From positions 1 to 60,116 of the IMG/VR virus record IMGVR_UViG_3300031974_004257: 60,116 bases of DNA; one strand, 5' to 3'. Numbering within the stretch: position 1 is the first letter of the stretch; the number at the start of each line of letters is the position of its first letter. The translations under genes were made by a program, and so were the position numbers. The notes under the pieces were generated by a model that was not told where the DNA came from, ran no database searches, and saw only the letters and a list, made by a program, of their open reading frames with translations. Shown here in pieces: positions 1-60,116 of this stretch. This stretch comes from a virus.

Positions 1-457
1 TGCTCATGAAACGATTATAATCTAATGTGTTTCTGAGTGCTATTAATTCTCTACGATTTATAGCATAGTTATCTTTATCCAGTACCGACCCATCGGGAAA
101 GGGATAGGTAGTTGCCGCATAAATTTGTCTTTTTATTGAGGATGTTAAAGGGTAAGTTCCTGGTAGTTCCGACTGGCTATAGAGAGTTCCATATTCTCGA
201 ACCGACAGGCGATTATTTCTAAATACTAATCCTGTATTTGGAGCTAGAAAAGGATTTATTAAGGCTTGGTCTGTACCATTTCGGTCCACATTGTATTCAA
301 ATAAATTGACATTGCCAGTTACAATATTTTCACCCAAAAGTGAACCGTCGTTGTTGATGTAAGCTGATCCGCTATACATTACAAAATCGGTCTTTGGGCG
401 AGTCACAATTCTATTTGTGAATATGTCGTCTGGACCAAAGTTAAAGAGGTAAGGCAT
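1..457 (-). CDS. Virion structural protein, 3' part beyond window
   Basis: An open frame starts with ATG at 457 and runs off the left edge of the window without a stop, giving at least 152 residues (begins MPYLFNFGPDD). The start is well supported by AGGGGG about five bases upstream. I do not recognise the family. The protein is rich in Asn, Tyr and Ser, has no obvious membrane segment, and follows a run of tail and baseplate genes with the same spacing, so a virion (tail or fibre) role is inferred from position only. The C-terminus is not visible. Confidence 0.75.
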   Translation of the reverse strand, partial: MPYLFNFGPDDIFTNRIVTRPKTDFVMYSGSAYINNDGSLLGENIVTGNVNLFEYNVDRNGTDQALINPFLAPNTGLVFRNNRLSVREYGTLYSQSELPGTYPLTSSIKRQIYAATTYPFPDGSVLDKDNYAINRRELIALRNTLDYNRFMS

Positions 458-469
458 TTTTACCCCCTA

Positions 470-1528
470 TTAGTAGTCTAATCTTACCCGGAAAGTCGTC
501 TCAGTGCCTGGAGATTTTCTGATTGGTTCACTGACTTTTCCTACAGCCAACAAAGCATTATCTTCACTGTATAAACCAACGGTGGTTACATAGGATACTG
601 GATTATCTGTTCTAAGTGTCTTAACCCTAATCTGACTGGAACTCAGGTATGTTGGATTACTACTGTAATTAAATTCTGTGGAATTTAAGCGGCAGAAATA
701 AATTGTAGAGTTTAGTTCAGTCGTGTTATTAAAGCTAATATTTTGAATTCGGTGTCGAAGGGCTGTACAAGAACCGCTGATCGAACTGCTCACAAACATA
801 TCATCTATAGTTAGACCATCAGTAGCATCCATGAAGCAATCTTCTACATACTCGCTCTTGAATACAGAAGATGTTAGAATAGCCACGCCTGCTTGATAGA
901 ACAAGAGCCCGCAAGGTCTTTCTGAGTCGGCAGGGAAACCAGACCCAGTAGCGTACAGAACATTAAATTCACCAGCAGGTGAGTTGGTTTTGACGTTAGT
1001 ACCATCTTTATCGTAGACTGTCAAAGTCTTAGTAAAAGGATTGTTAAAAGAAGCACTAACACCCAAAGTCATCGAAAAGCCAGTAGCAGAAGGCTGGATC
1101 TCGTCCTTAGTCAAAAGGCGAGCAAAGTTTAGCACAAGAACTTCTTCCATCTTATCAACTTGGAGATTACTTGAGAAGTTCCCACTGACATCGAGCTTGT
1201 TAATACTGCCGGTACTATTGTAGCCGGCGAGCATTTGTGCCATCTCATTATATACGTCATTCTTTTTGTTACGCAAGGTAACGTTCAAAGAAGAAGATAG
1301 AGGCGAATCAGTTGCCCACGCTGCGGTCAAATCAATTATGTGATTTGCCGAGGAACTAAGGTAGGGATAATCATATACACTCTGGAACATTCCATGAGTA
1401 TAATTTTTAATATTCTCATCAGTATAAGTTCCTGACAAGATTGTACCCGTAACAGGTATTGCCTCATGGAGCTTAGTCTGAGAACGCTGTGAGTCGTTGA
1501 CGTTTAATGCCTTAAAACTGGTTGCCAT
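470..1528 (-). CDS. Predicted virion structural protein (352 aa)
   Basis: A complete 352-residue frame with AGGAA eight bases before the ATG. Composition is Ser, Thr and Asn rich, predicted mostly beta, with no signal peptide or membrane segment. The C-terminal 40 residues (VGLYSEDNALLAVGKVSEP and what follows) look like a compact beta domain ending in RVRLDY. I do not recognise a named family. It lies 10 bases downstream of the 342-residue fibre-like protein gene and before the partial gene at the window edge, inside one leftward run of tail genes. A late virion protein is the reasonable inference; the exact place in the particle is unknown. Confidence 0.7.
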   Translation of the reverse strand: MATSFKALNVNDSQRSQTKLHEAIPVTGTILSGTYTDENIKNYTHGMFQSVYDYPYLSSSANHIIDLTAAWATDSPLSSSLNVTLRNKKNDVYNEMAQMLAGYNSTGSINKLDVSGNFSSNLQVDKMEEVLVLNFARLLTKDEIQPSATGFSMTLGVSASFNNPFTKTLTVYDKDGTNVKTNSPAGEFNVLYATGSGFPADSERPCGLLFYQAGVAILTSSVFKSEYVEDCFMDATDGLTIDDMFVSSSISGSCTALRHRIQNISFNNTTELNSTIYFCRLNSTEFNYSSNPTYLSSSQIRVKTLRTDNPVSYVTTVGLYSEDNALLAVGKVSEPIRKSPGTETTFRVRLDY

Positions 1529-1538
1529 ATCTTAATTC

Positions 1539-2567
1539 CTACGCTGTATATTTAATTAATTTTAGTGGAACTTCAACACGATAACCTGTGCTAAAGCCTG
1601 TAATTCTAATTACAGTATTTATGAAAGAGAAAGCCGTTGTAGTGCCTGAGCCTGGGGTTATCTCCCATGAATCAGTTCCTCCCAACTCGGTAAATAAAGT
1701 GTTGGTTGTTTGAAGGTTCAGAGACGCTCTCAAGCCAAAAATAAGTCTTGATCCTAATCGACCAGTTGTATCTGTTGGTCCGATAGCACTATTGGTAGAC
1801 GTTCTCCCTTGTTGCCCCTCAGTAATATTAAAGGCTGGCTGAGCAGAGCCGCCACGACCACCAGCAGATTCAGCAAAATAAGAATTGCCACCCTGATTAC
1901 CTAGAGCAAACATATAAGTAGCTATATTATCATCATCAATAAAACTTGGAGTAGCCAGCGCACCTTGCTGTTCAGGAGTGGTCAAAGTCAAAAGTCGATT
2001 GTCTACCTCTACCAAATAACCAGTTTCAAACAGGGCTTGCTCAGAAGCCACTTCGTTAAGATACCCAAGAGAGAGATTTGCCGTATCTAAACCCTGGTCG
2101 AAAATCATCTGAGTATTAACATTAGAAGCTGCGTCATCAGCAAAGCGATAGCCTAATGAATTTACAGCAAGATTATTAACAGTGTCAACCTGGACTCTTG
2201 TTGTTGCGTCCACTGCCACATAATATCCACCTGTGGGTCCAGCATTAGTTGCGACCGTGGGGTAGAACTTATCATTCAATTTAATTACTGGGAGATAAAG
2301 CAATGTATTATCTGTATAGGTCATCAACCTATTCTTAAGAGAAGTAGTATTGTTTGTAAATGCTTCAAAGACTGGCAGTTGTAAAATTCTTTGATCCTCG
2401 TACCCTGATGCTGTCACTGGGACATACAAAGAATAATCAATCTCGTCGTCACCCAGGGCAAATTTAGTAATCCTAAAACTACCATCACCCAGAGCAAGTC
2501 GTCTTCTTCCTTCGTCGGTCAAAACCGCATCGAGTATAATATCACCACTGTTATCTAAAAATGCCAT
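1539..2567 (-). CDS. Tail fibre or baseplate-associated structural protein (342 aa)
   Basis: The N-terminus reads MAFLDNSGDIILDAVLTDEG, followed by RRRLALGDGSFRITKFALGDDEIDY. From memory this N-terminal pattern recurs in structural proteins of marine T4-like phages, often labelled tail fibre-like; I could not search for it. The rest is Asn, Thr and Gly rich, consistent with beta structure. The motif resembles the N-terminus of the 302-residue protein at 9280-10188, so the two may share an attachment module. The start has AGAGGAAAA upstream. The 72-base gap before it is one of the few real intergenic spaces in the tail module, but I found no convincing promoter there. The virion role is inferred. 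Confidence 0.7.
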   Translation of the reverse strand: MAFLDNSGDIILDAVLTDEGRRRLALGDGSFRITKFALGDDEIDYSLYVPVTASGYEDQRILQLPVFEAFTNNTTSLKNRLMTYTDNTLLYLPVIKLNDKFYPTVATNAGPTGGYYVAVDATTRVQVDTVNNLAVNSLGYRFADDAASNVNTQMIFDQGLDTANLSLGYLNEVASEQALFETGYLVEVDNRLLTLTTPEQQGALATPSFIDDDNIATYMFALGNQGGNSYFAESAGGRGGSAQPAFNITEGQQGRTSTNSAIGPTDTTGRLGSRLIFGLRASLNLQTTNTLFTELGGTDSWEITPGSGTTTAFSFINTVIRITGFSTGYRVEVPLKLIKYTA

Positions 2568-2639
2568 AACTTTTCCTCTTAACGAACCACAGTATAATCA
2601 GTTCCTAATAAATAGTTCGTATTATTCAATTTTGTTTTT

Positions 2640-5600
2640 TTATGTTTCCCCGTTGATTCCACGCCCATCAACTTTGACGACAAATTTAAGCTTCAAATCA
2701 AATTTTCTTCCAGTATCTTTAGACGTAAATCTTACAATATAAGCGTCTTCCTCAATGGAGTCACCAAGTGCTGCTGCTAAACTTCGGGCACTAATTGTTT
2801 CTCCATCCCTATTCTGGACATAAGGAAAGGTTTGTATATTTGAAGCATCAATCTTTACAAATCTACCTAAATTTTTATCTGCCATTTGATGTGATGTACC
2901 CAGCGGAGTCACTGTGTCTATTTCAGGTATAACCATACCGTTTTCAGAAACAAGCTTGATACGATATATAACGCTGGGATTTGATATCTGTCCGTGTATA
3001 TCCTGAGCAATACAGGTGTAATAGTAATCTACGTTTGGAGATATGTTGTCACTTATGTCGTAAGAAAGAATGAACGATAGGTCATTATCTGCTGTCGCCG
3101 CAGAGTCCCTTGTTGTATACTTTCTTACCAGTACATTGTTCCCCGCTGATGGGTTGAAGGATTTGTAAAGATCATTATAGCTATTGACATTCAGGTTTAA
3201 GTTTGGGGTCCTATAGAGGATAATATTTCTTATCTGTGATTCTCCCTTGTTGGCGAAAATCATCCTTCCTTCGGGAATATCAAACCTTGTTCTTTGATTA
3301 TCATGAGTCATATCAATAATTTCATTATTGTCTCCGATCCTCACAATTTCTAAAGTTTGATCAAAGCCTCCATTTTCAGGTATTATATTCCCTAATCTTC
3401 CCGATTCAAGATTAATATTCATCATAATCATGTCGTCTTCATTGAGCCTGGGGAAGAATTGTAATGTAGGAGCCGTTGGAGGGAAATCCATAACACTTAG
3501 TCTAGGGTATGAGAGACCGCCCGCACCCTTCCTCTGCCTCGTCAATTCAATTAACACTTCTTTATTTTCATCAAACTCTGTTGTCGGTATTTTCTCAAAG
3601 ACGTTAATCCTGTTCCAATCAGCATCATAAACTGGTATTCTAACTAATTTAACGGATGCCCCGCACGAGATCATTGATTTAATCTCAAATGAAGCATCTA
3701 CCAAGCGGTCCTCAAAATATTCTTGAGCACCTTCGTATCCGGCAGGGAAACCAAAACCCAAATAGTACATCATTATTCCCAAAGGCATATCCAAACTAAG
3801 GGTAAAAAGATTATAGGGAGTATTGTAAACAAAGCGATATTCGGTTAGTTTATAGTCGTACTCTGCCCCGTAGACCACTTGACTATCATTATATACAATA
3901 GGCCCAGATCCATTACCAAGAAAAATACTCTGAGACATCTCCGTGGAACCTGCCCTGGTTTTGTTGATTTCATAGCCAAAAACTTCAGTCTTTGTATCAA
4001 ACTTATTGTAGATAATATTGGCGTAAGATTGGCGAGACCGACGAATAGCGTTCCTCAGCAAAAATTGCTTGGAAGAAGCAAGCTGGTCTGCGTCTGGTCT
4101 CAAGGGCTGACGCTGCAGTAGGGTTGATGTATAATTTTCTGGAAGATTATCAAAAATATACGAATCTTCTTCTTGATCGATATGATATATTTTAAGCTCA
4201 ACTGGTTGTGGCGTTGTCGTGTTAGTTGTATTATCATATAGATACTCTGTCGAATAAAGATAGGAATTTGACCGAGATGGCTGATCTGCGGAATCATAAT
4301 TCGATAAGTTCTCTAAAGAAGCGATAGAAGGATCAAAAGACTCATTATTTAAAATAAAGTCTTGATAATCTTTTACTATATTGTTGCCAGATTGATTACC
4401 CTCCCCAAAAAATTTAATATCTAAGCTTAAAGGAGCGCCAACTTCTCCAAAAGCGCCGCCAGGTCGGCGAGCCTCTTTTAAACCCATAAGAAATCTGGCG
4501 TTTTTGTTCTTTAGGTTCTCACTAATATTAATGTCGGAAGCTAAAATTTGACTATACAAATTATAAAATCGATCGACATCTCCAGAAATCATTGACATAT
4601 ACAATCGGCGATAAAAAGATTCTCCGAATCTATCCACAATAACATCTCTACTAGGACTAAGCCTTAATAAACTAGAATAATTTTCAATACGAGCGGATTG
4701 CCTAGGCAACAATTCTCTTGGAACACCACGATTAACTGACAGCCCCATAAAATTTCTAACATACAAGTTAGGCAAGTCAGTATCAGAAGAAGACTTTTCT
4801 TTTACAGTCCTCTCGTACTGTTCGTCATAGAAATTATATTGTGAAGATATTGTTGCTGAATTGACTGGTGATCTATTCAGAAAGTTTGAATTTTCAATGT
4901 TTTTAACGTATCGATTTGTTACCTTGGTCTCTTCTTTGTTGAACTGATACCCGCCCATAAGACTAAGTGTGCTAAAAAGCTGAGATTCGGTTACAAGACC
5001 AGCCTCTACAAGCGCCCTTAATAAAATTTGCTTTACCAGAAATAATGTAGTCTGCTGCATTTGATCCGCAATAGCCTGGTCTATAGACCCATAGATCACT
5101 GTGTAAAGGTTATTTACTTGACGACCTATACGATACCCTGGGACTGTTAAGTTGCCAGAGAAAGCGAGGAAGAGTAATCTTTCCCAGGCATTTCGAGGAA
5201 GTGTGGGAGAAAGGACAGGCTCTAATGACTGAAAAATATTTGTAAGAGTTGTCCTAAAGGTATTAACTGAGTCTTCCGTTACCTGTCGAAAGCGGAAGGT
5301 GTCGTTTTCCTTAGTGACAGTAAAGATATGGTCGGTGGTGACAAAAATGTTATCTAAAATATCTGCCGCAAAACTTTTATACTGTAGTTGACCATTCAGT
5401 TTAAAGGCAGGATTTTTGTAGATATACAAATTGACAAAATTAGATTGCTCTTGTGAATTTGGTGGCAACTCACCATGGTACATGTATCTGAGACCTTCTT
5501 GGTTTTGTAATTCAGGGTTTACTGCTTTAACAAACCCCACAATCTCATCTTCGCCCTCAATTGTATAAACAGCCTGCTCATCAACAAAGCCAGGAATTGG

Positions 5601-5786
5601 TGTAAATCTTAGTTTTGGATCTGATCCATTAAGATTGTAATTTATGTACTGATCATCTAGGTAATGCTCTATTGTTTGTCGGGACTTTATCCAGTTAGCT
5701 AGTGGATCTAGACGACTTCTATCTATGGTATACTCTCTGGTTGCTTCGCTGATTGTCAACACATTCCGATTATCATTTTGTGCCAT
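2640..5786 (-). CDS. Large virion structural protein with Fn3-like C-terminal region (1048 aa)
   Basis: A complete 1048-residue frame with no signal peptide or membrane helix. It is rich in Asn, Tyr and Asp, typical of phage tail proteins. Around residues 850-945 the pattern (LSFILSYDISDNISPNVDYY followed by YTCIAQD) resembles a fibronectin type III or similar beta-sandwich domain, a common decoration in tail proteins. No enzyme motif was recognised. It sits five bases downstream of the 1157-residue gene and upstream of the 342-residue fibre-like gene, with AGGGT before the ATG. Baseplate or fibre location is inferred from neighbours. Confidence 0.7.
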   Translation of the reverse strand: MAQNDNRNVLTISEATREYTIDRSRLDPLANWIKSRQTIEHYLDDQYINYNLNGSDPKLRFTPIPGFVDEQAVYTIEGEDEIVGFVKAVNPELQNQEGLRYMYHGELPPNSQEQSNFVNLYIYKNPAFKLNGQLQYKSFAADILDNIFVTTDHIFTVTKENDTFRFRQVTEDSVNTFRTTLTNIFQSLEPVLSPTLPRNAWERLLFLAFSGNLTVPGYRIGRQVNNLYTVIYGSIDQAIADQMQQTTLFLVKQILLRALVEAGLVTESQLFSTLSLMGGYQFNKEETKVTNRYVKNIENSNFLNRSPVNSATISSQYNFYDEQYERTVKEKSSSDTDLPNLYVRNFMGLSVNRGVPRELLPRQSARIENYSSLLRLSPSRDVIVDRFGESFYRRLYMSMISGDVDRFYNLYSQILASDINISENLKNKNARFLMGLKEARRPGGAFGEVGAPLSLDIKFFGEGNQSGNNIVKDYQDFILNNESFDPSIASLENLSNYDSADQPSRSNSYLYSTEYLYDNTTNTTTPQPVELKIYHIDQEEDSYIFDNLPENYTSTLLQRQPLRPDADQLASSKQFLLRNAIRRSRQSYANIIYNKFDTKTEVFGYEINKTRAGSTEMSQSIFLGNGSGPIVYNDSQVVYGAEYDYKLTEYRFVYNTPYNLFTLSLDMPLGIMMYYLGFGFPAGYEGAQEYFEDRLVDASFEIKSMISCGASVKLVRIPVYDADWNRINVFEKIPTTEFDENKEVLIELTRQRKGAGGLSYPRLSVMDFPPTAPTLQFFPRLNEDDMIMMNINLESGRLGNIIPENGGFDQTLEIVRIGDNNEIIDMTHDNQRTRFDIPEGRMIFANKGESQIRNIILYRTPNLNLNVNSYNDLYKSFNPSAGNNVLVRKYTTRDSAATADNDLSFILSYDISDNISPNVDYYYTCIAQDIHGQISNPSVIYRIKLVSENGMVIPEIDTVTPLGTSHQMADKNLGRFVKIDASNIQTFPYVQNRDGETISARSLAAALGDSIEEDAYIVRFTSKDTGRKFDLKLKFVVKVDGRGINGET

Positions 5787-5791
5787 AACTT

Positions 5792-8700
5792 TTAATACCC
5801 TGTTACAACTTGTTGAGTTGTCATAAATGCGTCAGATTCCGACTGTTGTGCCATAGCGAAACTTTCAGTTGTAATACCGTCACCTAGTTCTGGTTCGGTC
5901 ACACTATCTTGATCACGCATAACACCCTCTACTTGAGGCGTCTCATTACTTATATAGAAATATTTATTGTAAGTAGGTATGTTCAATAACTGTTTTTCCT
6001 CAAAGTAACGAGATAGCATAACTTGCTGGTCAGGTGTAGTAAACTGTGACACCATGTTTAAATAATCATTAGCGCCTAAATTTCTTACTCTACATAGTAT
6101 TTTTCCGCCTTGGTCCCTAAGCTCTCCCACGACATCAGAGGACAAAGCAGACCACTGAGCCAACTGAAGTCGGGACCTGGAAATATCCGGCTCTAATTGT
6201 TCATTGGGTTGTTCGATGTCGCCAAATCCGTTTAAATATTCTACCACAGCTATTTGTCTATAGTTCATCCACAAGGCAAGAAAGGTATCGTATGACTTCA
6301 TCGGATCTGGAGTGAGTCCGTACAAGTTTGACTCCTCAGTGCTTGATACCTCCCCTTTGATAAAAAAGCTTACCAAATCGTTGCCGCTAGATTCGCTCAA
6401 ATTATTCAGAATAAATCTGCGAGCATCTAGTACATTATCTCCTGAAGTAGCAGCAACAGACAAAGGAGAATTGGTTGTTGCTAATATTATCATACTCTGT
6501 AACTGAAGGGGCAATGAACTTACCATGGGACCCTCAATCGAATCAACTAAATTGTTTTGATTTATTTTTAGTATTTCTGGTAGAGCTTTCATTGAGTTGT
6601 AGCGAGATTTGATACCCCTATCAAGTTGATTAAGAGTTTTGTCTATTGTTAGTTCTCCTAAAATAGCAAATGGAATCTTAATGGTGCGCTCTTTTAGAGC
6701 TTCTTTGGCTACAGCCTGTTCTATATCACCCGTTACAAGTTGTGTGTTTTGATTTTTTATCTCCAAATTAACACTATCCAAATACAAGCCAACAGAGGAA
6801 GTAATATTCGAACCGCCTCCAATGACGCTGCTAACTAAATCTGGTCCAGCATTAGATGCGCAAAATTCTTTGTCTTTGGGGTTATATGTAGTAATACGTT
6901 TTTTCTCTGTTGTAACTCTAGGTGGAGAAAACTCAGAGGAAGGCTCATCACTTAAAAAGACGCCCATTTCTTCAGTCAGCATTTTTCTAATATCTGAATA
7001 TAGCTTGTTGTTTTTACTTTGTTCTTGTGCCTCTCCCGAAAGAGTGGGATAGGTTACTCCCAGATCTTGCTGCTTTCTAATAGAAATTAAATCAGAATAA
7101 AGCTGAGAGTATCTATTGAAATCATAATCTACTGCTTGCGGGGTGGAAACAGGCACTCTAACCTGATCGATGGCAGACCTCGATGGAGACTTAATTAACC
7201 TAGGAGTCAAATAAGAATATGATAGATTTTCATAAGTGCCTCCAGGTATAACCTCGCCGCCGCCGCTAGGATTAAAAAAGTACTTATTAAATTCCATTAT
7301 TCTTCTGTCATCATAACCATCAACAGTGATATTTGAAAATCCCATGGGAGCAGTCTCACCAAAAACATAATCTACTCCTAGACTATTATTTTTACCGGTA
7401 GTGTACATCTCATAATACCTGTGACTCACCTTCATAACATTATCACGGACTGAACGGGTCATGTTTTTGTTGAAGTTATTTTTTGCGATACTGTCCATTG
7501 CGCCCAGCGGATCAGAAGGAAAGATATTCACTAATTTGTTATAGAAGAAAATTACTCCCATGTCCAACAAAAACTCTATGTCTGTAAACGCTTGGGTGCT
7601 CACAATACCCTGGTCCTTGTCAAACAAATTTTGGTAGTATGATACTAAATCTATAGTAGCACCCGATACAGACATGTTATTAAGAATTTCCTGATACAAA
7701 GAAAGGATTCTTATTATCTCTTCCCCTACTTGAACTGACTTGTTGTCAATATTTATTTGAATTGACCGAACATCGGTGGAAGTTCTTCCTGTTTGTACAT
7801 TAAACAAAGGACGTCTTCCAAACATGGTACTAGTACTCATTGATATAATATCTCTAATGTGAGATATAATCCTCTTCTGTTCATTTAGAACTTTTACCAT
7901 ATGTCTCAAAAATAAGGGCGAATGATCAACAACCGAAAGATCTACCGAATATTGATAGCTCTCCACAGTTTGCTGGTCTATAATTTGTGGTTTAGAAAAT
8001 TTGTCACAACCCTCAAAGAATACCCTAACGTCCTGAGAAATATCAGACAACTCGCCCGATGGTAGATTTATTTTTACCTCTTTGATGTCTTCAGTTGGTA
8101 GCGGTAATGTCTCTCTGTCAGGATATCCTTTTCCTATTGTGCCCAGATCATTAACTGGATACATTCCATGTGAGGACACTTTGTTCCTCATTACTTGAAC
8201 AGTAGCAACAGAAGATAGGTGTTCTGGTGATAGGTCATCTGCGCCGGATAACAGAGCTTTAGAAAATAAAGAACTTTTGTAGACAAATGGAAAAATAGCA
8301 TGATCAATTAAAAACTGTCGTATATCAAAAGAAAACACAAAACGATTATTGTCTTCTAGGTCTCTTGATAGCCAAAAATCAGTGAAATAGTTACTTCGTT
8401 TGATCACCTTATTTAATTCATGACTCTGGGTCAAATAGGGAGTCTGAAACAATGCTACAACACCGTTAAATATGTTAGTATATGTTTGTGCTACAGCATT
8501 GTCTGTACTTGAATTGATAACCCTGAATCTTTCAGAGTCTGGGCTGGTTGTTTGCTCGGGGTTAACCATAGCGACCAACGGCTTATCAGGAAACGTTTCG
8601 GCATAGCGAGTTTGTATTCCCCTAAAAGAACCCGTAGCTATATGACCCATCCCTGTTGATAGCGATAAGTTAAATTCAGGTTCATCCGAAAAAATTTGTG

Positions 8701-9265
8701 CCATCCTATTATCATACAAAAAAGCATAACAAGAAATCTGATCCAAGCTATCACTCGTTGGAGGAAGAGTCATCTTTATCGTATTAAGAATATTCTTATC
8801 AACCTTTATACCATCAAGCATCTCAGACAAAGGCATATCATATATTATTATACCTTCCGGTATAGAATCGCCCTGACCGTAATGAGATAATCCGTCAGTA
8901 ATAACTAAATCTCTTATTTCGTTATTTGTTGAAAACGGAGAAAAGGGATGGTTATTAGAAAGATACTGTGCGTGTTCGCCCAGAGCGAAGTTTAAAAATT
9001 CACTAAATTGATCTGGATGTGTTGATCCTGCTCTTCCGTTTAAAAACTCATTATATCTTTGACTTAAGAAATCTAATGCTCTTGAAGACTCCTGTGTTAG
9101 ACTTACAAACAACCTTAAGTTGTACTGTTCTATTGATCTCTTGGTGTTTGAAATATCTAAAGATGTACTTACATAAATTGTATTGTCTGTCACAGCACCC
9201 GAAGTACTTGGGACTTGTTCAAGCAATACAGTGTTTATTCTTAGGTTTGTGATGTTATTTATCAT
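5792..9265 (-). CDS. Large virion structural protein (1157 aa)
   Basis: A complete 1157-residue frame, ATG preceded by GAGGGATAAA. It is rich in Ser, Asn, Gln and Asp with long polar stretches and no clear membrane segment or catalytic motif. The segment around residues 800-850 holds a proline- and lysine-rich linker (PPRVTTEKKRITTYNPKDKE), which may separate two structural halves. I do not recognise the family. Its neighbours are the 302-residue and 1048-residue tail genes, with 5-15 base gaps, so it is very probably a late virion protein of the baseplate or tail. Confidence 0.7.
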   Translation of the reverse strand: MINNITNLRINTVLLEQVPSTSGAVTDNTIYVSTSLDISNTKRSIEQYNLRLFVSLTQESSRALDFLSQRYNEFLNGRAGSTHPDQFSEFLNFALGEHAQYLSNNHPFSPFSTNNEIRDLVITDGLSHYGQGDSIPEGIIIYDMPLSEMLDGIKVDKNILNTIKMTLPPTSDSLDQISCYAFLYDNRMAQIFSDEPEFNLSLSTGMGHIATGSFRGIQTRYAETFPDKPLVAMVNPEQTTSPDSERFRVINSSTDNAVAQTYTNIFNGVVALFQTPYLTQSHELNKVIKRSNYFTDFWLSRDLEDNNRFVFSFDIRQFLIDHAIFPFVYKSSLFSKALLSGADDLSPEHLSSVATVQVMRNKVSSHGMYPVNDLGTIGKGYPDRETLPLPTEDIKEVKINLPSGELSDISQDVRVFFEGCDKFSKPQIIDQQTVESYQYSVDLSVVDHSPLFLRHMVKVLNEQKRIISHIRDIISMSTSTMFGRRPLFNVQTGRTSTDVRSIQINIDNKSVQVGEEIIRILSLYQEILNNMSVSGATIDLVSYYQNLFDKDQGIVSTQAFTDIEFLLDMGVIFFYNKLVNIFPSDPLGAMDSIAKNNFNKNMTRSVRDNVMKVSHRYYEMYTTGKNNSLGVDYVFGETAPMGFSNITVDGYDDRRIMEFNKYFFNPSGGGEVIPGGTYENLSYSYLTPRLIKSPSRSAIDQVRVPVSTPQAVDYDFNRYSQLYSDLISIRKQQDLGVTYPTLSGEAQEQSKNNKLYSDIRKMLTEEMGVFLSDEPSSEFSPPRVTTEKKRITTYNPKDKEFCASNAGPDLVSSVIGGGSNITSSVGLYLDSVNLEIKNQNTQLVTGDIEQAVAKEALKERTIKIPFAILGELTIDKTLNQLDRGIKSRYNSMKALPEILKINQNNLVDSIEGPMVSSLPLQLQSMIILATTNSPLSVAATSGDNVLDARRFILNNLSESSGNDLVSFFIKGEVSSTEESNLYGLTPDPMKSYDTFLALWMNYRQIAVVEYLNGFGDIEQPNEQLEPDISRSRLQLAQWSALSSDVVGELRDQGGKILCRVRNLGANDYLNMVSQFTTPDQQVMLSRYFEEKQLLNIPTYNKYFYISNETPQVEGVMRDQDSVTEPELGDGITTESFAMAQQSESDAFMTTQQVVTGY

Positions 9266-9279
9266 TTTATCCCTCTATC

Positions 9280-10188
9280 CTAAGTATCGTAAGCAAAAGG
9301 AAGAGCAGCCTCTAATGTATCACAAGGATCTTGAGGAGTGTTGTTTAGATTGTTTTTATACAGTGCCGAGTTCTGCGGAAGATCCAAAAGATTTATTTCT
9401 GAATCGCATGAAATGTCCAGGTAGTACTCGCTATATGTACTATCCAGTATAGGGAAACTATCATTAATCTGTCTATCTTGACCACTTATACTATAAGCCA
9501 AAAGATAGGGATCAGTTTGACGCTGAAGTGTTTGGCTATCTGTAGCATCTGTGTTAATAAAACCTAAAGAGGTTATTTGACCGTCAGAGCCTGACTTATA
9601 AACTTCAATATCAAAATTTCCATTACTTTTCATAATCGTGTTAAGTTCTTGGACGCTTAAAATAATTGAATCAGAGGACAGTAGGTTATAATCTATGCGA
9701 TTACCTTGAGAGTTTATTGACTCATACTCAATGTTAAGTGTCGCAGACATTTGCGGTATCATACCATCAACGTTATAGATCACGCCCTCATTTAAACCTT
9801 TGTCGCTCAACCCTAATACATAAATGTCCCAAGCTGGTGCGTAAACTGAGTTTGGATCACTGCTTCCTAATGTTCTCATAAAGGGAGCACTAAACTGATC
9901 GTTTTGTACTAGGTCATCTCGGCTATTAGAGGTTATTAAAGAATAGACAGACCCTGGCGTTGATGTGCGTCTTAGATTTGGTTTTAGCCTTGGAGTCTCA
10001 TTACTAATTCGATTTGCTATCTGGTTCTGAGTTTCTGTTATCTCCGCAAACATGCCGTTATACAAGATAGAAGTATCGTAAAAGGCATAGTGAGAAGGTG
10101 AAAAAGTACCCTCAGCAAACCTTTGTTTGCCATAAGGGGTAAGTTCAATAGAGACTACTTCTTCTTTTTGATTAAAAAAACGGACCAT
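9280..10188 (-). CDS. Tail or baseplate structural protein (302 aa)
   Basis: The N-terminus has ELTPYGKQRFAEGTFSPSHY followed by AFYDTSILY. This matches, position by position, the LTDEGRRRLALG...FALGDDEIDY stretch of the 342-residue protein at 1539-2567: LT, a G, an R, an A-G pair, an F, then A-x-x-D-x-x-I-x-Y. Similar N-termini are known to me from marine myovirus structural genes. The remaining 240 residues are Ser, Asn and Asp rich with no enzyme motif. It lies between the 2186- and 1157-residue tail genes. A role in attaching tail appendages is a guess based on the shared module. Confidence 0.7.
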   Translation of the reverse strand: MVRFFNQKEEVVSIELTPYGKQRFAEGTFSPSHYAFYDTSILYNGMFAEITETQNQIANRISNETPRLKPNLRRTSTPGSVYSLITSNSRDDLVQNDQFSAPFMRTLGSSDPNSVYAPAWDIYVLGLSDKGLNEGVIYNVDGMIPQMSATLNIEYESINSQGNRIDYNLLSSDSIILSVQELNTIMKSNGNFDIEVYKSGSDGQITSLGFINTDATDSQTLQRQTDPYLLAYSISGQDRQINDSFPILDSTYSEYYLDISCDSEINLLDLPQNSALYKNNLNNTPQDPCDTLEAALPFAYDT

Positions 10189-10211
10189 ACTCTAAATATC
10201 ACCATTCATTA

Positions 10212-13200
10212 TTATTTTTTGCTCGACTTATCATCAGAAACTTTTTCATTCAAGGAGCCTAAGGTCTCCGCATACTCCTTGGACAAGTCTGGTCGGAAAC
10301 CAACCTTAGAGCCTATCTTAGCAGTTTCTATCAAAGAACAGAAATCATAAGGCCAGTTATATGTTGGGTCAGATAATGAGTGTTTTGAGATATAAACATT
10401 TTTAGCAAACTCATCTCGATCACCAAGAATCTTATCAGCTTGAGCACTGTTAACTCCCTGAAGTGACATAAACTCTTTAGCGTTATCATAACTCAAGGCA
10501 TCAGGTCCATCAACTTCCTGGATAATCATTTCGCCATAAGTAGCAAGTCCTCTTTCTTTTACCTTAAACACTAGCCACTTTATCTCTGGGAAAAAGCCCT
10601 GCTTACATGCTTTTTCCGCAATGTCCAAAAGATCATACCTAGGGTGTCCATCTCTAGATGCTCCTACGTTTATTTGCTCTTTCAGAACCTCTGGGAATTG
10701 AGTAATTTTTTCTTCTACGTTATCGCCAGGCATGTAGTGATCTATAGAGGAGAAACTAAAAGTTAGCTTTCGAGATAGATCAGGCATAATGTTCTGCCAT
10801 ATGTCAGCTAAATCTTGACGAGTAAGATTGACGGTGTGCTCCATAAGATAAATAACTGGAACCTGTTTAATATCCTCGCCTGAAAGGATTTTATCATAAT
10901 CATCTCCGCCGAACGGATTAATAGTGTTAGGTATATTAGGATAATCCTGTGGCACCATGCCAAGCAACTGCTGTGCTAATACAGGAGGTAATGAATATTT
11001 TGTAAAGTTCTTGCGGAACTCTTTTATTTTTGGACCCAACTCAGTTGGTGATCCCTGTAGTGTTATTAGTTTTGGATCTCCATCTTCATCAAGATAAAAC
11101 GGAAGAGCTAAAATAGCTTCGGACATTGTATTTTCGTTATCTTCTGCTAATTCGCCAAGTCGTTTTGCCTTTTGGGGGTCAAAACCTTTCCTAATAATTT
11201 CATCTGAGTCGAAGCCGCATAAATCAGCCAATGATTTAATCTCTCTTTTTGAATCAATAATAAACGGAGGTATCTTTCTAACTTGAGTGGTGGCACCAGT
11301 ATAAATAGCACTGGATGGACCCGAATAAACAAGTGTACTAATTGTATCATACTCTTCGTCAGTGCCGGTGGGTATATCTTTTATATACAGGTAGACACCC
11401 TCACCATCCGCAGGGGTGATTCCGTATTGGTGCCACACTCCGTTAGTTGAGCCTGTAAATTCGCCTGGAGTAACCGAGGAAGAGAAATTATAATGTGGCG
11501 TGGCTGATCCCGACCTATTCGGGAAGTCTAATATGGGACATTCCCACTTGGTCATGATTGTCCACTTGTTGGGGTCAAATGATTTGTAAGCGGAGCCAGC
11601 AGATGTTGGGAATTCATTACTAACATTCACAGAGGCATCAATATCCATCCTGTTTTGCCATGCCCGGTTCCATTGGTACGCTGGGATGTTATTAGTTTGA
11701 ATCAAAACATTATCCGACGTATAAAATGTTTCTCCAATATTAGAGACATCATAATAGCTTGAACTTTCATTCAAATAATTGACGAAGACTTCGCCTCGGT
11801 TGTTGTTAATAATTTCATCTAAAGTATACTCAGTTTTATCCCCATTGGGCATGAAGGTGATTCTCATAAGAGATGGACCATAATAATATGGTGGAGTAAA
11901 TGGCGCAAACTCACCAAGGTGTTTAGGCCATTCTGGGTATTTATTTGGAACAAAAGATTGTCCTGTACCCCCATTAAATTTAACTAAAAGGCTCTGAGGA
12001 GCCAAATAGTAACCTGTTGCTGTTGCGGGTCCAAAAGCTGCTGGGTTACTGTACAAGTTAAATTGGTCTGTTTTCATTAAACCAATTTCCATCATATAAG
12101 CAGAGTTAGGCTCAATAGTTACAGTTCTTTCCGCACCACCTACTTCTTGAGAGCCTTTAGAAACATTACCAAATTGAGATACAAATTTTGTTAGTTTACC
12201 CGGTGAACCATATTTATTTTCTTTTGTCTTTAAAAAGAATTGAGGCACATTTGCTAAGAAATTTGATATAGCTTTTTTATAAAGATTGTTAGACTCGACT
12301 TCACCTTCAATGAATGAAGCAGTTACGTCTAAGGCAAGAAAAACATTAATATCAGATAAAACTGTTGGAACTACCTTGGACCCATTAGAAGCAGAAGCAA
12401 ACTCAGGATCAACTGCCAGATAATTCTCTGGTGCTAAAATAGATTCAAACGGAAGCTTGGCAGCCCAAAGAGCGGTGTCCATATCGTCAGTCCAGTATGC
12501 TGAACCAGTTTCTATTGCTCGCCGGCGATCAGGAAAAGCAGCAGTTGCTGAACCTCCTCCGAAAGTTTGATATAAGGCTCCGAACAAAGGATATCCAGCG
12601 TCATATCCTGGTATAGAAGAGTCTTGTATTGTTGAGTCCAGGGGCACAAAACTACCAGTGTTTCTATGTGCTCGGCGGATCGGATAGTTAACTGCTACTC
12701 CTGACTTTACAGAGTTATATAAGATACCTGGGGCAAAAAATGGTCGGTGTAAGGCTCGCCACTGACTAGCCGCACCAATATCTGATCCTGTTAAGTTTGT
12801 GTACGGACCATAAGATTGAGAATATAGAGTAGATAACTCTAGGGTTCGATTAGCCGGATAGAAACCTTCATACGGAAGAAGTTTAACAATCGTGTCTGAG
12901 TTCAATTCAAAATGACGAGGATAATCATTAAAAATAAAGTTGACATCCCCCTTATCATATGACATAAACTCAGGTAAAAATTCCATACCCTCAGTAGTCG
13001 CATACCTTGCGTAAAACTGTGGATTAGTTCCGTCAAAATTATCCGTATTAGCCCCGGTGATCTCTAGAGAGGACGATATAGCGGAGAAAACTGTTGCATT
13101 AGATTTAAATTCTGCGACATGTTCACTGATTCGATACTCGGGTATTATGCTGTAATCTTTGCCAACAAGTCTTAATTCGTTAGCCCAATCCTCATAAGTA

Positions 13201-16200
13201 TTAAAGAAAGGATATGCTTGTTCGTTCAGTTCGCCTTTGGATACACCATCTACAAATCGACGTTCTGTGCCAGCCGTCCAGGGTGGTCTAGAGAAAGCGC
13301 CGCCTGGTATCCTGGGCTCTATGTTTCTTGTGCCGTCGGCGAAAGTGCCTGTCATGAACCCAATATTATAAACATATTGAGACGACACGCTATCGGACGT
13401 ATCATAAGAGCTTGTTCCAAAATTATTAGATACATCTGCGTCAGTTATCGTATCGTCTACAGTTCCAATATTTGTGCTCAACAATTCCCCACAAGCAGAT
13501 TGTGCTTGTTCACCAAGAATTACAGCACTGTTTGTAGACCCAGTGCGAAACAAAGCATACTGTTCAGAGAGACTAGACCACAAATAAGAATCTAAAGGCC
13601 AGATAGAAGCTTTGCCGGGACCTGTTAGTTTTGGCGTAAGCACATTATTAGCATTATATGGAAGCTGGTCAGCCAGATCAACAGTGTAACCCTGAGAGTT
13701 TACATAGGGCGTAACAATTCTTGGCTCTTGGGGGTTATCCCTTGCTACAATAGAGTCCGAATAAAAAAGAGTGTCAAAATTAGTATAATAAGTTGTCACA
13801 GGCAATATAAAAGCATCGTCTTTCCAATATGAATTTGTAAAAGAAAGACGTGTTCTGCTACCAGAGACATACGTGTAAATCTCCTTAGGGTAAATTGTTT
13901 CCCCATAAGCAAACATTTTTATCATGCTCACATCATTTAGAGACTTAGATGTGTCATTATTTAGCTGTTCTCGCAACGCCTCATAGGGACGCTTAACTTT
14001 ATTAAGATTAAACTTAATATCGCCGGCTATCTTTCTATTGAGTTCACGATTAGCAAAGCCCATCAATGAGTTGCCGTAACTGTATTTTAAATCAAGAGTG
14101 ATTTTATCTCTAGTCTGTTCGCTAGGTGAACCAATAAATGTCTCAATTTGATGAGACAGTGGCTTATATCTAGAAGTTACTGGAGGCTCTACGAATTGCT
14201 GCGAGTAGAAATTTGTAATTGTGTTTCCTGCTTGGTCAACATGTGTTCTTGTCTTTGTTGAAGCAGCATTACTGAGAGAATCTTTTTGTTGGACCTTTTC
14301 TGGCAACAAGTCATATAGATTATTCTTTTTTAGATTTCTCGCCGAGTTTTTATACTGGGCTCCTAATTGTGCCCAAGGAGCACTATAAGGAGTTCCATAA
14401 TCTGTCCAGATAAAATGAATCAAGCCATCAGATCCAGTGTAAGCTGATTCATTCCAACTCGTACCTATCTGATCTTCTCCGCCAGTAAAACTTGTAAAAC
14501 GCTTGGCTATAGTTAGAGCCACGGCTGAACCCGTTATTGTTGTATTGCCAGCAGCGCCAGCCACAGATTGAGTTAATGATGTGGTGGCAACAGGTATGAA
14601 GCCACCATTGTCAGCATCAATGCTAAGATTTCCATCAAAATTAGCAGTAAAAACCCCAAGCGTAATTTGGCTCGCTATTTCAGCGACTGTTGACAACCCT
14701 TGGATGCCCACCGTGTAGGCTGAGGGCGAGATTTGAGTAACTGTCCCAGGAGTTTTTGCTGTACTATATTCAAACTCCACTGTTCTACCAAGAGTGTCTG
14801 TTATTTCAATAGTTTGATTGTTCCACAAAGCAGGGTCCCCTGTCTGGCACTCTATTTTGCCCGTGGCGGCTTCAGCAGGGACTGGAATTGGCTGACCGGT
14901 TGTGTGGTGAAGAGTTATGTTTTCTGGGTATCTGGAGCGGTTCGCCACATAATTGCTATACGTGCTAGTATCCGAACCAGAGTTGGCAAAAAACCATTGA
15001 GTACTGTCACCAGCAGGTATGGGTCTACTTACAAAATAATTATCGTACACATTACCTGTGACATAAGTTCCTTCAGTCTCTCCGAGTTCTACTCTTTGTG
15101 TCTCATTCCTTTGAGTACTATACACGGCAGCAACAGTTGACCCAGTAGCTTCATAGCCACCAAAGGCTGTGTGAACTGAAAGTTTTTGTAGATATGGATT
15201 ACGAACAGCCAGGTTGCGATAGGGCAAAACACTGTTAGGAGAAAACTGATCAGAAGTGACATCTCTAAACTGTTGTTTTGAATCTGCCTTATCGCCTGGC
15301 GCTGCGAACCTATTGACAAAGATATTTTCATTAGTCTGTGTCGAGGGTTGCTCACGAGGTGCGGGATAGTCAGCAGAGCCTGTTAGTCCAAGTGTTCTCC
15401 GAGACGGCGGAGTTATGAAGTAACTGGGGGCGCTATAGTTGTACTTCTCTGTATTAAAAGCCAGATCCATATTGGTAGAGTTTCGATCGGCAGTCTGTAC
15501 AATGTCATAGCCCTTTAGGTAATTACCTACCACACGCACACTATCAGAGGTGAATAGTGTTTTAATGTTTTTAATGTTTACCGGCGCTTTCGCTCCCGAT
15601 CCTCTCAAATAGTTTCCTTGAGGATTTCCAGCGGTTGGACGATTCATTGTTCGAGATGTGGTAGACCCGCCGCTAAATGCTGGGATGTTTATAAACCCTC
15701 CCGTTACCGAAGTGCCGCCAAAACTTGTTCCGTTATCTCTAGTGCCTTGAAATGTTCCATTGACAGTAACATAGTTGAGCCCAGGTATCCCAGTGTATGT
15801 TGCAACAAGAGGCAAACCATCACCAGAAGCGGCAAGATTTAAACTGTTATAAATTGCTTCAGCAGCACCATCCGCATCAAGTGCATCAGCAATACCTAAG
15901 ACTGTTTTTGTTGAGTTTGCTATATCAACAGCAGAATCAAATGTTGCCGAGTAAGAAACACCACCCAAAGTCAATGTCAGTGTTGTTCCGTCAAGATCTA
16001 CAAATGGATCTACGCCATTATCAACTTCTACAAGAGTTTGTGCCGCTGCGGCAGGACTTAATAAAATATTAAATGATTCTTGTCGCTCGGTGGTTCGAAG
16101 TGGAGCATTATGACGAGCTAGGATTCCGCCAACAAATCGCTCGGTAAAAGGACCCTGCATTGGTATCTCACCATCATATGCCTGAACTCTATCATCATGG

Positions 16201-16772
16201 AGATTAGAAAAGCCTATGCCACCAAAACCATCGGCTGCTAATTGAGCTTGATAGCCAGAGTTAACACTCGAACTGAACAAACTGAAAGGGACTGCCTGAT
16301 CACTAGTATAATTAACTCCGTCAATTGTGACGCCGAACGATACCCGCTTCTTTGTGTTTGGATAAATAATATCTTCTATATCAAGCTCAGGATCAAAAGC
16401 GGAAAATGTTTTGTCTCCGAGGTGATATTTTTTATTAAACGGTTGATTACTTCCACCTTTTATAGCATTATAAAAATCAACATCAAAGTTGTATATTCTA
16501 TGTTGATCATTTATTCTTACGGCTTCTCTTTTGTACGCCTGTCTAGAATAAAGGTTTCCACCCGAGGAAGACAGGGGGGCAAGATAACGCTCTGCTTTAT
16601 CCTTCCACCACATAGCATTATTAGATTCATCCAGATTTACTGGGGCATGATTATATGACCAATCATGCGAGGCTTGTAATCTAAATCTTAATTTGCTTCG
16701 CTGGTTAGAACCACCAATAATCCTCTTTGAGGGATGTGGAGGAGCAGAATTTATTATTATCTTGTTTGCCAT
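10212..16772 (-). CDS. Giant virion structural protein with two inserted beta modules (2186 aa)
   Basis: The longest gene in the window (2186 residues). It is rich in Ser, Tyr, Asn and Pro and lacks membrane segments. Two inserted regions, about residues 237-377 and 637-765, share the same plan: a short strand pair with DGTTLTLTLGG or NNQTIEITDTLG, an aromatic F-x-F/Y pattern, an alpha segment with repeated Ala and Ile, and a closing FSGG or FTGGED. Such modules recur in large marine phage tail proteins. The last 450 residues are less repetitive and include a charged C-terminus ending SDDKSSKK. A possible late promoter (AATAAATA) overlaps the stop codon of the upstream gene. Position downstream of gp6-like and gpI/gp7-like genes suggests a baseplate or long fibre component. 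Confidence 0.75.
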   Translation of the reverse strand: MANKIIINSAPPHPSKRIIGGSNQRSKLRFRLQASHDWSYNHAPVNLDESNNAMWWKDKAERYLAPLSSSGGNLYSRQAYKREAVRINDQHRIYNFDVDFYNAIKGGSNQPFNKKYHLGDKTFSAFDPELDIEDIIYPNTKKRVSFGVTIDGVNYTSDQAVPFSLFSSSVNSGYQAQLAADGFGGIGFSNLHDDRVQAYDGEIPMQGPFTERFVGGILARHNAPLRTTERQESFNILLSPAAAAQTLVEVDNGVDPFVDLDGTTLTLTLGGVSYSATFDSAVDIANSTKTVLGIADALDADGAAEAIYNSLNLAASGDGLPLVATYTGIPGLNYVTVNGTFQGTRDNGTSFGGTSVTGGFINIPAFSGGSTTSRTMNRPTAGNPQGNYLRGSGAKAPVNIKNIKTLFTSDSVRVVGNYLKGYDIVQTADRNSTNMDLAFNTEKYNYSAPSYFITPPSRRTLGLTGSADYPAPREQPSTQTNENIFVNRFAAPGDKADSKQQFRDVTSDQFSPNSVLPYRNLAVRNPYLQKLSVHTAFGGYEATGSTVAAVYSTQRNETQRVELGETEGTYVTGNVYDNYFVSRPIPAGDSTQWFFANSGSDTSTYSNYVANRSRYPENITLHHTTGQPIPVPAEAATGKIECQTGDPALWNNQTIEITDTLGRTVEFEYSTAKTPGTVTQISPSAYTVGIQGLSTVAEIASQITLGVFTANFDGNLSIDADNGGFIPVATTSLTQSVAGAAGNTTITGSAVALTIAKRFTSFTGGEDQIGTSWNESAYTGSDGLIHFIWTDYGTPYSAPWAQLGAQYKNSARNLKKNNLYDLLPEKVQQKDSLSNAASTKTRTHVDQAGNTITNFYSQQFVEPPVTSRYKPLSHQIETFIGSPSEQTRDKITLDLKYSYGNSLMGFANRELNRKIAGDIKFNLNKVKRPYEALREQLNNDTSKSLNDVSMIKMFAYGETIYPKEIYTYVSGSRTRLSFTNSYWKDDAFILPVTTYYTNFDTLFYSDSIVARDNPQEPRIVTPYVNSQGYTVDLADQLPYNANNVLTPKLTGPGKASIWPLDSYLWSSLSEQYALFRTGSTNSAVILGEQAQSACGELLSTNIGTVDDTITDADVSNNFGTSSYDTSDSVSSQYVYNIGFMTGTFADGTRNIEPRIPGGAFSRPPWTAGTERRFVDGVSKGELNEQAYPFFNTYEDWANELRLVGKDYSIIPEYRISEHVAEFKSNATVFSAISSSLEITGANTDNFDGTNPQFYARYATTEGMEFLPEFMSYDKGDVNFIFNDYPRHFELNSDTIVKLLPYEGFYPANRTLELSTLYSQSYGPYTNLTGSDIGAASQWRALHRPFFAPGILYNSVKSGVAVNYPIRRAHRNTGSFVPLDSTIQDSSIPGYDAGYPLFGALYQTFGGGSATAAFPDRRRAIETGSAYWTDDMDTALWAAKLPFESILAPENYLAVDPEFASASNGSKVVPTVLSDINVFLALDVTASFIEGEVESNNLYKKAISNFLANVPQFFLKTKENKYGSPGKLTKFVSQFGNVSKGSQEVGGAERTVTIEPNSAYMMEIGLMKTDQFNLYSNPAAFGPATATGYYLAPQSLLVKFNGGTGQSFVPNKYPEWPKHLGEFAPFTPPYYYGPSLMRITFMPNGDKTEYTLDEIINNNRGEVFVNYLNESSSYYDVSNIGETFYTSDNVLIQTNNIPAYQWNRAWQNRMDIDASVNVSNEFPTSAGSAYKSFDPNKWTIMTKWECPILDFPNRSGSATPHYNFSSSVTPGEFTGSTNGVWHQYGITPADGEGVYLYIKDIPTGTDEEYDTISTLVYSGPSSAIYTGATTQVRKIPPFIIDSKREIKSLADLCGFDSDEIIRKGFDPQKAKRLGELAEDNENTMSEAILALPFYLDEDGDPKLITLQGSPTELGPKIKEFRKNFTKYSLPPVLAQQLLGMVPQDYPNIPNTINPFGGDDYDKILSGEDIKQVPVIYLMEHTVNLTRQDLADIWQNIMPDLSRKLTFSFSSIDHYMPGDNVEEKITQFPEVLKEQINVGASRDGHPRYDLLDIAEKACKQGFFPEIKWLVFKVKERGLATYGEMIIQEVDGPDALSYDNAKEFMSLQGVNSAQADKILGDRDEFAKNVYISKHSLSDPTYNWPYDFCSLIETAKIGSKVGFRPDLSKEYAETLGSLNEKVSDDKSSKK

Positions 16773-16825
16773 TTAATAACTAGTCTCTTTCTTATATCTT
16801 TACAGTGAATGTGTGACTACAAAAT

Positions 16826-16833
16826 TATTTATT
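16826..16833 (-). promoter_or_regulatory. Candidate T4-type late promoter (AATAAATA)
   Basis: Read on the minus strand, AATAAATA begins on the last base of the TGA stop of the 1238-residue gene and lies about 53 bases before the ATG of the 2186-residue gene. It fits the NATAAATA form known for late promoters of T4-like cyanophages (T4 itself: TATAAATA), which need no -35 box and are read by gp55-type sigma factors; such a factor is encoded in this window. The 60-base gap is unusually large for this tail module. An 8-base AT-rich match can arise by chance. Confidence 0.4.
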
Positions 16834-19800
16834 CAAGGAAAGTTGCGCCTAAACTCATCTTCCAATTGAGCATTGGGATTAGCCTTCTTTCCAGCCCTAT
16901 CAAGCTCTTCCTGGTCTTGCCCTTGCTGACCTCTGCCTTGAGGTGGTGGGGGTTCACCACTTATGCCTTCGTCCTCTGGGCGACCGTCGCCAGCCCTTCC
17001 TTGAGGGGGTAACTGTACATTACCTGGGTCGCCGCCTACACCGATTAATTCATTGTCTCCCCCGACGTTTCCAGCTATCTCGCCGATGGCTAATCGCCTA
17101 GAGCCACGCCTAGGTTCGCAAAGAATAGGAGGGGCATACTTAATCTTGTTTCTTTCCAGTGTGTGACTCTCAATTATATTTCTAGTATCTGGTGCGTATC
17201 TAGCAGATGCTGGCATAAGCTGATCTAGCATTTGTGTCATAGCATGATCAAGCCACTTGTAATAATCTAGATATTTCTGTAAATCAGGAATTTCATTTTG
17301 AACTTTTCGGAAAAATATTTCTCTTATTTTTTCCATCCTTTTATAGTTCATACGATACTGATTGACTGGTTCACCAATCAAGTTATTAAAATCCTTTATA
17401 GAAGCAAATAAATGTAGCATACGAGTTGAAATACTGCGATACATGCTTTTTTCTATAGCAAAAAATGTATTAGAGGGCTTTTTAAATGCCTTAAAAATCT
17501 GCTGGTCGGTGGATAATATTTTTACCATCTCGCTAGAATTTATGTATTCTGGTGGAACCAACTTATCAGCATAAGAGTATTGTTTCCGTGAAGGTTTTGA
17601 TAGAGCAGTAAAGAAATCTCCTAGTCCAGTATGTTGCCTTAAATTAATATTACTAAAGACACCACCCTGATAAGTAGAAATATAATCAGTTCCAGCCGAA
17701 CCAGACGAGGCATCTAAAGCAATAAACCTACCTGAAGCATCTGATCCTGTTATCTCGGAAAACTCCCAATTAAGTGCCAATGTTTGTATATTGGGAATAT
17801 AAACATTGGCACTTGCTGTTTGAAAGAGATAAGAGTTTCTAGACGGATGTAAAGACCCGTGCGTGTTTATTTGTTTTGCCTGTAAGTCCGCAACTGTTGG
17901 TGAAATGTAATCTGTCCAGTACCGAATACTTGATGCTTTTATATCAGTAGAAGTTAAAGTTGTACCCGTAAAATTATTTCTATGGGCACCTGTATAGATT
18001 CTTTTTGCTAACCCAACAGTTGACGACCCTGAAAGATAGTTTATATCGCTAGAAAGAGTAAATGAGTTGTCTTTCGTTCCGGCGTCGTAGTTGGTTCCAT
18101 AAAACTCTAGTTCATATCCATTTAAAACAACCGAGGAGCCTGTAACTCCGTCAGCAAAAGGGTATCGTTTCGGGCGGACGCTTAAAGAAAAATTCCATCT
18201 TTTATTATCATATACATTACGATAGATGTCAGACTGTAACAAAACATCTCCGGCACGATTTTGAACCACAAAATAAGCGTCTTTTACTTTATGGGCTGGA
18301 GAAGTTACTTCAGCATACTGACCTGGGCTTTTTACAGCATATACCTGAAGACCATAATCACTGGTAGCAGCAGCCCAATTTAAATCGACTGATGTTGGGT
18401 CTGGGTCGTCAGGCGTATGAAAACCAAACAAAGAGGAACTAACCACTTGTGGCATAATGTAGGATAGTGTATCCTGCTGATCCTTGTTTGGAAAGATAAA
18501 ATCGCCCTGTAAAGTAAAAGCATACTCTTCAATTTCGGTAGAGCCACTAATCAATCCTGATGAGTTTGGATTAGAAGAATCATAATACTGATACACGACC
18601 GCATCTGAGTCTGTTACATTTCTTAAAGCAGTGAAATCAACATACCGCTTAGTAGTGACGGATGACTCATAATTACTTGTCAATTCAAAGTCTGTTTGGT
18701 CTCCATAAACATTTAGAGCAAGAATATCCTCACTTACACCCAGGCATCTAATAAAGTTTCTTACTGCCTTTTGATTACCTTTGGATTTAAGAATAAAATT
18801 TAAATTATTATAGACATTTTTGTAGATTGAATTTTTCACATCAATCAATTGTTGATCAAAGTTTATTTGTTCATCTCGTTTCAAAAATTGTGCCAGTACA
18901 TCGGAATTTTCAAAAAGTTCAGGAGTGTTGATACCAAGATTATCAATAAGTCTATCATTGTAAGGAAACTCATCAATAGAATCAGTTAAGCTTCCACTCA
19001 CGTACTCCATGTATTTTATTTTCTTAAGAGCAGTAATTTGATTATATAAAGTATCAAAATAGCCAGAGATGATTTGTGTTAGGCTAGTTAATTCACCTTC
19101 GCCTTGTTCATCTTCTTCTATGATCCAGTTTGGTAGGTAATTAAGCAACCTGGAATTATTAGTAAAATCATATACTGAACCACTCTGTTCATATATTGAT
19201 TTAGTAGATAAATACGTTGGATTGTTTGTCCTAATGATAGGGTCACCACGTTCAGTAATCGATTCTATTTCTAGCTGATCAATTGCTGAGCCCGTATTTC
19301 TGGCGTGGGAAGAGGCATCCGCATAATTTATATAAGTGCCATTTGATATTCTTCCTGAGTAGTCAAGCATAGTCTGGTCTACGGAGGAAGTTTGAGTAAT
19401 ACCTTCATTAAACTTATAATAGACACCCAATGATACGTTGGCATCATATTTGTCGCTGCCGCCCTCAACGTTAGTAAACCAATAGCGTCCAACTTCTTCT
19501 GCGTTTCTTGCTTTTTTCCAGAACCTAAACTCATCTAAAGAGGCAGAAAGTTTACCCGAACCCTCAGGAATAGAGGCAAAAGTGGATGGCTCTTCCCTCA
19601 AAGCGCCAACATTGCCAATCATAGTACCAGTCACTAGTCCAATTAATTTAGCGCCGTCAATACCTACAGCAGCAGAAGCTGTTATTCCTGTTTCAATACA
19701 CGTACCGTTGACATAAAAGTCCACGGACGCAGGCTGCGTAGAGGTGTTGAAAACAAAAGAGAAATTTCTCCATGTGCCATCCGAAATAGTGATTTGATCA

Positions 19801-20549
19801 GCGGTGGAAGGAACAGGGGTCTCAAGAAATCCATTTGTACCCGAGAGCATAGTAACGTGGAACTGTGTTTCCGACCCTGAGTGTATAGCTATTCTTAGTC
19901 TTCCATAATCATCGCTACTAGAATTTGCTGTTTCAACACCGTTAGTCAGGTCAAAAATAGCCATGTTTCTAGATGTTTCAGTAATTCCATTAGGATTTAT
20001 TAGAGTATCCTTTTTCATGAAAAATTCTACAGTAGTGCCATTTGTGCCACCAAACTCTAAATTAGAAGTCCTATCCTTTAACTCGTCAAATTTAGTGTTT
20101 ACATGAGGCCCACCCTTAGCCTGGATATAGTTGGCTGTAGTTACTTCGTCATATTTAGAGGCGTTTGTTCCCGCAACGGTATAAGGAGCGCCAATTGAAA
20201 CAAAACCTGTAGATCTTGGATACTTGACCTCCAACATATATTTTTCCAGAGGATTTATGTCATTGTAAAAATTTGTTTTCTCAAGACCCGAACCGTCGTA
20301 AGGGTAATTAGAAGAAATATACTCGAAGGCGTTTTGGTAGTATTTTTCAGCAGAACCAAACTTAACAAAGTTTTCTGGAACAGAATAATCTATAGGTGGA
20401 AGAAAATACTCATTCCTGTTCACCAGGGCTTTTAAATGGGCCTGTGATTCTACTCCATCACCAATAGTATCGGGAGAACTACTTTTAAGGTATTTACCAA
20501 TAGTAGCTCCGCTTTTATTGTTTTGATATAAACTCTTTAAGCTGCTCAT
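16833..20549 (-). CDS. Baseplate protein with LamG-like domain and gpI/gp7-like region (1238 aa)
   Basis: Residues about 160-400 look like a LamG or concanavalin-type jelly roll: TVEFFMKKD near the start, GTWRNFSFVFN, VDFYVNG, then LDEFRFWKKARNAEEV and YYKFNEG. Around residues 520-640 comes a helical part with LTQIISGYFDTLYNQITALK and later ILKSKGNQKAVRNFIRCLGV, a pattern I associate with gpI-like baseplate proteins of contractile tails. The C-terminal 100 residues are Pro, Gly and Arg rich and probably disordered. The ATG overlaps the stop of the DNRLRE-type gene by four bases (ATGA). It probably connects the wedge to fibres and may bind glycans through the LamG part; this function is inferred. 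Confidence 0.75.
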   Translation of the reverse strand: MSSLKSLYQNNKSGATIGKYLKSSSPDTIGDGVESQAHLKALVNRNEYFLPPIDYSVPENFVKFGSAEKYYQNAFEYISSNYPYDGSGLEKTNFYNDINPLEKYMLEVKYPRSTGFVSIGAPYTVAGTNASKYDEVTTANYIQAKGGPHVNTKFDELKDRTSNLEFGGTNGTTVEFFMKKDTLINPNGITETSRNMAIFDLTNGVETANSSSDDYGRLRIAIHSGSETQFHVTMLSGTNGFLETPVPSTADQITISDGTWRNFSFVFNTSTQPASVDFYVNGTCIETGITASAAVGIDGAKLIGLVTGTMIGNVGALREEPSTFASIPEGSGKLSASLDEFRFWKKARNAEEVGRYWFTNVEGGSDKYDANVSLGVYYKFNEGITQTSSVDQTMLDYSGRISNGTYINYADASSHARNTGSAIDQLEIESITERGDPIIRTNNPTYLSTKSIYEQSGSVYDFTNNSRLLNYLPNWIIEEDEQGEGELTSLTQIISGYFDTLYNQITALKKIKYMEYVSGSLTDSIDEFPYNDRLIDNLGINTPELFENSDVLAQFLKRDEQINFDQQLIDVKNSIYKNVYNNLNFILKSKGNQKAVRNFIRCLGVSEDILALNVYGDQTDFELTSNYESSVTTKRYVDFTALRNVTDSDAVVYQYYDSSNPNSSGLISGSTEIEEYAFTLQGDFIFPNKDQQDTLSYIMPQVVSSSLFGFHTPDDPDPTSVDLNWAAATSDYGLQVYAVKSPGQYAEVTSPAHKVKDAYFVVQNRAGDVLLQSDIYRNVYDNKRWNFSLSVRPKRYPFADGVTGSSVVLNGYELEFYGTNYDAGTKDNSFTLSSDINYLSGSSTVGLAKRIYTGAHRNNFTGTTLTSTDIKASSIRYWTDYISPTVADLQAKQINTHGSLHPSRNSYLFQTASANVYIPNIQTLALNWEFSEITGSDASGRFIALDASSGSAGTDYISTYQGGVFSNINLRQHTGLGDFFTALSKPSRKQYSYADKLVPPEYINSSEMVKILSTDQQIFKAFKKPSNTFFAIEKSMYRSISTRMLHLFASIKDFNNLIGEPVNQYRMNYKRMEKIREIFFRKVQNEIPDLQKYLDYYKWLDHAMTQMLDQLMPASARYAPDTRNIIESHTLERNKIKYAPPILCEPRRGSRRLAIGEIAGNVGGDNELIGVGGDPGNVQLPPQGRAGDGRPEDEGISGEPPPPQGRGQQGQDQEELDRAGKKANPNAQLEDEFRRNFP

Positions 20550-22030
20550 ACATCTTCTTCTTCTATCTTAAATTTGAATACTTCAGGTTGTTCTCTATAG
20601 TCACCCTGTAAATAGTAAGCAAACTTAATTCCATACATGTACCCAGGCTCTAAACATGAGGTATCTAATTCAAAATAGTTCCCGCTCACATCATACGATA
20701 AGCGAGTGAAGTTGTTGTTTGAGCTTCCAGTCCCAAATGGGATGATCTCTAGATTGTCAATAGAGCGGAAAATTCTATAATAAGCATCTTCAATAATAGT
20801 GGTTTCAACCGCTGCATTAGCAACTGTATAAATGTTTGGCTGCCAATTTTTATCTCGAACAAAAACTCGCAACCTAGGCTTTTGACCCTTGGCATAACTA
20901 TCATCAAGGTTAGTTATAGTTGTTAAATAAACCCGGTCATACAAAAGGTCAGAGGTTTCAACTCTTATTGGTTCATAGGAGCCAGTATAATATTCTATTC
21001 TGGGAGTCGAGCCTGTGTGCCAAACATCAAACAAAGTTTCAAAAGAACTAGTCGAGGCAAATGAGGCAGTATAGATACCTGTAGCAGTCGTTCCATTTTC
21101 AATCAAAAGCCCAGCAGTAACTGAGTTTGTTACGATATTATTTGAGTCAACAACATCAAGTGGATCGCCAAGTGGTCCAGTGCTTCCTGAATAGATTTCT
21201 AACTTTAGTTTATTGTTGTCCAGTCCTGGTATGTTTGCCAACTGACCCCTTACCACATTATATAAATAAAGTGTGTTAAGGTTGTCACTCGCTGGGACTA
21301 TACTACTACTAATATAGAAGTTTCCTCTATTGTCCCGCCGGGTAGAGTCCCACCGTGCCTCAAGTGTTGGCTGATAGTGGTAAAATTCGCTAGTCCTAGA
21401 AAAGAACATCTTTGTAAACAAACTTTCAGAACCTGAAACATCACTGTCTGAAAATCTTAACATGAATCCATAATTATCGGTGGCATCGAGCCACTTATAT
21501 ACTTGTTCAGAAACATCTACTGTGATGTCTTCTAGACCAGTTGGGAAATAAATGCTGGCACTAGTGTTTAAGCCAGTTAAAAAAGAGCCGCCTTGTTGGG
21601 TCCACTCTGTGCCCTGAGAGGCTGATAGCCAGTTGGAAACTCCCAGATCTGAATAGTTGTCCATATCCAGTCCTCGTCCCTCTGTCCAGTTTTGAGCTAA
21701 CATGTTCAACTCTAAACTAAAATCTTCTGGAGTTGAGCTTCCATGCGGCGCATTGTACATGTTCAAATGGAACTTAATACTACCTGTTGTAGTTGGCAAA
21801 ACTCCTGAAGCCATGTCTGCCTGGATCTGATCTATAGGAAACTGTATGATAAACCTACTTTGTTCAGCGTTCTCAGCACTAATAGAGGCAGATGTTTGAC
21901 CCTGGATAACAAAAGCTTCGAGAATATCAGCCGCACCCATGTTTGAGCCGGTTGCTCGGGTAAGAAGATTATTTTCAAAAGCATTTGAAATTGTATTATC
22001 TTTAGTTGCGTAATATTTTTTTATAGCCAT
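20546..22030 (-). CDS. Baseplate protein with DNRLRE/CBM96-like domain (494 aa)
   Basis: The first 230 residues follow the plan of the DNRLRE (carbohydrate-binding module 96-like) domain: SRFIIQFPID, then GSIKFHLNMYNAP, AQNWTEGRG, a W-rich middle, and ITVDVSEQVYKWLDATDNYG followed by FMLRFSD. The family is a beta sandwich with known sugar binding in some members. The remainder is beta-rich tail-protein sequence. I chose the ATG at 22030; a longer frame would need a TTG nine bases upstream. It starts just after the stop of the gp6-like gene and overlaps the next gene by ATGA, so it is translated with the wedge proteins. A role near T4 gp7/gp8 is suggested by order only. Confidence 0.75.
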   Translation of the reverse strand: MAIKKYYATKDNTISNAFENNLLTRATGSNMGAADILEAFVIQGQTSASISAENAEQSRFIIQFPIDQIQADMASGVLPTTTGSIKFHLNMYNAPHGSSTPEDFSLELNMLAQNWTEGRGLDMDNYSDLGVSNWLSASQGTEWTQQGGSFLTGLNTSASIYFPTGLEDITVDVSEQVYKWLDATDNYGFMLRFSDSDVSGSESLFTKMFFSRTSEFYHYQPTLEARWDSTRRDNRGNFYISSSIVPASDNLNTLYLYNVVRGQLANIPGLDNNKLKLEIYSGSTGPLGDPLDVVDSNNIVTNSVTAGLLIENGTTATGIYTASFASTSSFETLFDVWHTGSTPRIEYYTGSYEPIRVETSDLLYDRVYLTTITNLDDSYAKGQKPRLRVFVRDKNWQPNIYTVANAAVETTIIEDAYYRIFRSIDNLEIIPFGTGSSNNNFTRLSYDVSGNYFELDTSCLEPGYMYGIKFAYYLQGDYREQPEVFKFKIEEEDV

Positions 22031-22031
22031 T

Positions 22032-23828
22032 TTATACAATTACTCCCAATATATCTGTATCAGGCAGTAAAACTTCTGCTGCGGAATCTTCTGGTATCTT
22101 TAGGTAACGACCATCGTCGGACATATTGGTATCAACATCATACACATAGTTACTATAAACGCCACCGTTAATATTGTAAAATTCTACGTTTTGAGCGTCT
22201 GTAACGCCAGGTACATCATTTAAGATTCTTAAAATGTCCGTAACATAAATTGATTCTCCAAGGCTAAACTTTATAGTTAGAAAATCATCTTTGAGAGCTT
22301 GAGTACATTTTTCTATAAGATCAAACCTATTAATATCAACATCAGGAATTATTTCATACCTTATTCCTATGTTGATTACTTTGCCATCCAATATATCAAT
22401 TGTGTCATTGATCATTCGATAGTTGTCTATCCATATTTTGAGATTATCTTTTAAGACAGAATTAGGTGCCATCAAATTACCGTTAACATCTTCTGATAAG
22501 ACGTACATGTTAAGGTTTCGGCGGATTGAATCCGGGTCCCTGACCACGGTGGCTCGTTTTATTTTTCCAAATTTTGGAGGCATTCGATAAGATAAACTAA
22601 TATAATCCTCTCTTGTCACCGCTCTGTTCTGAGAAGCATAACTACCCAAGGCACGGACCTTAATCTCCTCAGCCAAAAGTGGTTGAGAATCTCCTGTAAT
22701 AGGTGTTTCATTGTCAACCTCAATAGACCCAAGCATTACATCTATAATTGCTTCAGATAAAACTTGTCGATTAGAAAAAAGAAGCTTTGGATTTCGAATG
22801 GTTTTAATTGTGTTTACTGAAGCATTAGATGTATTTGTTGTGTTAGCAGTATAGGTCACAGTTAGAGTTGTATTTGTTGGGGCGACGCCAAATTTATCAG
22901 TTTTAATTAAATTAGTAGGATCAAAAGTAGTCTCTGTGATATATGGCTTACTGTCTACGTTTAGAACTACATCAGCAGGGTCAGCCACCATATCACCAGT
23001 TAAGTTATCTGCCGAACCGTATCCAAACTGAATGCTCGTTGTTCCATCTACGTTGTGGATTGTTACAAATCTTCGTGGAGCCGGAACCAGCCTCATAGTA
23101 TAGGGTGCTTGTTCTCTTGTGGTGCTGTCTACATTTTTAACCTGAGACATGATAACATCTTGTGATAAATTTTCCACTTGATAATATTCATTACCCTGTG
23201 AATCTTTTACAGACATAACTTCTGTGATGTTTGGCCTGCCAAGTTCAAGGGTTAAAAATCTCTGGTAGTCGGCAACAGATATAATATCTTCAAATTGTTG
23301 ACCGGATACGACTTGACCATATGCTTTTACCGCAAAATATGTTGGGTTACCTGTTACAGTGTCAGTCCTAGCTACTGTTATCTCGTTATTAGGATCACCA
23401 AAATCAATGTCACTTATTAAAGTGTATGTCGCACCATTATCCCCACTAAGTATTGTCCCTTGTTGTAAGATAGGTAGATAGTTTGGATCTGGAGATCTGG
23501 TCCCAGCGGCTACAGGAATAAGCATATATACAGCAATTTGTCCAGTAGATTTAGCTGCGCCTTGGTTCTTGAATCCCAAAGTTTCTGACAACCTAACCAC
23601 GCTGTCATACCTTATGGCACTATCTAAAAAACTTTCGTTAGTTTGGAAGTCAGCATAAAAAGAAAGTTGATCGCCCACATAGGCAACCATATCTAACATT
23701 AGAGCACCAAAAGATGCCTCGCTAAAATCTTTAAATGTCGTTGGATAATAACGTTTAGCATAGTTTTCCAAGTCATTTTTAATTGACTCAAAATCTCTAC
23801 TTGTATAATTTATCGGTCTCTTAGCCAT
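22032..23828 (-). CDS. 6: Baseplate wedge protein, gp6-like (J-like)
   Basis: The N-terminus (INYTSRDFESIKNDLENYAK, then FKDFSEASFGALMLDMVAYVGDQLSFYAD) is the characteristic opening of T4 gp6-like and gpJ-like wedge proteins. The middle holds the expected RALGSYASQNRAVTREDYIS block, and the C-terminus the IRYEIIPDVDIN and SLGESIYVTDILRILNDVPG segments typical of the family. The length (598 residues) is close to T4 gp6 (660). In T4, gp6 dimers build the inner ring of the baseplate and change conformation on contraction. The gene follows the gp25-like gene, its natural partner in the wedge. The ATG has GGTGGAA upstream. Confidence 0.93.
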   Translation of the reverse strand: MAKRPINYTSRDFESIKNDLENYAKRYYPTTFKDFSEASFGALMLDMVAYVGDQLSFYADFQTNESFLDSAIRYDSVVRLSETLGFKNQGAAKSTGQIAVYMLIPVAAGTRSPDPNYLPILQQGTILSGDNGATYTLISDIDFGDPNNEITVARTDTVTGNPTYFAVKAYGQVVSGQQFEDIISVADYQRFLTLELGRPNITEVMSVKDSQGNEYYQVENLSQDVIMSQVKNVDSTTREQAPYTMRLVPAPRRFVTIHNVDGTTSIQFGYGSADNLTGDMVADPADVVLNVDSKPYITETTFDPTNLIKTDKFGVAPTNTTLTVTYTANTTNTSNASVNTIKTIRNPKLLFSNRQVLSEAIIDVMLGSIEVDNETPITGDSQPLLAEEIKVRALGSYASQNRAVTREDYISLSYRMPPKFGKIKRATVVRDPDSIRRNLNMYVLSEDVNGNLMAPNSVLKDNLKIWIDNYRMINDTIDILDGKVINIGIRYEIIPDVDINRFDLIEKCTQALKDDFLTIKFSLGESIYVTDILRILNDVPGVTDAQNVEFYNINGGVYSNYVYDVDTNMSDDGRYLKIPEDSAAEVLLPDTDILGVIV

Positions 23829-23845
23829 TTTGTTCCACCCTGATC

Positions 23846-24250
23846 CTAATTAGTCATTGTTGTAGTTATTATCAACTGATCTGAGCCCGCAAAGGGTAAA
23901 ATATTATACTTAATAACAGTCCTGACATCATTCAGTCCCAAAGTAGGGTCCTCATCGCTCGTTACAAAACTAACTTCCTCTAGGTTGATAGCGGGAATAT
24001 ATCTGTTTGTTTGTTCACTTATTCTTTGTGATACCTGCGAAAAAGTATCTGATGTTACTTGCTCAAACAAGTATCGATGTAATCCCACTCCAAACTCAGG
24101 AATCATGATCCTTTCCCCAGGGGCAGTAAGTATTAACATTTTTAAATTTTGACGTACCGCATCTTTCAGCGTTTTATTAAGCTGATAAGGCCCGTCGGTA
24201 TTACTGTACACCAACGGCAGTCGTGGTGATATGCCTTGTAGTTTACTCAT
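23846..24250 (-). CDS. 25: Baseplate wedge protein, gp25-like (GPW family)
   Basis: 134 residues, as expected for the gp25/GpW lysozyme-like fold. It carries the family signature: LKDAVRQNLKMLILTAPGER followed by IMIPEFGVGLHRYLFEQV, including the conserved PEFG-x-G-L stretch. In T4, gp25 sits at the core bundle of the wedge with gp6 and gp7 and helps start sheath assembly. The gene overlaps the end of the 1962-residue gene by eight bases (ATGAGTAA) and is followed by gp6, a strongly conserved pair in contractile systems. Confidence 0.95.
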   Translation of the reverse strand: MSKLQGISPRLPLVYSNTDGPYQLNKTLKDAVRQNLKMLILTAPGERIMIPEFGVGLHRYLFEQVTSDTFSQVSQRISEQTNRYIPAINLEEVSFVTSDEDPTLGLNDVRTVIKYNILPFAGSDQLIITTTMTN

Positions 24251-27200
24251 CGTTATTAATTAGTATTTCCAATATTCTTTTCTCTTCTCTAATCGAACCG
24301 AGGGCAGGAGGTCGTAAATTGAACAAGAAAGTAGCTAAGAAAAATCCTGCTGGAGTTAATTCTGTTCCTATGTGATCATCTCCATATGTGCTATCTATCG
24401 CTTCCCATCTTCTATCTTCCTCTTCTCTGCCCCGACGATTGTTCACATAGTTTGTGAAAAAACGGTTCAAAACATCACGAGGTTCCTCGTCGAGACCCAT
24501 ACGAACCGGGACGCCCTGGCGGCTAAATTCATGTGGTGCCCTGAGCGCATGTTGATTTTGAAAGTTTGCGGGAGGCTGTAGCAATGGATTATCCTCAGAT
24601 GTTAGGTCTGCCGCTATTCGAAACAAAGAAGTTAAACTAAATTGATCACTGTTTACAATTTGAGAAAACTGACCAATATCCAGTCTGTCTTCGTCTCTAA
24701 AGTCTTCTTGTCCGACTCGCCAATACAAAGGCTCTACCCCATATCTCAACCCATCCGTTCTTAACGTTGGGCGATTGAGACGGCGATCAGGACCAAAACC
24801 ATCCACATAAGCAGCAAATGCTATTGTTAGAACATGTCTAAAATATGAATTTTCAAATCGCCACTCACCAGTTCGTTCATTGCGAGAGAAAAAAGGAATT
24901 TGATCTGAATAGCTTAATCGACCAAGGCGTTGAGCATATTCTCTCAAATCTGGAATGTTTGTTAGAGGTTCCAAAGATGTTATACGAGCTTCAACTTCTG
25001 TAGTGTTGTAAAATGTGGGATTACGTTGCGTTAGATCCCACAAGTATTTCTTATAGTTTGGATTATACAATGGCCCATGCGTGTTAATAAAAGAAGAATT
25101 TCTTACATCAGTTTTAGCCATGGCGAGGTAATTTTCAACTACCACAGGGAAGTTAGAAAACCTAGGTAAGAATTTAGTGGTTGATTGACCCTTGACCGCA
25201 GTCAGCAAAGCGTCATCCATCGATGCTTCTTCTATTCGTAACCGATAGGCAGTGTCGCTATAACGTTCCGCATAACGAATTCCCTGATCCATATACATCA
25301 TATACGAAGCTATTTGAAACGCTACAGGATAATAATAAGAACCCACCATCATACCAAGAGGAGTTGGACCCTCTCTGTCGTATAACTCTGCTATTCTAGT
25401 CCTACCTTGGGCTAGCCCATCTTGTTGTTCAAGTTGTTGGCTTGGCAGGTATTCATCAGCAGCCACCGACATAGCCTCGTAAAGTCTCTTTAGGAGGGAT
25501 CGATATCTGATGTAAGTTTCTGTACTAGGATCAAAAACTGATTTATTAACTTGATCATATTCTGAAGTTTGAGCAATATTATCCAACATTCCAACATATA
25601 CACACCGAACAATAGACTTTAGATTCTCACTGGGTGTAAGGCTCTTTAAGATTGGTGGATTGTTAATAAATTCAGGGTCATCCTCTGAATAAGGATATAC
25701 TTTCTCTATAAATGGTATCAAGGTATAGAAAGGTCCCAATAATTCTTTATCTTCTAAATCTTTTACTAAACGGCGATGTAAATAATCCGTAATAACCTCA
25801 ATAGTGCCAACACTCCTCCAGTTAGGATAAGCCGATGCCATTGGCATAATATTCACGAAAAAAGTTCCAAAATTGGATTGTATTTTTTTAAGGGCAGATT
25901 CTGCTTTGAACAAATCTTGAGCCGTGATACAAATGTCGTCAGACTTCTGTAAAGCCGGCTTATTCAAAGCACTTACATATCTGGGCATTCTTCGTCTGCC
26001 AATTTCGGAAGTAACTGAATCGTCAATCAGTGAGTCAATTCTTTTAGTGTAGTTTGAAATAGGTAAAACATTTTTAGATCGGTTGTTAATTGTAGGGTCA
26101 AAACGAATATCGTCAGACATTGCTAGCCCTACAGACCTATTAGCATAAGACACTATAAATTTAGTAGTATACATGGGAGGCAAAAAGACATCACCTACCT
26201 TTAATATTTCTAAATCGTTAGGTGTAACAATTCGTATTGGATAGCTCACGTTTCCACTGGTATAAGTGGCACCATTAAAAATTCTATAATCTACAGATGT
26301 TAGGTCGCCGTTCTCAGATGGAATAGAAACTGAAGAGGATACCGAAGTTTCATTGTAAAAACCTGCCTCTGGCTGATAATAACTTATGAGAGGAAATGTA
26401 TTTGGCTTATTGACAAAGAAAGTACGAATATTCCCACCAGCATTATTTGAACACCTTAAATAAGTGGCTCCCGTATAGCCAGGATATGGGGCATAATCCT
26501 CTTGATCTTTAAGGTATGTATATGTCCTTTCAGAGATGGCCTTTACTGTCTGAAGTTCTTCATTAGACGGTTGAGTGCCGTAAGCAATCAGCCCAAGACT
26601 AGTGGGGCTAAGCAAACTTCCTAAGCTATTTCTTAATGCCGGGGGGGAATTTGGTATTGAATAATAACCCGCATCTCGGCTATCTGTAGATGTAACTATA
26701 GGTTGACGATATTGTGGTAGATTTAACCGAGGAGGGGCGACTCTTGTATTGTTTCTGGGGTCAGACCAGATAAATTTATACACATTTTCTTGAGTATATC
26801 TGTTTCTTCGTGCGCCAAAATTACCCCTAACATCCCAAGCAACATCAGCGAACCAATCGTCTTCTCCAGGAACATTTACACGGTAACCAACCCTACTGCC
26901 AAAACCTGCGGGAGTTTGAAAATAAGTTACTCCATTGGAGAAATATAATTGATATATTAATAACTCTCTCAGGCTCCAAAAAATTTGATAAAATAGCTCA
27001 GTGCCCATTTTTGAGTTGTATAAGTTATATGCGGTACCCTGGACGGTTCTCTGTTCTTCGCCAAAGAGTTGAGCGAACTTCTTAGCCAACCAATCAGCAA
27101 ATGCGTTGCTAATATCTGCTATGTCCTGGAGAAGATCATTATAGTATTCTAATATTGGTAGATTTTCTATTAGTCTCTGTAGTTGAGATTCTATATTTGT

Positions 27201-30131
27201 AAGATCTCTAAGCCATCCACAAAACTGATTTATTTTGTCAATCTTACTGTTCACAATATCATTATATTGTGCTTCAATTTCTGGTACTGAAAGGTTTAAG
27301 GTTATAGGATTTACAAAGCCGTCTTTTTTACTACAGAAAGCTTCCAAAGGCGAACCAAATCCTGCCTCTCCCAAACCATCTAAAGCATCCTGCATGGCAG
27401 CACCAACAGACAAGAAGAATAACCTTATATTATCCATAGTAAAGTTGATAGAGTTATATACATTGGGATTAATGGTGTCAACAACTTTTATAGTTATTTG
27501 TTCATTTCCATCCAAACCTCGTGTTCTTCTGAAGAGTATTATCTCCTCGTCGTCGGGATCAATTATTTCGGGCTCTGTAATTTCAATAATTTGATCTCCA
27601 GTAATAGTCTCATGAATGTGAAGTATTAGATCATGTGACGCATCACCAGTTAAAAGCTGCTGTAATTCAACAGGGGTTACCATATAGGACACATCCTCAA
27701 CAAAAGCTGTTATCTGTTCTAGGTCCACTTCTTTTGGAGGGGTGGTAGAAGAATCTTTAAGTCCTACTCTTTCTGCTATCTCCACAAGGTCTACAGCATC
27801 AAGATAATCTAAAAGATTAACAAAGCCGTAATCCTCCTTTCTAAATGCGTTAGCCAATTCGATTTCATCATCCTCTGGACCACACCCCAGTAGCGCACGA
27901 ATAAAGTCTTTTGCCAATCCAGCAACAAGAGATTTAAGCCAATTCATGAGTACGACTTCTAGCATCTTTTGATAAATTTTTGATTGTGTGGGTTTTAATC
28001 CAACCATCTCGCACTTTTTAAAATCGATAGCAGGGATGACATCAATCGATGTTACGGACAAGGAAGCAGCGGATGGCGGCAAGCCCAGCGGATCTAGAAA
28101 CTGATTCTCTAGAAAATCACCCAAGACATCCAACGAACATGCTATCTGTTGATTCACATAATTATTAACATCTCGCCTAATCGCTGAATTAGCTCCTCTG
28201 GGATCTTCAACATATTGAAGGGATTGAGTGAGCCTTCGTTTTGTAAGTTCATCATCTACCACTTCATCTCTTAAGAGGATAATCGTTTGCCTAATTACAG
28301 ATTGTAGTTTTGTCTTTCCCATAGCTGCTTGCCAAAACTTTAAGGCATATCCGATAGCTGCAGCCTGACCTGAATCGCAGTCCATGTTTTGTAAGGTAGA
28401 ATTAATACTATACCTTAAGGGTCGATTAGAATAGAGAACCTCAAAATCCCTAGGATTGCCTTGCGTAATCCGTTTAAATGATTCAAAAACTTTATCTCTT
28501 CTTATTTTCTGTTCTTTCTCCGTTTGGACTTTGAGTGCTTGTTGTTCTTTTATTTTTTCTAGATCTGGCTTAGGATATACATAATCAGACATGAAGTTCA
28601 AGACATCTGGTCTGTCTTGCGTTGGTGTTATCTTAGCCATTTCATATATTTTTTTACTATTCTCTATCAAGGAAAAAGTAGTTGGGCTAAATATAAGAAA
28701 TGCGCTCAAGACACGAGCATACTCGGTATCGACATTAAGGTATGTGCGAGTTCCAGTTCCTTGATAATAAAAGGTTCCATTAATAACAACGTGATCTAAT
28801 TGATAGTCGTCCGTAAAAAACATTTCAACACGATCATCGTCTGTTAAAGCTACTTTATTATAATTGTAAAATAAAGATAAAAGACTAAAGAAGCTTCTTA
28901 AGTTGTCAACTTCTCTATTAAAGTCTACTCCACCAATAAAGTCTCTTATTCCCATGACCGCCACCCTGGCGTCGTAATCTTTAATAACTTCCCTGGTAGC
29001 AGCTATGTATCGGAGCATGTCATTAACCACAAATGAAACACTTCTTGTGCTTCTATTGAATACGTCACTACCTTGTTGGCGGCTATAACCTGTTAATATT
29101 CGAGCTTTTTGTAGCGGGGTGAGTTCTACCTCTTCCCTAGAGGGGGCGGTGCTATCAGCTTGAGGTAGTCTCTCAACATCTTCAGCATCAATTTTAACAG
29201 CATAAGTCCATCGTGAGCCAGGACGAGTATCAAAGTTATTATAAAGCCTAAATCTAGAGGGAGGTAGGTATTTTTCTGTAATAGTGGAATAGTTTTCTTC
29301 CGAATTCTTTCCTGTAGCTAACAGTATTTCTCTAAGCGCATTTGAAACTAACTCGGTATAGAGTTGTTTGCCAGCTTGAGATGTCTCTTCCCACGTAGGA
29401 ACAGCACTACCAGTAATGGACTGGACTCGAAGGGTATTAAAGTCATAACCACCCATGTAATCAATATCAGCTTCATCAGTTCTAGCAGTGTAATAGTATT
29501 GTTCGTCTACACTGTTATAATAAACGTTGTGATTTGATCCTGGTAAGCAATTATTTCTCCAGTCAAATATATCAACATTGGTATTTGAAACCATATAGCT
29601 ATTAACTTGTGGAGTAAAAGGAATGTTACTTAAACTAGGGTCGTCATTATATTGATATTTTGGTAAAGAAAAGGCTTGTCTTAACTTGTCCTTGTAGACC
29701 TTTGAATGGGCTGGAGGGATAGCTACCAGATTAGCAACTTCTTGATCATTGACAAAACTCTCCTGATAAGAAATCTCTGAGGTTTTTGAAGAGTACTTTT
29801 CTAGGTAACCTCTGGATCTTAATTGTAAAGCTAGATTGCGAAGACTATTGATCTGGGAGTCATAACTCAATTCCTCTGCTTTGTCGTTTACTACTTGTCC
29901 GTTTTGTGGGTACAAAGTAAAATATGCATTCAGATCATTGATTGTTACTTCGGGGTTTTCTATATTGTCGCTGGGAGAAACATTTAACACTTCTCCTACT
30001 TCAGGGTACGAGAAAAAATATAGATATCTTTCATGTATAGCGTCGATTACAAACCGATTCCTACGGCTCTCGTAGTCATACCCGCTAGCAAAAGGGTTTA
30101 CTATTTGTTTTTGACGTGTGGTTATAGACAT
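24243..30131 (-). CDS. Giant virion protein between spike and gp25 genes (1962 aa)
   Basis: 1962 residues, no signal peptide; one mildly hydrophobic stretch around residue 725 (WLKSLVAGLAKDFIRALLGC) that could be an amphipathic helix. The first 550 residues are Arg, Tyr and Asp rich with a KIKEQQALKVQTEKEQKIRR coiled segment near residue 530. The middle (residues 700-1000) is acidic and helical, the end Tyr, Arg and Asn rich. I do not recognise a family. Its place between the M23/beta-helix spike genes and gp25-gp6 implies a baseplate component that bridges hub and wedge, or a very large wedge extension. It lacks the long regular helical repeats of a tape measure protein. Confidence 0.7.
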   Translation of the reverse strand: MSITTRQKQIVNPFASGYDYESRRNRFVIDAIHERYLYFFSYPEVGEVLNVSPSDNIENPEVTINDLNAYFTLYPQNGQVVNDKAEELSYDSQINSLRNLALQLRSRGYLEKYSSKTSEISYQESFVNDQEVANLVAIPPAHSKVYKDKLRQAFSLPKYQYNDDPSLSNIPFTPQVNSYMVSNTNVDIFDWRNNCLPGSNHNVYYNSVDEQYYYTARTDEADIDYMGGYDFNTLRVQSITGSAVPTWEETSQAGKQLYTELVSNALREILLATGKNSEENYSTITEKYLPPSRFRLYNNFDTRPGSRWTYAVKIDAEDVERLPQADSTAPSREEVELTPLQKARILTGYSRQQGSDVFNRSTRSVSFVVNDMLRYIAATREVIKDYDARVAVMGIRDFIGGVDFNREVDNLRSFFSLLSLFYNYNKVALTDDDRVEMFFTDDYQLDHVVINGTFYYQGTGTRTYLNVDTEYARVLSAFLIFSPTTFSLIENSKKIYEMAKITPTQDRPDVLNFMSDYVYPKPDLEKIKEQQALKVQTEKEQKIRRDKVFESFKRITQGNPRDFEVLYSNRPLRYSINSTLQNMDCDSGQAAAIGYALKFWQAAMGKTKLQSVIRQTIILLRDEVVDDELTKRRLTQSLQYVEDPRGANSAIRRDVNNYVNQQIACSLDVLGDFLENQFLDPLGLPPSAASLSVTSIDVIPAIDFKKCEMVGLKPTQSKIYQKMLEVVLMNWLKSLVAGLAKDFIRALLGCGPEDDEIELANAFRKEDYGFVNLLDYLDAVDLVEIAERVGLKDSSTTPPKEVDLEQITAFVEDVSYMVTPVELQQLLTGDASHDLILHIHETITGDQIIEITEPEIIDPDDEEIILFRRTRGLDGNEQITIKVVDTINPNVYNSINFTMDNIRLFFLSVGAAMQDALDGLGEAGFGSPLEAFCSKKDGFVNPITLNLSVPEIEAQYNDIVNSKIDKINQFCGWLRDLTNIESQLQRLIENLPILEYYNDLLQDIADISNAFADWLAKKFAQLFGEEQRTVQGTAYNLYNSKMGTELFYQIFWSLRELLIYQLYFSNGVTYFQTPAGFGSRVGYRVNVPGEDDWFADVAWDVRGNFGARRNRYTQENVYKFIWSDPRNNTRVAPPRLNLPQYRQPIVTSTDSRDAGYYSIPNSPPALRNSLGSLLSPTSLGLIAYGTQPSNEELQTVKAISERTYTYLKDQEDYAPYPGYTGATYLRCSNNAGGNIRTFFVNKPNTFPLISYYQPEAGFYNETSVSSSVSIPSENGDLTSVDYRIFNGATYTSGNVSYPIRIVTPNDLEILKVGDVFLPPMYTTKFIVSYANRSVGLAMSDDIRFDPTINNRSKNVLPISNYTKRIDSLIDDSVTSEIGRRRMPRYVSALNKPALQKSDDICITAQDLFKAESALKKIQSNFGTFFVNIMPMASAYPNWRSVGTIEVITDYLHRRLVKDLEDKELLGPFYTLIPFIEKVYPYSEDDPEFINNPPILKSLTPSENLKSIVRCVYVGMLDNIAQTSEYDQVNKSVFDPSTETYIRYRSLLKRLYEAMSVAADEYLPSQQLEQQDGLAQGRTRIAELYDREGPTPLGMMVGSYYYPVAFQIASYMMYMDQGIRYAERYSDTAYRLRIEEASMDDALLTAVKGQSTTKFLPRFSNFPVVVENYLAMAKTDVRNSSFINTHGPLYNPNYKKYLWDLTQRNPTFYNTTEVEARITSLEPLTNIPDLREYAQRLGRLSYSDQIPFFSRNERTGEWRFENSYFRHVLTIAFAAYVDGFGPDRRLNRPTLRTDGLRYGVEPLYWRVGQEDFRDEDRLDIGQFSQIVNSDQFSLTSLFRIAADLTSEDNPLLQPPANFQNQHALRAPHEFSRQGVPVRMGLDEEPRDVLNRFFTNYVNNRRGREEEDRRWEAIDSTYGDDHIGTELTPAGFFLATFLFNLRPPALGSIREEKRILEILINNDE

Positions 30132-30138
30132 AAAATAC

Positions 30139-31050
30139 CTAGTTTACGTTATTATATTTGCTGCGAAAATTATACTTAGCGAAAGGGTTATCCGAACTAT
30201 AATTCATTTTGTGAAAAGCAAAATTTCGTTCTTGGCAAGCTAGGTTGGAAACTTCCAATGGAATCTGACTCAACAAGAGTCCTAGCTTGGCTGCGCTGGC
30301 ACCCGTCGGATCTGTGAAAGCACCAATTTGCGCTGTTTGAATTTCTAGGGCAAATGATACTGACGAGTGTATATCTTTAATCAACTCTAAAAGATTATCT
30401 AAAACTTTTGCCAAATCGTCACCCTTTACCATGGGCTGTAACCCAGCGTCATCATTACCAGCAATAAGGTCTATCCCTTGAATATTGTGGGCGATATTTA
30501 AACCAGACGCACCACTGCGTGTGTCTGAACTGGTTACTAGCTTTATGCCTTCCCTACCAATAACCCTAACGGAGTCTGCCTTGATAGCAATAGCAGACCT
30601 TCCAGTTAAATGCCCAACCCTTCCCTTGGCTAAGTGAAAATACTCTTTTGAGTCAATATCTGTACAACGTTGAGTTATATAAATCTTAGCAGCGTCCAAA
30701 TGAGGGTTTGGGTTCATGACTACTCGCTCGCCGGCGGCGTCGGTTTCAGCAGCCATCATCCCACCCAGCCCTGCTACAATTTGAATACACCCTACGTGTG
30801 TTGTAGGCTTGGCTCCTTCTCCTGAGGTTTTTGATCTGGGTCGGTCTCGACCCATGATAATAAAAGTGTTTTCTTTGCCTCTTATTAACGTTTCAGCGGG
30901 AGCATCATTAAGTGTAGGGTTAGGAGATAAAGACTGATTGTTATTAATTCCAGTCTTACGAGCGTTAGCAACGGCAACAGCGCCTTGGCTTTTTAGTTCT
31001 TCGTTCTTTTTACCCGCTCTTGTATCTGGGTTTGTTTTTGCCTCTGTCAT
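30139..31050 (-). CDS. Beta-helical spike-like baseplate protein (303 aa)
   Basis: Residues about 140-200 (GHLTGRSAIAIKADSVRVIG followed by REGIKLVTSS) have the short alternating hydrophobic strands seen in the triple-stranded beta-helix of VgrG and gp5 C-terminal needles. The following KGDDLAKVLDNLLELIKDI is a helical segment common in spike proteins of T4-like phages. The N-terminal 75 residues are Lys, Asn and Pro rich and probably flexible. It lies 16 bases downstream of the M23/OB-fold gene. My inference is that the T4 gp5 role is split here: lytic domain in one gene, needle in the other. Confidence 0.65.
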   Translation of the reverse strand: MTEAKTNPDTRAGKKNEELKSQGAVAVANARKTGINNNQSLSPNPTLNDAPAETLIRGKENTFIIMGRDRPRSKTSGEGAKPTTHVGCIQIVAGLGGMMAAETDAAGERVVMNPNPHLDAAKIYITQRCTDIDSKEYFHLAKGRVGHLTGRSAIAIKADSVRVIGREGIKLVTSSDTRSGASGLNIAHNIQGIDLIAGNDDAGLQPMVKGDDLAKVLDNLLELIKDIHSSVSFALEIQTAQIGAFTDPTGASAAKLGLLLSQIPLEVSNLACQERNFAFHKMNYSSDNPFAKYNFRSKYNNVN

Positions 31051-31066
31051 TTATTTTATCTTTCCC

Positions 31067-32362
31067 TTATGGTAAATCAATATCCGGCATTTCTCGTGCT
31101 TTTCGGTCTCGTTCTTGAGCTTCTGGATTGCCGGCATCTGATGCCCTCTCGAAGAAAGCCCTTCTAAAAAACTCTGTTTCAGGATCTTTGCTTACTTTCC
31201 TTTTATTTCCCTTGGCAAGCATTTGATTCGTCGTTGCTATTCCCGAAGAGTCTACTAAGTATTCAAAATGTAGGTGGGAACCGTCTCTTCCAGGTTGTTT
31301 TGTCTTGACTCCGCTGTTTCCTCCACTTCCTATTGTCTGACCACGAACAACCCGCTGGTCTTTTTTTACGGTGATACCCCTATGTGAATCTGTGCCCAAG
31401 TGTGCGAATAGAGTATAGAACACCACTGGATCGCCATTAATCTCCAAAGAATATCTAGTGTGTTTAAGGACAATTGTATTGCCATAACCAGAAAGGGGCG
31501 AAGCCCACACCACTACACCATCCAAAGGTGCCATTATAGCATCCCCGATTGAACATTCATAATCTGTGCCCAGGTGTGGCTGGGGTCTTCTATAGTGTGC
31601 TTGTTTTCTTATTTTGCCCCATGGCGAGTTAACTTTATATGGAGCATCGACAGGATATCTGGGGAATGTAATTTTCTTGTTTTGTGATATGGCTTCTTTT
31701 TTTATTTTATTTAAGTTAAAATCAGCCATATTACCAACAATCAAACATGGGTCCTGGGCTATATTATCAACGTTAGAATCTTTGGGCAAAGGAGGTAATG
31801 ACATATTTGTACACCTCCGACCTTCAATGAAGTCTCCTAGACTGTTCATGTGTCCTGACCTGCCTAATATTACTGCCGTATCGAGATAGCTAGAATATTG
31901 ACCTTGAGTATCTTTTATTTGTACGTCTACTATGTCCCCAGACTGAAGTGGGGAAGCACTTTCACCAACAGGTATATCATGCTTTGCTAAAGGATGAAGA
32001 CTGATACGCTCCTCATCTTGAGAATTTCTGGGTTCAGGAATCCAGTAATGTCTTCTGTCACTTAAAACACGAAATCTTACTAGTTGAGATTTGTTTTGTG
32101 TGTCTTGACCCTCAGCAAGAACATAAAAAGGTTCATAACCTTCTTCAACTTTAAGAATCTGAGCTAGGACAATATTTTTATCTTTTGAGGTATTCGCCGT
32201 GTGGTGGAGACGAATCATGTTCTTTAGAGTGCCTAAAGGTGTGGAACGCTCAAGGTCCCATGCTGGGGTCTGAGTGCTTTCGTTAACTACTTCGCTCTCT
32301 AGAAACCTCTCTGCTTTTTCTTTAGTGAGGATGTCGCCCGCAGGCTTGGCTCCGTCAGCCAT
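31067..32362 (-). CDS. Cell-puncturing baseplate protein with M23 peptidase, gp5-like
   Basis: 431 residues. The C-terminal part (about 245-400) is an M23 (LytM-type) zinc endopeptidase: HLGTDYECSIGDAIMAPLDG gives the first His and Asp, and SHLHFEYLV the H-x-H pair; FYTLFAHLG holds the remaining His. M23 enzymes cut peptide cross-links of peptidoglycan. The residues before it (about 60-170: SGDIVDVQIKDTQGQYSSYL) look like an OB-fold as in gp5 N-terminal domains. The gene starts after AGGAGG and follows the late sigma factor region. A local peptidoglycan-cutting activity at the tail tip during DNA entry is the expected role. Confidence 0.85.
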   Translation of the reverse strand: MADGAKPAGDILTKEKAERFLESEVVNESTQTPAWDLERSTPLGTLKNMIRLHHTANTSKDKNIVLAQILKVEEGYEPFYVLAEGQDTQNKSQLVRFRVLSDRRHYWIPEPRNSQDEERISLHPLAKHDIPVGESASPLQSGDIVDVQIKDTQGQYSSYLDTAVILGRSGHMNSLGDFIEGRRCTNMSLPPLPKDSNVDNIAQDPCLIVGNMADFNLNKIKKEAISQNKKITFPRYPVDAPYKVNSPWGKIRKQAHYRRPQPHLGTDYECSIGDAIMAPLDGVVVWASPLSGYGNTIVLKHTRYSLEINGDPVVFYTLFAHLGTDSHRGITVKKDQRVVRGQTIGSGGNSGVKTKQPGRDGSHLHFEYLVDSSGIATTNQMLAKGNKRKVSKDPETEFFRRAFFERASDAGNPEAQERDRKAREMPDIDLP

Positions 32363-32363
32363 A

Positions 32364-32654
32364 CTATTCCTCCTTTATGATATCAAATAATTGTTTCTTA
32401 TCATCTTCGGATAATCCAGCTTGATGATTTACTTGATCTTTTTTGTAAACTAGTGTTGCTAGTTTAACCAACTGCTCGTTGCTTCTTTGTAGTGTTTCTA
32501 CAAATTTGGCAGCCGTAGCACCAGAATCAGAATAACGCTCTTTGGCGACGCTCATGTACTCCTTTAAATTGTCTAAAAGGAGTTCTGTTTCTTGTCGGTC
32601 CCTGTTAATGTTATCTAGGGCTTGTTCAATTAAGGAGTTAAGATCTTTTTTCAT
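32364..32654 (-). CDS. Small helical protein of unknown function (96 aa)
   Basis: 96 residues, highly charged, predicted almost entirely helical, with a likely coiled coil in the first 75 residues (NRDRQETELLLDNLKEYMSV, later LQRSNEQLVKLATLVYKK). It ends with LSEDDKKQLFDIIKEE. It sits between the gp55-like sigma gene and the M23 spike gene. T4-like phages also need a small late co-activator (gp33), but nothing here identifies it as that, so no function is assigned. The ATG has only a weak ribosome binding site, so translation may depend on the upstream gene. Confidence 0.7.
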   Translation of the reverse strand: MKKDLNSLIEQALDNINRDRQETELLLDNLKEYMSVAKERYSDSGATAAKFVETLQRSNEQLVKLATLVYKKDQVNHQAGLSEDDKKQLFDIIKEE

Positions 32655-32669
32655 ACCATAAATAGGATG

Positions 32670-33359
32670 CTAGGTAATTTCTCCCTCGTTCCATTTTTTC
32701 TTGAACGTCCTGTATCTTTCTCTCATTTTATTCAAGGCGCTAACAATCTGCTTTGTATTAAGACCAGTAATCTCTCTCATATACAAATACACTGCTTTTT
32801 TATTAAAAATTTCTATCTGCTCTATATTTTCCATCAAAGTCAGTACGGCGTCCAAAACTTTCTGTTCGTTTGGTTTTAATTTTAATTTTTGCCAACTGTT
32901 AATTTCGGTTAACAGTGAGTTCCAAAACTCTCTTTCTTCAATCTCATCCATCAAATTACTTTCAGAACTTGATGATACTGCTTCTACCTCTCGGACCATT
33001 TCATCGTAATTAACTTCACGACGATTTTTCTTAGTTTGTTTTTTAGCCTTGTGGGTGAACCAGTTCTTTGTTACAACTGAGAAATATGAAAAAGCTTTCT
33101 TACCTTGGGAGGGGTCGAACTTGCCTAGAATAGTTGTGAGCCAAATCTTACAATCGTCCTTATGATATTCTATATTCTCTAGAGACGTGAACTTATAGGT
33201 GTAAACAATTTTATTTACTAGTTCATCAAAAGCAGGCTGGATATGTTCTATGTAAAGTTGTGATCTTTCCGACAAACTATCCGTATTACAGTAGTCAACT
33301 ATTGCTTTCTCTGTGATTTCTGTAAAGTAATAATTATTCTTTTTCTTTTTTCTAGGCAT
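32670..33359 (-). CDS. 55: Late-transcription sigma factor, gp55-like
   Basis: 229 residues. The central segment (DDCKIWLTTILGKFDPSQGK followed by KAFSYFSVVTKNWFTHKAKK) is the region-2-like core of T4 gp55-type sigma factors: the K-A-F-S-Y-F block and the basic helix after it. The C-terminal part (MREITGLNTKQIVSALNKMR) could be a helix-turn-helix-like segment. gp55 directs host RNA polymerase to TATAAATA late promoters together with the sliding clamp and gp33. The gene overlaps the upstream membrane protein gene by eight bases. It is longer than T4 gp55 (185 residues), mainly through an acidic linker in the middle. Candidate target sites occur at 16826, 40627 and 53818. Confidence 0.88.
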   Translation of the reverse strand: MPRKKKKNNYYFTEITEKAIVDYCNTDSLSERSQLYIEHIQPAFDELVNKIVYTYKFTSLENIEYHKDDCKIWLTTILGKFDPSQGKKAFSYFSVVTKNWFTHKAKKQTKKNRREVNYDEMVREVEAVSSSSESNLMDEIEEREFWNSLLTEINSWQKLKLKPNEQKVLDAVLTLMENIEQIEIFNKKAVYLYMREITGLNTKQIVSALNKMRERYRTFKKKWNEGEIT

Positions 33360-33651
33360 CAGGATTCTCAGTCGTAAGTTGTTCGTTAATTTCCAAGAAC
33401 TGCTGGATCTCGTCTGCCATCTCAGAAGTATGATTAAGCAACTTTTCTAAGATTGGTTCCCCATAGAAGACGTCTTTATTGTACACTTCTGTAAGGTGTG
33501 TCTCGTAAGATGCCATCGAAGACAGTATTGACCTAGTTTCATCATTTGTCATTTCAAGATAATTTAAAAGATTTCTAGTGTACCAGACGAACACCAGATT
33601 AACAACTAAAGATGAAACAAGACCTGCGGCTAATAGTATTTCTAAAATCAT
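33352..33651 (-). CDS. Small membrane protein with one N-terminal helix (99 aa)
   Basis: Residues 1-25 (MILEILLAAGLVSSLVVNLV followed by FVW) form one clear transmembrane segment or uncleaved signal anchor. The rest is acidic and helical (LEMTNDETRSILSSMASYET; ILEKLLNHTSEMADEIQQFL). A similar short protein is, from memory, a common neighbour of gp55 in marine T4-like phages, with no known function. It overlaps the zinc ribbon gene by TAATG and the sigma gene by eight bases, which keeps the three in one transcript. Confidence 0.75.
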   Translation of the reverse strand: MILEILLAAGLVSSLVVNLVFVWYTRNLLNYLEMTNDETRSILSSMASYETHLTEVYNKDVFYGEPILEKLLNHTSEMADEIQQFLEINEQLTTENPDA

Positions 33652-33911
33652 TATTTTTTGTAAATTCTTTTCTTTTGCTTTTTCTTAAAAGATTGAATTT
33701 CTTCACGCCCCTCTTCAATAGCTTTACGAACTTCAGTTCCAGCTTGATCTTTGATATTATAACATTTTTTTACTGTTTGTAAAACCTTAGAAAGATTTTT
33801 CTTTAAATTCTCAGACTTACAACTTGGACATTGAACATTTTTAGCTCCGTAAGCATGTCGAATATCTACGTTCAGCTTACAATCTAAACAGTCATAAGAA
33901 TATAAAGGCAT
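33651..33911 (-). CDS. FmdB-type zinc ribbon protein (86 aa)
   Basis: The N-terminus MPLYSYDCLDCKLNVDIRHA followed by VQCPSCKS is the FmdB/CxxC zinc ribbon: CxxC, a loop, then CxxC, which should bind one zinc ion. The C-terminal half is Lys-rich (SFKKKQKKRIYKK) and could bind nucleic acid. Members of this family are found in many bacteria and phages; the name comes from a putative regulator of formamidase, but the phage role is unknown. Its linkage to a late sigma factor fits a regulatory role, which is inference only. The start overlaps the stop of the 58-residue gene (TAATG). Confidence 0.82.
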   Translation of the reverse strand: MPLYSYDCLDCKLNVDIRHAYGAKNVQCPSCKSENLKKNLSKVLQTVKKCYNIKDQAGTEVRKAIEEGREEIQSFKKKQKKRIYKK

Positions 33912-34087
33912 TATTCTGTTTCAAAAACCTGTGTTTTTACGCTTGGTGGGTTCATCACAACAATATTACCAGCGTCGTCTACATCTAGATTCCAATCAGA
34001 CAAAAGCTCAGTAATGTCTGTTTCTTCTGCTAGACACTTCTGAAGCGTCATCAGCAGTGCCCCAATCGCTTGAGTTGAAAGTTTCAT
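33911..34087 (-). CDS. Short conserved-looking gene (58 aa)
   Basis: A 58-residue frame with ATG at 34087, AAAGGAGAA just upstream, and a TAA that overlaps the ATG of the zinc ribbon gene. It begins MKLSTQAIGALLMTLQKCLA and ends VKTQVFETE. It is acidic, with an N-terminal helix and a D-W-N-L-D-V-D-D-A-G-N stretch. It fills exactly the space between the HAD phosphatase and the zinc ribbon gene, has good translation signals at both ends, and is therefore very likely real. I recognise no family. Confidence 0.75.
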   Translation of the reverse strand: MKLSTQAIGALLMTLQKCLAEETDITELLSDWNLDVDDAGNIVVMNPPSVKTQVFETE

Positions 34088-34088
34088 T

Positions 34089-34421
34089 TTATTCTCCTTT
34101 GTTTTCCTCTAGAAAAAAGAATTCTCTAGAATTAATAGCTTTATCACATATAAAGAGGTCATAGTATGGTTTTCCAACAAAGATACCATTATTTAACGCA
34201 CCCCATTCTTCAAGTTGTTGTTTAGTTAATTCTTCCCAATCTAGACCTGTCTTAGAACCCCTGGCTGTCCAGTAGACAATCTCATGTCCCTTATTGTATA
34301 GTGAGTTTATTTTAGAGATATTTTCTCTAATAGGAACAGCCTGGCTATAATCTTTTGGCTTATCCGCAGAACCATTTGGGTGCTCACATATTGTCTCATC
34401 TATGTCTACATAGATAATCAT
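34089..34421 (-). CDS. HAD-superfamily phosphatase of capsule type (110 aa)
   Basis: A small HAD-fold hydrolase. Motif I is YVDIDETIC (nucleophile Asp and DxDxT), motif II is IVYWTARG, and motif III residues lie in KPYYDLFICDKAI. The short length without a cap domain fits the capsule-biosynthesis phosphatase group (BcbF-like), which act on sugar phosphates. I place the start at the ATG at 34421, overlapping the stop of the methyltransferase gene (TAATG); a longer frame to 34499 would overlap that gene by 79 bases. It closes the sugar cluster. A possible job is removal of phosphate from a sugar precursor; the substrate is unknown. Confidence 0.8.
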   Translation of the reverse strand: MIIYVDIDETICEHPNGSADKPKDYSQAVPIRENISKINSLYNKGHEIVYWTARGSKTGLDWEELTKQQLEEWGALNNGIFVGKPYYDLFICDKAINSREFFFLEENKGE

Positions 34422-35077
34422 TATTTTCCATCCGTATTCATAAAGTGCTGCGGAAGGGGCTTGGTAAATTGTCGTTTTTCTACCCTCTTGGCGAAACAAG
34501 CCATCAGAGCATCATTTGGGATAGTAGGATGATAAGAGCCTGCTTGTTCCTGAAAGTCTAGGCTGTTTGGCGAAGAAAATTTTAAATATGTATTATTAGA
34601 AGAATATTCTTGCCAAATTCTGGATAGTCTAGTCTTAGTGGCACTATACAGTATATTGAACCCATTTGCGTTATAAAAATCTCTAAAAAGAGCGGGGCTC
34701 AAAGAATAAAAACCACGACCATAGAATCCAGAAATATTTGAAGTATGTAAAACTTTACCATCTTCCTTTAGAAGGTTAATGATATTTTCCCAAACAGTGG
34801 CGATATCGAAACAACAATACAATGTGCCTGAATCTATCACCCAATCGTATGACCCCTTTAGGTTTTCTGGGATTTTTTCGTTTAGGTTTATTTTGTGAGT
34901 TGGATTCCCAACCACGTCAAAAGTATGTACCTTGTCAAACCCTAAATCACTACCAAATTTTTCCAGAGAGGAGTAGCCACTTATGTTACAATCTCCAAGA
35001 ATTGCACACGAATTTCCCCCAGGGTTCTCGCTTCTTAATTTCTGTATGAGACTCAAGTCTTCTACTTCAATAGCCAT
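34421..35077 (-). CDS. Class I methyltransferase-like protein (218 aa)
   Basis: 218 residues. CAILGDCNISGYSSLEKFGS is a degenerate motif I region, and DWVIDSGTLYCCFDIATVWE plus LLKEDGKVLHTSN give the later Rossmann strands of SAM-dependent methyltransferases. The glycine-rich loop is not canonical, so activity is uncertain. The ATG has AGGAGA upstream and overlaps the dehydratase gene by 16 bases. Lying in the sugar cluster, it may methylate a sugar or glycan intermediate; this is inferred from context only. Confidence 0.65.
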   Translation of the reverse strand: MAIEVEDLSLIQKLRSENPGGNSCAILGDCNISGYSSLEKFGSDLGFDKVHTFDVVGNPTHKINLNEKIPENLKGSYDWVIDSGTLYCCFDIATVWENIINLLKEDGKVLHTSNISGFYGRGFYSLSPALFRDFYNANGFNILYSATKTRLSRIWQEYSSNNTYLKFSSPNSLDFQEQAGSYHPTIPNDALMACFAKRVEKRQFTKPLPQHFMNTDGK

Positions 35078-35910
35078 GACGACTTTCTCCTTTGATAGAA
35101 ATCATCTATCATTAATTTAATTTGTTCAATATTTGGATTTTCTATCTCAATATTATAAAATAATTCTTCCTCTTGTTTTTCCTGAGAAATGTCATCGTAT
35201 TTTATTTGCTCAAAGTATGAGTGATATTCTCTATACGCCTGATAAAGGTCGTGTAGGCTTACTCTATAACACTTTTCGTTAAAAATATAGTCATCAGTAG
35301 TGCCTAGAGAAGAGGTTATTTTTTCTACCACGTCGCTCACAGGGACAAAATATCTAACCATATTTCTATCGCTTACAGAAATTGGCTTATTTTGAGTTCT
35401 TTGTTTGTCCCAGATATCCAAAACGCTACCCGTTGAGAAAAAGAAGTTAACTCCTTGAAAAACAGAAAATCCATGTTCCAGTAATATTTTCTCTGTTAAA
35501 TATTTTGTAACCCCGTAAACACAAGAAGGGTTAGTAGCCTTGTCTGTACTTATGCCAATTACGTTTTTAACATTATTTTCTATGGCAGCATCGATAATAT
35601 TCTTAGTCCCCAGAACATTCACTTCTATAGCTCGGGTAGGATTATCCTCACATATTCTCACATGCTTCATTGCTGCTGTATGAATTATAAAATCAATACT
35701 ATGATTTTTAACTATTTGACAAATTCGACTTTTAGTATTAGAAATATCAAGGTTATAAACATGTAACCGTTCACTATTTTCAGAAAAAGAAATTTCTTGA
35801 TAACGAGACTCAGAATGAGCTAATCCGACCACTGAATGACCCAATTTCAACAGATGAGAAACTAGTTCTCTCCCTAGGAAACCGGCAGCGCCAGTAATTA
35901 ATATATTCAC
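35062..35910 (-). CDS. Extended SDR, PseB/CapD-like nucleotide-sugar 4,6-dehydratase
   Basis: 282 residues. GAAGFLGRELV near the N-terminus is the NAD(P)-binding loop. AAMKHVRICEDNPTRAIEVN followed by VLGTKNIIDAA, then ISTDKATNPSCVYGVTK, match the polysaccharide-biosynthesis group that includes PseB, FnlA and CapD (UDP-N-acetylglucosamine 4,6-dehydratases); YGVTK carries the Tyr-x-x-x-Lys pair. PseB-type enzymes make the 4-keto-6-deoxy sugar that starts pseudaminic acid and related amino-sugar routes. The start is GTG at 35910, with AAGGAG eight bases upstream. The protein is a little shorter than PseB (about 330 residues). It is a second dehydratase beside the RmlB-like one at 46433. Confidence 0.8.
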   Translation of the reverse strand: MNILITGAAGFLGRELVSHLLKLGHSVVGLAHSESRYQEISFSENSERLHVYNLDISNTKSRICQIVKNHSIDFIIHTAAMKHVRICEDNPTRAIEVNVLGTKNIIDAAIENNVKNVIGISTDKATNPSCVYGVTKYLTEKILLEHGFSVFQGVNFFFSTGSVLDIWDKQRTQNKPISVSDRNMVRYFVPVSDVVEKITSSLGTTDDYIFNEKCYRVSLHDLYQAYREYHSYFEQIKYDDISQEKQEEELFYNIEIENPNIEQIKLMIDDFYQRRKSSWLLK

Positions 35911-35922
35911 CTACACAACTCC

Positions 35923-36672
35923 TTAAAAACAACTAGCTTCTGCTGGAACTAAAAAAGTCTTATTAATCTGATCAAATACTTCAGATGCCGCTTCTTCTTC
36001 AGTATAAAACCCTTCGATACTACTATCCCAAGCGTAATACCCTCGTTGATGCTCCTCAAGATTGATACTAGTGTAACACTGTAATAGCATATCTTTTAGT
36101 TCTGAATTTACCTTATATTGGTAATACTTATGCGGTACTTTTATACCGTATTGGATTCCTTCCAGAGCATGACAGTTCATATCATTAACTAAATGGGTTT
36201 TATGGATTCTTTTTGCCGAGGTTTGATTTGTAGTCATGGCAAAATAAGGAATTGTCATAAAAGAGAAGTAAGAAAAAGGTATATTGTTATTAGTACAATA
36301 TGATCTAACCACACTGTATAACTGTTTATGCTGAACATGGAGATGCTCGTCGCCGTAAAATGAATGAGTAATTATCATATCATAATCTAAGGACCCCAAA
36401 TTAACCAAGCCCTGACTCAGCACTTGTTCAGCAGAATCTATTAATACTCCACCTACTTTCACAAGTTCATTTTGAGTATGATGCCATGAAGAAATATTTA
36501 AAATGTCCATGACTTTCCTGAAAGAGGAAGACCTCTCGGGATCTAATCCCCCAGTCATACACAAAACACTAACATCTACGCCCTCTGTTTGACTAAGCAG
36601 ACTTAAAATGCCACCAATCCACAAAGATTCATCATCAGGATGAGCTACAACAAACAAAACTTTTTTATTCAT
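35923..36672 (-). CDS. PIG-L/LmbE-family deacetylase
   Basis: 249 residues. VVAHPDDESLWIGG at the N-terminus is the zinc-binding AHPDDE motif of the PIG-L/LmbE family; SFYGDEHLHVQHKQLY carries the further metal-binding histidines. Family members remove N-acetyl groups from GlcNAc-type sugars such as GlcNAc-PI, mycothiol and bacillithiol precursors. The gene overlaps the glycosyltransferase before it by eight bases and precedes the PseB-like dehydratase, so an amino sugar in this pathway is a plausible substrate. Substrate not determinable from sequence. Confidence 0.85.
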   Translation of the reverse strand: MNKKVLFVVAHPDDESLWIGGILSLLSQTEGVDVSVLCMTGGLDPERSSSFRKVMDILNISSWHHTQNELVKVGGVLIDSAEQVLSQGLVNLGSLDYDMIITHSFYGDEHLHVQHKQLYSVVRSYCTNNNIPFSYFSFMTIPYFAMTTNQTSAKRIHKTHLVNDMNCHALEGIQYGIKVPHKYYQYKVNSELKDMLLQCYTSINLEEHQRGYYAWDSSIEGFYTEEEAASEVFDQINKTFLVPAEASCF

Positions 36673-37732
36673 GGGTCGGACTCCTTAAATTGTCACAGAA
36701 AACTAAAAACCTGTCCATGTCGTTGACATGACCATGACCATGACGACTAGGGACCCATGGCAAGTTTACATAGTGTGCCGGCACTCTACTAACAAGATCA
36801 TCGGTATTTATCAACTGACCGTCGAAAACTTGACCATGAACAGCATATAGATTGGAAAAATAGTTTTTTAAAAGAAGAAGCGATGACTCTTCTTTTAACA
36901 ATTCTGCTTGTGGAGTCTTGTCCGGCTCAAAACTTTGATAATTCTCGACAGCATATATGAGTGACTTATGAGCCTCATCATATGAATCAAACAGCACAGA
37001 GTTTTTAGGCGTAAGAAAATCTCTTGCGCTACCATGTTGATTTGACCAAATAACTGTAGGCAGACCACACAACATTCCCTCAGGTATTACTCCTGGGAAT
37101 CCTTCCATTTCAGAAAACAAGGTATTAACTTTTGATGACTGGTAGAAGAAGGCTAATTGTTTTTTACTTAACCCTTTAAACTCTAAATCTTTACCTAGAC
37201 GAAGTAAGGTAAACATATCCCTTTCCTTGTCGCTGAAGTGGTTGTAGTATACATCGGCAATGTCGATAAAATGATCTTGCTCTGTCTCTTCCTCTCTTGA
37301 AGCACATACCAGTAAAATATTATACTCGTAACCTAAATCATATATTTTTTTAACTTCCCTCATAAACGTTTGAAGCTTTTTAACATTTCCGTTCCTAGAG
37401 ACGTTAATAATATCCCAATACTTTTGAGCCTTTTCGTTCTTATGGAACTTTGAAGAAGTAAAATTACCACTAGCTAAAGGTATATGGAACATGTTAGGGT
37501 TACGATCGCTAATATCTACTACAGATGGTAAACCCATATAAAATGAATATGGGGCTGTAAGATTAGAACCCTTTGAAAAGCCACCATAATGAACTCCAAC
37601 AAAATAGTCTTCTGTAATCTTGTGTAGTTTTTCTCGGGCGTGTATGTTTGTGGAAATCCAATTCGCCTCAAGATGAGTCAAAACAATTATGCCCTTACTC
37701 GTCTCGGTAGGATGTTTAAATATGTGTGCCAT
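36665..37732 (-). CDS. GT4-like glycosyltransferase (355 aa)
   Basis: 355 residues with a GT-B layout. The C-terminal half has FSEMEGFPGVIPEGMLCGLP, the EGFP-x-x-x-x-EGM-x-C-G-x-P motif of retaining family 4 transferases that holds the nucleotide sugar, followed by VIWSNQHGSARDFL. The N-terminal half is less typical. No membrane segment. GAGGTC precedes the ATG. It lies between the PhyH-like and PIG-L genes in the sugar cluster. Donor and acceptor cannot be read from the sequence. Confidence 0.8.
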   Translation of the reverse strand: MAHIFKHPTETSKGIIVLTHLEANWISTNIHAREKLHKITEDYFVGVHYGGFSKGSNLTAPYSFYMGLPSVVDISDRNPNMFHIPLASGNFTSSKFHKNEKAQKYWDIINVSRNGNVKKLQTFMREVKKIYDLGYEYNILLVCASREEETEQDHFIDIADVYYNHFSDKERDMFTLLRLGKDLEFKGLSKKQLAFFYQSSKVNTLFSEMEGFPGVIPEGMLCGLPTVIWSNQHGSARDFLTPKNSVLFDSYDEAHKSLIYAVENYQSFEPDKTPQAELLKEESSLLLLKNYFSNLYAVHGQVFDGQLINTDDLVSRVPAHYVNLPWVPSRHGHGHVNDMDRFLVFCDNLRSPTHE

Positions 37733-37745
37733 TTTGACCTCTAAA

Positions 37746-38468
37746 TTAATGTGGTCTGCAGTGTAACAGAACCACCTTTCTTTGTTTATTTTCTTCTAGT
37801 ATAATACTACCATAATGCAGAATGTCTGTATGTACAATAATGAGGTCACCAATATTTCCACCATAAGTTACAGCATCCTCCTGGCAATACTTAGGGCTTT
37901 CATCGTAATCTGATGGTTGATGCCTATATCCATTATTCCAACCTGACATATCTTGGATGTTCATTTTTTCTGTTCTATATCTCTTGCCCTCATCTCGGCT
38001 GCCAGGTATAGCATGAAAAGCCCCATTAGTTTTATCTGTATCTGTTAGATAAAGAATAAACTTAAGCGATTCATATGGATCAAAATGTAACAAAGCATTA
38101 CGAGGATACTTTTCTTTATCAGTAATCGGGTTGTACTCGGTTGACATAAATATCTGCATACCGTAAGTATTTTGACCCAGACATCCATTAGTAATATTTA
38201 TCAAATCCTGATTTTGAAAAGTACTATAAATCTGTGGGATATTTGAGTAGGCTGCTGGTTGAACTCTTAAATGTTTGCCCAACTCATAAGATCCTGGGGG
38301 TTCAAGATCTAAACTATTAGCCCTATTCAAGTAGGCTTGACTTCTATCAGGTATATGCGAAAAGATAGTGTCAAACTCATCTACCACTGGTTTCTTGTTT
38401 TTTAGGAAGTCTTTTACAACAAATATTCCTGTTTTATTTACCTCTTCTATGATTTGTTGTACATCCAT
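37746..38468 (-). CDS. PhyH-like Fe(II)/2-oxoglutarate dioxygenase
   Basis: 240 residues. LLHFDPYESLKFILYLTDTD supplies the H-x-D part of the iron triad, GAFHAIPGSRDEG is the typical strand after it, and VHTDILHYGS gives the distal His; RKVVLLHCRPH holds an Arg suited to bind 2-oxoglutarate. This is the pattern of phytanoyl-CoA dioxygenase-like enzymes, which hydroxylate small molecules and sugars. It begins one base after the stop of the NeuB-like gene, with GGAG upstream. A hydroxylation of a sugar in this cluster is inferred; the substrate is unknown. Confidence 0.8.
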   Translation of the reverse strand: MDVQQIIEEVNKTGIFVVKDFLKNKKPVVDEFDTIFSHIPDRSQAYLNRANSLDLEPPGSYELGKHLRVQPAAYSNIPQIYSTFQNQDLINITNGCLGQNTYGMQIFMSTEYNPITDKEKYPRNALLHFDPYESLKFILYLTDTDKTNGAFHAIPGSRDEGKRYRTEKMNIQDMSGWNNGYRHQPSDYDESPKYCQEDAVTYGGNIGDLIIVHTDILHYGSIILEENKQRKVVLLHCRPH

Positions 38469-38469
38469 G

Positions 38470-39933
38470 TTACTGCTCCAATTTACACTTTACTTTTCTC
38501 TCGTCTACAGACTTTCGTAGAATTGTGGGATCAGTATAAATAGAGTCGCCCTTATGGTGAGTTGTTGAAACCTCCTCGATGACACAACCACCTCTGGTTT
38601 TAAAAGCATGAGGGACATTCCTAGCAATCAAAAATGGTTCTCCGGGCTTTAGTTCAATCACCTTACCTTTAATTAAGAGCAGACAATCACCATGAATTAA
38701 TTCAAATGTTTCCTCTTTCCGAATATGGTAGTGTTCTGGGTGTTTTTGATTTGGCAACATAACAATAATCTTTTTACAGTATTCTCTGTTTACCTTGTCA
38801 ATAATGAAAGCACCATAGTTTTCAAAATTCTCGATACCGTAATGGCAGGATATTTCACATTTATCTCTAGGAGTAATATGAACACTTGTTTTTTCTAAGA
38901 TATTCTTGACGGCATCACAAATTGGCTTTACTTGATCGGTCATGGTGAAGTTAAAATAACTTTCCATCAATGACTGGTTGGTGAGCACTTCTTCAGTTAC
39001 TGTAGACCCCAACACAGAATCAATTTGTGATACATCTAGTTGCCCCTTTTGGCATGGCATTGCGTAAAAAAGATCTTCCTCAGAAATTGTATGTCCAACA
39101 GTTAAATCTTTGTTCACATAAATTCCTCTTTTTAGATTTCTTAGAGCCTCTTTTTGTGTGGTGGATTTTCCCTCATACGCCTCTTGAAACCTAAGAAGAC
39201 TTTTTATCATTTCCTCATATTGGTCTTTTGTACATGAATATGCGTTTAGACTAATTGAATCAGTTTCTTTGCCTATGTGCTTTTCAAAAATAGTACACCC
39301 CATAGCACTAGCATAAGGAGCAAGTGATTCCTCATCTGGCGACTCATGAGTAGAAAAACCAATCTCAATGTCAGGAAAATTCTCCTTCAAGACATTAATC
39401 CTAGCTAGATCTGCGTGTTTAGATGATGTAGGATAATCAGCAACACAGTGCATGAAAGCAAAATCTCTATTGTTTGATTTAAAAAGATTATAGACCCTTT
39501 GAAGGTTAGGAATATCTGCTCCAGCAGTAGAGAAGATTATTTTTCTTTGAACTTTAGCCACAGCCCTAAGTAAAGGCCAGTCATCAGATGAGCAGCTAGC
39601 AATCTTTAAAATATCTACATCCAGTTCATCAAAAAGACTTAATGACTCGTTGTCAAAGGGAGTAGCAACGGTTTTCATGCCCTTGGTCTTAGCATAATTT
39701 AAGATTTCTCTAAAGTCTTCCACTTCCAGACGAGTCTCATTAAACCTTTTGACATATTTCAAATCAGACTGTTTATAGTCTGGGTGTATAAACGTGTCTA
39801 GGTTTCTAAATTGAACTTTCAGTCCTACGTTTAAATCATATTCTTTTGTTACTTGCTCAAAGTCATCAATAATGGCTTTAGCATGACTAACACTACCTTG
39901 GTGGTTGTTTGCCATTTCTAAGATAAAAAACAT
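38470..39933 (-). CDS. neuB: NeuB-like nonulosonate synthase fused to a C-terminal cupin
   Basis: 487 residues. The first 270 are an NeuB-type TIM barrel: EMANNHQGSVSHA, VGLKVQF, VDILKIASCSSDDWPLL, FMHCVADYPTS, IGFSTHESPDEES and IFEKHIG all align with motifs of N-acetylneuraminate, legionaminate and pseudaminate synthases, which condense phosphoenolpyruvate with an N-acyl hexosamine. Residues about 270-330 (RGIYVNKDLTVGHTISEEDL) are the SAF antifreeze-like domain. The remaining 150 residues are an added cupin (HPEHYHIRKEETFELIHGDC; PGEPFLIARNVPHAF) like those of D-lyxose isomerases. The usual GFSDH is GFSTH here. The ATG overlaps the stop of the NeuA-like gene (TAATG). The exact sugar (Neu, Leg, Pse) is unresolved. 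Confidence 0.88.
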   Translation of the reverse strand: MFFILEMANNHQGSVSHAKAIIDDFEQVTKEYDLNVGLKVQFRNLDTFIHPDYKQSDLKYVKRFNETRLEVEDFREILNYAKTKGMKTVATPFDNESLSLFDELDVDILKIASCSSDDWPLLRAVAKVQRKIIFSTAGADIPNLQRVYNLFKSNNRDFAFMHCVADYPTSSKHADLARINVLKENFPDIEIGFSTHESPDEESLAPYASAMGCTIFEKHIGKETDSISLNAYSCTKDQYEEMIKSLLRFQEAYEGKSTTQKEALRNLKRGIYVNKDLTVGHTISEEDLFYAMPCQKGQLDVSQIDSVLGSTVTEEVLTNQSLMESYFNFTMTDQVKPICDAVKNILEKTSVHITPRDKCEISCHYGIENFENYGAFIIDKVNREYCKKIIVMLPNQKHPEHYHIRKEETFELIHGDCLLLIKGKVIELKPGEPFLIARNVPHAFKTRGGCVIEEVSTTHHKGDSIYTDPTILRKSVDERKVKCKLEQ

Positions 39934-40613
39934 TATAAGTTCTCCAGTTTTATTTTAGCTTGTAATAGGTCATCATTTGTATCAATATCAATGTTATAGT
40001 CTGTATCCATATGATACGGTATACACTTATCTCCAACCATACACCTCTTATTCATTATAGTACTGGTCTTTACAATATCAATACACGCATTTTGAGAATA
40101 TGCTGGGCGAAGTATTTGACGAGGGAGTGAATGAAAGTTACCCCCTCCCTTAACTACTGGCTCTAGTAGACCTTCTGGATCTACAAACCATGTCTTAAAT
40201 GGTGAATTAGATGCTTTAGTTATTGACCTTAAAGAGTCTACTTTCTCATAGTTTGTTTCAAATAATTCTACAGCCTCTTCAATAATGATTGAATTGATTT
40301 GCGGTGAAGTTGCTCGAAGGTGAATGACATAATCATATCCCTCGTGCTGAGAAACAAAATCAATAAAACAATCTATATCGGTCGATAAATCTCCCGCTAA
40401 CTCAACAGGTCTATTGTGAATCTGAGCACCGTAGGACTTAGAGACTTTTGCTATTTCTTCATCCTCTGTAGAGACCCACACATTTTCATATCCAGCCTGA
40501 AAAGCTGCCTCTATGGGATAAGATATAAGTGGCTTGCTATTTATTTTAATTAGGTTTTTTCGGGGAATGCTCTTGCTCCCACCCCTAGCTAAAATAACAA
40601 CACATTTTTTCAT
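39933..40613 (-). CDS. neuA: NeuA-like CMP-nonulosonate cytidylyltransferase
   Basis: 226 residues, the normal length for the family. VVILARGGSKSIPRKNLIKI is the signature nucleotide-binding loop (ARGGSK-x-x-x-x-K-N) of CMP-sialic acid synthetases and of PseF/LegF; SKPLISYPIEAA, VWVSTEDEEIAK, IHLRATSP and DTDYNIDIDT follow in the expected order. The enzyme activates a nonulosonic acid with CTP. It is preceded by the only sizeable gap (57 bases) of the sugar cluster, which carries a possible late promoter, and is followed with overlap by the NeuB-like gene. Together with the GT29 gene upstream it forms a synthase, activator and transferase set. Confidence 0.92.
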   Translation of the reverse strand: MKKCVVILARGGSKSIPRKNLIKINSKPLISYPIEAAFQAGYENVWVSTEDEEIAKVSKSYGAQIHNRPVELAGDLSTDIDCFIDFVSQHEGYDYVIHLRATSPQINSIIIEEAVELFETNYEKVDSLRSITKASNSPFKTWFVDPEGLLEPVVKGGGNFHSLPRQILRPAYSQNACIDIVKTSTIMNKRCMVGDKCIPYHMDTDYNIDIDTNDDLLQAKIKLENL

Positions 40614-40626
40614 TGTCTAAGACCAA

Positions 40627-40634
40627 TACTTATA
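40627..40634 (-). promoter_or_regulatory. Candidate late promoter (TATAAGTA)
   Basis: On the minus strand TATAAGTA lies 14 bases upstream of the ATG of the NeuA-like gene, in the 57-base space after the GT29 gene. It differs at one base from the T4 late consensus TATAAATA. It is the only clear intergenic space within the sugar cluster. The distance to the ATG leaves a very short leader and no clear ribosome binding site, so this call is tentative. Confidence 0.25.
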
Positions 40635-40670
40635 TCACATTGTAGCGTGTCTCTATGGAAGTGTTTAGTA

Positions 40671-41273
40671 TTATTCAAAAAGAGATATTTTACCCTGTAG
40701 GTGTAGTTCCCGGACTATTCTTTCTTCATCATCTTTACGATGATTTTGTTGGTAAGGTATTACACTCTCAAAGTAATGAAATTTTGAAGGGTCTTGAAAA
40801 AAAGAAAAACCATAACAACTAACTTTGTCGAAATTTTCTAAAGCATACTGTATGCCTAGATAACCCATTGTTGGATCACCTCCAAGTATATTCCTATGGG
40901 CTGTCAACCATTCATCGGATATGTGCTTTATCTTATTTCCCTTGTTAAGAGTCATATCTCTATAAAGTTCGACACTATCATTAAAGTTTGACAAAGATTT
41001 CAACCAAATGGTTTCATTTGTTAATTCTCTAACATACTGATTATTATACTCTGGGAAAAACTGTGTGTGGTTTGCTAAGTGATTCGGGTCAATGGCGCAC
41101 AATATGGGATGACAATTCATAAACCTAATGTTTCTTTTTGACCCTACATGTTTTTCATAACCCTCAGTCTCAGCAATATTAAACCTTATTACCACGTCGT
41201 GGGAATCAATGTCATTACCAAACTCTTTTTCTAGTATAATTGGAGAATTTCCAACCACAGCACAACTAATCAT
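40671..41273 (-). CDS. GT29-family sialyltransferase-like protein
   Basis: 200 residues. The first 53 match sialylmotif L of animal sialyltransferases: SCAVVGNSPIILEKEFGNDI, DSHDVVIRFNIAETEGYEKH, VGSKRNIRFMN. Sialylmotif S follows: GGDPTMGYLGIQYALENFDK then VSCYGFSF. HYFE and NHRKDDEER supply the H-Y/motif III-like site and the H-x(4)-E of the very short motif. These motifs bind the CMP-sialic acid donor and acceptor and carry the catalytic His. There is no membrane anchor, unlike the Golgi enzymes, so it is likely cytoplasmic. The ATG overlaps the ketoisomerase stop by ATGA. GT29 is mostly eukaryotic with few bacterial and viral members. Adjacent NeuA/NeuB-like genes give it a donor. Confidence 0.88.
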   Translation of the reverse strand: MISCAVVGNSPIILEKEFGNDIDSHDVVIRFNIAETEGYEKHVGSKRNIRFMNCHPILCAIDPNHLANHTQFFPEYNNQYVRELTNETIWLKSLSNFNDSVELYRDMTLNKGNKIKHISDEWLTAHRNILGGDPTMGYLGIQYALENFDKVSCYGFSFFQDPSKFHYFESVIPYQQNHRKDDEERIVRELHLQGKISLFE

Positions 41274-41653
41274 TTTTGACCCTTTAAAATGTTTTTATAC
41301 TCTTCATAGTCTCTAATATAATTTGATTCATCATATAAAGCATCAGCAAATACCAACAAACAAGTATTAGCCTCTAAATATTCCAACGTCAGCCATTCCA
41401 ACTCTTTTTGGTAATACGTGTCTCCCTGTTCCATAGTGAACTTTTCTATGCCACTTTTATCTTCCTTTGAAACATTAACAGAGCCATTTAAGCAAATTAA
41501 AAAGTGTTCCTCTCCTTGGTGGGCATGTCTACCTCGGATATCATTAGCTTGGTTGTTTTTAACAAAAAAAGACCTCTTAGGATTAAACGGTATTTGAGAT
41601 ATGTCAAAGGGTATCAAAAATCCTGTAGGGTTTTTCTTAACTTCTAATCGCAT
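41270..41653 (-). CDS. FdtA/QdtA-like sugar 3,4-ketoisomerase (cupin)
   Basis: 127 residues. RGRHAHQGEEHFLICLNGSV followed by EWLTLEYLEANTCLLVFADA and YDESNYIRDYEEY align closely with FdtA, QdtA and WxcM-type cupins, including the His pair and the invariant YDE-x-x-YIRDY-x-E/D-F/Y tail. These enzymes turn dTDP-4-keto-6-deoxyglucose into the 3-keto isomer, the substrate of a 3-aminotransferase. I chose the ATG at 41653 with GAGAGGG upstream; a longer frame begins at a TTG 21 bases earlier. It overlaps the DegT aminotransferase gene, its usual pathway partner, and the GT29 gene by ATGA. Confidence 0.88.
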   Translation of the reverse strand: MRLEVKKNPTGFLIPFDISQIPFNPKRSFFVKNNQANDIRGRHAHQGEEHFLICLNGSVNVSKEDKSGIEKFTMEQGDTYYQKELEWLTLEYLEANTCLLVFADALYDESNYIRDYEEYKNILKGQK

Positions 41654-42563
41654 ATTTTTGTACCCTCTCGACAACAGTGTTTAATTCTTCTTCGGTCAAC
41701 ATTTCATGAAAAGGCAGTGAAACAGTTGTCTTACCTTCAAGTGTAGATTTTGGTAAGTTTCGCAACTTGGTGTTATAAACTGGATTTTCATGTAGAGCAG
41801 CATAGTGGATACCTGTCTGAATGTCTACTTGTTTCATATCCTCTATGAACTTATCTCTATTTTTTACATTTATGCGATACAAATGGTTACTAGTATTTTG
41901 AGCCCCCAAACGGTCGTTATAAAAGTCCCTTATCTGTAAAAGTTTATTGTTTTTATCATCTAGTTTCTCTAGATTATTCAATGCGATTTGAGATTGAACC
42001 GAATTCATGTACATCTTGTAGCCGGGAAATTTTATCTTCCTGTCCCAGTTGTCTTTAGAAAACGTCATACCATTAAGAGTTGACTCTTTAAATCTTTGTA
42101 TTTTAGACCAGTCATTGGAGACTATGATACCCCCATCACACGATCCAATAGGCTTTGTTGGGTAAAAGCTAAAAATCATCAAGTCTTTGTCATCTGCTTC
42201 GTTCTTAAACTGATCCCGTTGTACCTTTTGGGCTGAATCTATTACTTTATAATCTTCGAACTGATGAAGAATATATGAATCCCCAACCCACTCAGTATTG
42301 TCTGTAAAGTTTACTTTGTTTCCGCCAGTGATCAAGCCATTACAAACGACCGGAGGGATGACAGAGGGGACATTAATCGTCATACCTTTATTAAGGAAAG
42401 CCAAAAATATAGCATTAGTGGCACTACTCACAGAACAAGCGTACTTTGCCCCTACATATTCACAAAATTTAGATTCAAATTCTTCTACCACTTCACCATG
42501 TAGTAAGTGAGAGAAATTAGAGGTATCAATAACATAAGAGGGTATGTTAAATAACTGAATCAT
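41637..42563 (-). CDS. DegT/DnrJ/EryC1-family PLP sugar aminotransferase
   Basis: 308 residues from the ATG at 42563, which overlaps the TGA of the upstream gene (ATGA). LLHGEVVEEFESKFCEYVGA with ACSVSSATNAIFLAF is the N-terminal family signature, and IFSFYPTKPIGSCDGGIIVS holds the PLP-binding Lys and the GG pair. Members put an amino group on keto sugars of nucleotide sugars. Because it overlaps an FdtA/QdtA-like ketoisomerase and an RmlB-like dehydratase lies upstream, an FdtB/QdtB-type 3-amination of a dTDP sugar is the best guess; PseC/LegC-type 4-amination on the PseB product is the alternative. It is shorter than usual (about 360-380 residues). Confidence 0.85.
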   Translation of the reverse strand: MIQLFNIPSYVIDTSNFSHLLHGEVVEEFESKFCEYVGAKYACSVSSATNAIFLAFLNKGMTINVPSVIPPVVCNGLITGGNKVNFTDNTEWVGDSYILHQFEDYKVIDSAQKVQRDQFKNEADDKDLMIFSFYPTKPIGSCDGGIIVSNDWSKIQRFKESTLNGMTFSKDNWDRKIKFPGYKMYMNSVQSQIALNNLEKLDDKNNKLLQIRDFYNDRLGAQNTSNHLYRINVKNRDKFIEDMKQVDIQTGIHYAALHENPVYNTKLRNLPKSTLEGKTTVSLPFHEMLTEEELNTVVERVQKYAIRS

Positions 42564-43351
42564 TGCTTTAGTCCCATGTAGCAAATCCATGTGTACGAGG
42601 GTGCTTCGGTTAAATATACAGGATATTTATCGCTTGTATTCATCTCTAGTAGTGGTTCTGGCGAGGCGTAAATGTCATCGTCCCACACATCGCCCCAACG
42701 AGTAGTTGGTATCTTATATATCGGAGGCATCTCCTGATAGACATCAACCCTATCGTCAAATCTTTGATAGTCAAAGTAAGAGTATTTGTGATGCTCCCGA
42801 CGACCAGCATAATCCATCACATAGTCTCGACATGCTAAAATTTTCTTAGGGGAAAATGTATCACCCTGAGTGGAGGGATAATTATCCTCATATAAAATAT
42901 GTTTAACACCTAGAGAGTGAACATACTCCAACCGATCCAAAAAGTTCTGGTGATCATCAAGAAACAAAACTATATCTTCTCTTGTAATTCCTTCATTTTC
43001 TTCCATCTCTGAAAACAGCTTTTGCCAATCATATGATGTCATATCTTTATCAAGATACAGTGCTTTATCGCTTTTATACACGAGGTGTCTGAATGTTATA
43101 TCAATTGAGATTATTTTTGCTTCTGGAACTGCTTGTTCGATTATCCAGGTTCCTAGTCCTTTCCATACTCCGCTCTCGATAACTACCTTAGGTTTCAATT
43201 GCCGAAGAGCATACCAAGTATTAAACAAGTGCGGTGACTTCATGCCCCCTTCATTGTCATTAACAGGTCTTTTTTTATAGATTTCGTAAAACTCTTCTAA
43301 GGAGTTTTTTACTTGTTCTTTATTACTATAATCAATATAGTCGCTCCTCAT
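42560..43351 (-). CDS. Class I methyltransferase-like protein (263 aa)
   Basis: 263 residues. KPKVVIESGVWKGLGTWIIE with PEAKIISIDITF is the glycine-rich motif I and acidic strand 2 of a Rossmann methyltransferase; IVLFLDDHQNFLDRL and KHILYEDNYPST are consistent with the later strands. The family resembles small sugar or cephalosporin-hydroxylase-like (CmcI) methyltransferases, but I cannot place it exactly. Its start overlaps the preceding methyltransferase gene (TAATG). It may methylate the sugar made by the adjacent enzymes. Confidence 0.65.
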   Translation of the reverse strand: MRSDYIDYSNKEQVKNSLEEFYEIYKKRPVNDNEGGMKSPHLFNTWYALRQLKPKVVIESGVWKGLGTWIIEQAVPEAKIISIDITFRHLVYKSDKALYLDKDMTSYDWQKLFSEMEENEGITREDIVLFLDDHQNFLDRLEYVHSLGVKHILYEDNYPSTQGDTFSPKKILACRDYVMDYAGRREHHKYSYFDYQRFDDRVDVYQEMPPIYKIPTTRWGDVWDDDIYASPEPLLEMNTSDKYPVYLTEAPSYTWICYMGLKQ

Positions 43352-43950
43352 TATTGGTCCTTTCGAAATAGAAATGTTCTGTGATTACTTTCGTATGGGA
43401 AAGACCTAATAGCTCGCACAACACTAAAACCATTGAATTTAAATGTGTTTACCATGTCTTCATAGTTTATGACTGTCTTTACTGTGGGTAGGTTACCATA
43501 TGTAATGTAATTGTCAAGGTGAGATTCGCCACGTGTCACCTCTTGACGATGAATCAAGACATCACCAGTAGCGTGAATCAATATTTTATTAAGGATAGTG
43601 TACCACTCAGGCACCTCACTCAGGAAACTATTCATCAAGACCAAATCATGATCTTTAACAAATTCAAAACTAGTTTCATTGGCATCGAATCCTATGTAAT
43701 TTTGTGAAGGGCTAGAAACTTTGGAAACGTCATTAATGATATGTGGTAAATCAGCGCCCGTATATTCCCACTCAGGATAAGTTAGTGCTACTTCCGCAGC
43801 ACCACACCCAATATCAAGCAATGTTTTTCCGTCTGAAAGTTTAACACATTCGTCTAGGGCGGTAAAGTGATCTGATTCTTTCAGTGGCTTAAACCCAGCG
43901 TTCAACATTGAATTGGGTAGCTGCTCCTCATCATACCATGCTGTTTTCAT
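43351..43950 (-). CDS. Class I SAM-dependent methyltransferase (199 aa)
   Basis: 199 residues. KTLLDIGCGAAEVALTYPEW gives a canonical motif I (D-I-G-C-G), YTGADLP motif II, and DLVLMNSFLSEVPEWYTILN motif IV/V. No membrane segment. The ATG overlaps the stop of the glycosyltransferase gene (ATGA) and its stop overlaps the next start. The substrate is not visible; a sugar or glycan intermediate is likely by position. Confidence 0.8.
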   Translation of the reverse strand: MKTAWYDEEQLPNSMLNAGFKPLKESDHFTALDECVKLSDGKTLLDIGCGAAEVALTYPEWEYTGADLPHIINDVSKVSSPSQNYIGFDANETSFEFVKDHDLVLMNSFLSEVPEWYTILNKILIHATGDVLIHRQEVTRGESHLDNYITYGNLPTVKTVINYEDMVNTFKFNGFSVVRAIRSFPYESNHRTFLFRKDQ

Positions 43951-44837
43951 TGGTTTTCCATCTCCCTTTTAATTCTAGCCATTAGTGCCTCTATATTCTT
44001 CTCTATAGCAGCAGGGTGTTGCCCATCAAAATCAGCGGTATAACATTCACCTCGGTACTCCGGCTTAAACTCGTGAACTCCTTGAAATTGTTTTTCTATC
44101 TGATACCTTTCAAAAGGTTCAGCGTTCATCCACGGAACATAAACCCTATTGTAATAATCATCTATACACTTAGACATGCTAACTTTAGCTTTATAATATT
44201 CTATCTTATTCTTAACTTGTTTTGGGAAGACATACGAATAATGATACATCTCTATACCAGTAGTATTATAAAGTGTCTCGCTGTCAATATGTTTTCTAGA
44301 GATGTTTAAGTCTTCTGGGTATCTTATAGTTGGTGGGCGGTGCGTCAACCAAGTACTACCTGGAGTTACTCTGAATATTCGCAAGAAGTTATCTCTGTTA
44401 AGCTCGAAACCAGTAAGATAGTTGTCAAACCCTCCATAGAAACTTTTACTACGAACCCCTACACTTGTGGGCTGTACTTCTTGAAGAAATGATATCATTT
44501 TTTCTATATCTGACTGGAGATAAAGTTCATCGCTATCAAGATTCCACAAGTAATCAATGTCATCTCTAAGATGAGTCAAATAAGCATTACACTGTTCATC
44601 TTTTTCGCTATATTGCCCCCTAACAATATGTATTTTATTGTCGGGGTCAGGAAAATTATTTAAAATCTCATTTGTTCGATCAGTGGAGGTGGTTCTTCCT
44701 CTATCTTGCCAATATTTAACTGGACCCTCAGCTATTAATATCTGAGTCGCATAAGGATAGACTTGTTCTAAGCACTCTTGTAGAACATAATCTCCTTCAA
44801 ATACTATCATCCCGAAGGCTATTTTTGGTTTTCTCAT
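43947..44837 (-). CDS. GT2-like glycosyltransferase (296 aa)
   Basis: From the ATG at 44837 (AAGGA five bases upstream) the protein has 296 residues; a longer frame to 44855 lacks this signal. IAFGMIVFEGDYVLQECLEQ is the GT-A first strand and helix, and LWNLDSDELYLQSDIEKM carries the DSD that would hold the metal and nucleotide sugar. This fits the GT2-like group that includes the beta-1,4-N-acetylglucosaminyltransferase-type enzymes. It overlaps the upstream GT8-like gene by 41 bases. Donor and acceptor unknown. Confidence 0.75.
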   Translation of the reverse strand: MRKPKIAFGMIVFEGDYVLQECLEQVYPYATQILIAEGPVKYWQDRGRTTSTDRTNEILNNFPDPDNKIHIVRGQYSEKDEQCNAYLTHLRDDIDYLWNLDSDELYLQSDIEKMISFLQEVQPTSVGVRSKSFYGGFDNYLTGFELNRDNFLRIFRVTPGSTWLTHRPPTIRYPEDLNISRKHIDSETLYNTTGIEMYHYSYVFPKQVKNKIEYYKAKVSMSKCIDDYYNRVYVPWMNAEPFERYQIEKQFQGVHEFKPEYRGECYTADFDGQHPAAIEKNIEALMARIKREMENQ

Positions 44838-45729
44838 GTGCTTCCTTAAGATCATTATAATACTGATCGGCTATATGTTTAATAAAGTGTCTTTGAACTT
44901 CTGTTCCCATAGGAGCACTCACAAATCCATGGCGGGGTGCTAGTTGATAAGAGTTGTTTTTGTAATCTGGCTTAAAATTAGAAAAATGACAATACAGAAG
45001 ATCTTGAGTGTAATTACTCCATCTTATTTTTCCATCAGTGGTATACTCATGGAAAATAAAATTCCAAGGTGCTAGATGACCTATATCTGAATCTAGTATC
45101 TTTACTTCCTCTGTGAGTTCTTCGAATACTTCCAAATATTTTTGATCTCCACAGGTGCCGTGTGTTTTTGCGTATTCATTGTCGGGCTTTAGTAGGCAAT
45201 TTTTCCACCACGTTAATACCTTGTATCCTTCAAAGTTGTTTTTAAAATAAACAATCCCAACATTATATTTGCCATTCACTGGGTTGTACGAGCACCTGTG
45301 CTCGACTATACCTACACTACATTCTTCTACTGACCTTCTGAGGTTTGATAGATCACGAAAGAAGTATATGTCTGAGTCGATATATAATACATCATCTACT
45401 GGTAAGTTCTCCATACACCACCAAGTAAAATATGGGGCAAGAGACCACATAAACTGTAGTCTAGTAGCATCACCAGTATTGTTTGCTGTATTTATCAATG
45501 CCTCTCTTGAGGGAGGGTTTGATTGCGCCTGCCTTAGAACAGGGTCTGCTTCTAGTAGGTCAGCTAGTTTATATTTCTTAATATTAGGTTCATTACATTT
45601 TTCAAATATTTGATCATCCACACACAATAGATGTAAGGTATAATCACTCTGATGACGCTTCAGTGAAGCATTTAGAGCTAATACTTTTTCTGTGAAGTTG
45701 TTGTCCGCTAAGGTACAAAAATTATTCAT
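44797..45729 (-). CDS. GT8-like nucleotide-diphospho-sugar transferase (310 aa)
   Basis: 310 residues from the ATG at 45729; the frame can be extended three codons to a TTG. The first strand is FCTLADNNFTEKVLALNASL, and VDDVLYIDSDIYFFRDL holds the D-x-D metal site of GT-A transferases. YNVGIVYFKNNFEGYKVLTW followed by CGDQKYLEVF matches the GT8/nucleotide-diphospho-sugar transferase group, where the D-Q pair lies at the active site. No membrane anchor. It lies between a methyltransferase and a GT2-like enzyme in the sugar cluster. Confidence 0.78.
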   Translation of the reverse strand: MNNFCTLADNNFTEKVLALNASLKRHQSDYTLHLLCVDDQIFEKCNEPNIKKYKLADLLEADPVLRQAQSNPPSREALINTANNTGDATRLQFMWSLAPYFTWWCMENLPVDDVLYIDSDIYFFRDLSNLRRSVEECSVGIVEHRCSYNPVNGKYNVGIVYFKNNFEGYKVLTWWKNCLLKPDNEYAKTHGTCGDQKYLEVFEELTEEVKILDSDIGHLAPWNFIFHEYTTDGKIRWSNYTQDLLYCHFSNFKPDYKNNSYQLAPRHGFVSAPMGTEVQRHFIKHIADQYYNDLKEAHEKTKNSLRDDSI

Positions 45730-45746
45730 AATCTTCAATTCTTAGT

Positions 45747-46421
45747 TCAGGTTTTCAAAATAACACAAATAGCATCCCAAATATGAACCGACAGAGTGTT
45801 GCTGGTACTGTCGTCAACGCTAGTTATTATATCTTTCAAAAAATTATCAAAGTCTTTTCTTCTGTTATTAAAATCCATATTTGGACTACCCTCAATAGCA
45901 CGGCTCTTTGTCTTAGTTGGATAATCACGCTCTGGCAAATGAAATCCATAACTATTATAAAGATCTTCTATAATGTAAACCCCTTTTTCTTCTAAACTAT
46001 CCCACAAAAAAGAAAGAGAATCTATAATATCACTATTGATATGTGACCCATCATCAATTATAATATCAAACTTATCACGTCCTGTTTTTAGTTTACAGGA
46101 TTCTAGTACTTTGTCAATAGTAGGTTTTTGCTCTTGCGGTCCAATAATAATACTTACCCGGTCATCCTGGCATGAAAGGCAGTCTCTATCTATGTCGATG
46201 CCAAATATATTAGCCTTCGGAAAATACTCTTTCCAAACAGATAACGAAGGACCCTTTCTCACTCCAATCTCTAAAATATTAATCTCCTGATCCCTAAAGC
46301 GATTAAAATAGAGATCATATACATCTAAATAATTAAAATCTTTGGTGCGGTTATCTGTCGCCTTGTCTGTGCCATAATGTTTGGCTAGTACTGATAGTTC
46401 ATTTTTCTTGTTTGGATACAT
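45747..46421 (-). CDS. Sugar O-methyltransferase, MycE/macrocin type (224 aa)
   Basis: 224 residues. ELSVLAKHYGTDKA and NYLDVYDLYFNRFRDQEINI, LEIGVRKGPSLSVWKEYFPK, ANIFGIDIDRDC and KFDIIIDDGSHINSDIIDSL are the typical blocks of the metal-dependent O-methyltransferases that act on sugars of macrolides (MycE-like). The D-D-G-S-H stretch would bind the metal. AAGGAAAA precedes the ATG. It follows the RmlB-like gene, so methylation of a 6-deoxy sugar is plausible but unproven. Confidence 0.8.
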   Translation of the reverse strand: MYPNKKNELSVLAKHYGTDKATDNRTKDFNYLDVYDLYFNRFRDQEINILEIGVRKGPSLSVWKEYFPKANIFGIDIDRDCLSCQDDRVSIIIGPQEQKPTIDKVLESCKLKTGRDKFDIIIDDGSHINSDIIDSLSFLWDSLEEKGVYIIEDLYNSYGFHLPERDYPTKTKSRAIEGSPNMDFNNRRKDFDNFLKDIITSVDDSTSNTLSVHIWDAICVILKT

Positions 46422-46432
46422 TGAGTTTTCCT

Positions 46433-47326
46433 TTATACAAATTTAAGTATTCCTTGATTTTTAGGTATTTTAAATCCTGTTTCTGTGAGTTTTTCGGAAT
46501 CTATAGAATATCTAATGTCCTGACCAAGTCTATTTTTTACAAATTTTACGTGTGGTTTAATATTATCAATGCCGTACCAGGAGCAAATTTGCTCGACCAC
46601 CTCTAGATTTGTCAAATGATTATCAGCAGCGATATTAAATACTTCATTTTTATACTCGTTCATTATCAGGTGATAGATCGCCGAAACATTATCCTCAACC
46701 CTGACCCAGTCTCTTATATAAGAACCATCGCCATGTATAGGAATTTTAGTATTATTCTCTAAACACTCTATGATTTTAGGGATCAATTTTTCAGAGTATT
46801 GTCGTGATCCATAATTATTAGAACTACGTGTTATCAAATAGTCTAGACCATATGTCTTATTGTGGGAAAATACAAACATTTCCCCTGCTGCTTTACTTGC
46901 TGAATAGGGGTTACTCGGAAGAAGCATATCCTTTTCATAGAACTTTTTGTCTCGGGTGTCGCCATAAACCTCGTCAGTACTTATCTGTACAAACAAAGGA
47001 GGATTGTAGACTTTTGCTCTGACAAGCTCTAGCAAATTAAATACCCCCCTAGCATTACTGTCAAAGAAAACTTTGGGCGATTCAATAGAATTATCTACAT
47101 GAGATTCGGCAGCAAAATTAACAACAACATCACACGGAGGTAGATGTGTCATAGTAGATATATCTTGCTCAATCAATTGATAGTTTTCATTCTCATCCCA
47201 AGGGACTGTCTTGTTGGAGGCATAAGTCAACTTATCAATATCTATAACAGTGTGCCCTTTCGATAGAACTAGTTCTACAAAATGGCTGCCGATAAAACCT
47301 CGACCACCGGTTACTACAAATTTCAT
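46433..47326 (-). CDS. rmlB: RmlB-like dTDP-glucose 4,6-dehydratase
   Basis: 297 residues. VVTGGRGFIGSHFVELVL is the NAD-binding loop, NFAAESHVDNSIESP the RmlB active-site strand, ISTDEVYGDT the T-D-E triad, and YSASKAAGEMFV the Tyr-x-x-x-Lys pair; SSNNYGSRQYSEKLIPKII and GDGSYIRDWVRVEDN complete the family set. It removes water from dTDP-glucose to give the 4-keto-6-deoxy sugar. It is about 50 residues shorter than E. coli RmlB, mainly at the C-terminus. No RmlA is in the window, so dTDP-glucose would come from the host or from genes outside. GGGGT lies before the ATG. Confidence 0.93.
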   Translation of the reverse strand: MKFVVTGGRGFIGSHFVELVLSKGHTVIDIDKLTYASNKTVPWDENENYQLIEQDISTMTHLPPCDVVVNFAAESHVDNSIESPKVFFDSNARGVFNLLELVRAKVYNPPLFVQISTDEVYGDTRDKKFYEKDMLLPSNPYSASKAAGEMFVFSHNKTYGLDYLITRSSNNYGSRQYSEKLIPKIIECLENNTKIPIHGDGSYIRDWVRVEDNVSAIYHLIMNEYKNEVFNIAADNHLTNLEVVEQICSWYGIDNIKPHVKFVKNRLGQDIRYSIDSEKLTETGFKIPKNQGILKFV

Positions 47327-47329
47327 ATT

Positions 47330-49324
47330 TTACCCCTGTAAGAAAACCTTTTGGTATTTCTTGAAAATTGAAAATTCTTCCTTTTGTTTCTTTTTTTCAG
47401 TCTCTTTATTTGTTGAGATACCTTTAGGATTTAGATAATACAAGCCTAGGAGCTTGTTTAGACAAAAGAACTTAGACCCACCAAAGGCAGCCCTCAGCCA
47501 CATCTCCCAGTCACCAGCACTAAAATATTCATCATTGAAAGTACCGTGCTTATCGTGAAGGGATTTTCGCCACATAGGATTATTGTGAGGAGAATTTCCT
47601 TTAAGAAGTGTCTCTTTTCCAGTAAAGGCAAATGGAGTAAGTTTACGCCAAGTAGGATCTTGATCTTCGAATCTTTGATTAGGCTTATCCGTTATATAAC
47701 AATCGGCATAAACTAGATCTACATCCTCTTTGCTAAAAAGTGTTTTAGCGTGATATTCCAATGAATCGATACTCTTGCGGTCATCAAGATTAGCGTTTGT
47801 TAAAAACTCCCCTGTTGATAGTTCAATTCCCATATTCCAGACTCCATAGATTCCAGGGTCCTTGTCTAGTCTTTTATACACAATATTGTCTGGGAATTTC
47901 TTAAGGTATTGGTTTATAACTTCTTCTTCATTCCCTGGAGAATTAGCATTAATCAGAATTAGTTCGCACTTTTCTTTGAAAATTGTCTGGCGGGTTATAT
48001 CCTCCAGGAAACCTTCTATGTGATCATCACCGTCATAAACAGATGTGATAATAGATATTTTTGGCAACAGTCCTGTGTCCACGTCTTTATAATCAATCAA
48101 GGAAAGGTTGTTCTTTATAAAAGATTGATACTTTTCATGTACTTTAGAAATGTTTTGATTTTCACGAAGATATGATGATAACACACTAGTATCAAAGTCA
48201 AGGTATCTTCCCGGTTTTCTAATTTGCCGAAGTGCTTTCTTAAATGATTCTTCTTTAGGGTAAGCCCACTCACATTCTGGGGTGATTAAGTTTGGCATCA
48301 AGTGATAGGGTTTTACCTTGTCAATCGTATAGTCAACTTTGATAAAGTGACTCTTTATCTTTTTCTTTCCACTTTTAGATGTTACGGGAACTCTTAAAAA
48401 ATCCAAATGTCCAGACCAATTAGTAGTTATAATTGGTATATTATTACAGGCAGCCTGAAATAGAGGTATCCCAAAGCCTTCTCCGTGTGTTGTTGAAATA
48501 TAACAATCAATTACTTCGGGGTCGTAGAGTGACTGTACTTGAGAGTCACTCATGCTCCCGTGTACTAGGTAAACTTTACATTTACGATCTTTAGCTACTG
48601 TGTCTAGCAAATTAATAAGCCTGTCCCTGGTGGCGTGATAGTCCAAAGTGCTGTTATTTTGTAAATGTGTCTTAATAACTAAACCCACCTCAGGGTCATC
48701 CTTAAATTCGGATAAAAACCATTGAATCATCAAATCAAAGTTTTTACGAGGTGCCATCTGTAGAACAGTTAGAAAGTTAAACTTAGTACTAAGCTGTATT
48801 TGAGAGTAAATATCTTCCTTATCTTCTTGCCTATATCCATGAGGAATTACATCGATGGGAGTCGTTATCTTAGCCCCATCGGCACCCTTAGTATTTTTAA
48901 GATTTTTCTTAGCGTGCTCAGAGCATACCAGTATACGGTTCATAGAATTACATTTAGAGATCCACGCTTCAGGGGCAAAAGTTGTTTCTAGGGCGGCAGT
49001 GACTCCTATGTCATTTTCTGACATTCTTTCAAATTCGTTCGGCGGCTTGACCTGATATGTAGTGTCGTACAATCCAGCAAGGTTTACATTGCCTTGCGGG
49101 TCAACATGTCGGCGGTATAATTCTTGTGTCTTATTTATGTACTTCTTGTACTTTTGAAAATACTTGAGGCTCCGGCTGGATGCTGCCCACTGTGTTTCTT
49201 GAATGTAAAGATCTATCTGATCTCCCATGTTTATAAAAGCGTCTGCTAGTGTTCTCGCATGTTCGCTATAACCAGAAATATTACATACCGGTCCCACAAT
49301 AAGGACTCTTGGAGTTGTTGTCAT
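47330..49324 (-). CDS. Bimodular GT4-GT2 glycosyltransferase (664 aa)
   Basis: Residues 1 to about 390 are a GT-B/GT4-type transferase: VLIVGPVCNISGYSEHARTL at the start, VLQMAPRKNFDLMIQWFLSE, and STTHGEGFGIPLFQAACNNI with the conserved E-G-F-G-x-P. Residues from about 405 are a GT-A/GT2 domain: PKISIITSVYDGDDHIEGFL, a D-P-G-I-Y-G-V-W-N segment, LTNANLDDRKSIDSLEYHAK (an N-L-D-D in the D-x-D place) and FSAGDWEMWLRAAFGG. Two transferases in one chain usually add successive sugars to one glycan. The ATG overlaps the upstream gene by ATGA. Confidence 0.85.
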   Translation of the reverse strand: MTTTPRVLIVGPVCNISGYSEHARTLADAFINMGDQIDLYIQETQWAASSRSLKYFQKYKKYINKTQELYRRHVDPQGNVNLAGLYDTTYQVKPPNEFERMSENDIGVTAALETTFAPEAWISKCNSMNRILVCSEHAKKNLKNTKGADGAKITTPIDVIPHGYRQEDKEDIYSQIQLSTKFNFLTVLQMAPRKNFDLMIQWFLSEFKDDPEVGLVIKTHLQNNSTLDYHATRDRLINLLDTVAKDRKCKVYLVHGSMSDSQVQSLYDPEVIDCYISTTHGEGFGIPLFQAACNNIPIITTNWSGHLDFLRVPVTSKSGKKKIKSHFIKVDYTIDKVKPYHLMPNLITPECEWAYPKEESFKKALRQIRKPGRYLDFDTSVLSSYLRENQNISKVHEKYQSFIKNNLSLIDYKDVDTGLLPKISIITSVYDGDDHIEGFLEDITRQTIFKEKCELILINANSPGNEEEVINQYLKKFPDNIVYKRLDKDPGIYGVWNMGIELSTGEFLTNANLDDRKSIDSLEYHAKTLFSKEDVDLVYADCYITDKPNQRFEDQDPTWRKLTPFAFTGKETLLKGNSPHNNPMWRKSLHDKHGTFNDEYFSAGDWEMWLRAAFGGSKFFCLNKLLGLYYLNPKGISTNKETEKKKQKEEFSIFKKYQKVFLQG

Positions 49325-50580
49325 AGTTGAACCGCCTTAATATTTTTATAGTTTTTTCGTGTATCCCAAGATCCACATTCCTCATTTATTCTAAGCATAA
49401 AGTTGACCCATTGGGAATTAAATTTTTCAAAGTTGTAGTTTTCTTCAACATGTTTCCTCCCAGCAGCACCGAGTTTTTCTCGTTGTTCAGGAGTTGCTTC
49501 ATACATTCGCAAAAGTGCTTCATGGAAAGATTCTTTAGAAATTCTATCTTCATAGATAAAAGGAACTTGCTGTGAACCAATAACTGCCTTTGAGGCTGGG
49601 GCGATGCCGATTCCAAACATGTTTTCACCGTCAGTGACTTGTTCTTGGAGTCCGCCTGTCATATTAACAATAATGGGCGTTCCGCAAGAGAGAGATTCCA
49701 GCGTTGCCAAGCCAAAACCTTCGGCATCCGAAATGTTAATTGTACAATCAGCAACGTTATACAAGAAACTCAACTGCTCAGCGGGAAGTTTTTGCGTGGA
49801 TATAATCAATTCACCATCCTTGAAGCCGAAAGATTTTGCCAAATAATGTAGGGGTTGTCCATGAGGATCGTTAGGATCAGTATGCATAAAGAGACAAACC
49901 TTATCTCTATCAACTTCTTCCAGGTCCAAAAATTCTCTAAACCAATGAACCAGACTGCCAGTTTGTTTGCGGCGAGCGTTTCGATTATTCCAAAAGAAAA
50001 TAAACCGATCTTTAAGAGCCGGATTGATATCATACAAACTCTTTAATTCTTCAGCCGGTCTTTTTTTGAATATAGAGGAATCAACCGCATGAGGAATATA
50101 CTCTTCCGTCACGGTAGGTGCGACAGTCTGGACAATATCGCTAGTAACTTTTGAGATACTAGCAATCGCATCATTAGCCTCATAAAACTTTCGATTAAAA
50201 ATAGGGTATGGATAATTATCCCATACATGATAATATACCATAGGCACATTCTCCCTGATATTATCATCAATAGCCCATAGCCACTCATAAAATCGAGGGT
50301 CTGTCATAAAGTAGAGAATGTCTGGCTTTCTGTCATTAATAAAAGCATTAACCAAGGCGGCATTGCCGTAGCCATCAACTGGGAAGATTTCCCAGTCTTC
50401 TCCGTATGGCTCTACAGTTTTGGGCGTGTAATCTTGATGTTTTACTGCTCCCCCAAGGGAGATAACCTTAAACTTTCCACTGCGAAGAAGTGCTTCAATA
50501 ACATACTTTGTCTGAGTGGCGACCCCCGACGGCAACAATGGGTGGTCACTTATGGTTAGAACTGTTAGCTTTTTGTCCAA
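49321..50580 (-). CDS. GT4-family glycosyltransferase (419 aa)
   Basis: 419 residues. LTISDHPLLPSGVATQTKYV begins the GT-B fold with the glycine-rich acceptor loop; FFWNNRNARRKQTGSLVHWF gives the basic donor-binding strand; ISDAEGFGLATLESLSCGTP is the E-G-F-G-L-x-x-L-E motif of family 4. Marine T4-like phages often carry a similar gene. The start codon is TTG at 50580, with TGAGGAA eight bases upstream; no ATG is near. It is the first gene of the sugar cluster in transcription order. Confidence 0.85.
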   Translation of the reverse strand: MDKKLTVLTISDHPLLPSGVATQTKYVIEALLRSGKFKVISLGGAVKHQDYTPKTVEPYGEDWEIFPVDGYGNAALVNAFINDRKPDILYFMTDPRFYEWLWAIDDNIRENVPMVYYHVWDNYPYPIFNRKFYEANDAIASISKVTSDIVQTVAPTVTEEYIPHAVDSSIFKKRPAEELKSLYDINPALKDRFIFFWNNRNARRKQTGSLVHWFREFLDLEEVDRDKVCLFMHTDPNDPHGQPLHYLAKSFGFKDGELIISTQKLPAEQLSFLYNVADCTINISDAEGFGLATLESLSCGTPIIVNMTGGLQEQVTDGENMFGIGIAPASKAVIGSQQVPFIYEDRISKESFHEALLRMYEATPEQREKLGAAGRKHVEENYNFEKFNSQWVNFMLRINEECGSWDTRKNYKNIKAVQL

Positions 50581-50590
50581 TTTATATTCC

Positions 50591-51430
50591 TCATTGACAG
50601 TACTCTGTTTTATAAAATTCGCACGTCCCTGGACGATGCTTACAGCTAGTACATGAATTTCTATTTTTAATATATCTCTCTTTGGTTATATTGTAAAGAG
50701 CAGTTGTTAAAGATTTTAATGCGTCTGTGGTTCTTTTTTTGGCTGCGGTCACTCTCACAAACTCAACTTTGTTTCCAGGTTTCGCTGTCCTTTTGAGCAA
50801 AACAAAGTGACACTCAACATCCTTAGGGTCAACTTCATATTTTTGAGAATAAAAATGCTTATATAATACAAGCTGGTATGCCATGATTTTATCATTCTTT
50901 TTCTCACGTCGCCAGCCCCAAGAGCAAGTCTTCCAATCAATCAGGTGAACTTTTTCATCTTTTTTGGAATAAACTACAAGGTCAATAAATCCTTTAAATT
51001 TTTTATCTGCTTCCGTGAATTCTGTGATGGGCTCGTATAAAAATTCTTCAGCAGCTAGAACGTGCCAATCTTCGCCAAGCTTCCCAAATTTTTCTACCAA
51101 TGAGCGGTAAAGATCGGGAATAATTTCAATGCCATGAGACATCCACAAAGGCAGATCAAACTCATTAGCCGCTCTCTGTTGTTCTTCAGCCGGCAGGGCT
51201 TTGAGTTCTTTTACAAACTGCTCCTTAAGCAGGGTAGTGATCTTTTCCTGAGACCTATACTGCTCAGTCTTTGTGAGAGTTTCCTCACATAGGGTATGTA
51301 AAGCCTTTCCAAAAGCAGTGTAAATATTTCCTTCAAACTGCTTGACTTTATCAATGTAGGTAAGTTTGTGGTAGTGTGGGCAAATAACCCAATTCTTCCA
51401 CTCCGAATAGGAGATGTGTTTTCCAGCCAA
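50591..51430 (-). CDS. Cas4/RecB-like PD-(D/E)XK nuclease with Fe-S cysteines
   Basis: 279 residues. A lone Cys at 17 (WVICPHYHKLTY) and a C-terminal group (SCTSCKHRPGTCEFYKTEYC) supply the cysteines of a 4Fe-4S cluster as in Cas4 and AddB-like nucleases. AFGKALHTLCEE carries the motif His, FKGFIDLVVYS the Asp, and VHLIDWKTCSWGW the D-x-K with the Q motif in MAYQLVLYKHF. These enzymes cleave single-stranded DNA ends. The start is TTG at 51430, the first possible start after the in-frame stop of the upstream gene; later starts would lose the Cys. No CRISPR array or other Cas gene is present, so a role in phage DNA recombination or repair is more likely. Confidence 0.85.
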   Translation of the reverse strand: MAGKHISYSEWKNWVICPHYHKLTYIDKVKQFEGNIYTAFGKALHTLCEETLTKTEQYRSQEKITTLLKEQFVKELKALPAEEQQRAANEFDLPLWMSHGIEIIPDLYRSLVEKFGKLGEDWHVLAAEEFLYEPITEFTEADKKFKGFIDLVVYSKKDEKVHLIDWKTCSWGWRREKKNDKIMAYQLVLYKHFYSQKYEVDPKDVECHFVLLKRTAKPGNKVEFVRVTAAKKRTTDALKSLTTALYNITKERYIKNRNSCTSCKHRPGTCEFYKTEYCQ

Positions 51431-51445
51431 TGTATAACCACTTTC

Positions 51446-52105
51446 TTAGTTGTTAACAAGTTCGTCAATCTTGTTATATAGTTCCGGGCTAATTTTCTTT
51501 AATTTTTGTTTGCTGCCTAAAAAATACTCTTCAAAGCCAGTACCAAAATACTCTCGAAGAGATACCGAAGCGTATGGTCTTACAAACATACCAGCAGTCA
51601 TCATCTTTAGTAAATTCGGACCAACACGTTTATATAGAAAATTGTCTAAGTCAAGACTGTATTTAAGATTATCAAAGTCATACTCTTGAGTCCAATAACC
51701 CTCTGAACGTAGTTCAAATTCAAGTTCTGCTCGTTTTTTTAGGAATTCTTTCTTAATCTTTTGATCCCCATAAATTTCTTCAGGATACAACTCTTCGATA
51801 TGATGAGCAAATTCATGTACTATATCATCAATTAGATCAGGGGCATTATCTTGCCGGTGTGTAATATAAAAAACGCCATCTTTATACAACGCATTAGCTG
51901 AACGTTTATCGAATATCTCTTGATGTCCAATTTCTACACCTTTCAATCCTCGGAAAAATTTATTAGGTATCAATTGTTCAATAGATTTAAACACTGCCTG
52001 AGGGTCTATGTTGTCTGGTAACTCATCCCGCTGAAATACTGGCACGCTACCAAACTTAAAATGACGAGTAGTATCTTTTACTTTCTCTAGGATGTACTCT
52101 CTCAC
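51446..52105 (-). CDS. Putative zinc metallopeptidase with HEFAHH motif (219 aa)
   Basis: 219 residues. LIDDIVHEFAHHIEELYPEE contains the H-E-x-x-H zinc-binding and catalytic motif; a Glu-rich helix (KKRAELEFELRSEGYW) follows, one of whose Glu residues may be the third ligand. No signal peptide or membrane segment, so it would act in the cell or in the virion. The start is GTG at 52105, overlapping the TGA of the PhoH gene (GTGA). The family is not one I can name. The tight coupling with PhoH and the nuclease gene suggests a joint function that is not known. Confidence 0.7.
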   Translation of the reverse strand: MREYILEKVKDTTRHFKFGSVPVFQRDELPDNIDPQAVFKSIEQLIPNKFFRGLKGVEIGHQEIFDKRSANALYKDGVFYITHRQDNAPDLIDDIVHEFAHHIEELYPEEIYGDQKIKKEFLKKRAELEFELRSEGYWTQEYDFDNLKYSLDLDNFLYKRVGPNLLKMMTAGMFVRPYASVSLREYFGTGFEEYFLGSKQKLKKISPELYNKIDELVNN

Positions 52106-53406
52106 AATATCTCCGAAGCCAATGTTGCTAGTTCCGATCTTTCACCTTTGGTCAAAGTTATGTGACCAGAAATATCATAGTTTTTAAACTTTTCAACAGC
52201 ATGTGTCAAACCATTAGATACTGAATCAACATAGGAGTTATCAATCTGTTGAATATCTCCTGTCAAGACTAGTTTTGTGCCATGTCCGACTCTTGTTATT
52301 ATAGTCTTTAATTCGTGCGCTGTTAAGTTTTGAGCTTCATCAACAATCATAAAGGCATTTGCTATTGACCTTCCTCTTATATAGGTCATGGCTTCAATTT
52401 CAATAGTTCCTTGCTCTATCTGTAGATCTAAAGCAGTTCTATCTCCAAACAAGTGCTCTAGATTATCTCTAATGGGAGCAATCCATGGCATCATCTTTTC
52501 CTCTAAAGTCCCAGGAAGAAAACCAATATCACGACCCATGGGCTGAACGGGTCTTGTGATAATTAATTTATCATACCCTCCATTAGCTTTTGTAGTGTTC
52601 ATTACTTGTTCCAAAGCGCAAGCAGTAGCTAACAATGTTTTACCAGTTCCCGCTGGTCCCGTCAAGGACATTATATGAATATTTTGATCAAACAATAAAT
52701 CCATAGCATATTGTTGCTCTTTGTTTCTAGCGGACATCCCCCAAATATTCTTGTACTTGTTCACTTTCTTAAGTGGCTGTCCCTCGCCCATATATCGACA
52801 AATAGCTGATTTATTTACTGAATCATCCTTTAAAAGAAGAAACTGGTTTGGGTAAAGCTTTTTCTTATACCCTTCTAAAACAAAAGGTTCGCCAGTGTAA
52901 AATCGATCAATAACACCATACTCGGTTTCTATTTCTTGTGTTCCTGTGAACAAATTCTCGACTGAGTTGATTGCTTTTTGTGCTTGATAGTCATAGCACT
53001 CTATTCCATGAGCATCACATTTGACACGCATATTTAGATCACGAGAAACAACGGCTATATTATGCCCCTTTTCCTTTAATCTTAGAGCGATCGCAATAAT
53101 TTTATTATCAGAGTCATCTTCTTGCATTCCTGGTGGCAGAAAAGACGCATCATAATGAGCAGCAAAAATTTTCCCTTTACCTCTACCCAGAGCAACCCCA
53201 TCCATGAGACTACCTTTTGATCTCAAAGAATCTAAGACTCTGTTCATTGTACGAGCGTTAAGACCAGCAGTATCTTGGCGGTGCTTGTGTTTATCTATCT
53301 CGTCCAGCACGATTGTTGGAATAGCAATATTGTGTTTACCAAAAGCTAAAATAGAACCTGCTTCTGTAAGATACACATTAGTATCTAAAATTATGGTTTT
53401 TTTCAT
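52102..53406 (-). CDS. phoH: PhoH2-like protein: PIN nuclease domain plus PhoH ATPase
   Basis: 434 residues. Residues 1-140 are a PIN domain: IILDTNVYL (first Asp), PTIVLDEIDKHK, and DDSDNKIIAIA plus VVSRDLNMRVKC for the later acidic residues. Residues about 215-434 are the PhoH ATPase: MSLTGPAGTGKTLLATACAL (Walker A), ITRPVQPMGRDIGFLPGTLE, FMIVDEAQNLTAHELKTIIT (Walker B) and KLVLTGDIQQID. PIN-PhoH proteins (PhoH2, YlaK type) unwind and cut RNA in the studied bacterial cases. PhoH genes are widespread in marine phages. It starts 80 bases after the tmRNA, downstream of that gene's terminator, with AGGGA before the ATG, so it probably has its own promoter. Confidence 0.93.
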   Translation of the reverse strand: MKKTIILDTNVYLTEAGSILAFGKHNIAIPTIVLDEIDKHKHRQDTAGLNARTMNRVLDSLRSKGSLMDGVALGRGKGKIFAAHYDASFLPPGMQEDDSDNKIIAIALRLKEKGHNIAVVSRDLNMRVKCDAHGIECYDYQAQKAINSVENLFTGTQEIETEYGVIDRFYTGEPFVLEGYKKKLYPNQFLLLKDDSVNKSAICRYMGEGQPLKKVNKYKNIWGMSARNKEQQYAMDLLFDQNIHIMSLTGPAGTGKTLLATACALEQVMNTTKANGGYDKLIITRPVQPMGRDIGFLPGTLEEKMMPWIAPIRDNLEHLFGDRTALDLQIEQGTIEIEAMTYIRGRSIANAFMIVDEAQNLTAHELKTIITRVGHGTKLVLTGDIQQIDNSYVDSVSNGLTHAVEKFKNYDISGHITLTKGERSELATLASEIL

Positions 53407-53464
53407 ACATTCCCTAAAAAAGTGGGTTTATATAATTAGTTTCATCCTAATACTTAAAGATAAT

Positions 53465-53486
53465 AAAAAAGCCGCCCGAAGGCGGC
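53465..53486 (-). terminator. Rho-independent terminator of the tmRNA gene
   Basis: Read on the minus strand: GCCGCC, loop TTCG, GGCGGC, then six T. The stem has six perfect G-C pairs capped by the very stable UUCG tetraloop, and the stem begins on the base next to the CCA end of the tmRNA. This is a textbook intrinsic terminator and also marks the RNA's 3' boundary. Confidence 0.95.
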
Positions 53487-53810
53487 TGGTGGAGGTAGGG
53501 AGAATTGAACTCCCGTCTTGTCTAGTTCCACAGAGAGGTCGTTCACAAGGTTAGGTCTGTTTTTTTCGTCAGACAGCCCACATGACTAGATCATCTTATT
53601 ATGGCTGAGATAATCAAAAGCACTTAGAAGACAAAATACGGCTTTCTGTTTTTTGGCTGCCGTCGCCTCAAGTCAAGTCAGGTTATTAAGCTGCTTGTGC
53701 TAGTTGAAAATCGTCGTTTGCGATTATATTTGTAAGCGTTTTTAGTGAGCCACGCTTCCCTCACCCTTGCACCTTTTCTATTTTCCTATCAATCGATTCC
53801 GGTTACCCCC
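53487..53810 (-). ncRNA. ssrA: Transfer-messenger RNA (tmRNA), one-piece
   Basis: A complete 324-base tmRNA. The 5' GGGGGTA pairs with TACCTCC before the encoded CCA, seven pairs including the G3-U wobble that alanyl-tRNA synthetase reads. GGGAG-TTCAATT-CTCCC is the T arm. The tag frame starts at GCA (53721) and reads ANDDFQLAQAA then two TAA stops, preceded by AATATAATC, close to E. coli AAATAGTC before its resume codon. GC-rich stretches between about 53680 and 53550 would hold the pseudoknots; I did not fold them. tmRNA with SmpB frees stalled ribosomes and tags the peptide for proteolysis. No SmpB gene was seen, so the host protein would be used. It is in one piece, unlike tmRNAs of alphaproteobacteria and many cyanobacteria. 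Confidence 0.96.
53683..53721 (-). other. tmRNA tag-peptide reading frame
   Basis: Eleven codons from the resume GCA encode ANDDFQLAQAA, followed by tandem TAA stops. With the alanine carried by the tmRNA itself the full tag is AANDDFQLAQAA. E. coli uses AANDENYALAA. The start (ANDD) and the terminal AA are kept; the residue before them is Gln instead of Leu, and the tag is one residue longer. The two stops followed by CCTG are also as in E. coli. Confidence 0.93.
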
Positions 53811-53817
53811 TCTAGAA

Positions 53818-53848
53818 TATTTATACACCATATAATCTAACTTGTCAA
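53818..53848 (-). promoter_or_regulatory. Promoter of the tmRNA gene: TTGACA-17-TATAAATA
   Basis: On the minus strand TTGACA (53848-53843), a 17-base spacer and TATAAA (53825-53820) form a near-perfect sigma-70 promoter whose start would fall within a few bases of the mature 5' end at 53810. The -10 element extends to TATAAATA (53825-53818), which is exactly the T4-type late promoter sequence. The site could therefore be used by the host sigma factor early and by the phage gp55-like factor late. The overlap is seen in the sequence; dual use is inferred. Confidence 0.88.
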
Positions 53849-53941
53849 ATTATTTACCCTTCTATATATGCTAGCAAGCTATCAAGCTCTAATAAAGCTA
53901 GAAAAAGTAAGAAAAGTAGAAAAGAGTTTTTTTCGTTGTTT

Positions 53942-53986
53942 AACAGCTTGCAGCTATTATAACGAACCCTAACAAAGCGTTAAGGG
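53942..53986. repeat. Two short inverted repeats between tmRNA promoter and upstream gene
   Basis: At 53942-53958 a 7-base stem (one G-T pair on the minus strand) flanks a 3-base loop. At 53967-53986 CCCTAAC pairs with GTTAAGGG with one bulged base around a 5-base loop. Neither is followed by a good T tract on the minus strand, so a terminator for the 258-residue gene is possible but weak. The rest of the 185-base gap is AT-rich with a purine-rich plus strand and no gene. Confidence 0.4.
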
Positions 53987-53995
53987 TAAAAATGA

Positions 53996-54772
53996 TTAAA
54001 GATCTAATTCCATATCAACCCCTTTTTCGGTATCATCCGTAGGGTCTTCTTTTTCTTGTTCATATTCTGGAGTTGAAACGGGAGATAGCTCATTCTGAAG
54101 CTCATCTTCAAACTTATCAAAGTAAAGAAGCATATTAGTAATCAAGTAGTCGTAGAAAACATCCTTATCTTCCTCGTCGGCTAGCATGTCGTAAGCATCT
54201 ACAATTTGTTTTTCTACTCTTTTAAAAGATGCTTGAGCAAAATTACGACCTGTTTCATTTTGATCTTCAAGTTCAATGAAATCATCATCGTCTGAATCGC
54301 CATCACCGTCAATGTCAATAAACTCACCCTCAATTGATTGTGCCTCTTTGCCATCGTCTTGTGGATCAAGATCAATAGAAATCTTCTCTAGAAGAGTATC
54401 AGCATCGATTTCATACTCTATATTTTCTGTCTTTCTTTCACCCTGTGTATTAGCTTCAATAGGTCTTAAAGAATTTTCTATAGCATGAACAATATGGTTT
54501 TTAAAAGATTCTCTTTGTTCCTCTGAGGAAGTCAACATCTTGTAATCATCTTCAACTGTTGGAATAATATTTTGTAATAGATTAGCTAGGACATTAATAC
54601 CAGTGCTTCGGCTGGCTTCTTCTGTACCTGTCTCAGCTTCAATTAATTGACGAACTACTTTTCTTATTCTGTCCTCAGCAAGCCTCTGCTGGTCTAGCTT
54701 TAAAGCTATTCTTTTACGGACATGTTCCCTGATAAGTTCTTCAGCGATGAGTTGTTCTCTATCAATAGTCAT
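53996..54772 (-). CDS. Acidic helical protein (258 aa)
   Basis: 258 residues from the ATG at 54772, eleven bases after the end of the 1085-residue gene; a longer frame would overlap that gene. The first 90 residues are helical and basic-acidic mixed (EELIREHVRKRIALKLDQQR). The middle holds a run of acidic residues, FIDIDGDGDSDDDDFIELED, resembling a calcium-binding D-x-D-x-D-G loop. The C-terminus is again acidic. No enzyme motif or family recognised. Acidic helical proteins can be scaffold or core components in phage heads, but nothing here proves it. Confidence 0.75.
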   Translation of the reverse strand: MTIDREQLIAEELIREHVRKRIALKLDQQRLAEDRIRKVVRQLIEAETGTEEASRSTGINVLANLLQNIIPTVEDDYKMLTSSEEQRESFKNHIVHAIENSLRPIEANTQGERKTENIEYEIDADTLLEKISIDLDPQDDGKEAQSIEGEFIDIDGDGDSDDDDFIELEDQNETGRNFAQASFKRVEKQIVDAYDMLADEEDKDVFYDYLITNMLLYFDKFEDELQNELSPVSTPEYEQEKEDPTDDTEKGVDMELDL

Positions 54773-54782
54773 AGTATTATAA

Positions 54783-57700
54783 TTATCTCCGTCTTTGACG
54801 TTTTGCTCTTCTAACTTTTGGGCGGCTAGTTTTTGAGCGTTTTTTATAAGGATCGTAAGTGTTAGGAGGTCCAAAACCAATAGCACCTCCACCAGATACA
54901 TCACCCGCAGCCATGGTAGATATTTCATCTATGGAATCATCGATAAAAGAATTCAACCTTCTGGAGGGCGACACTAAAGAGTCCCAAAGAGCGTCACCAT
55001 CTATTGAGGGAGGGGTATAAGATAGGAATGTTTCCTTATCTCCATCAGCAATAGCTTTTCTCATGTCACGGGCACTATAAACAATGCCATCTTTAGATTG
55101 GACAGGGTCTTCAACGATATCCTCTACATTTACACCGGGGTTATGACGCTCAGCATACGATTGCGCACGGTCAAAGCGAGTATCCCCCACATCCTTACTA
55201 CTCTTAACTAAAAGAACCGTATCTCCATCAGAGGCTGACTCGGGATCAGCAACAAATTCATAGACTGCCTGAACTGGACTACGATAGTCAGCGATCTTAG
55301 CAGTGATGTTTGGTTCACCGTTTTCAAGGTATTCTTCCCATATGCGCAAACTTTGCGCATTGCTTACTTCTGGGTAATCAACGGGAGAAATTAAAACAAT
55401 CACCTCATCAACATCAGGGCGCTTAGCAATCTTATTCACATAATCGAAGTGACCACGATGTGGCGGCTTAAACTTACCAGGGAATAGAGCTATACGCTTA
55501 CCTTCTTTTTCAGTAATGACTTGAGTGGTGTTATTTAATGATTCGTTTCTTTGGGCTGGGGCTTCACGATCTTGTGAAACTTGCTGTGTCATTTCTTTTG
55601 CGATAATCTCAGAATCTTTAATAGCTTTAGTACCAGCATCTATAGCCTGACTTCTGTCACCATAAGTAAAATAATTGTCTATATTATCAGACAAATCTTT
55701 TGTAGATTGAAAAATGTCTTCAACAGATTTACTCAGAGCGTCCATATGTTGTGAAGCTATTTTAATAATTCTGTCGGGTGAAATTGGTAGTGTTCCAAGT
55801 TCTTTGTAAAAGGAAAGTTTAGTATTGAACTTAGGAAGTTGCGCAGCACTTATAACCCATTGCTTACCACCAGTCTTAGATTCAGTTAATAAATATTGTT
55901 CCATCATTTTCCTGTTTTCTTCAACAGTTATGATTCGTTTTCCTTCTTCCTGAGTAACTATTTGATCGCCTTGTGACGCCATGGCTGCTTCATCTTCTTC
56001 TCTTCGCTTAAGATCAGCCTGAGCTTTAGCTAAATCTTTCTCTCTTTGAACAGCATTATACCCATTAGTCATTTGGTAAATAGCGTATTTTTCTTCCCAG
56101 GTTTTTTTCCTTTTTAAATTCCATAAAGTTGTGGATGCTGGTTTGGTTCCAATACCAAAAAGTTCGTCTTGAGCTTTTTGACCACGACCTGCGGTTAAAA
56201 GTTCAAATACATTGTCTCTTGTAATTTTAAATTGTTCTATCGCAATTTCGTCGCCCAATTTCCGAGTGACAATATACATCATACCATCAGGAAATTCGTT
56301 TAGTGAATCAATTAGATTAGTATAACTTCCATGGATACCACCCTTTTTTCTTAGCAATTTAAGACTTACTGGTACTTCATATTCTGCTCCGATATCAGAA
56401 AAAGCAATCAAATCTTGAATAGGTAAATTACCTTTAGCACTCACTTCAGCTTCTTGTTTACCGCCAAGAAGCGCAGCTAAAAATCCTTCAAATACAAAAC
56501 CTGAAGCAGAAGCAGAAAAACTTCTAATAACAGCACTCAAAGATTCTAACATAATAAGAGTACTGATAATACGACGAGGAGATGTCATCTTAATATCTTC
56601 AGAAACTCTTCTTTTTAAATCGGCTAGCCGAGCTTCTATATTTGCTCCCCCAGAAACAGTAGCAAAAATCTTTTGTATCTGTTTTCTTTCCATGGAATCT
56701 GGATCACCCCACTTTTCAGTAGGTGTAAATTTTGGAAGCGATAGAACAAATTTTGTAGCTCTATCTGCCTTAATATTATTTTCTTTCTCTGTTATGATTG
56801 GTTTGTCAGCAACTAGAGATTCTTTTGTACTTCTTTTTAGGTTCCCGTAGCGGAACATCCCAAGTATCTGATTTAGCGGAGCAAAGTTGCCCGCAAACTT
56901 GTATGTATGTCCATTATAATCAAAGACCACCGCCTCAACTGGAGTAGTAATTGTAGAGAAGTCCTTTATTTTATTGAGATGTCGCTGCATAATCGCCATG
57001 GCTTCAGGATTCTCAGAACCAACGGCTGTAATTTCCTTGACAGCATTAGCTAATTCAGACTTAAGTCGCATGACTTCTTTGTCATTGTCGGCTATGAAGA
57101 TGCTTTTAAGCCCCTTAAGAAGCTCTACTGTAAAATCGTGAATTGCGTTCTCTAGTGGCTCAACAGCTTGTTGTAATAAGGACTTTTTAGCGGAGATGAT
57201 AGAATTTAGGTCGCCTAGGTCTTCGGGACTTAAACCTTTCTTTAGGGCTCTTAGCCCTATATTGCCTGGCAACTTAAGAAGATAGTTTACTATTTCCTCT
57301 TTGAGGTCAGTAGAAATTTCGGAGTCTATACCGTTCATCAATCTTTTAAACGTGTAGTCTAAAACAGTTGAATCATTGTTTAGTCCTTCTTTTCTCATTT
57401 CGTCGTGTATGCGGGTCATGACTCTGTTAAGAGCATTTCCATCATCTTCAATTTTTTTGATATCAATTAATGCTTGGCGAGCCAAATTAAAATCATCATC
57501 ATGGAGTTGTGCCTCCATCCTCTCTAAGGCATTATCTAATGTTCTTAAAGTTCCTTTAGGGATAGGAGACTGTTCTCCTGTGTTTCGATCAAAAACGAAG
57601 TGACCAACATCGTGGATTTTTAGTGTCTTGTCGTCATATAAGATAACGTTAGCGTTACCTGGGTCCATGACCTCGGCATTATACCAGATGTTCGTATTGG

Positions 57701-58040
57701 GTCCAAATATTCTTTCTTTTTCCTCATCTGATAAGGCTTCAACTGCTTTTTCAAAAGTAGCAAAACCACCAGTAAAAGCTTTTTCTAGTCCTCCACGTCC
57801 AGCGAACTTCTGAGCCAGACCCACGGCATCTAATCCACCAGCCTTAAGGTTCCCTTTATTTCGGGCACCCTTAGCCTTACCCTCTGGAATAGAATAGGAT
57901 AGAAATAGGTTTTGACCATCTACTTTCTCTTCAGCAGTCAGTTCACCATTAGCAGCAGCCTGAAGGATTTCCTTCATTTCACCGAATGTAAGATCCCTAT
58001 TTTCATAGAGATGATCCATGTGACCAGCTACGCCACCCAT
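54783..58040 (-). CDS. Multidomain protein: ligase-like motif, middle domain, HxGH nucleotidyltransferase (1085 aa)
   Basis: N-terminus: LTAEEKVDGQNLFLSYSI, with K38-V-D-G41 like motif I of RNA/DNA ligases (the Lys takes AMP), and IWYNAEVMDPGNANVILYDD resembling motif III. Around residues 510-565, FVFEGFLAALLGGK, then IQDLIAFSDI and EYEVPVSLKLLRK, could be a degenerate PD-(D/E)XK fold; this is speculative. Around residues 850-1000 a Rossmann nucleotidyltransferase is clear: IALFPGKFKPPHRGHFDYVN (HxGH) and VYSARDMRKAIADG (like S-x-T-x-x-R), as in NMN adenylyl- and cytidylyltransferases. The tail is Arg and Lys rich. Similar fused proteins occur in marine T4-like phages with no known role. RNA repair or NAD-linked chemistry is possible. 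Confidence 0.8.
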   Translation of the reverse strand: MGGVAGHMDHLYENRDLTFGEMKEILQAAANGELTAEEKVDGQNLFLSYSIPEGKAKGARNKGNLKAGGLDAVGLAQKFAGRGGLEKAFTGGFATFEKAVEALSDEEKERIFGPNTNIWYNAEVMDPGNANVILYDDKTLKIHDVGHFVFDRNTGEQSPIPKGTLRTLDNALERMEAQLHDDDFNLARQALIDIKKIEDDGNALNRVMTRIHDEMRKEGLNNDSTVLDYTFKRLMNGIDSEISTDLKEEIVNYLLKLPGNIGLRALKKGLSPEDLGDLNSIISAKKSLLQQAVEPLENAIHDFTVELLKGLKSIFIADNDKEVMRLKSELANAVKEITAVGSENPEAMAIMQRHLNKIKDFSTITTPVEAVVFDYNGHTYKFAGNFAPLNQILGMFRYGNLKRSTKESLVADKPIITEKENNIKADRATKFVLSLPKFTPTEKWGDPDSMERKQIQKIFATVSGGANIEARLADLKRRVSEDIKMTSPRRIISTLIMLESLSAVIRSFSASASGFVFEGFLAALLGGKQEAEVSAKGNLPIQDLIAFSDIGAEYEVPVSLKLLRKKGGIHGSYTNLIDSLNEFPDGMMYIVTRKLGDEIAIEQFKITRDNVFELLTAGRGQKAQDELFGIGTKPASTTLWNLKRKKTWEEKYAIYQMTNGYNAVQREKDLAKAQADLKRREEDEAAMASQGDQIVTQEEGKRIITVEENRKMMEQYLLTESKTGGKQWVISAAQLPKFNTKLSFYKELGTLPISPDRIIKIASQHMDALSKSVEDIFQSTKDLSDNIDNYFTYGDRSQAIDAGTKAIKDSEIIAKEMTQQVSQDREAPAQRNESLNNTTQVITEKEGKRIALFPGKFKPPHRGHFDYVNKIAKRPDVDEVIVLISPVDYPEVSNAQSLRIWEEYLENGEPNITAKIADYRSPVQAVYEFVADPESASDGDTVLLVKSSKDVGDTRFDRAQSYAERHNPGVNVEDIVEDPVQSKDGIVYSARDMRKAIADGDKETFLSYTPPSIDGDALWDSLVSPSRRLNSFIDDSIDEISTMAAGDVSGGGAIGFGPPNTYDPYKKRSKTSRPKVRRAKRQRRR

Positions 58041-58279
58041 TACTTATCCTCTGTTAGTACTTTTAGTTCTTCTTCTAGGGCACTTACACGCTCATTTAGA
58101 GATCTTACATGACGTTTAATAGATCGTATGTGCTCTTTTGCTAGTTGGACTCTTCCCGAGTCTCTTTTGTTTGTAACTCTAATACTTGATACAATATCGT
58201 AAAGAGCCTGTACAGAAGCCCCAGCATCAACTTTAAATTCTTCATTCAGAAGAAATTTTTTAGTTATTTTTCTTAGCAC
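58040..58279 (-). CDS. Small coiled-coil protein (79 aa)
   Basis: 79 residues from a GTG at 58279, overlapping the end of the 59-residue gene by 20 bases. It begins MLRKITKKFLLNEEFKVDAG and ends with a heptad-like helix, VRSLNERVSALEEELKVLTE, that should form a coiled coil. The stop overlaps the next ATG (TAATG). The upstream ribosome site is weak, so the start is not certain. Function unknown. Confidence 0.65.
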   Translation of the reverse strand: MLRKITKKFLLNEEFKVDAGASVQALYDIVSSIRVTNKRDSGRVQLAKEHIRSIKRHVRSLNERVSALEEELKVLTEDK

Positions 58280-58439
58280 TTGTCTTTTTCGCTTTCTTTA
58301 CAGCTTTAGGTTCTGCCTTGGGTGCAGGTGATGCTTTAACTTCAGCAGTAGCCGGTGCCGGTGCCGACTCAGCGGCTTTAGCTGCTTTAGCTGCGACTCT
58401 GGCAGCTTTTCTCATTCTTCTCACTCGTGGGCTTGCCAT
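58260..58439 (-). CDS. Basic Ala/Lys/Pro-rich peptide (59 aa)
   Basis: 59 residues from the ATG at 58439, which has a strong AGGAGG seven bases upstream (a longer frame to 58463 would start before this signal). It is composed almost only of Ala, Lys, Pro, Arg and Ser (MASPRVRRMRKAARVAAKAA, ending KKAKKTSAKKNN), like the tails of histone H1-type proteins. Such a strongly basic, unfolded peptide would bind DNA or RNA or the acidic tail of another protein. The function is unknown. Confidence 0.75.
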   Translation of the reverse strand: MASPRVRRMRKAARVAAKAAKAAESAPAPATAEVKASPAPKAEPKAVKKAKKTSAKKNN

Positions 58440-58499
58440 TTTATATCCTCCTAAAATAGACAAATTAAGTATAGTAAATAGTGTGGAAAATAGTCTTTT

Positions 58500-58811
58500 T
58501 TAATCATCCCTTGGATCAGTGGCTTTTTCAACAAAAAAGCCACCATCTCTAACGTCTAAACGATAAATCGAATATTGACCAAGTTCATCAGTTCCATTTA
58601 GATAAAGATAACTAGCGGAACCAGAAACAAAAAGACTATTATTTTGAGTCACCAAAGTTTCTCCATCGGAGGAGATATTAAACTCGCTTAAGACACCAAC
58701 ACTCTGGTTTTGAACATTAGCCATCTGAACTTCTAGAGCAGACACTTTTTTTAAAAGTGTTGAGTTATCGTTGGTTGGATCTACTGATCCAAGTATTCTC
58801 CTTCTTGCCAT
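58500..58811 (-). CDS. Small protein with helical N-terminus and beta C-terminus (103 aa)
   Basis: 103 residues. A basic start (MARRRILGSVDPTNDNSTLL) leads into a short coiled helix (LKKVSALEVQMANVQNQSVG), then Ser, Gly and Tyr rich beta sequence (LFVSGSASYLYLNGTDELGQ). This looks like a small trimeric fibre or decoration protein, with a coiled coil followed by a beta head; that is inference. GGAGACAA lies before the ATG. It follows the 146-residue gene by 14 bases. Confidence 0.7.
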   Translation of the reverse strand: MARRRILGSVDPTNDNSTLLKKVSALEVQMANVQNQSVGVLSEFNISSDGETLVTQNNSLFVSGSASYLYLNGTDELGQYSIYRLDVRDGGFFVEKATDPRDD

Positions 58812-58825
58812 AATGTTGTCTCCAT

Positions 58826-59266
58826 TTATTCAGTTCCATCAAAACCTAAATCAGCATTGTAATCTGCGATTGGGTAATGCCTAATTACATAACCCATCAT
58901 ATTAATAGTGCCAGCAATATTTGCCCATGCTGTAATGGCAGAACCTTTATGGGGAACTCCAGGATATATTTGTACAAGTCCAGCCTCGGAAGTTATGTCA
59001 TTTGCTAGGACTAATACATCATCAACAGCAACATATACTTTTGTATTGACAGATCCACTAGCGAAACACCATAAATAAACTTCATCAATTCCATTATTAC
59101 CACATTGGTGGATAGTGGTAGGGTTTCCAGATCCCGACGCTAACGTTATTGGGCCATTTGATGTACCCGCTCCAGACAATGTAAACTTAGCATGAGCTAC
59201 GGGACTGATAACTGAAATGCTATTCTGTTCAGAGGGGGTACTTGGTTGATTTCCTAGTTTGGTCAT
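58826..59266 (-). CDS. Predicted beta-rich structural protein (146 aa)
   Basis: 146 residues, beta-rich and Gly, Ser, Asn rich (AKFTLSGAGTSNGPITLASG; VDEVYLWCF-like strand; VKVYVAVDD-like strand). No signal peptide. A jelly-roll head-decoration or fibre tip protein would fit but no family is recognised. AGGAG lies six bases before the ATG. The 37-base gap upstream holds no convincing promoter. Confidence 0.65.
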   Translation of the reverse strand: MTKLGNQPSTPSEQNSISVISPVAHAKFTLSGAGTSNGPITLASGSGNPTTIHQCGNNGIDEVYLWCFASGSVNTKVYVAVDDVLVLANDITSEAGLVQIYPGVPHKGSAITAWANIAGTINMMGYVIRHYPIADYNADLGFDGTE

Positions 59267-59303
59267 AGAAGACTCCTAATGCTTCTATAAATACTATTCT
59301 AAA

Positions 59304-59495
59304 TTAGATTTTTTCGTCTCCAAAGAGATTTACTACTTCAATGCCTCTCACAACCTTGTTATTTTTAGACTCATCAACGCTTAGAGGCTGTTCTTCAAGG
59401 GGAAGTTCTAGGACGAGTTCTTTGGTAGCCGGCTTCTTGGCTGGCTCTTTCTTACGGTAAACTGAAACAACTACTGGTTTGTAATTGTTGGGCAT
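59304..59495 (-). CDS. Small protein of unknown function (63 aa)
   Basis: 63 residues: a basic first third (MPNNYKPVVVSVYRKKEPAK) and an acidic remainder (LVLELPLEEQPLSVDESKNN) ending VVNLFGDEKI. AGGGGAA lies six bases before the ATG. It begins 16 bases after the end of the protease gene. No recognisable domain; a short linear-motif protein is possible. Confidence 0.65.
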   Translation of the reverse strand: MPNNYKPVVVSVYRKKEPAKKPATKELVLELPLEEQPLSVDESKNNKVVRGIEVVNLFGDEKI

Positions 59496-59511
59496 TTTAT
59501 TCCCCTAGGAT

Positions 59512-60116
59512 TTACAGAGGTTCAAAACCTCCTTGTTGTTTTTCTTCGACGTTTCCTATGTGAAAATATTCATGTAAGTTGTTATGTAGGTTTTGCATCA
59601 TTTTAATCATGTAAGAATCTGTTTTATCTGCCTTATTATTCATTTTCTGCCAGACTTCCATCTCTGCTTTAGCAACAGAGTTTCGAAGGAAGACCTTAAT
59701 CGCCAGGAGAGGCGAGGCAACACCAATGTTTTCCATTGAGCGATAACCAGCAAAAATGTTACCAATGATTTCATTGTTGATGTTCATGATAGGAGAGCCA
59801 CTACTCCCAGGCTTTGTAGGCATACTATACATTGCATAGCCTTCTGGAGAATAACCTGTGAAGTATCCATCAAAAGATAGAACCATTCTTGGGAAGACAA
59901 TACCGTGAGGAGCAGCCATGTTGTAAGCAACTTCGCCTCTTTTTGGTCTTTCTTTTGCTACCCTAAGAACTGGTGGCTTGATAAGAACAGTGCGAACTCT
60001 TAATAGGCAGAGGTCCCATCTCTTGTCGATCGCTACAACTTCAGCCTTATATTTAAAGCCGTTGTAATCAACGAGTGTGAATTTCTGTCCCATATGTGTG
60101 ACTTTTACACCTTCTA
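59512..60116 (-). CDS. Trypsin-like serine protease, 5' part beyond window
   Basis: The visible part includes the catalytic Asp region (VVAIDKRWDLCLLRV) and the nucleophile Ser (TKPGSSGSPIMNINNEIIGN), the layout of chymotrypsin-fold proteases of the DegP/S1C type. The His of the triad is not in the visible part. The frame is open to the window edge: before the ATG at 60093 it reads EGVKVTH without a stop, and there is no good ribosome site, so the true start very likely lies outside, where the His would be expected. The C-terminus is helical (KADKTDSYMIKMMQNLHNNL). No PDZ domain follows. Confidence 0.8.
   Translation of the reverse strand, partial: EGVKVTHMGQKFTLVDYNGFKYKAEVVAIDKRWDLCLLRVRTVLIKPPVLRVAKERPKRGEVAYNMAAPHGIVFPRMVLSFDGYFTGYSPEGYAMYSMPTKPGSSGSPIMNINNEIIGNIFAGYRSMENIGVASPLLAIKVFLRNSVAKAEMEVWQKMNNKADKTDSYMIKMMQNLHNNLHEYFHIGNVEEKQQGGFEPL

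Follow-up and report, generated by a model that had tools for sequence, protein, structure and literature searches.

Animal sialylation is the work of family GT29, in whose animal members the histidine of motif VS serves as the catalytic base. Prokaryotic GT29 proteins are, to our knowledge, almost untested. In 2018 bacterial members were reported from Alpha-, Gamma- and Epsilonproteobacteria, which keep the sialylmotifs and have neither a membrane anchor nor the conserved disulfide (PMC5811610); they are chromosomal and functionally uncharacterised there, and the words phage and virus are absent from the main text of that paper. GT29 enzymes are also encoded by viruses whose hosts are animals, namely myxoma virus, as cited in PMC9614988, and squirrelpox virus and a chelonid herpesvirus, both represented in the viral structure library BFVD. 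Finally, UniProt and BFVD hold an entry that was automatically annotated as 'Glycosyl transferase family 29 [uncultured Caudovirales phage]' (A0A6J5NLG3). The notion that GT29 is mainly eukaryotic, which had accompanied a first, sequence-only reading of the DNA described here, is therefore outdated.

The closest described gene sets are the bacterial nonulosonic acid (Neu/Leg/Pse) islands and the flagellin and LPS glycosylation islands. With these the present locus, which lies on a 60,116-base IMG/VR virus contig (the window, meaning the whole stretch analysed), has in common NeuB, NeuA, an aminotransferase, a dehydratase and a transferase. It differs from them in that it belongs to a tailed phage, that its transferase is of family GT29 instead of GT42, GT52 or GT80, and that no NeuC/PseG was found. 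The open literature, a coverage outside of which most subscription journals fall, yielded no relevant report on phage GT29 or phage sialic acid synthesis, and we found no description of a phage NeuB-NeuA-GT29 module or of an exchange of its donor pair; the protein as such adds one more member to an established family.

The GT29 gene and its product

The plus strand of positions 40671-41273 is full of stop codons; the gene is a 200-aa open frame on the minus strand, whose start codon lies within four bases, ATGA (41270-41273), that it shares with the gene upstream. Its product, a GT29 sialyltransferase-family protein consisting of the catalytic core only, begins with MISCAVVGNSPIILEKEFGNDIDSHDVVIRFN and thus directly with sialylmotif L. 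All four motifs claimed in the sequence-only reading were found: motif L (SCAVVGNSPIILEKEFGNDIDSHDVVIRFN) occupies residues 3-32, motif S (DPTMGYLGIQYALENFDKVSCYGFSF) residues 133-158 and motif III (HYFE) residues 166-169, while motif VS is H178-x4-E183. Pfam recognises a single family in the protein, PF00777 Glyco_transf_29 (E=3.2e-32, 112.4 bits against a cut-off of 23), in a match that spans positions 55-271 of the 272 of the profile and hence nearly the entire C-terminal four fifths. Searching PDB with phmmer at E<=1 returned sialyltransferases only (ST3Gal1, ST6GalNAc2, ST6Gal1 and ST8SiaIII), and searches of PHROGs and NCBIfam gave no match. The 52 homologues that were aligned all match PF00777 and no other family; their profile retrieves ST3Gal1 (2.6e-30), ST6Gal1, ST8SiaIII and ST6GalNAc2, followed weakly by the GT42 enzyme CstII.

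Six residues (G19, I22, D26, R30, G44 and G137) are invariant in the 52 homologues, and H178 is conserved in 51, N32 in 47 and E183 in 45 of them. The phmmer alignment pairs H178 with the motif VS histidine of ST6GalNAc2, and the family profile puts the same column on that of ST3Gal1. Two findings had been named beforehand as speaking against membership, a profile placement outside GT29 and an unaligned catalytic histidine; both were checked and neither occurred. The protein is 72% identical to that of a sister phage, with pN 0.19 as against pS 0.87, and we therefore regard it as the product of a real gene under purifying selection.

The AlphaFold2 model, computed from an alignment of 48 sequences without the rows of a 484-kb phage, has a pLDDT of 92.6 and a pTM of 0.90. 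The top 30 Foldseek matches in PDB are all animal GT29 chains (best E 2.8e-11, TM up to 0.74 on the query), after which come Campylobacter GT42 CstII and CstI at 1e-5 to 1e-3 and then noise. In BFVD the model matches herpesvirus and poxvirus sialyltransferases, A0A6J5NLG3 (TM 0.60 on the query) and the unnamed entry A0A516M7H5 (TM 0.87 on the query), the enzymes of eukaryotic viruses being structurally farther from it than the latter. From these matches it follows that the GT29 assignment is secure and that databases already contain some phage GT29. Filing the protein under GT42, whose members are distant fold relatives, was rejected, as the GT29 matches are far stronger in both the profile and the Foldseek searches. 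As judged from sequence profile and predicted fold, then, the open frame encodes a bona fide GT29 protein, for which family and motifs predict transfer from CMP-sialic acid.

With the animal enzymes (ST3Gal1, 2wnb; ST6GalNAc2, 6apl; ST8SiaIII, 5bo6; ST6Gal1, 4js1) the protein shares the fold, the four sialylmotifs and the aligned catalytic histidine. It is distinguished from them by its length of 200 aa against about 300, by the absence of the N-terminal membrane anchor and stem of Golgi-type GT29, and by an incomplete disulfide pair, in which the motif L cysteine is present (C4) and the motif S cysteine is replaced by Phe148. The expectation of a 200-residue protein without a membrane anchor is borne out, as hydrophobic segments are absent (the 19-residue Kyte-Doolittle mean peaks at 0.86). 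Kept motifs, a missing anchor and a missing conserved disulfide are likewise the features of the bacterial GT29 proteins, from which the present copy differs in being that of a phage.

The sugar cassette, its relatives and the exchange of the donor pair

The gene is part of a cassette in operon-like order that occupies the interval between 51 and 34 kb, with all its genes on the minus strand and many of them overlapping. NeuA- and NeuB-like neighbours had been noted from the sequence, and profile searches confirm both. The first (39933-40613, 226 aa) is a NeuA/PseF-like CMP-ulosonate cytidylyltransferase with an RGGSKxIPRKN nucleotide-binding motif (PF02348, E=8.6e-23), whose best NCBIfam model is TIGR03584 PseF (1.3e-34, under the equivalog cut-off) and which is also matched by Kdo cytidylyltransferase models. 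The second (38470-39933, 487 aa) is of an unusual type that combines a NeuB-family synthase with a C-terminal cupin (PF03102, E=1.3e-38; Cupin_2, 2e-8), and it matches PseI (2.5e-39) and NeuB (2.1e-37), both under cut-off. Its cupin part is also weakly D-lyxose isomerase-like, and among the loci examined a full-length NeuB-cupin counterpart occurs only in viral contig L015 (about 53-54% identity).

Upstream, an FdtA/WxcM-like cupin resembling sugar 3,4-ketoisomerases (41270-41674; PF05523, E=4e-25) shares the four-base overlap with the GT29 start and is preceded by a DegT-family sugar aminotransferase (41637-42590; PF01041, E=1.4e-36; best NCBIfam model PseC, under cut-off). Beyond these lie a methyltransferase-like protein (43351-43950; Methyltransf_2, 9e-4), a GT2 glycosyltransferase (43947-44855; PF00535, 8.4e-9), a GT8-like protein (44797-45738; PF01501, 0.0028, under cut-off), an RmlB-like dTDP-glucose 4,6-dehydratase (46433-47326; TIGR01181, 9.6e-89, under cut-off), a two-domain GT4/GT2 glycosyltransferase (47330-49324; PF00535, 1.2e-12; PF00534, 2.2e-7) and a GT4 glycosyltransferase (49321-50580; PF00534, 5.2e-13). 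A further methyltransferase-like gene at 45747-46421 is missing at the matching place in the sister contig L001 and has a 37% relative in the Bdellovibrionales contig L091. The RmlB-like, FdtA-like and DegT genes (41270-42590 and 46433-47326) would fit a dTDP-3-amino-3,6-dideoxyhexose route and hence a second sugar in the cassette.

On the other side of the NeuB-like gene follow a PhyH-like dioxygenase (37746-38468; PF05721, 4.4e-10) with 44% identity to one in the Bdellovibrionales cassette, a GT4-type glycosyltransferase (36665-37732; PF00534, 3.5e-9), a PIG-L-type deacetylase (35923-36672; PF02585, 3.2e-9), a PseB-like nucleotide-sugar dehydratase/epimerase (35062-35910; PF02719, 7.2e-46; TIGR03589, 3.1e-36, under cut-off), a protein without Pfam match that looks methyltransferase-like by eye (34421-35077; identity 73% to L001 and 40% to the Bdellovibrionales cassette) and a small HAD-type phosphatase-like protein of 110 aa (34089-34421; TIGR01689, 1e-4). 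The last recurs in many GT29 loci, has a weak match to the capsule biosynthesis phosphatase EcbF/BcbF and is a candidate sugar or ulosonate phosphatase. Among the cassette proteins scanned, none has a Pfam match to a hexosamine 2-epimerase or UDP-sugar hydrolase of the NeuC/PseG type; such an enzyme could be encoded elsewhere in the incomplete genome or by the host. No such epimerase having been seen, we infer rather than observe that the phage makes or redirects a donor of the CMP-sialic-acid-like kind, as the sequence-only reading had proposed.

Compared bin by bin with the sister contig L001, the cassette shows 63-80% DNA identity, which falls to 47-58% with large gaps precisely over NeuA and NeuB (about 38470-40650). 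At the protein level the neighbours are 66-87% and the GT29 proteins 72% identical, as opposed to 36% for NeuA (over 77 aa) and 28% for NeuB. The NeuB of the window, of the cupin type, is about 53-54% identical to that of L015; the short-type NeuB of L001 is 68-70% identical to those of the viral contigs L013 and L014 and nearer to Neu than to Pse models. By sequence comparison, therefore, the NeuA-NeuB pair is swapped as one block between sister phages, from different sources and with GT29 kept. The replacement is sharp, window positions 38470-40650 corresponding to 8593-10056 of L001, and the other shared neighbours are conserved along with GT29. No other observation speaks as strongly for a joint function of pair and transferase as this exchange with the transferase retained, and it also makes it possible that the sugars of the two phages differ. 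Whether NeuB-NeuA-GT29 forms a self-contained, swappable sialylation module of tailed phages, in which the transferase is kept and the donor pair exchanged so that virions or host come to bear a different ulosonic acid, in the manner of bacterial serotype switching, is a tentative idea that we consider possible but would not yet favour.

How general is the association? IMG/VR holds at least 79 GT29 loci, and phages thus carry many diverse GT29 proteins. In the GT29 tree, which does not include the enzymes of eukaryotic viruses (myxoma, squirrelpox, chelonid herpesvirus), the window groups with L001, L013, L014, L015, L016 and the Bdellovibrionales contig (support 98/96), and all seven members of this clade, that is the window, five other viral contigs and L091, carry a NeuA and a NeuB gene at no more than 10 kb from GT29. 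After dereplication, 53 GT29 loci could be compared with 58 epimerase loci taken as control and gathered with an alignment query. Both genes are nearby in 8 of the former and 1 of the latter (p=0.013), NeuA in 17 and 5 (p=0.0035) and NeuB in 9 and 3 (p=0.066). Within the dereplicated GT29 loci the pair is present in 5/5 members of the window clade and in 3/48 of the rest, the p-value of 2e-5 being optimistic on account of shared descent and of the use of clade members as seeds for the NeuA and NeuB profiles. Farther away in the family, the majority of viral GT29 loci lack NeuA or NeuB within 10 kb, so that a GT29 gene does not entail the full trio. Of 50,697 annotated phage records, one contains GT29 and three contain the window-type NeuB; the single GT29 record, a 484-kb phage, is among these three.

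At least five GT29 genes were counted in this phage (LR756508.1; locus L003, 8516-13337). Three of these follow one another directly in tandem, and a NeuB gene separates this run from the first GT29 of the cluster. A 50-kb viral contig (G059, locus L039) has nine GT29 matches. A single scan of bacterial genome contigs returned one GT29 locus, and 2 of 46 genomes of the phylum concerned contain GT29. Recent capture of the gene from a eukaryote is unsupported, as the two animal sequences used both fall outside the window clade; phage GT29 is a gene pool to weigh in the origin of eukaryotic GT29.

Predicted pathway, acceptor and alternatives

Since NeuA and NeuB lie near GT29 in every member of the clade and the pair has been replaced with GT29 kept, the phage probably makes and attaches its own CMP-activated, sialic-acid-like ulosonic sugar. 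In the proposed pathway the NeuB-like synthase would condense a host- or cassette-derived hexosamine with PEP to an ulosonic acid, the NeuA-like enzyme would load it with CMP, and GT29 would, through His178, transfer it with inversion onto a glycan started by the neighbouring GT2-, GT4- and GT8-type enzymes. This acceptor would be assembled cytoplasmically, with a structural protein of the phage (tail or capsid) as its carrier. We assign a probability of about 0.72 to the reading as a whole, in which a soluble phage GT29 transfers the cassette-made CMP-ulosonate onto a cytoplasmic glycan. If so, phages would have a testable route for coating virions or hosts with sialic-acid-like sugars, and their GT29 proteins would be a source of small soluble enzymes for glycochemistry.

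The location of the acceptor on a phage structural protein is our best guess and is drawn by analogy. Glycosylation of flagellin in the cytoplasm is known. A second analogy is the glycosylation of mycobacteriophage virions, as cited in PMC12619734. The main alternative is that the same enzyme and donor act on host LPS or capsule and recoat the infected cell, for instance to block superinfection or to lose less progeny on debris. Modification of surface glycans by phages is well known (restated in PMC12619734), and a related set of genes (GT29, NeuA, NeuB fused to a TIM barrel, PIG-L, PhyH and GT4) on the contig L091 of a Bdellovibrionales MAG (1161-10364) lies on alternating strands, like bacterial surface-sugar islands. 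Against this, we found no membrane-like segment in the cassette proteins and no flippase, polymerase or lipid-linked initiating enzyme (lipid-carrier transferase) in the cassette, so that export would rely wholly on host machinery. For this reason we favour the cytoplasmic acceptor and consider recoating of the host doubtful, if conceivable.

A somewhat less probable alternative is that the GT29 fold uses another donor, such as CMP-Kdo or a different CMP-ulosonate, and that the protein is a sialyltransferase by fold only. The NeuB and NeuA proteins are equally distant from sialic and pseudaminic models, the Kdo matches of NeuA fit this reading too, and the type of donor pair differs between sister phages with GT29 unchanged in place. 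Then again, the adjoining synthase belongs to the NeuB family (PF03102) and is not a Kdo synthase, and sialylmotifs L and S, which bind CMP, are preserved; both facts count against this alternative. Naming the sugar as Neu5Ac, Leg or Pse was given up, every model being under cut-off; none of NeuB, NeuA and DegT reaches equivalog level for the enzymes of Neu5Ac or of pseudaminic acid, so that a different ulosonic acid may be the one made.

It is improbable that the protein is a degenerate or inactive GT29 relative retained for some different function, sugar binding for example: its mere 200 aa and the loss of the stem and N-terminal region of the animal enzymes could suggest as much, but all motif residues and the catalytic histidine are retained under strong purifying selection, and other viral members are of similar length. 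Bacterial contamination, that is a polysaccharide island misfiled as virus, could be suspected because IMG/VR contigs can be misassigned and the cassette has bacterial relatives, but it is highly improbable and is rejected in view of gp6, gp25 and phage-type PhoH on the window contig, the recurrence of cassette plus gp6 on the sister contig G001, and the 484-kb phage genome with GT29 beside NeuB.

The phage context thus stands, the T4-type baseplate wedge genes gp6 (22032-23828, minus strand; phrog_219, 5.5e-17) and gp25 (23846-24250) identifying the contig as that of a tailed phage; an endolysin-like protein is encoded as well. The nearest relatives of its gp6 are those of Microcystis phage Mel-JY01 and of Flavobacterium phages (~31%), and identity to that of LR756508.1 is ~30%. 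Two very long open frames (10212-16772 and 24243-30131; 2186 and 1962 aa) have no Pfam match; their products are probably virion proteins and possible targets of glycosylation.

Follow-up and report, generated by a model that had tools for sequence, protein, structure and literature searches.

A complete tmRNA gene at a constant place in a clade of uncultivated phages, and evidence for exchange of its tag cassette

The tmRNA gene and its transcription unit

The window, which is the whole 60,116-base virus record analysed here and probably a fragment, carries genes for a T4-type baseplate wedge, PhoH and an exonuclease, with nearly all of its long open reading frames on the minus strand. The only gene that ARAGORN reports in the whole window is a one-piece, ssrA-like tmRNA of 324 nt (encoded CCA included) at 53487-53810 on the minus strand (c[53487,53810], with the tag ANDDFQLAQAA followed by two stops). 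An Infernal check with the Rfam tmRNA model, which a sequence-only reading of this DNA had proposed, matches RF00023 to the same span and strand over the full model, 1-374 (cmscan; 96.2 bits, gathering score 47 bits, E 2.8e-36). Typical proteobacterial tmRNAs reach Rfam scores of about 150-290 bits; the window RNA is therefore divergent.

The presence of a complete phage tmRNA gene is confirmed, and the parts listed in that reading are all intact. The 7-bp acceptor stem, GGGGGUA/UACCUCC, includes the G3-U pair that is kept in 38 of 38 aligned relatives; the T arm is present and is paired in 100% of cells of the relatives' alignment; the encoded CCA, the resume GCA and the tandem UAAUAA are each seen. 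The tag reading frame (53683-53721, minus strand), defined by ARAGORN and by the tag kinds of the relatives, runs from the resume GCA through ANDDFQLAQAA to UAA UAA, and its end (GCA...GCU UAA UAA) specifies a short tag with an AA end, then stop. The 5' and 3' acceptor halves lie at the ends of the gene, and both ARAGORN and Rfam give an unpermuted order, so that this is not a two-piece tmRNA. The window RNA fits the sequence-testable features of a one-piece tmRNA.

The gene is flanked by the signals of a self-contained transcription unit, again as first read from the letters, and the span assigned to that unit, 53465-53848, agrees exactly with its promoter, tmRNA and terminator features. The -35 element TTGACA (53843-53848, minus strand), conserved in most relatives, is separated by a 17-base spacer from the -10 element, read as TATAAA (53820-53825, minus strand), 9 bases before the 5' end of the tmRNA. 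The intrinsic terminator, GCCGCC-UUCG-GGCGGC followed by six T (53465-53486, minus strand), begins directly after the CCA, and its pattern recurs in 38 of 39 loci. Among 35 distinct upstream regions, 30 have a sigma70-like promoter that agrees with the consensus at 10/12 positions or more and is placed 3-14 bases ahead of the 5' end; letter shuffles of these regions reach that score in 1.3%. The promoter is unrecognised in L019, L034 and L035, and in L031 it lies, by eye, slightly farther from the 5' end. A T4-late-type box, TATAAATA, at 53825 was considered as a late promoter and rejected as a variant of the window sequence; no late promoter is claimed, because most relatives have other -10 boxes.

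Four predicted pseudoknot regions, all on the minus strand, are assigned in the RNA: PK1 (53734-53764, GUGAG/CUCAC with AAGCG/CGCUU), near-invariant in the clade; PK2 (53638-53667, GGC/GCC with ACGGC/GCCGU, helices 9 and 10); PK3 (53589-53615, the 8-bp helix GAUUAUCU/AGAUGAUC, helix 11); and PK4 (53554-53586, GUC/GAC with GGGCUGU/ACAGACC, helices 12 and 13). The structure model has 14 helices with 73 pairs, and in the alignment of 38 sequences 95.0% of cells hold standard pairs, a percentage biased towards the window sequence from which the model was drawn. The compensatory counts are less subject to this bias: 26 pairs change on both sides, versus 14.6 in shuffles, and compensatory changes occupy 133 cells, versus 43 in shuffles and 9-25 after sliding the helices by 1-3 columns. 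The bulk of the covariation falls in PK2 (both stems), the one PK3 stem defined, the second PK4 stem, the T arm and H5. Across the same sequences PK1 and the other PK4 stem are almost invariant and without covariation; PK1 pairs form in 99-100% of cells and, being so nearly invariant, provide little structural information. Most of the nested helices are also predicted independently by RNAalifold. A small hairpin, AAUCG/CGAUU, in the 53696-53724 region holds the resume codon, ends at its first G and covaries in the phage tmRNAs. It was considered as a phage-specific feature and rejected; it is not claimed as new because many bacterial tmRNAs have similar ones (6-8 pairs in several, such as those of loci L138, L148 and L172).

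Constancy of the gene and exchange of its tag

Downstream of the tmRNA lies a 434-aa PIN-PhoH (PhoH2-like) protein (52102-53406, minus strand; PF02562 E 6.2e-52, PF13638 E 5.2e-24), with which relatives were retrieved: 52 viral loci, those of at least 67% identity being counted as close. The tmRNA stands upstream of phoH in all 38 close relatives in which upstream sequence is present; L020, L022, L033 and L051, whose contig end removes this region, are left out of the 38. ARAGORN detects it in 26, and Infernal together with sequence reading in 12 more. Gene loss in those 12 is rejected, since Infernal and direct reading find the tmRNA in all. With the window, then, it occupies the same place in 39 of 39 loci, flanked by phage genes to its left and right. 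Its presence in 38 of 38 relatives indicates that it is maintained by selection, and conservation of the unit at one place in 38 related loci, taken with the compensatory changes in its helices, excludes chance.

The tag does not share this constancy. The 39 loci hold 19 tags like ANDDFQLAQAA, 10 ending ...EMAA (for example ANDDFNMEMAA), 5 ANNNAELALAA, 4 ending ...QLALAA, and one, that of L032, that is truncated; the AA end is kept in all full-length tags. Distribution of these kinds over trees points to a segment that travels separately from the rest of the RNA. Six changes of tag kind are needed on the tmRNA tree and 13 on the tmRNA tree built without a roughly 60-nt cassette (53672-53733, minus strand, between PK1 and the segment after H5); on the phoH tree 15 are needed, with a shuffled mean of 18.0. 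Loci L016, L025 and L034 have identical 61-nt cassettes, and the flanks of L025 differ from those of L016 and L034 at 37-38 of about 260 sites; L025 and L028 are sisters by flank (100/99) and by phoH (100/99), yet carry different cassettes. A pairwise-incompatibility (PHI-type) test gives p 0.0005 for recombination within the gene, a value that is read jointly with the trees because base pairing of neighbouring sites may contribute to it. Between the tmRNA backbone and the adjacent phoH, distances are uncorrelated (r 0.10, p 0.18). Tree conflicts, shared cassettes, the PHI-type test and the uncorrelated phoH distances together argue that the tmRNA is mobile among these phages and that the tag is mobile inside the tmRNA; exchange of the roughly 60-nt cassette among tmRNA backbones by recombination is well supported by these comparisons. 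Homology arms for such exchange could be provided by the near-invariant PK1 on one side and by the conserved segment after H5 on the other.

Phage tmRNAs as such are already established, and the sequence-only reading understated them in calling such genes known in only a few phages: a 2021 survey found tmRNA in 402 of 18,146 phage genomes, with 133 distinct tmRNAs (PMC9004378), and huge phages carry them as well (PMC7162821), as do mycobacteriophages and phage G (PMC4131195). What is new, as far as the accessible literature shows, is a constant one-piece tmRNA in an uncultivated clade together with tag-cassette shuffling. The shuffling is the unexpected part; no report of recombination of phage tmRNA tags was found in openly accessible papers. 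The 39 loci show that tmRNA can belong to the constant genes of a phage group instead of riding along sporadically, and here it is its own transcription unit.

Proposed role in infection

tmRNA acts with SmpB to rescue ribosomes on broken mRNA. A search of the genome for SmpB (PF01668), suggested in the sequence-only reading, came back empty in 13 records of 58-191 kb that may be fragments (the window and 12 relatives), with a search that was positive in 10 of 14 control genomes; the RNA would therefore depend on SmpB from the host or from sequence left unassembled. Integrase (PF00589) was likewise found in 0 of 7 records, six of them of 109-191 kb and all possibly fragments. With neither protein found in the records examined, a lytic ribosome-rescue RNA working with host SmpB is most likely. 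Ribosome rescue is the best-supported role on the sequence evidence, and we put at roughly three in four the probability that this is a functional phage tmRNA, a virus-owned and long-inherited ribosome-rescue RNA. Expression, charging, SmpB use and rescue during infection are what we infer.

The course of events would be as follows. Host RNA polymerase would transcribe the tmRNA from its own sigma70-type promoter and end at its own terminator; host enzymes would trim the transcript, and host AlaRS would charge it via the G3-U pair. Host SmpB would bring it to ribosomes stalled on mRNAs that are cut or lack a 3' end during infection, whereupon the stalled ribosome would accept alanine, move to the GCA, append the short tag and stop. 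The freed ribosome would be recycled into phage translation, and the tagged peptide would probably be degraded by host ClpXP. The phage gene would add rescue capacity from a host-type promoter. During T4 infection the host SsrA is stable and abundant, and it has been speculated that ribosomes are thereby kept available (PMC9697503); in phage Wildcat the tmRNA is the most highly expressed lytic gene (PMC7474061).

The neighbouring PIN-PhoH protein has the same two domains as PhoH2, in mycobacteria an RNase and RNA helicase (PMC4826407), and might be among the sources of cut mRNA. Unlike the PhoH2 system, the phage protein, whose activity is predicted, is split from the tmRNA by the terminator, and the histories of the two genes do not track. 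A functional pairing of tmRNA and PhoH2-like RNase was considered; the tmRNA-PIN-PhoH synteny holds in the clade, but the pairing stays a suggestion because the genes recombine apart and distant relatives lack that order.

Instructive for the division of labour between rescue and tagging is L032 (IMGVR_UViG_3300009129_001478, 4607-4933), in which the resume codon is followed by GCU UAA, so that the predicted tag is AA-stop; its tRNA-like domain, pseudoknots and hairpins are otherwise kept. It is the sole record with this pattern in the viral collection, and an assembly error or use of another frame could account for it. Helicobacter pylori is viable with stops placed right after the resume codon, whereas resume-codon, wobble and SmpB-site mutants are not (PMC2584231). 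This tolerance makes a rescue-only tmRNA plausible, and L032 is possibly a natural one.

The exchanged tags and the two-residue predicted tag of L032 are natural material on why phages carry tmRNA, whether to free ribosomes or to mark proteins. Tentatively, and with the odds somewhat against it, the clade may be seen as drawing on a shared pool of cassettes shuffled by homologous recombination, with the fate of tagged peptides an evolvable trait and a natural tag-less variant showing that rescue and tagging are separable in a virus; were this so, that fate would also be rapidly exchanged. A further, rather doubtful proposal makes the tag itself the point: the phage tag would alter the handling of peptides tagged in infection (slower, faster or through another adaptor), and with it host protein fate or amino-acid recycling, cassettes being swapped as hosts and proteases favour different tags. 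It draws on the movement of tags between backbones, on tag kinds unlike the ...YALAA endings that prevail among the sampled bacteria and among other phage tmRNAs, and on the host-protein tagging that has also been proposed for a phage tmRNA (PMC9004378). Against this, the AA end common to all full-length tags makes them possibly equivalent, shuffling can amount to neutral hitch-hiking, the otherwise intact L032 RNA has a predicted AA-stop tag, and H. pylori needs rescue, not the tag (PMC2584231). Tagging of host proteins for degradation, the other role offered in the sequence-only reading, is weakened, as frequent tag change and the two-residue L032 tag would count against it.

It is very unlikely that the phage RNA is a decoy that inhibits host trans-translation by tying up SmpB or AlaRS, a role suggested for the ssrA of phage DS6A, which consists of the tRNA-like domain only (discussed in PMC4131195). 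The negative SmpB search would suit a decoy; but the tRNA-like domain would suffice for a decoy, and the RNA here also retains its resume codon, tag frame, stops and predicted pseudoknots, with covariation.

A complete tmRNA in a lytic phage recalls the Bxz1-group mycobacteriophages, Wildcat and Bacillus phage G (PMC7474061, PMC4131195); unlike those, the window unit belongs with different hosts and has no DNA match at 1e-5 among 50,697 phage records. For Melnitz and the pelagiphage two-piece tmRNAs, sustained translation or protein recycling has been proposed as the role of phage ssrA (PMC9004378), although the RNA of the marine phage Melnitz is permuted, two-piece and near a glutamine riboswitch, whereas the window RNA is in one piece, has a plain promoter and gives no riboswitch match in Rfam.

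Lineage, host and neighbouring genes

The phage RNA has the domain order of bacterial one-piece tmRNA (ssrA, RF00023), and also its G3-U acceptor, resume GCA, UAAUAA stops, AND... tag start, predicted pseudoknots and terminator after CCA. It differs in being about 25-40 nt shorter, in grouping apart, and in tags that end, in most members, in QAA or MAA rather than LAA. The best identity to the sampled bacteria is about 70%, to tmRNAs with ANDENYALAA or ANDEQYALAA tags in the phylum of G029. In a tree, a branch with support 100/99 separates all 34 phage tmRNAs from 68 bacterial ones; the tree samples two bacterial phyla, the program warned of long branches meeting at the phage/bacterial split, and most of the more distant phage tmRNAs were gathered through a PK1 pattern that they share, a choice that favours their grouping. 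An old viral tmRNA lineage fits these sequences better than a recent pick-up. It is extremely improbable that the gene is a host ssrA picked up at a prophage attachment site. Integration at ssrA is known, and excision from it can carry complete copies (PMC9004378), but the constant place among phage genes, the absence of integrase from the seven records, the separation in the tree and the identity of only about 70% all stand against it.

By direct DNA comparison, 42 of 398 genomes match in the phylum of G029 versus 0 of 394 in that of G030; this hints at a proteobacterial-like origin, and the host is not proven by it. In the genome collection the window tag pattern has no match, and the PK1 pattern has two, neither of which is accepted as a host locus. 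L079 is a chance match within an ABC-transporter gene. L078 (PBOB01000052.1) is a phage contig filed in an Acidiferrobacteraceae MAG. It has phage genes, a member of the 54783-58040 gene family and a phage-type tmRNA (ANTDVEQAYALAA); a separate tmRNA that belongs to the MAG itself scores much better. Because L078, a more distant relative, comes from a Red Sea Tara sample, a marine habitat of the clade is likely. In the 2021 survey 50 of 53 two-piece phage tmRNAs were marine or aquatic, versus only 2.5% of one-piece ones (PMC9004378).

Several neighbouring features deserve mention in their own right. The large relatives have 3-5 tRNAs roughly 10-18 kb from the tmRNA. The gene at 54783-58040 (minus strand) encodes a 1085-aa protein with a nucleotidyltransferase-like end (a weak cytidylyltransferase match) and an N-terminal KVDGQN that by eye resembles the lysine motif of nucleic-acid ligases; its relatives occur in Microcystis phage Mel-JY01, huge uncultured phages and L078. 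A weak, below-cut-off metallopeptidase match (PF06167) lies at 51446-52105, and a trypsin-like protease domain (PF13365, E 3.6e-11) at 59512-60093, both on the minus strand. The 484-kb uncultured phage LR756508.1 has two RF00023 matches over the cut-off, at 92434-92880 and 414804-414915, one of which falls far short of a whole tmRNA in length. The window's long minus-strand run at 34089-50580 consists of genes that are, by their starting sequences, sugar-, surface-glycan- and methyltransferase-like, among them a sialic-acid-synthase-like gene (38470-39933) and a sugar-nucleotide-transferase-like gene (39933-40613), an unusual amount of glycan-type content for a tail-gene contig.
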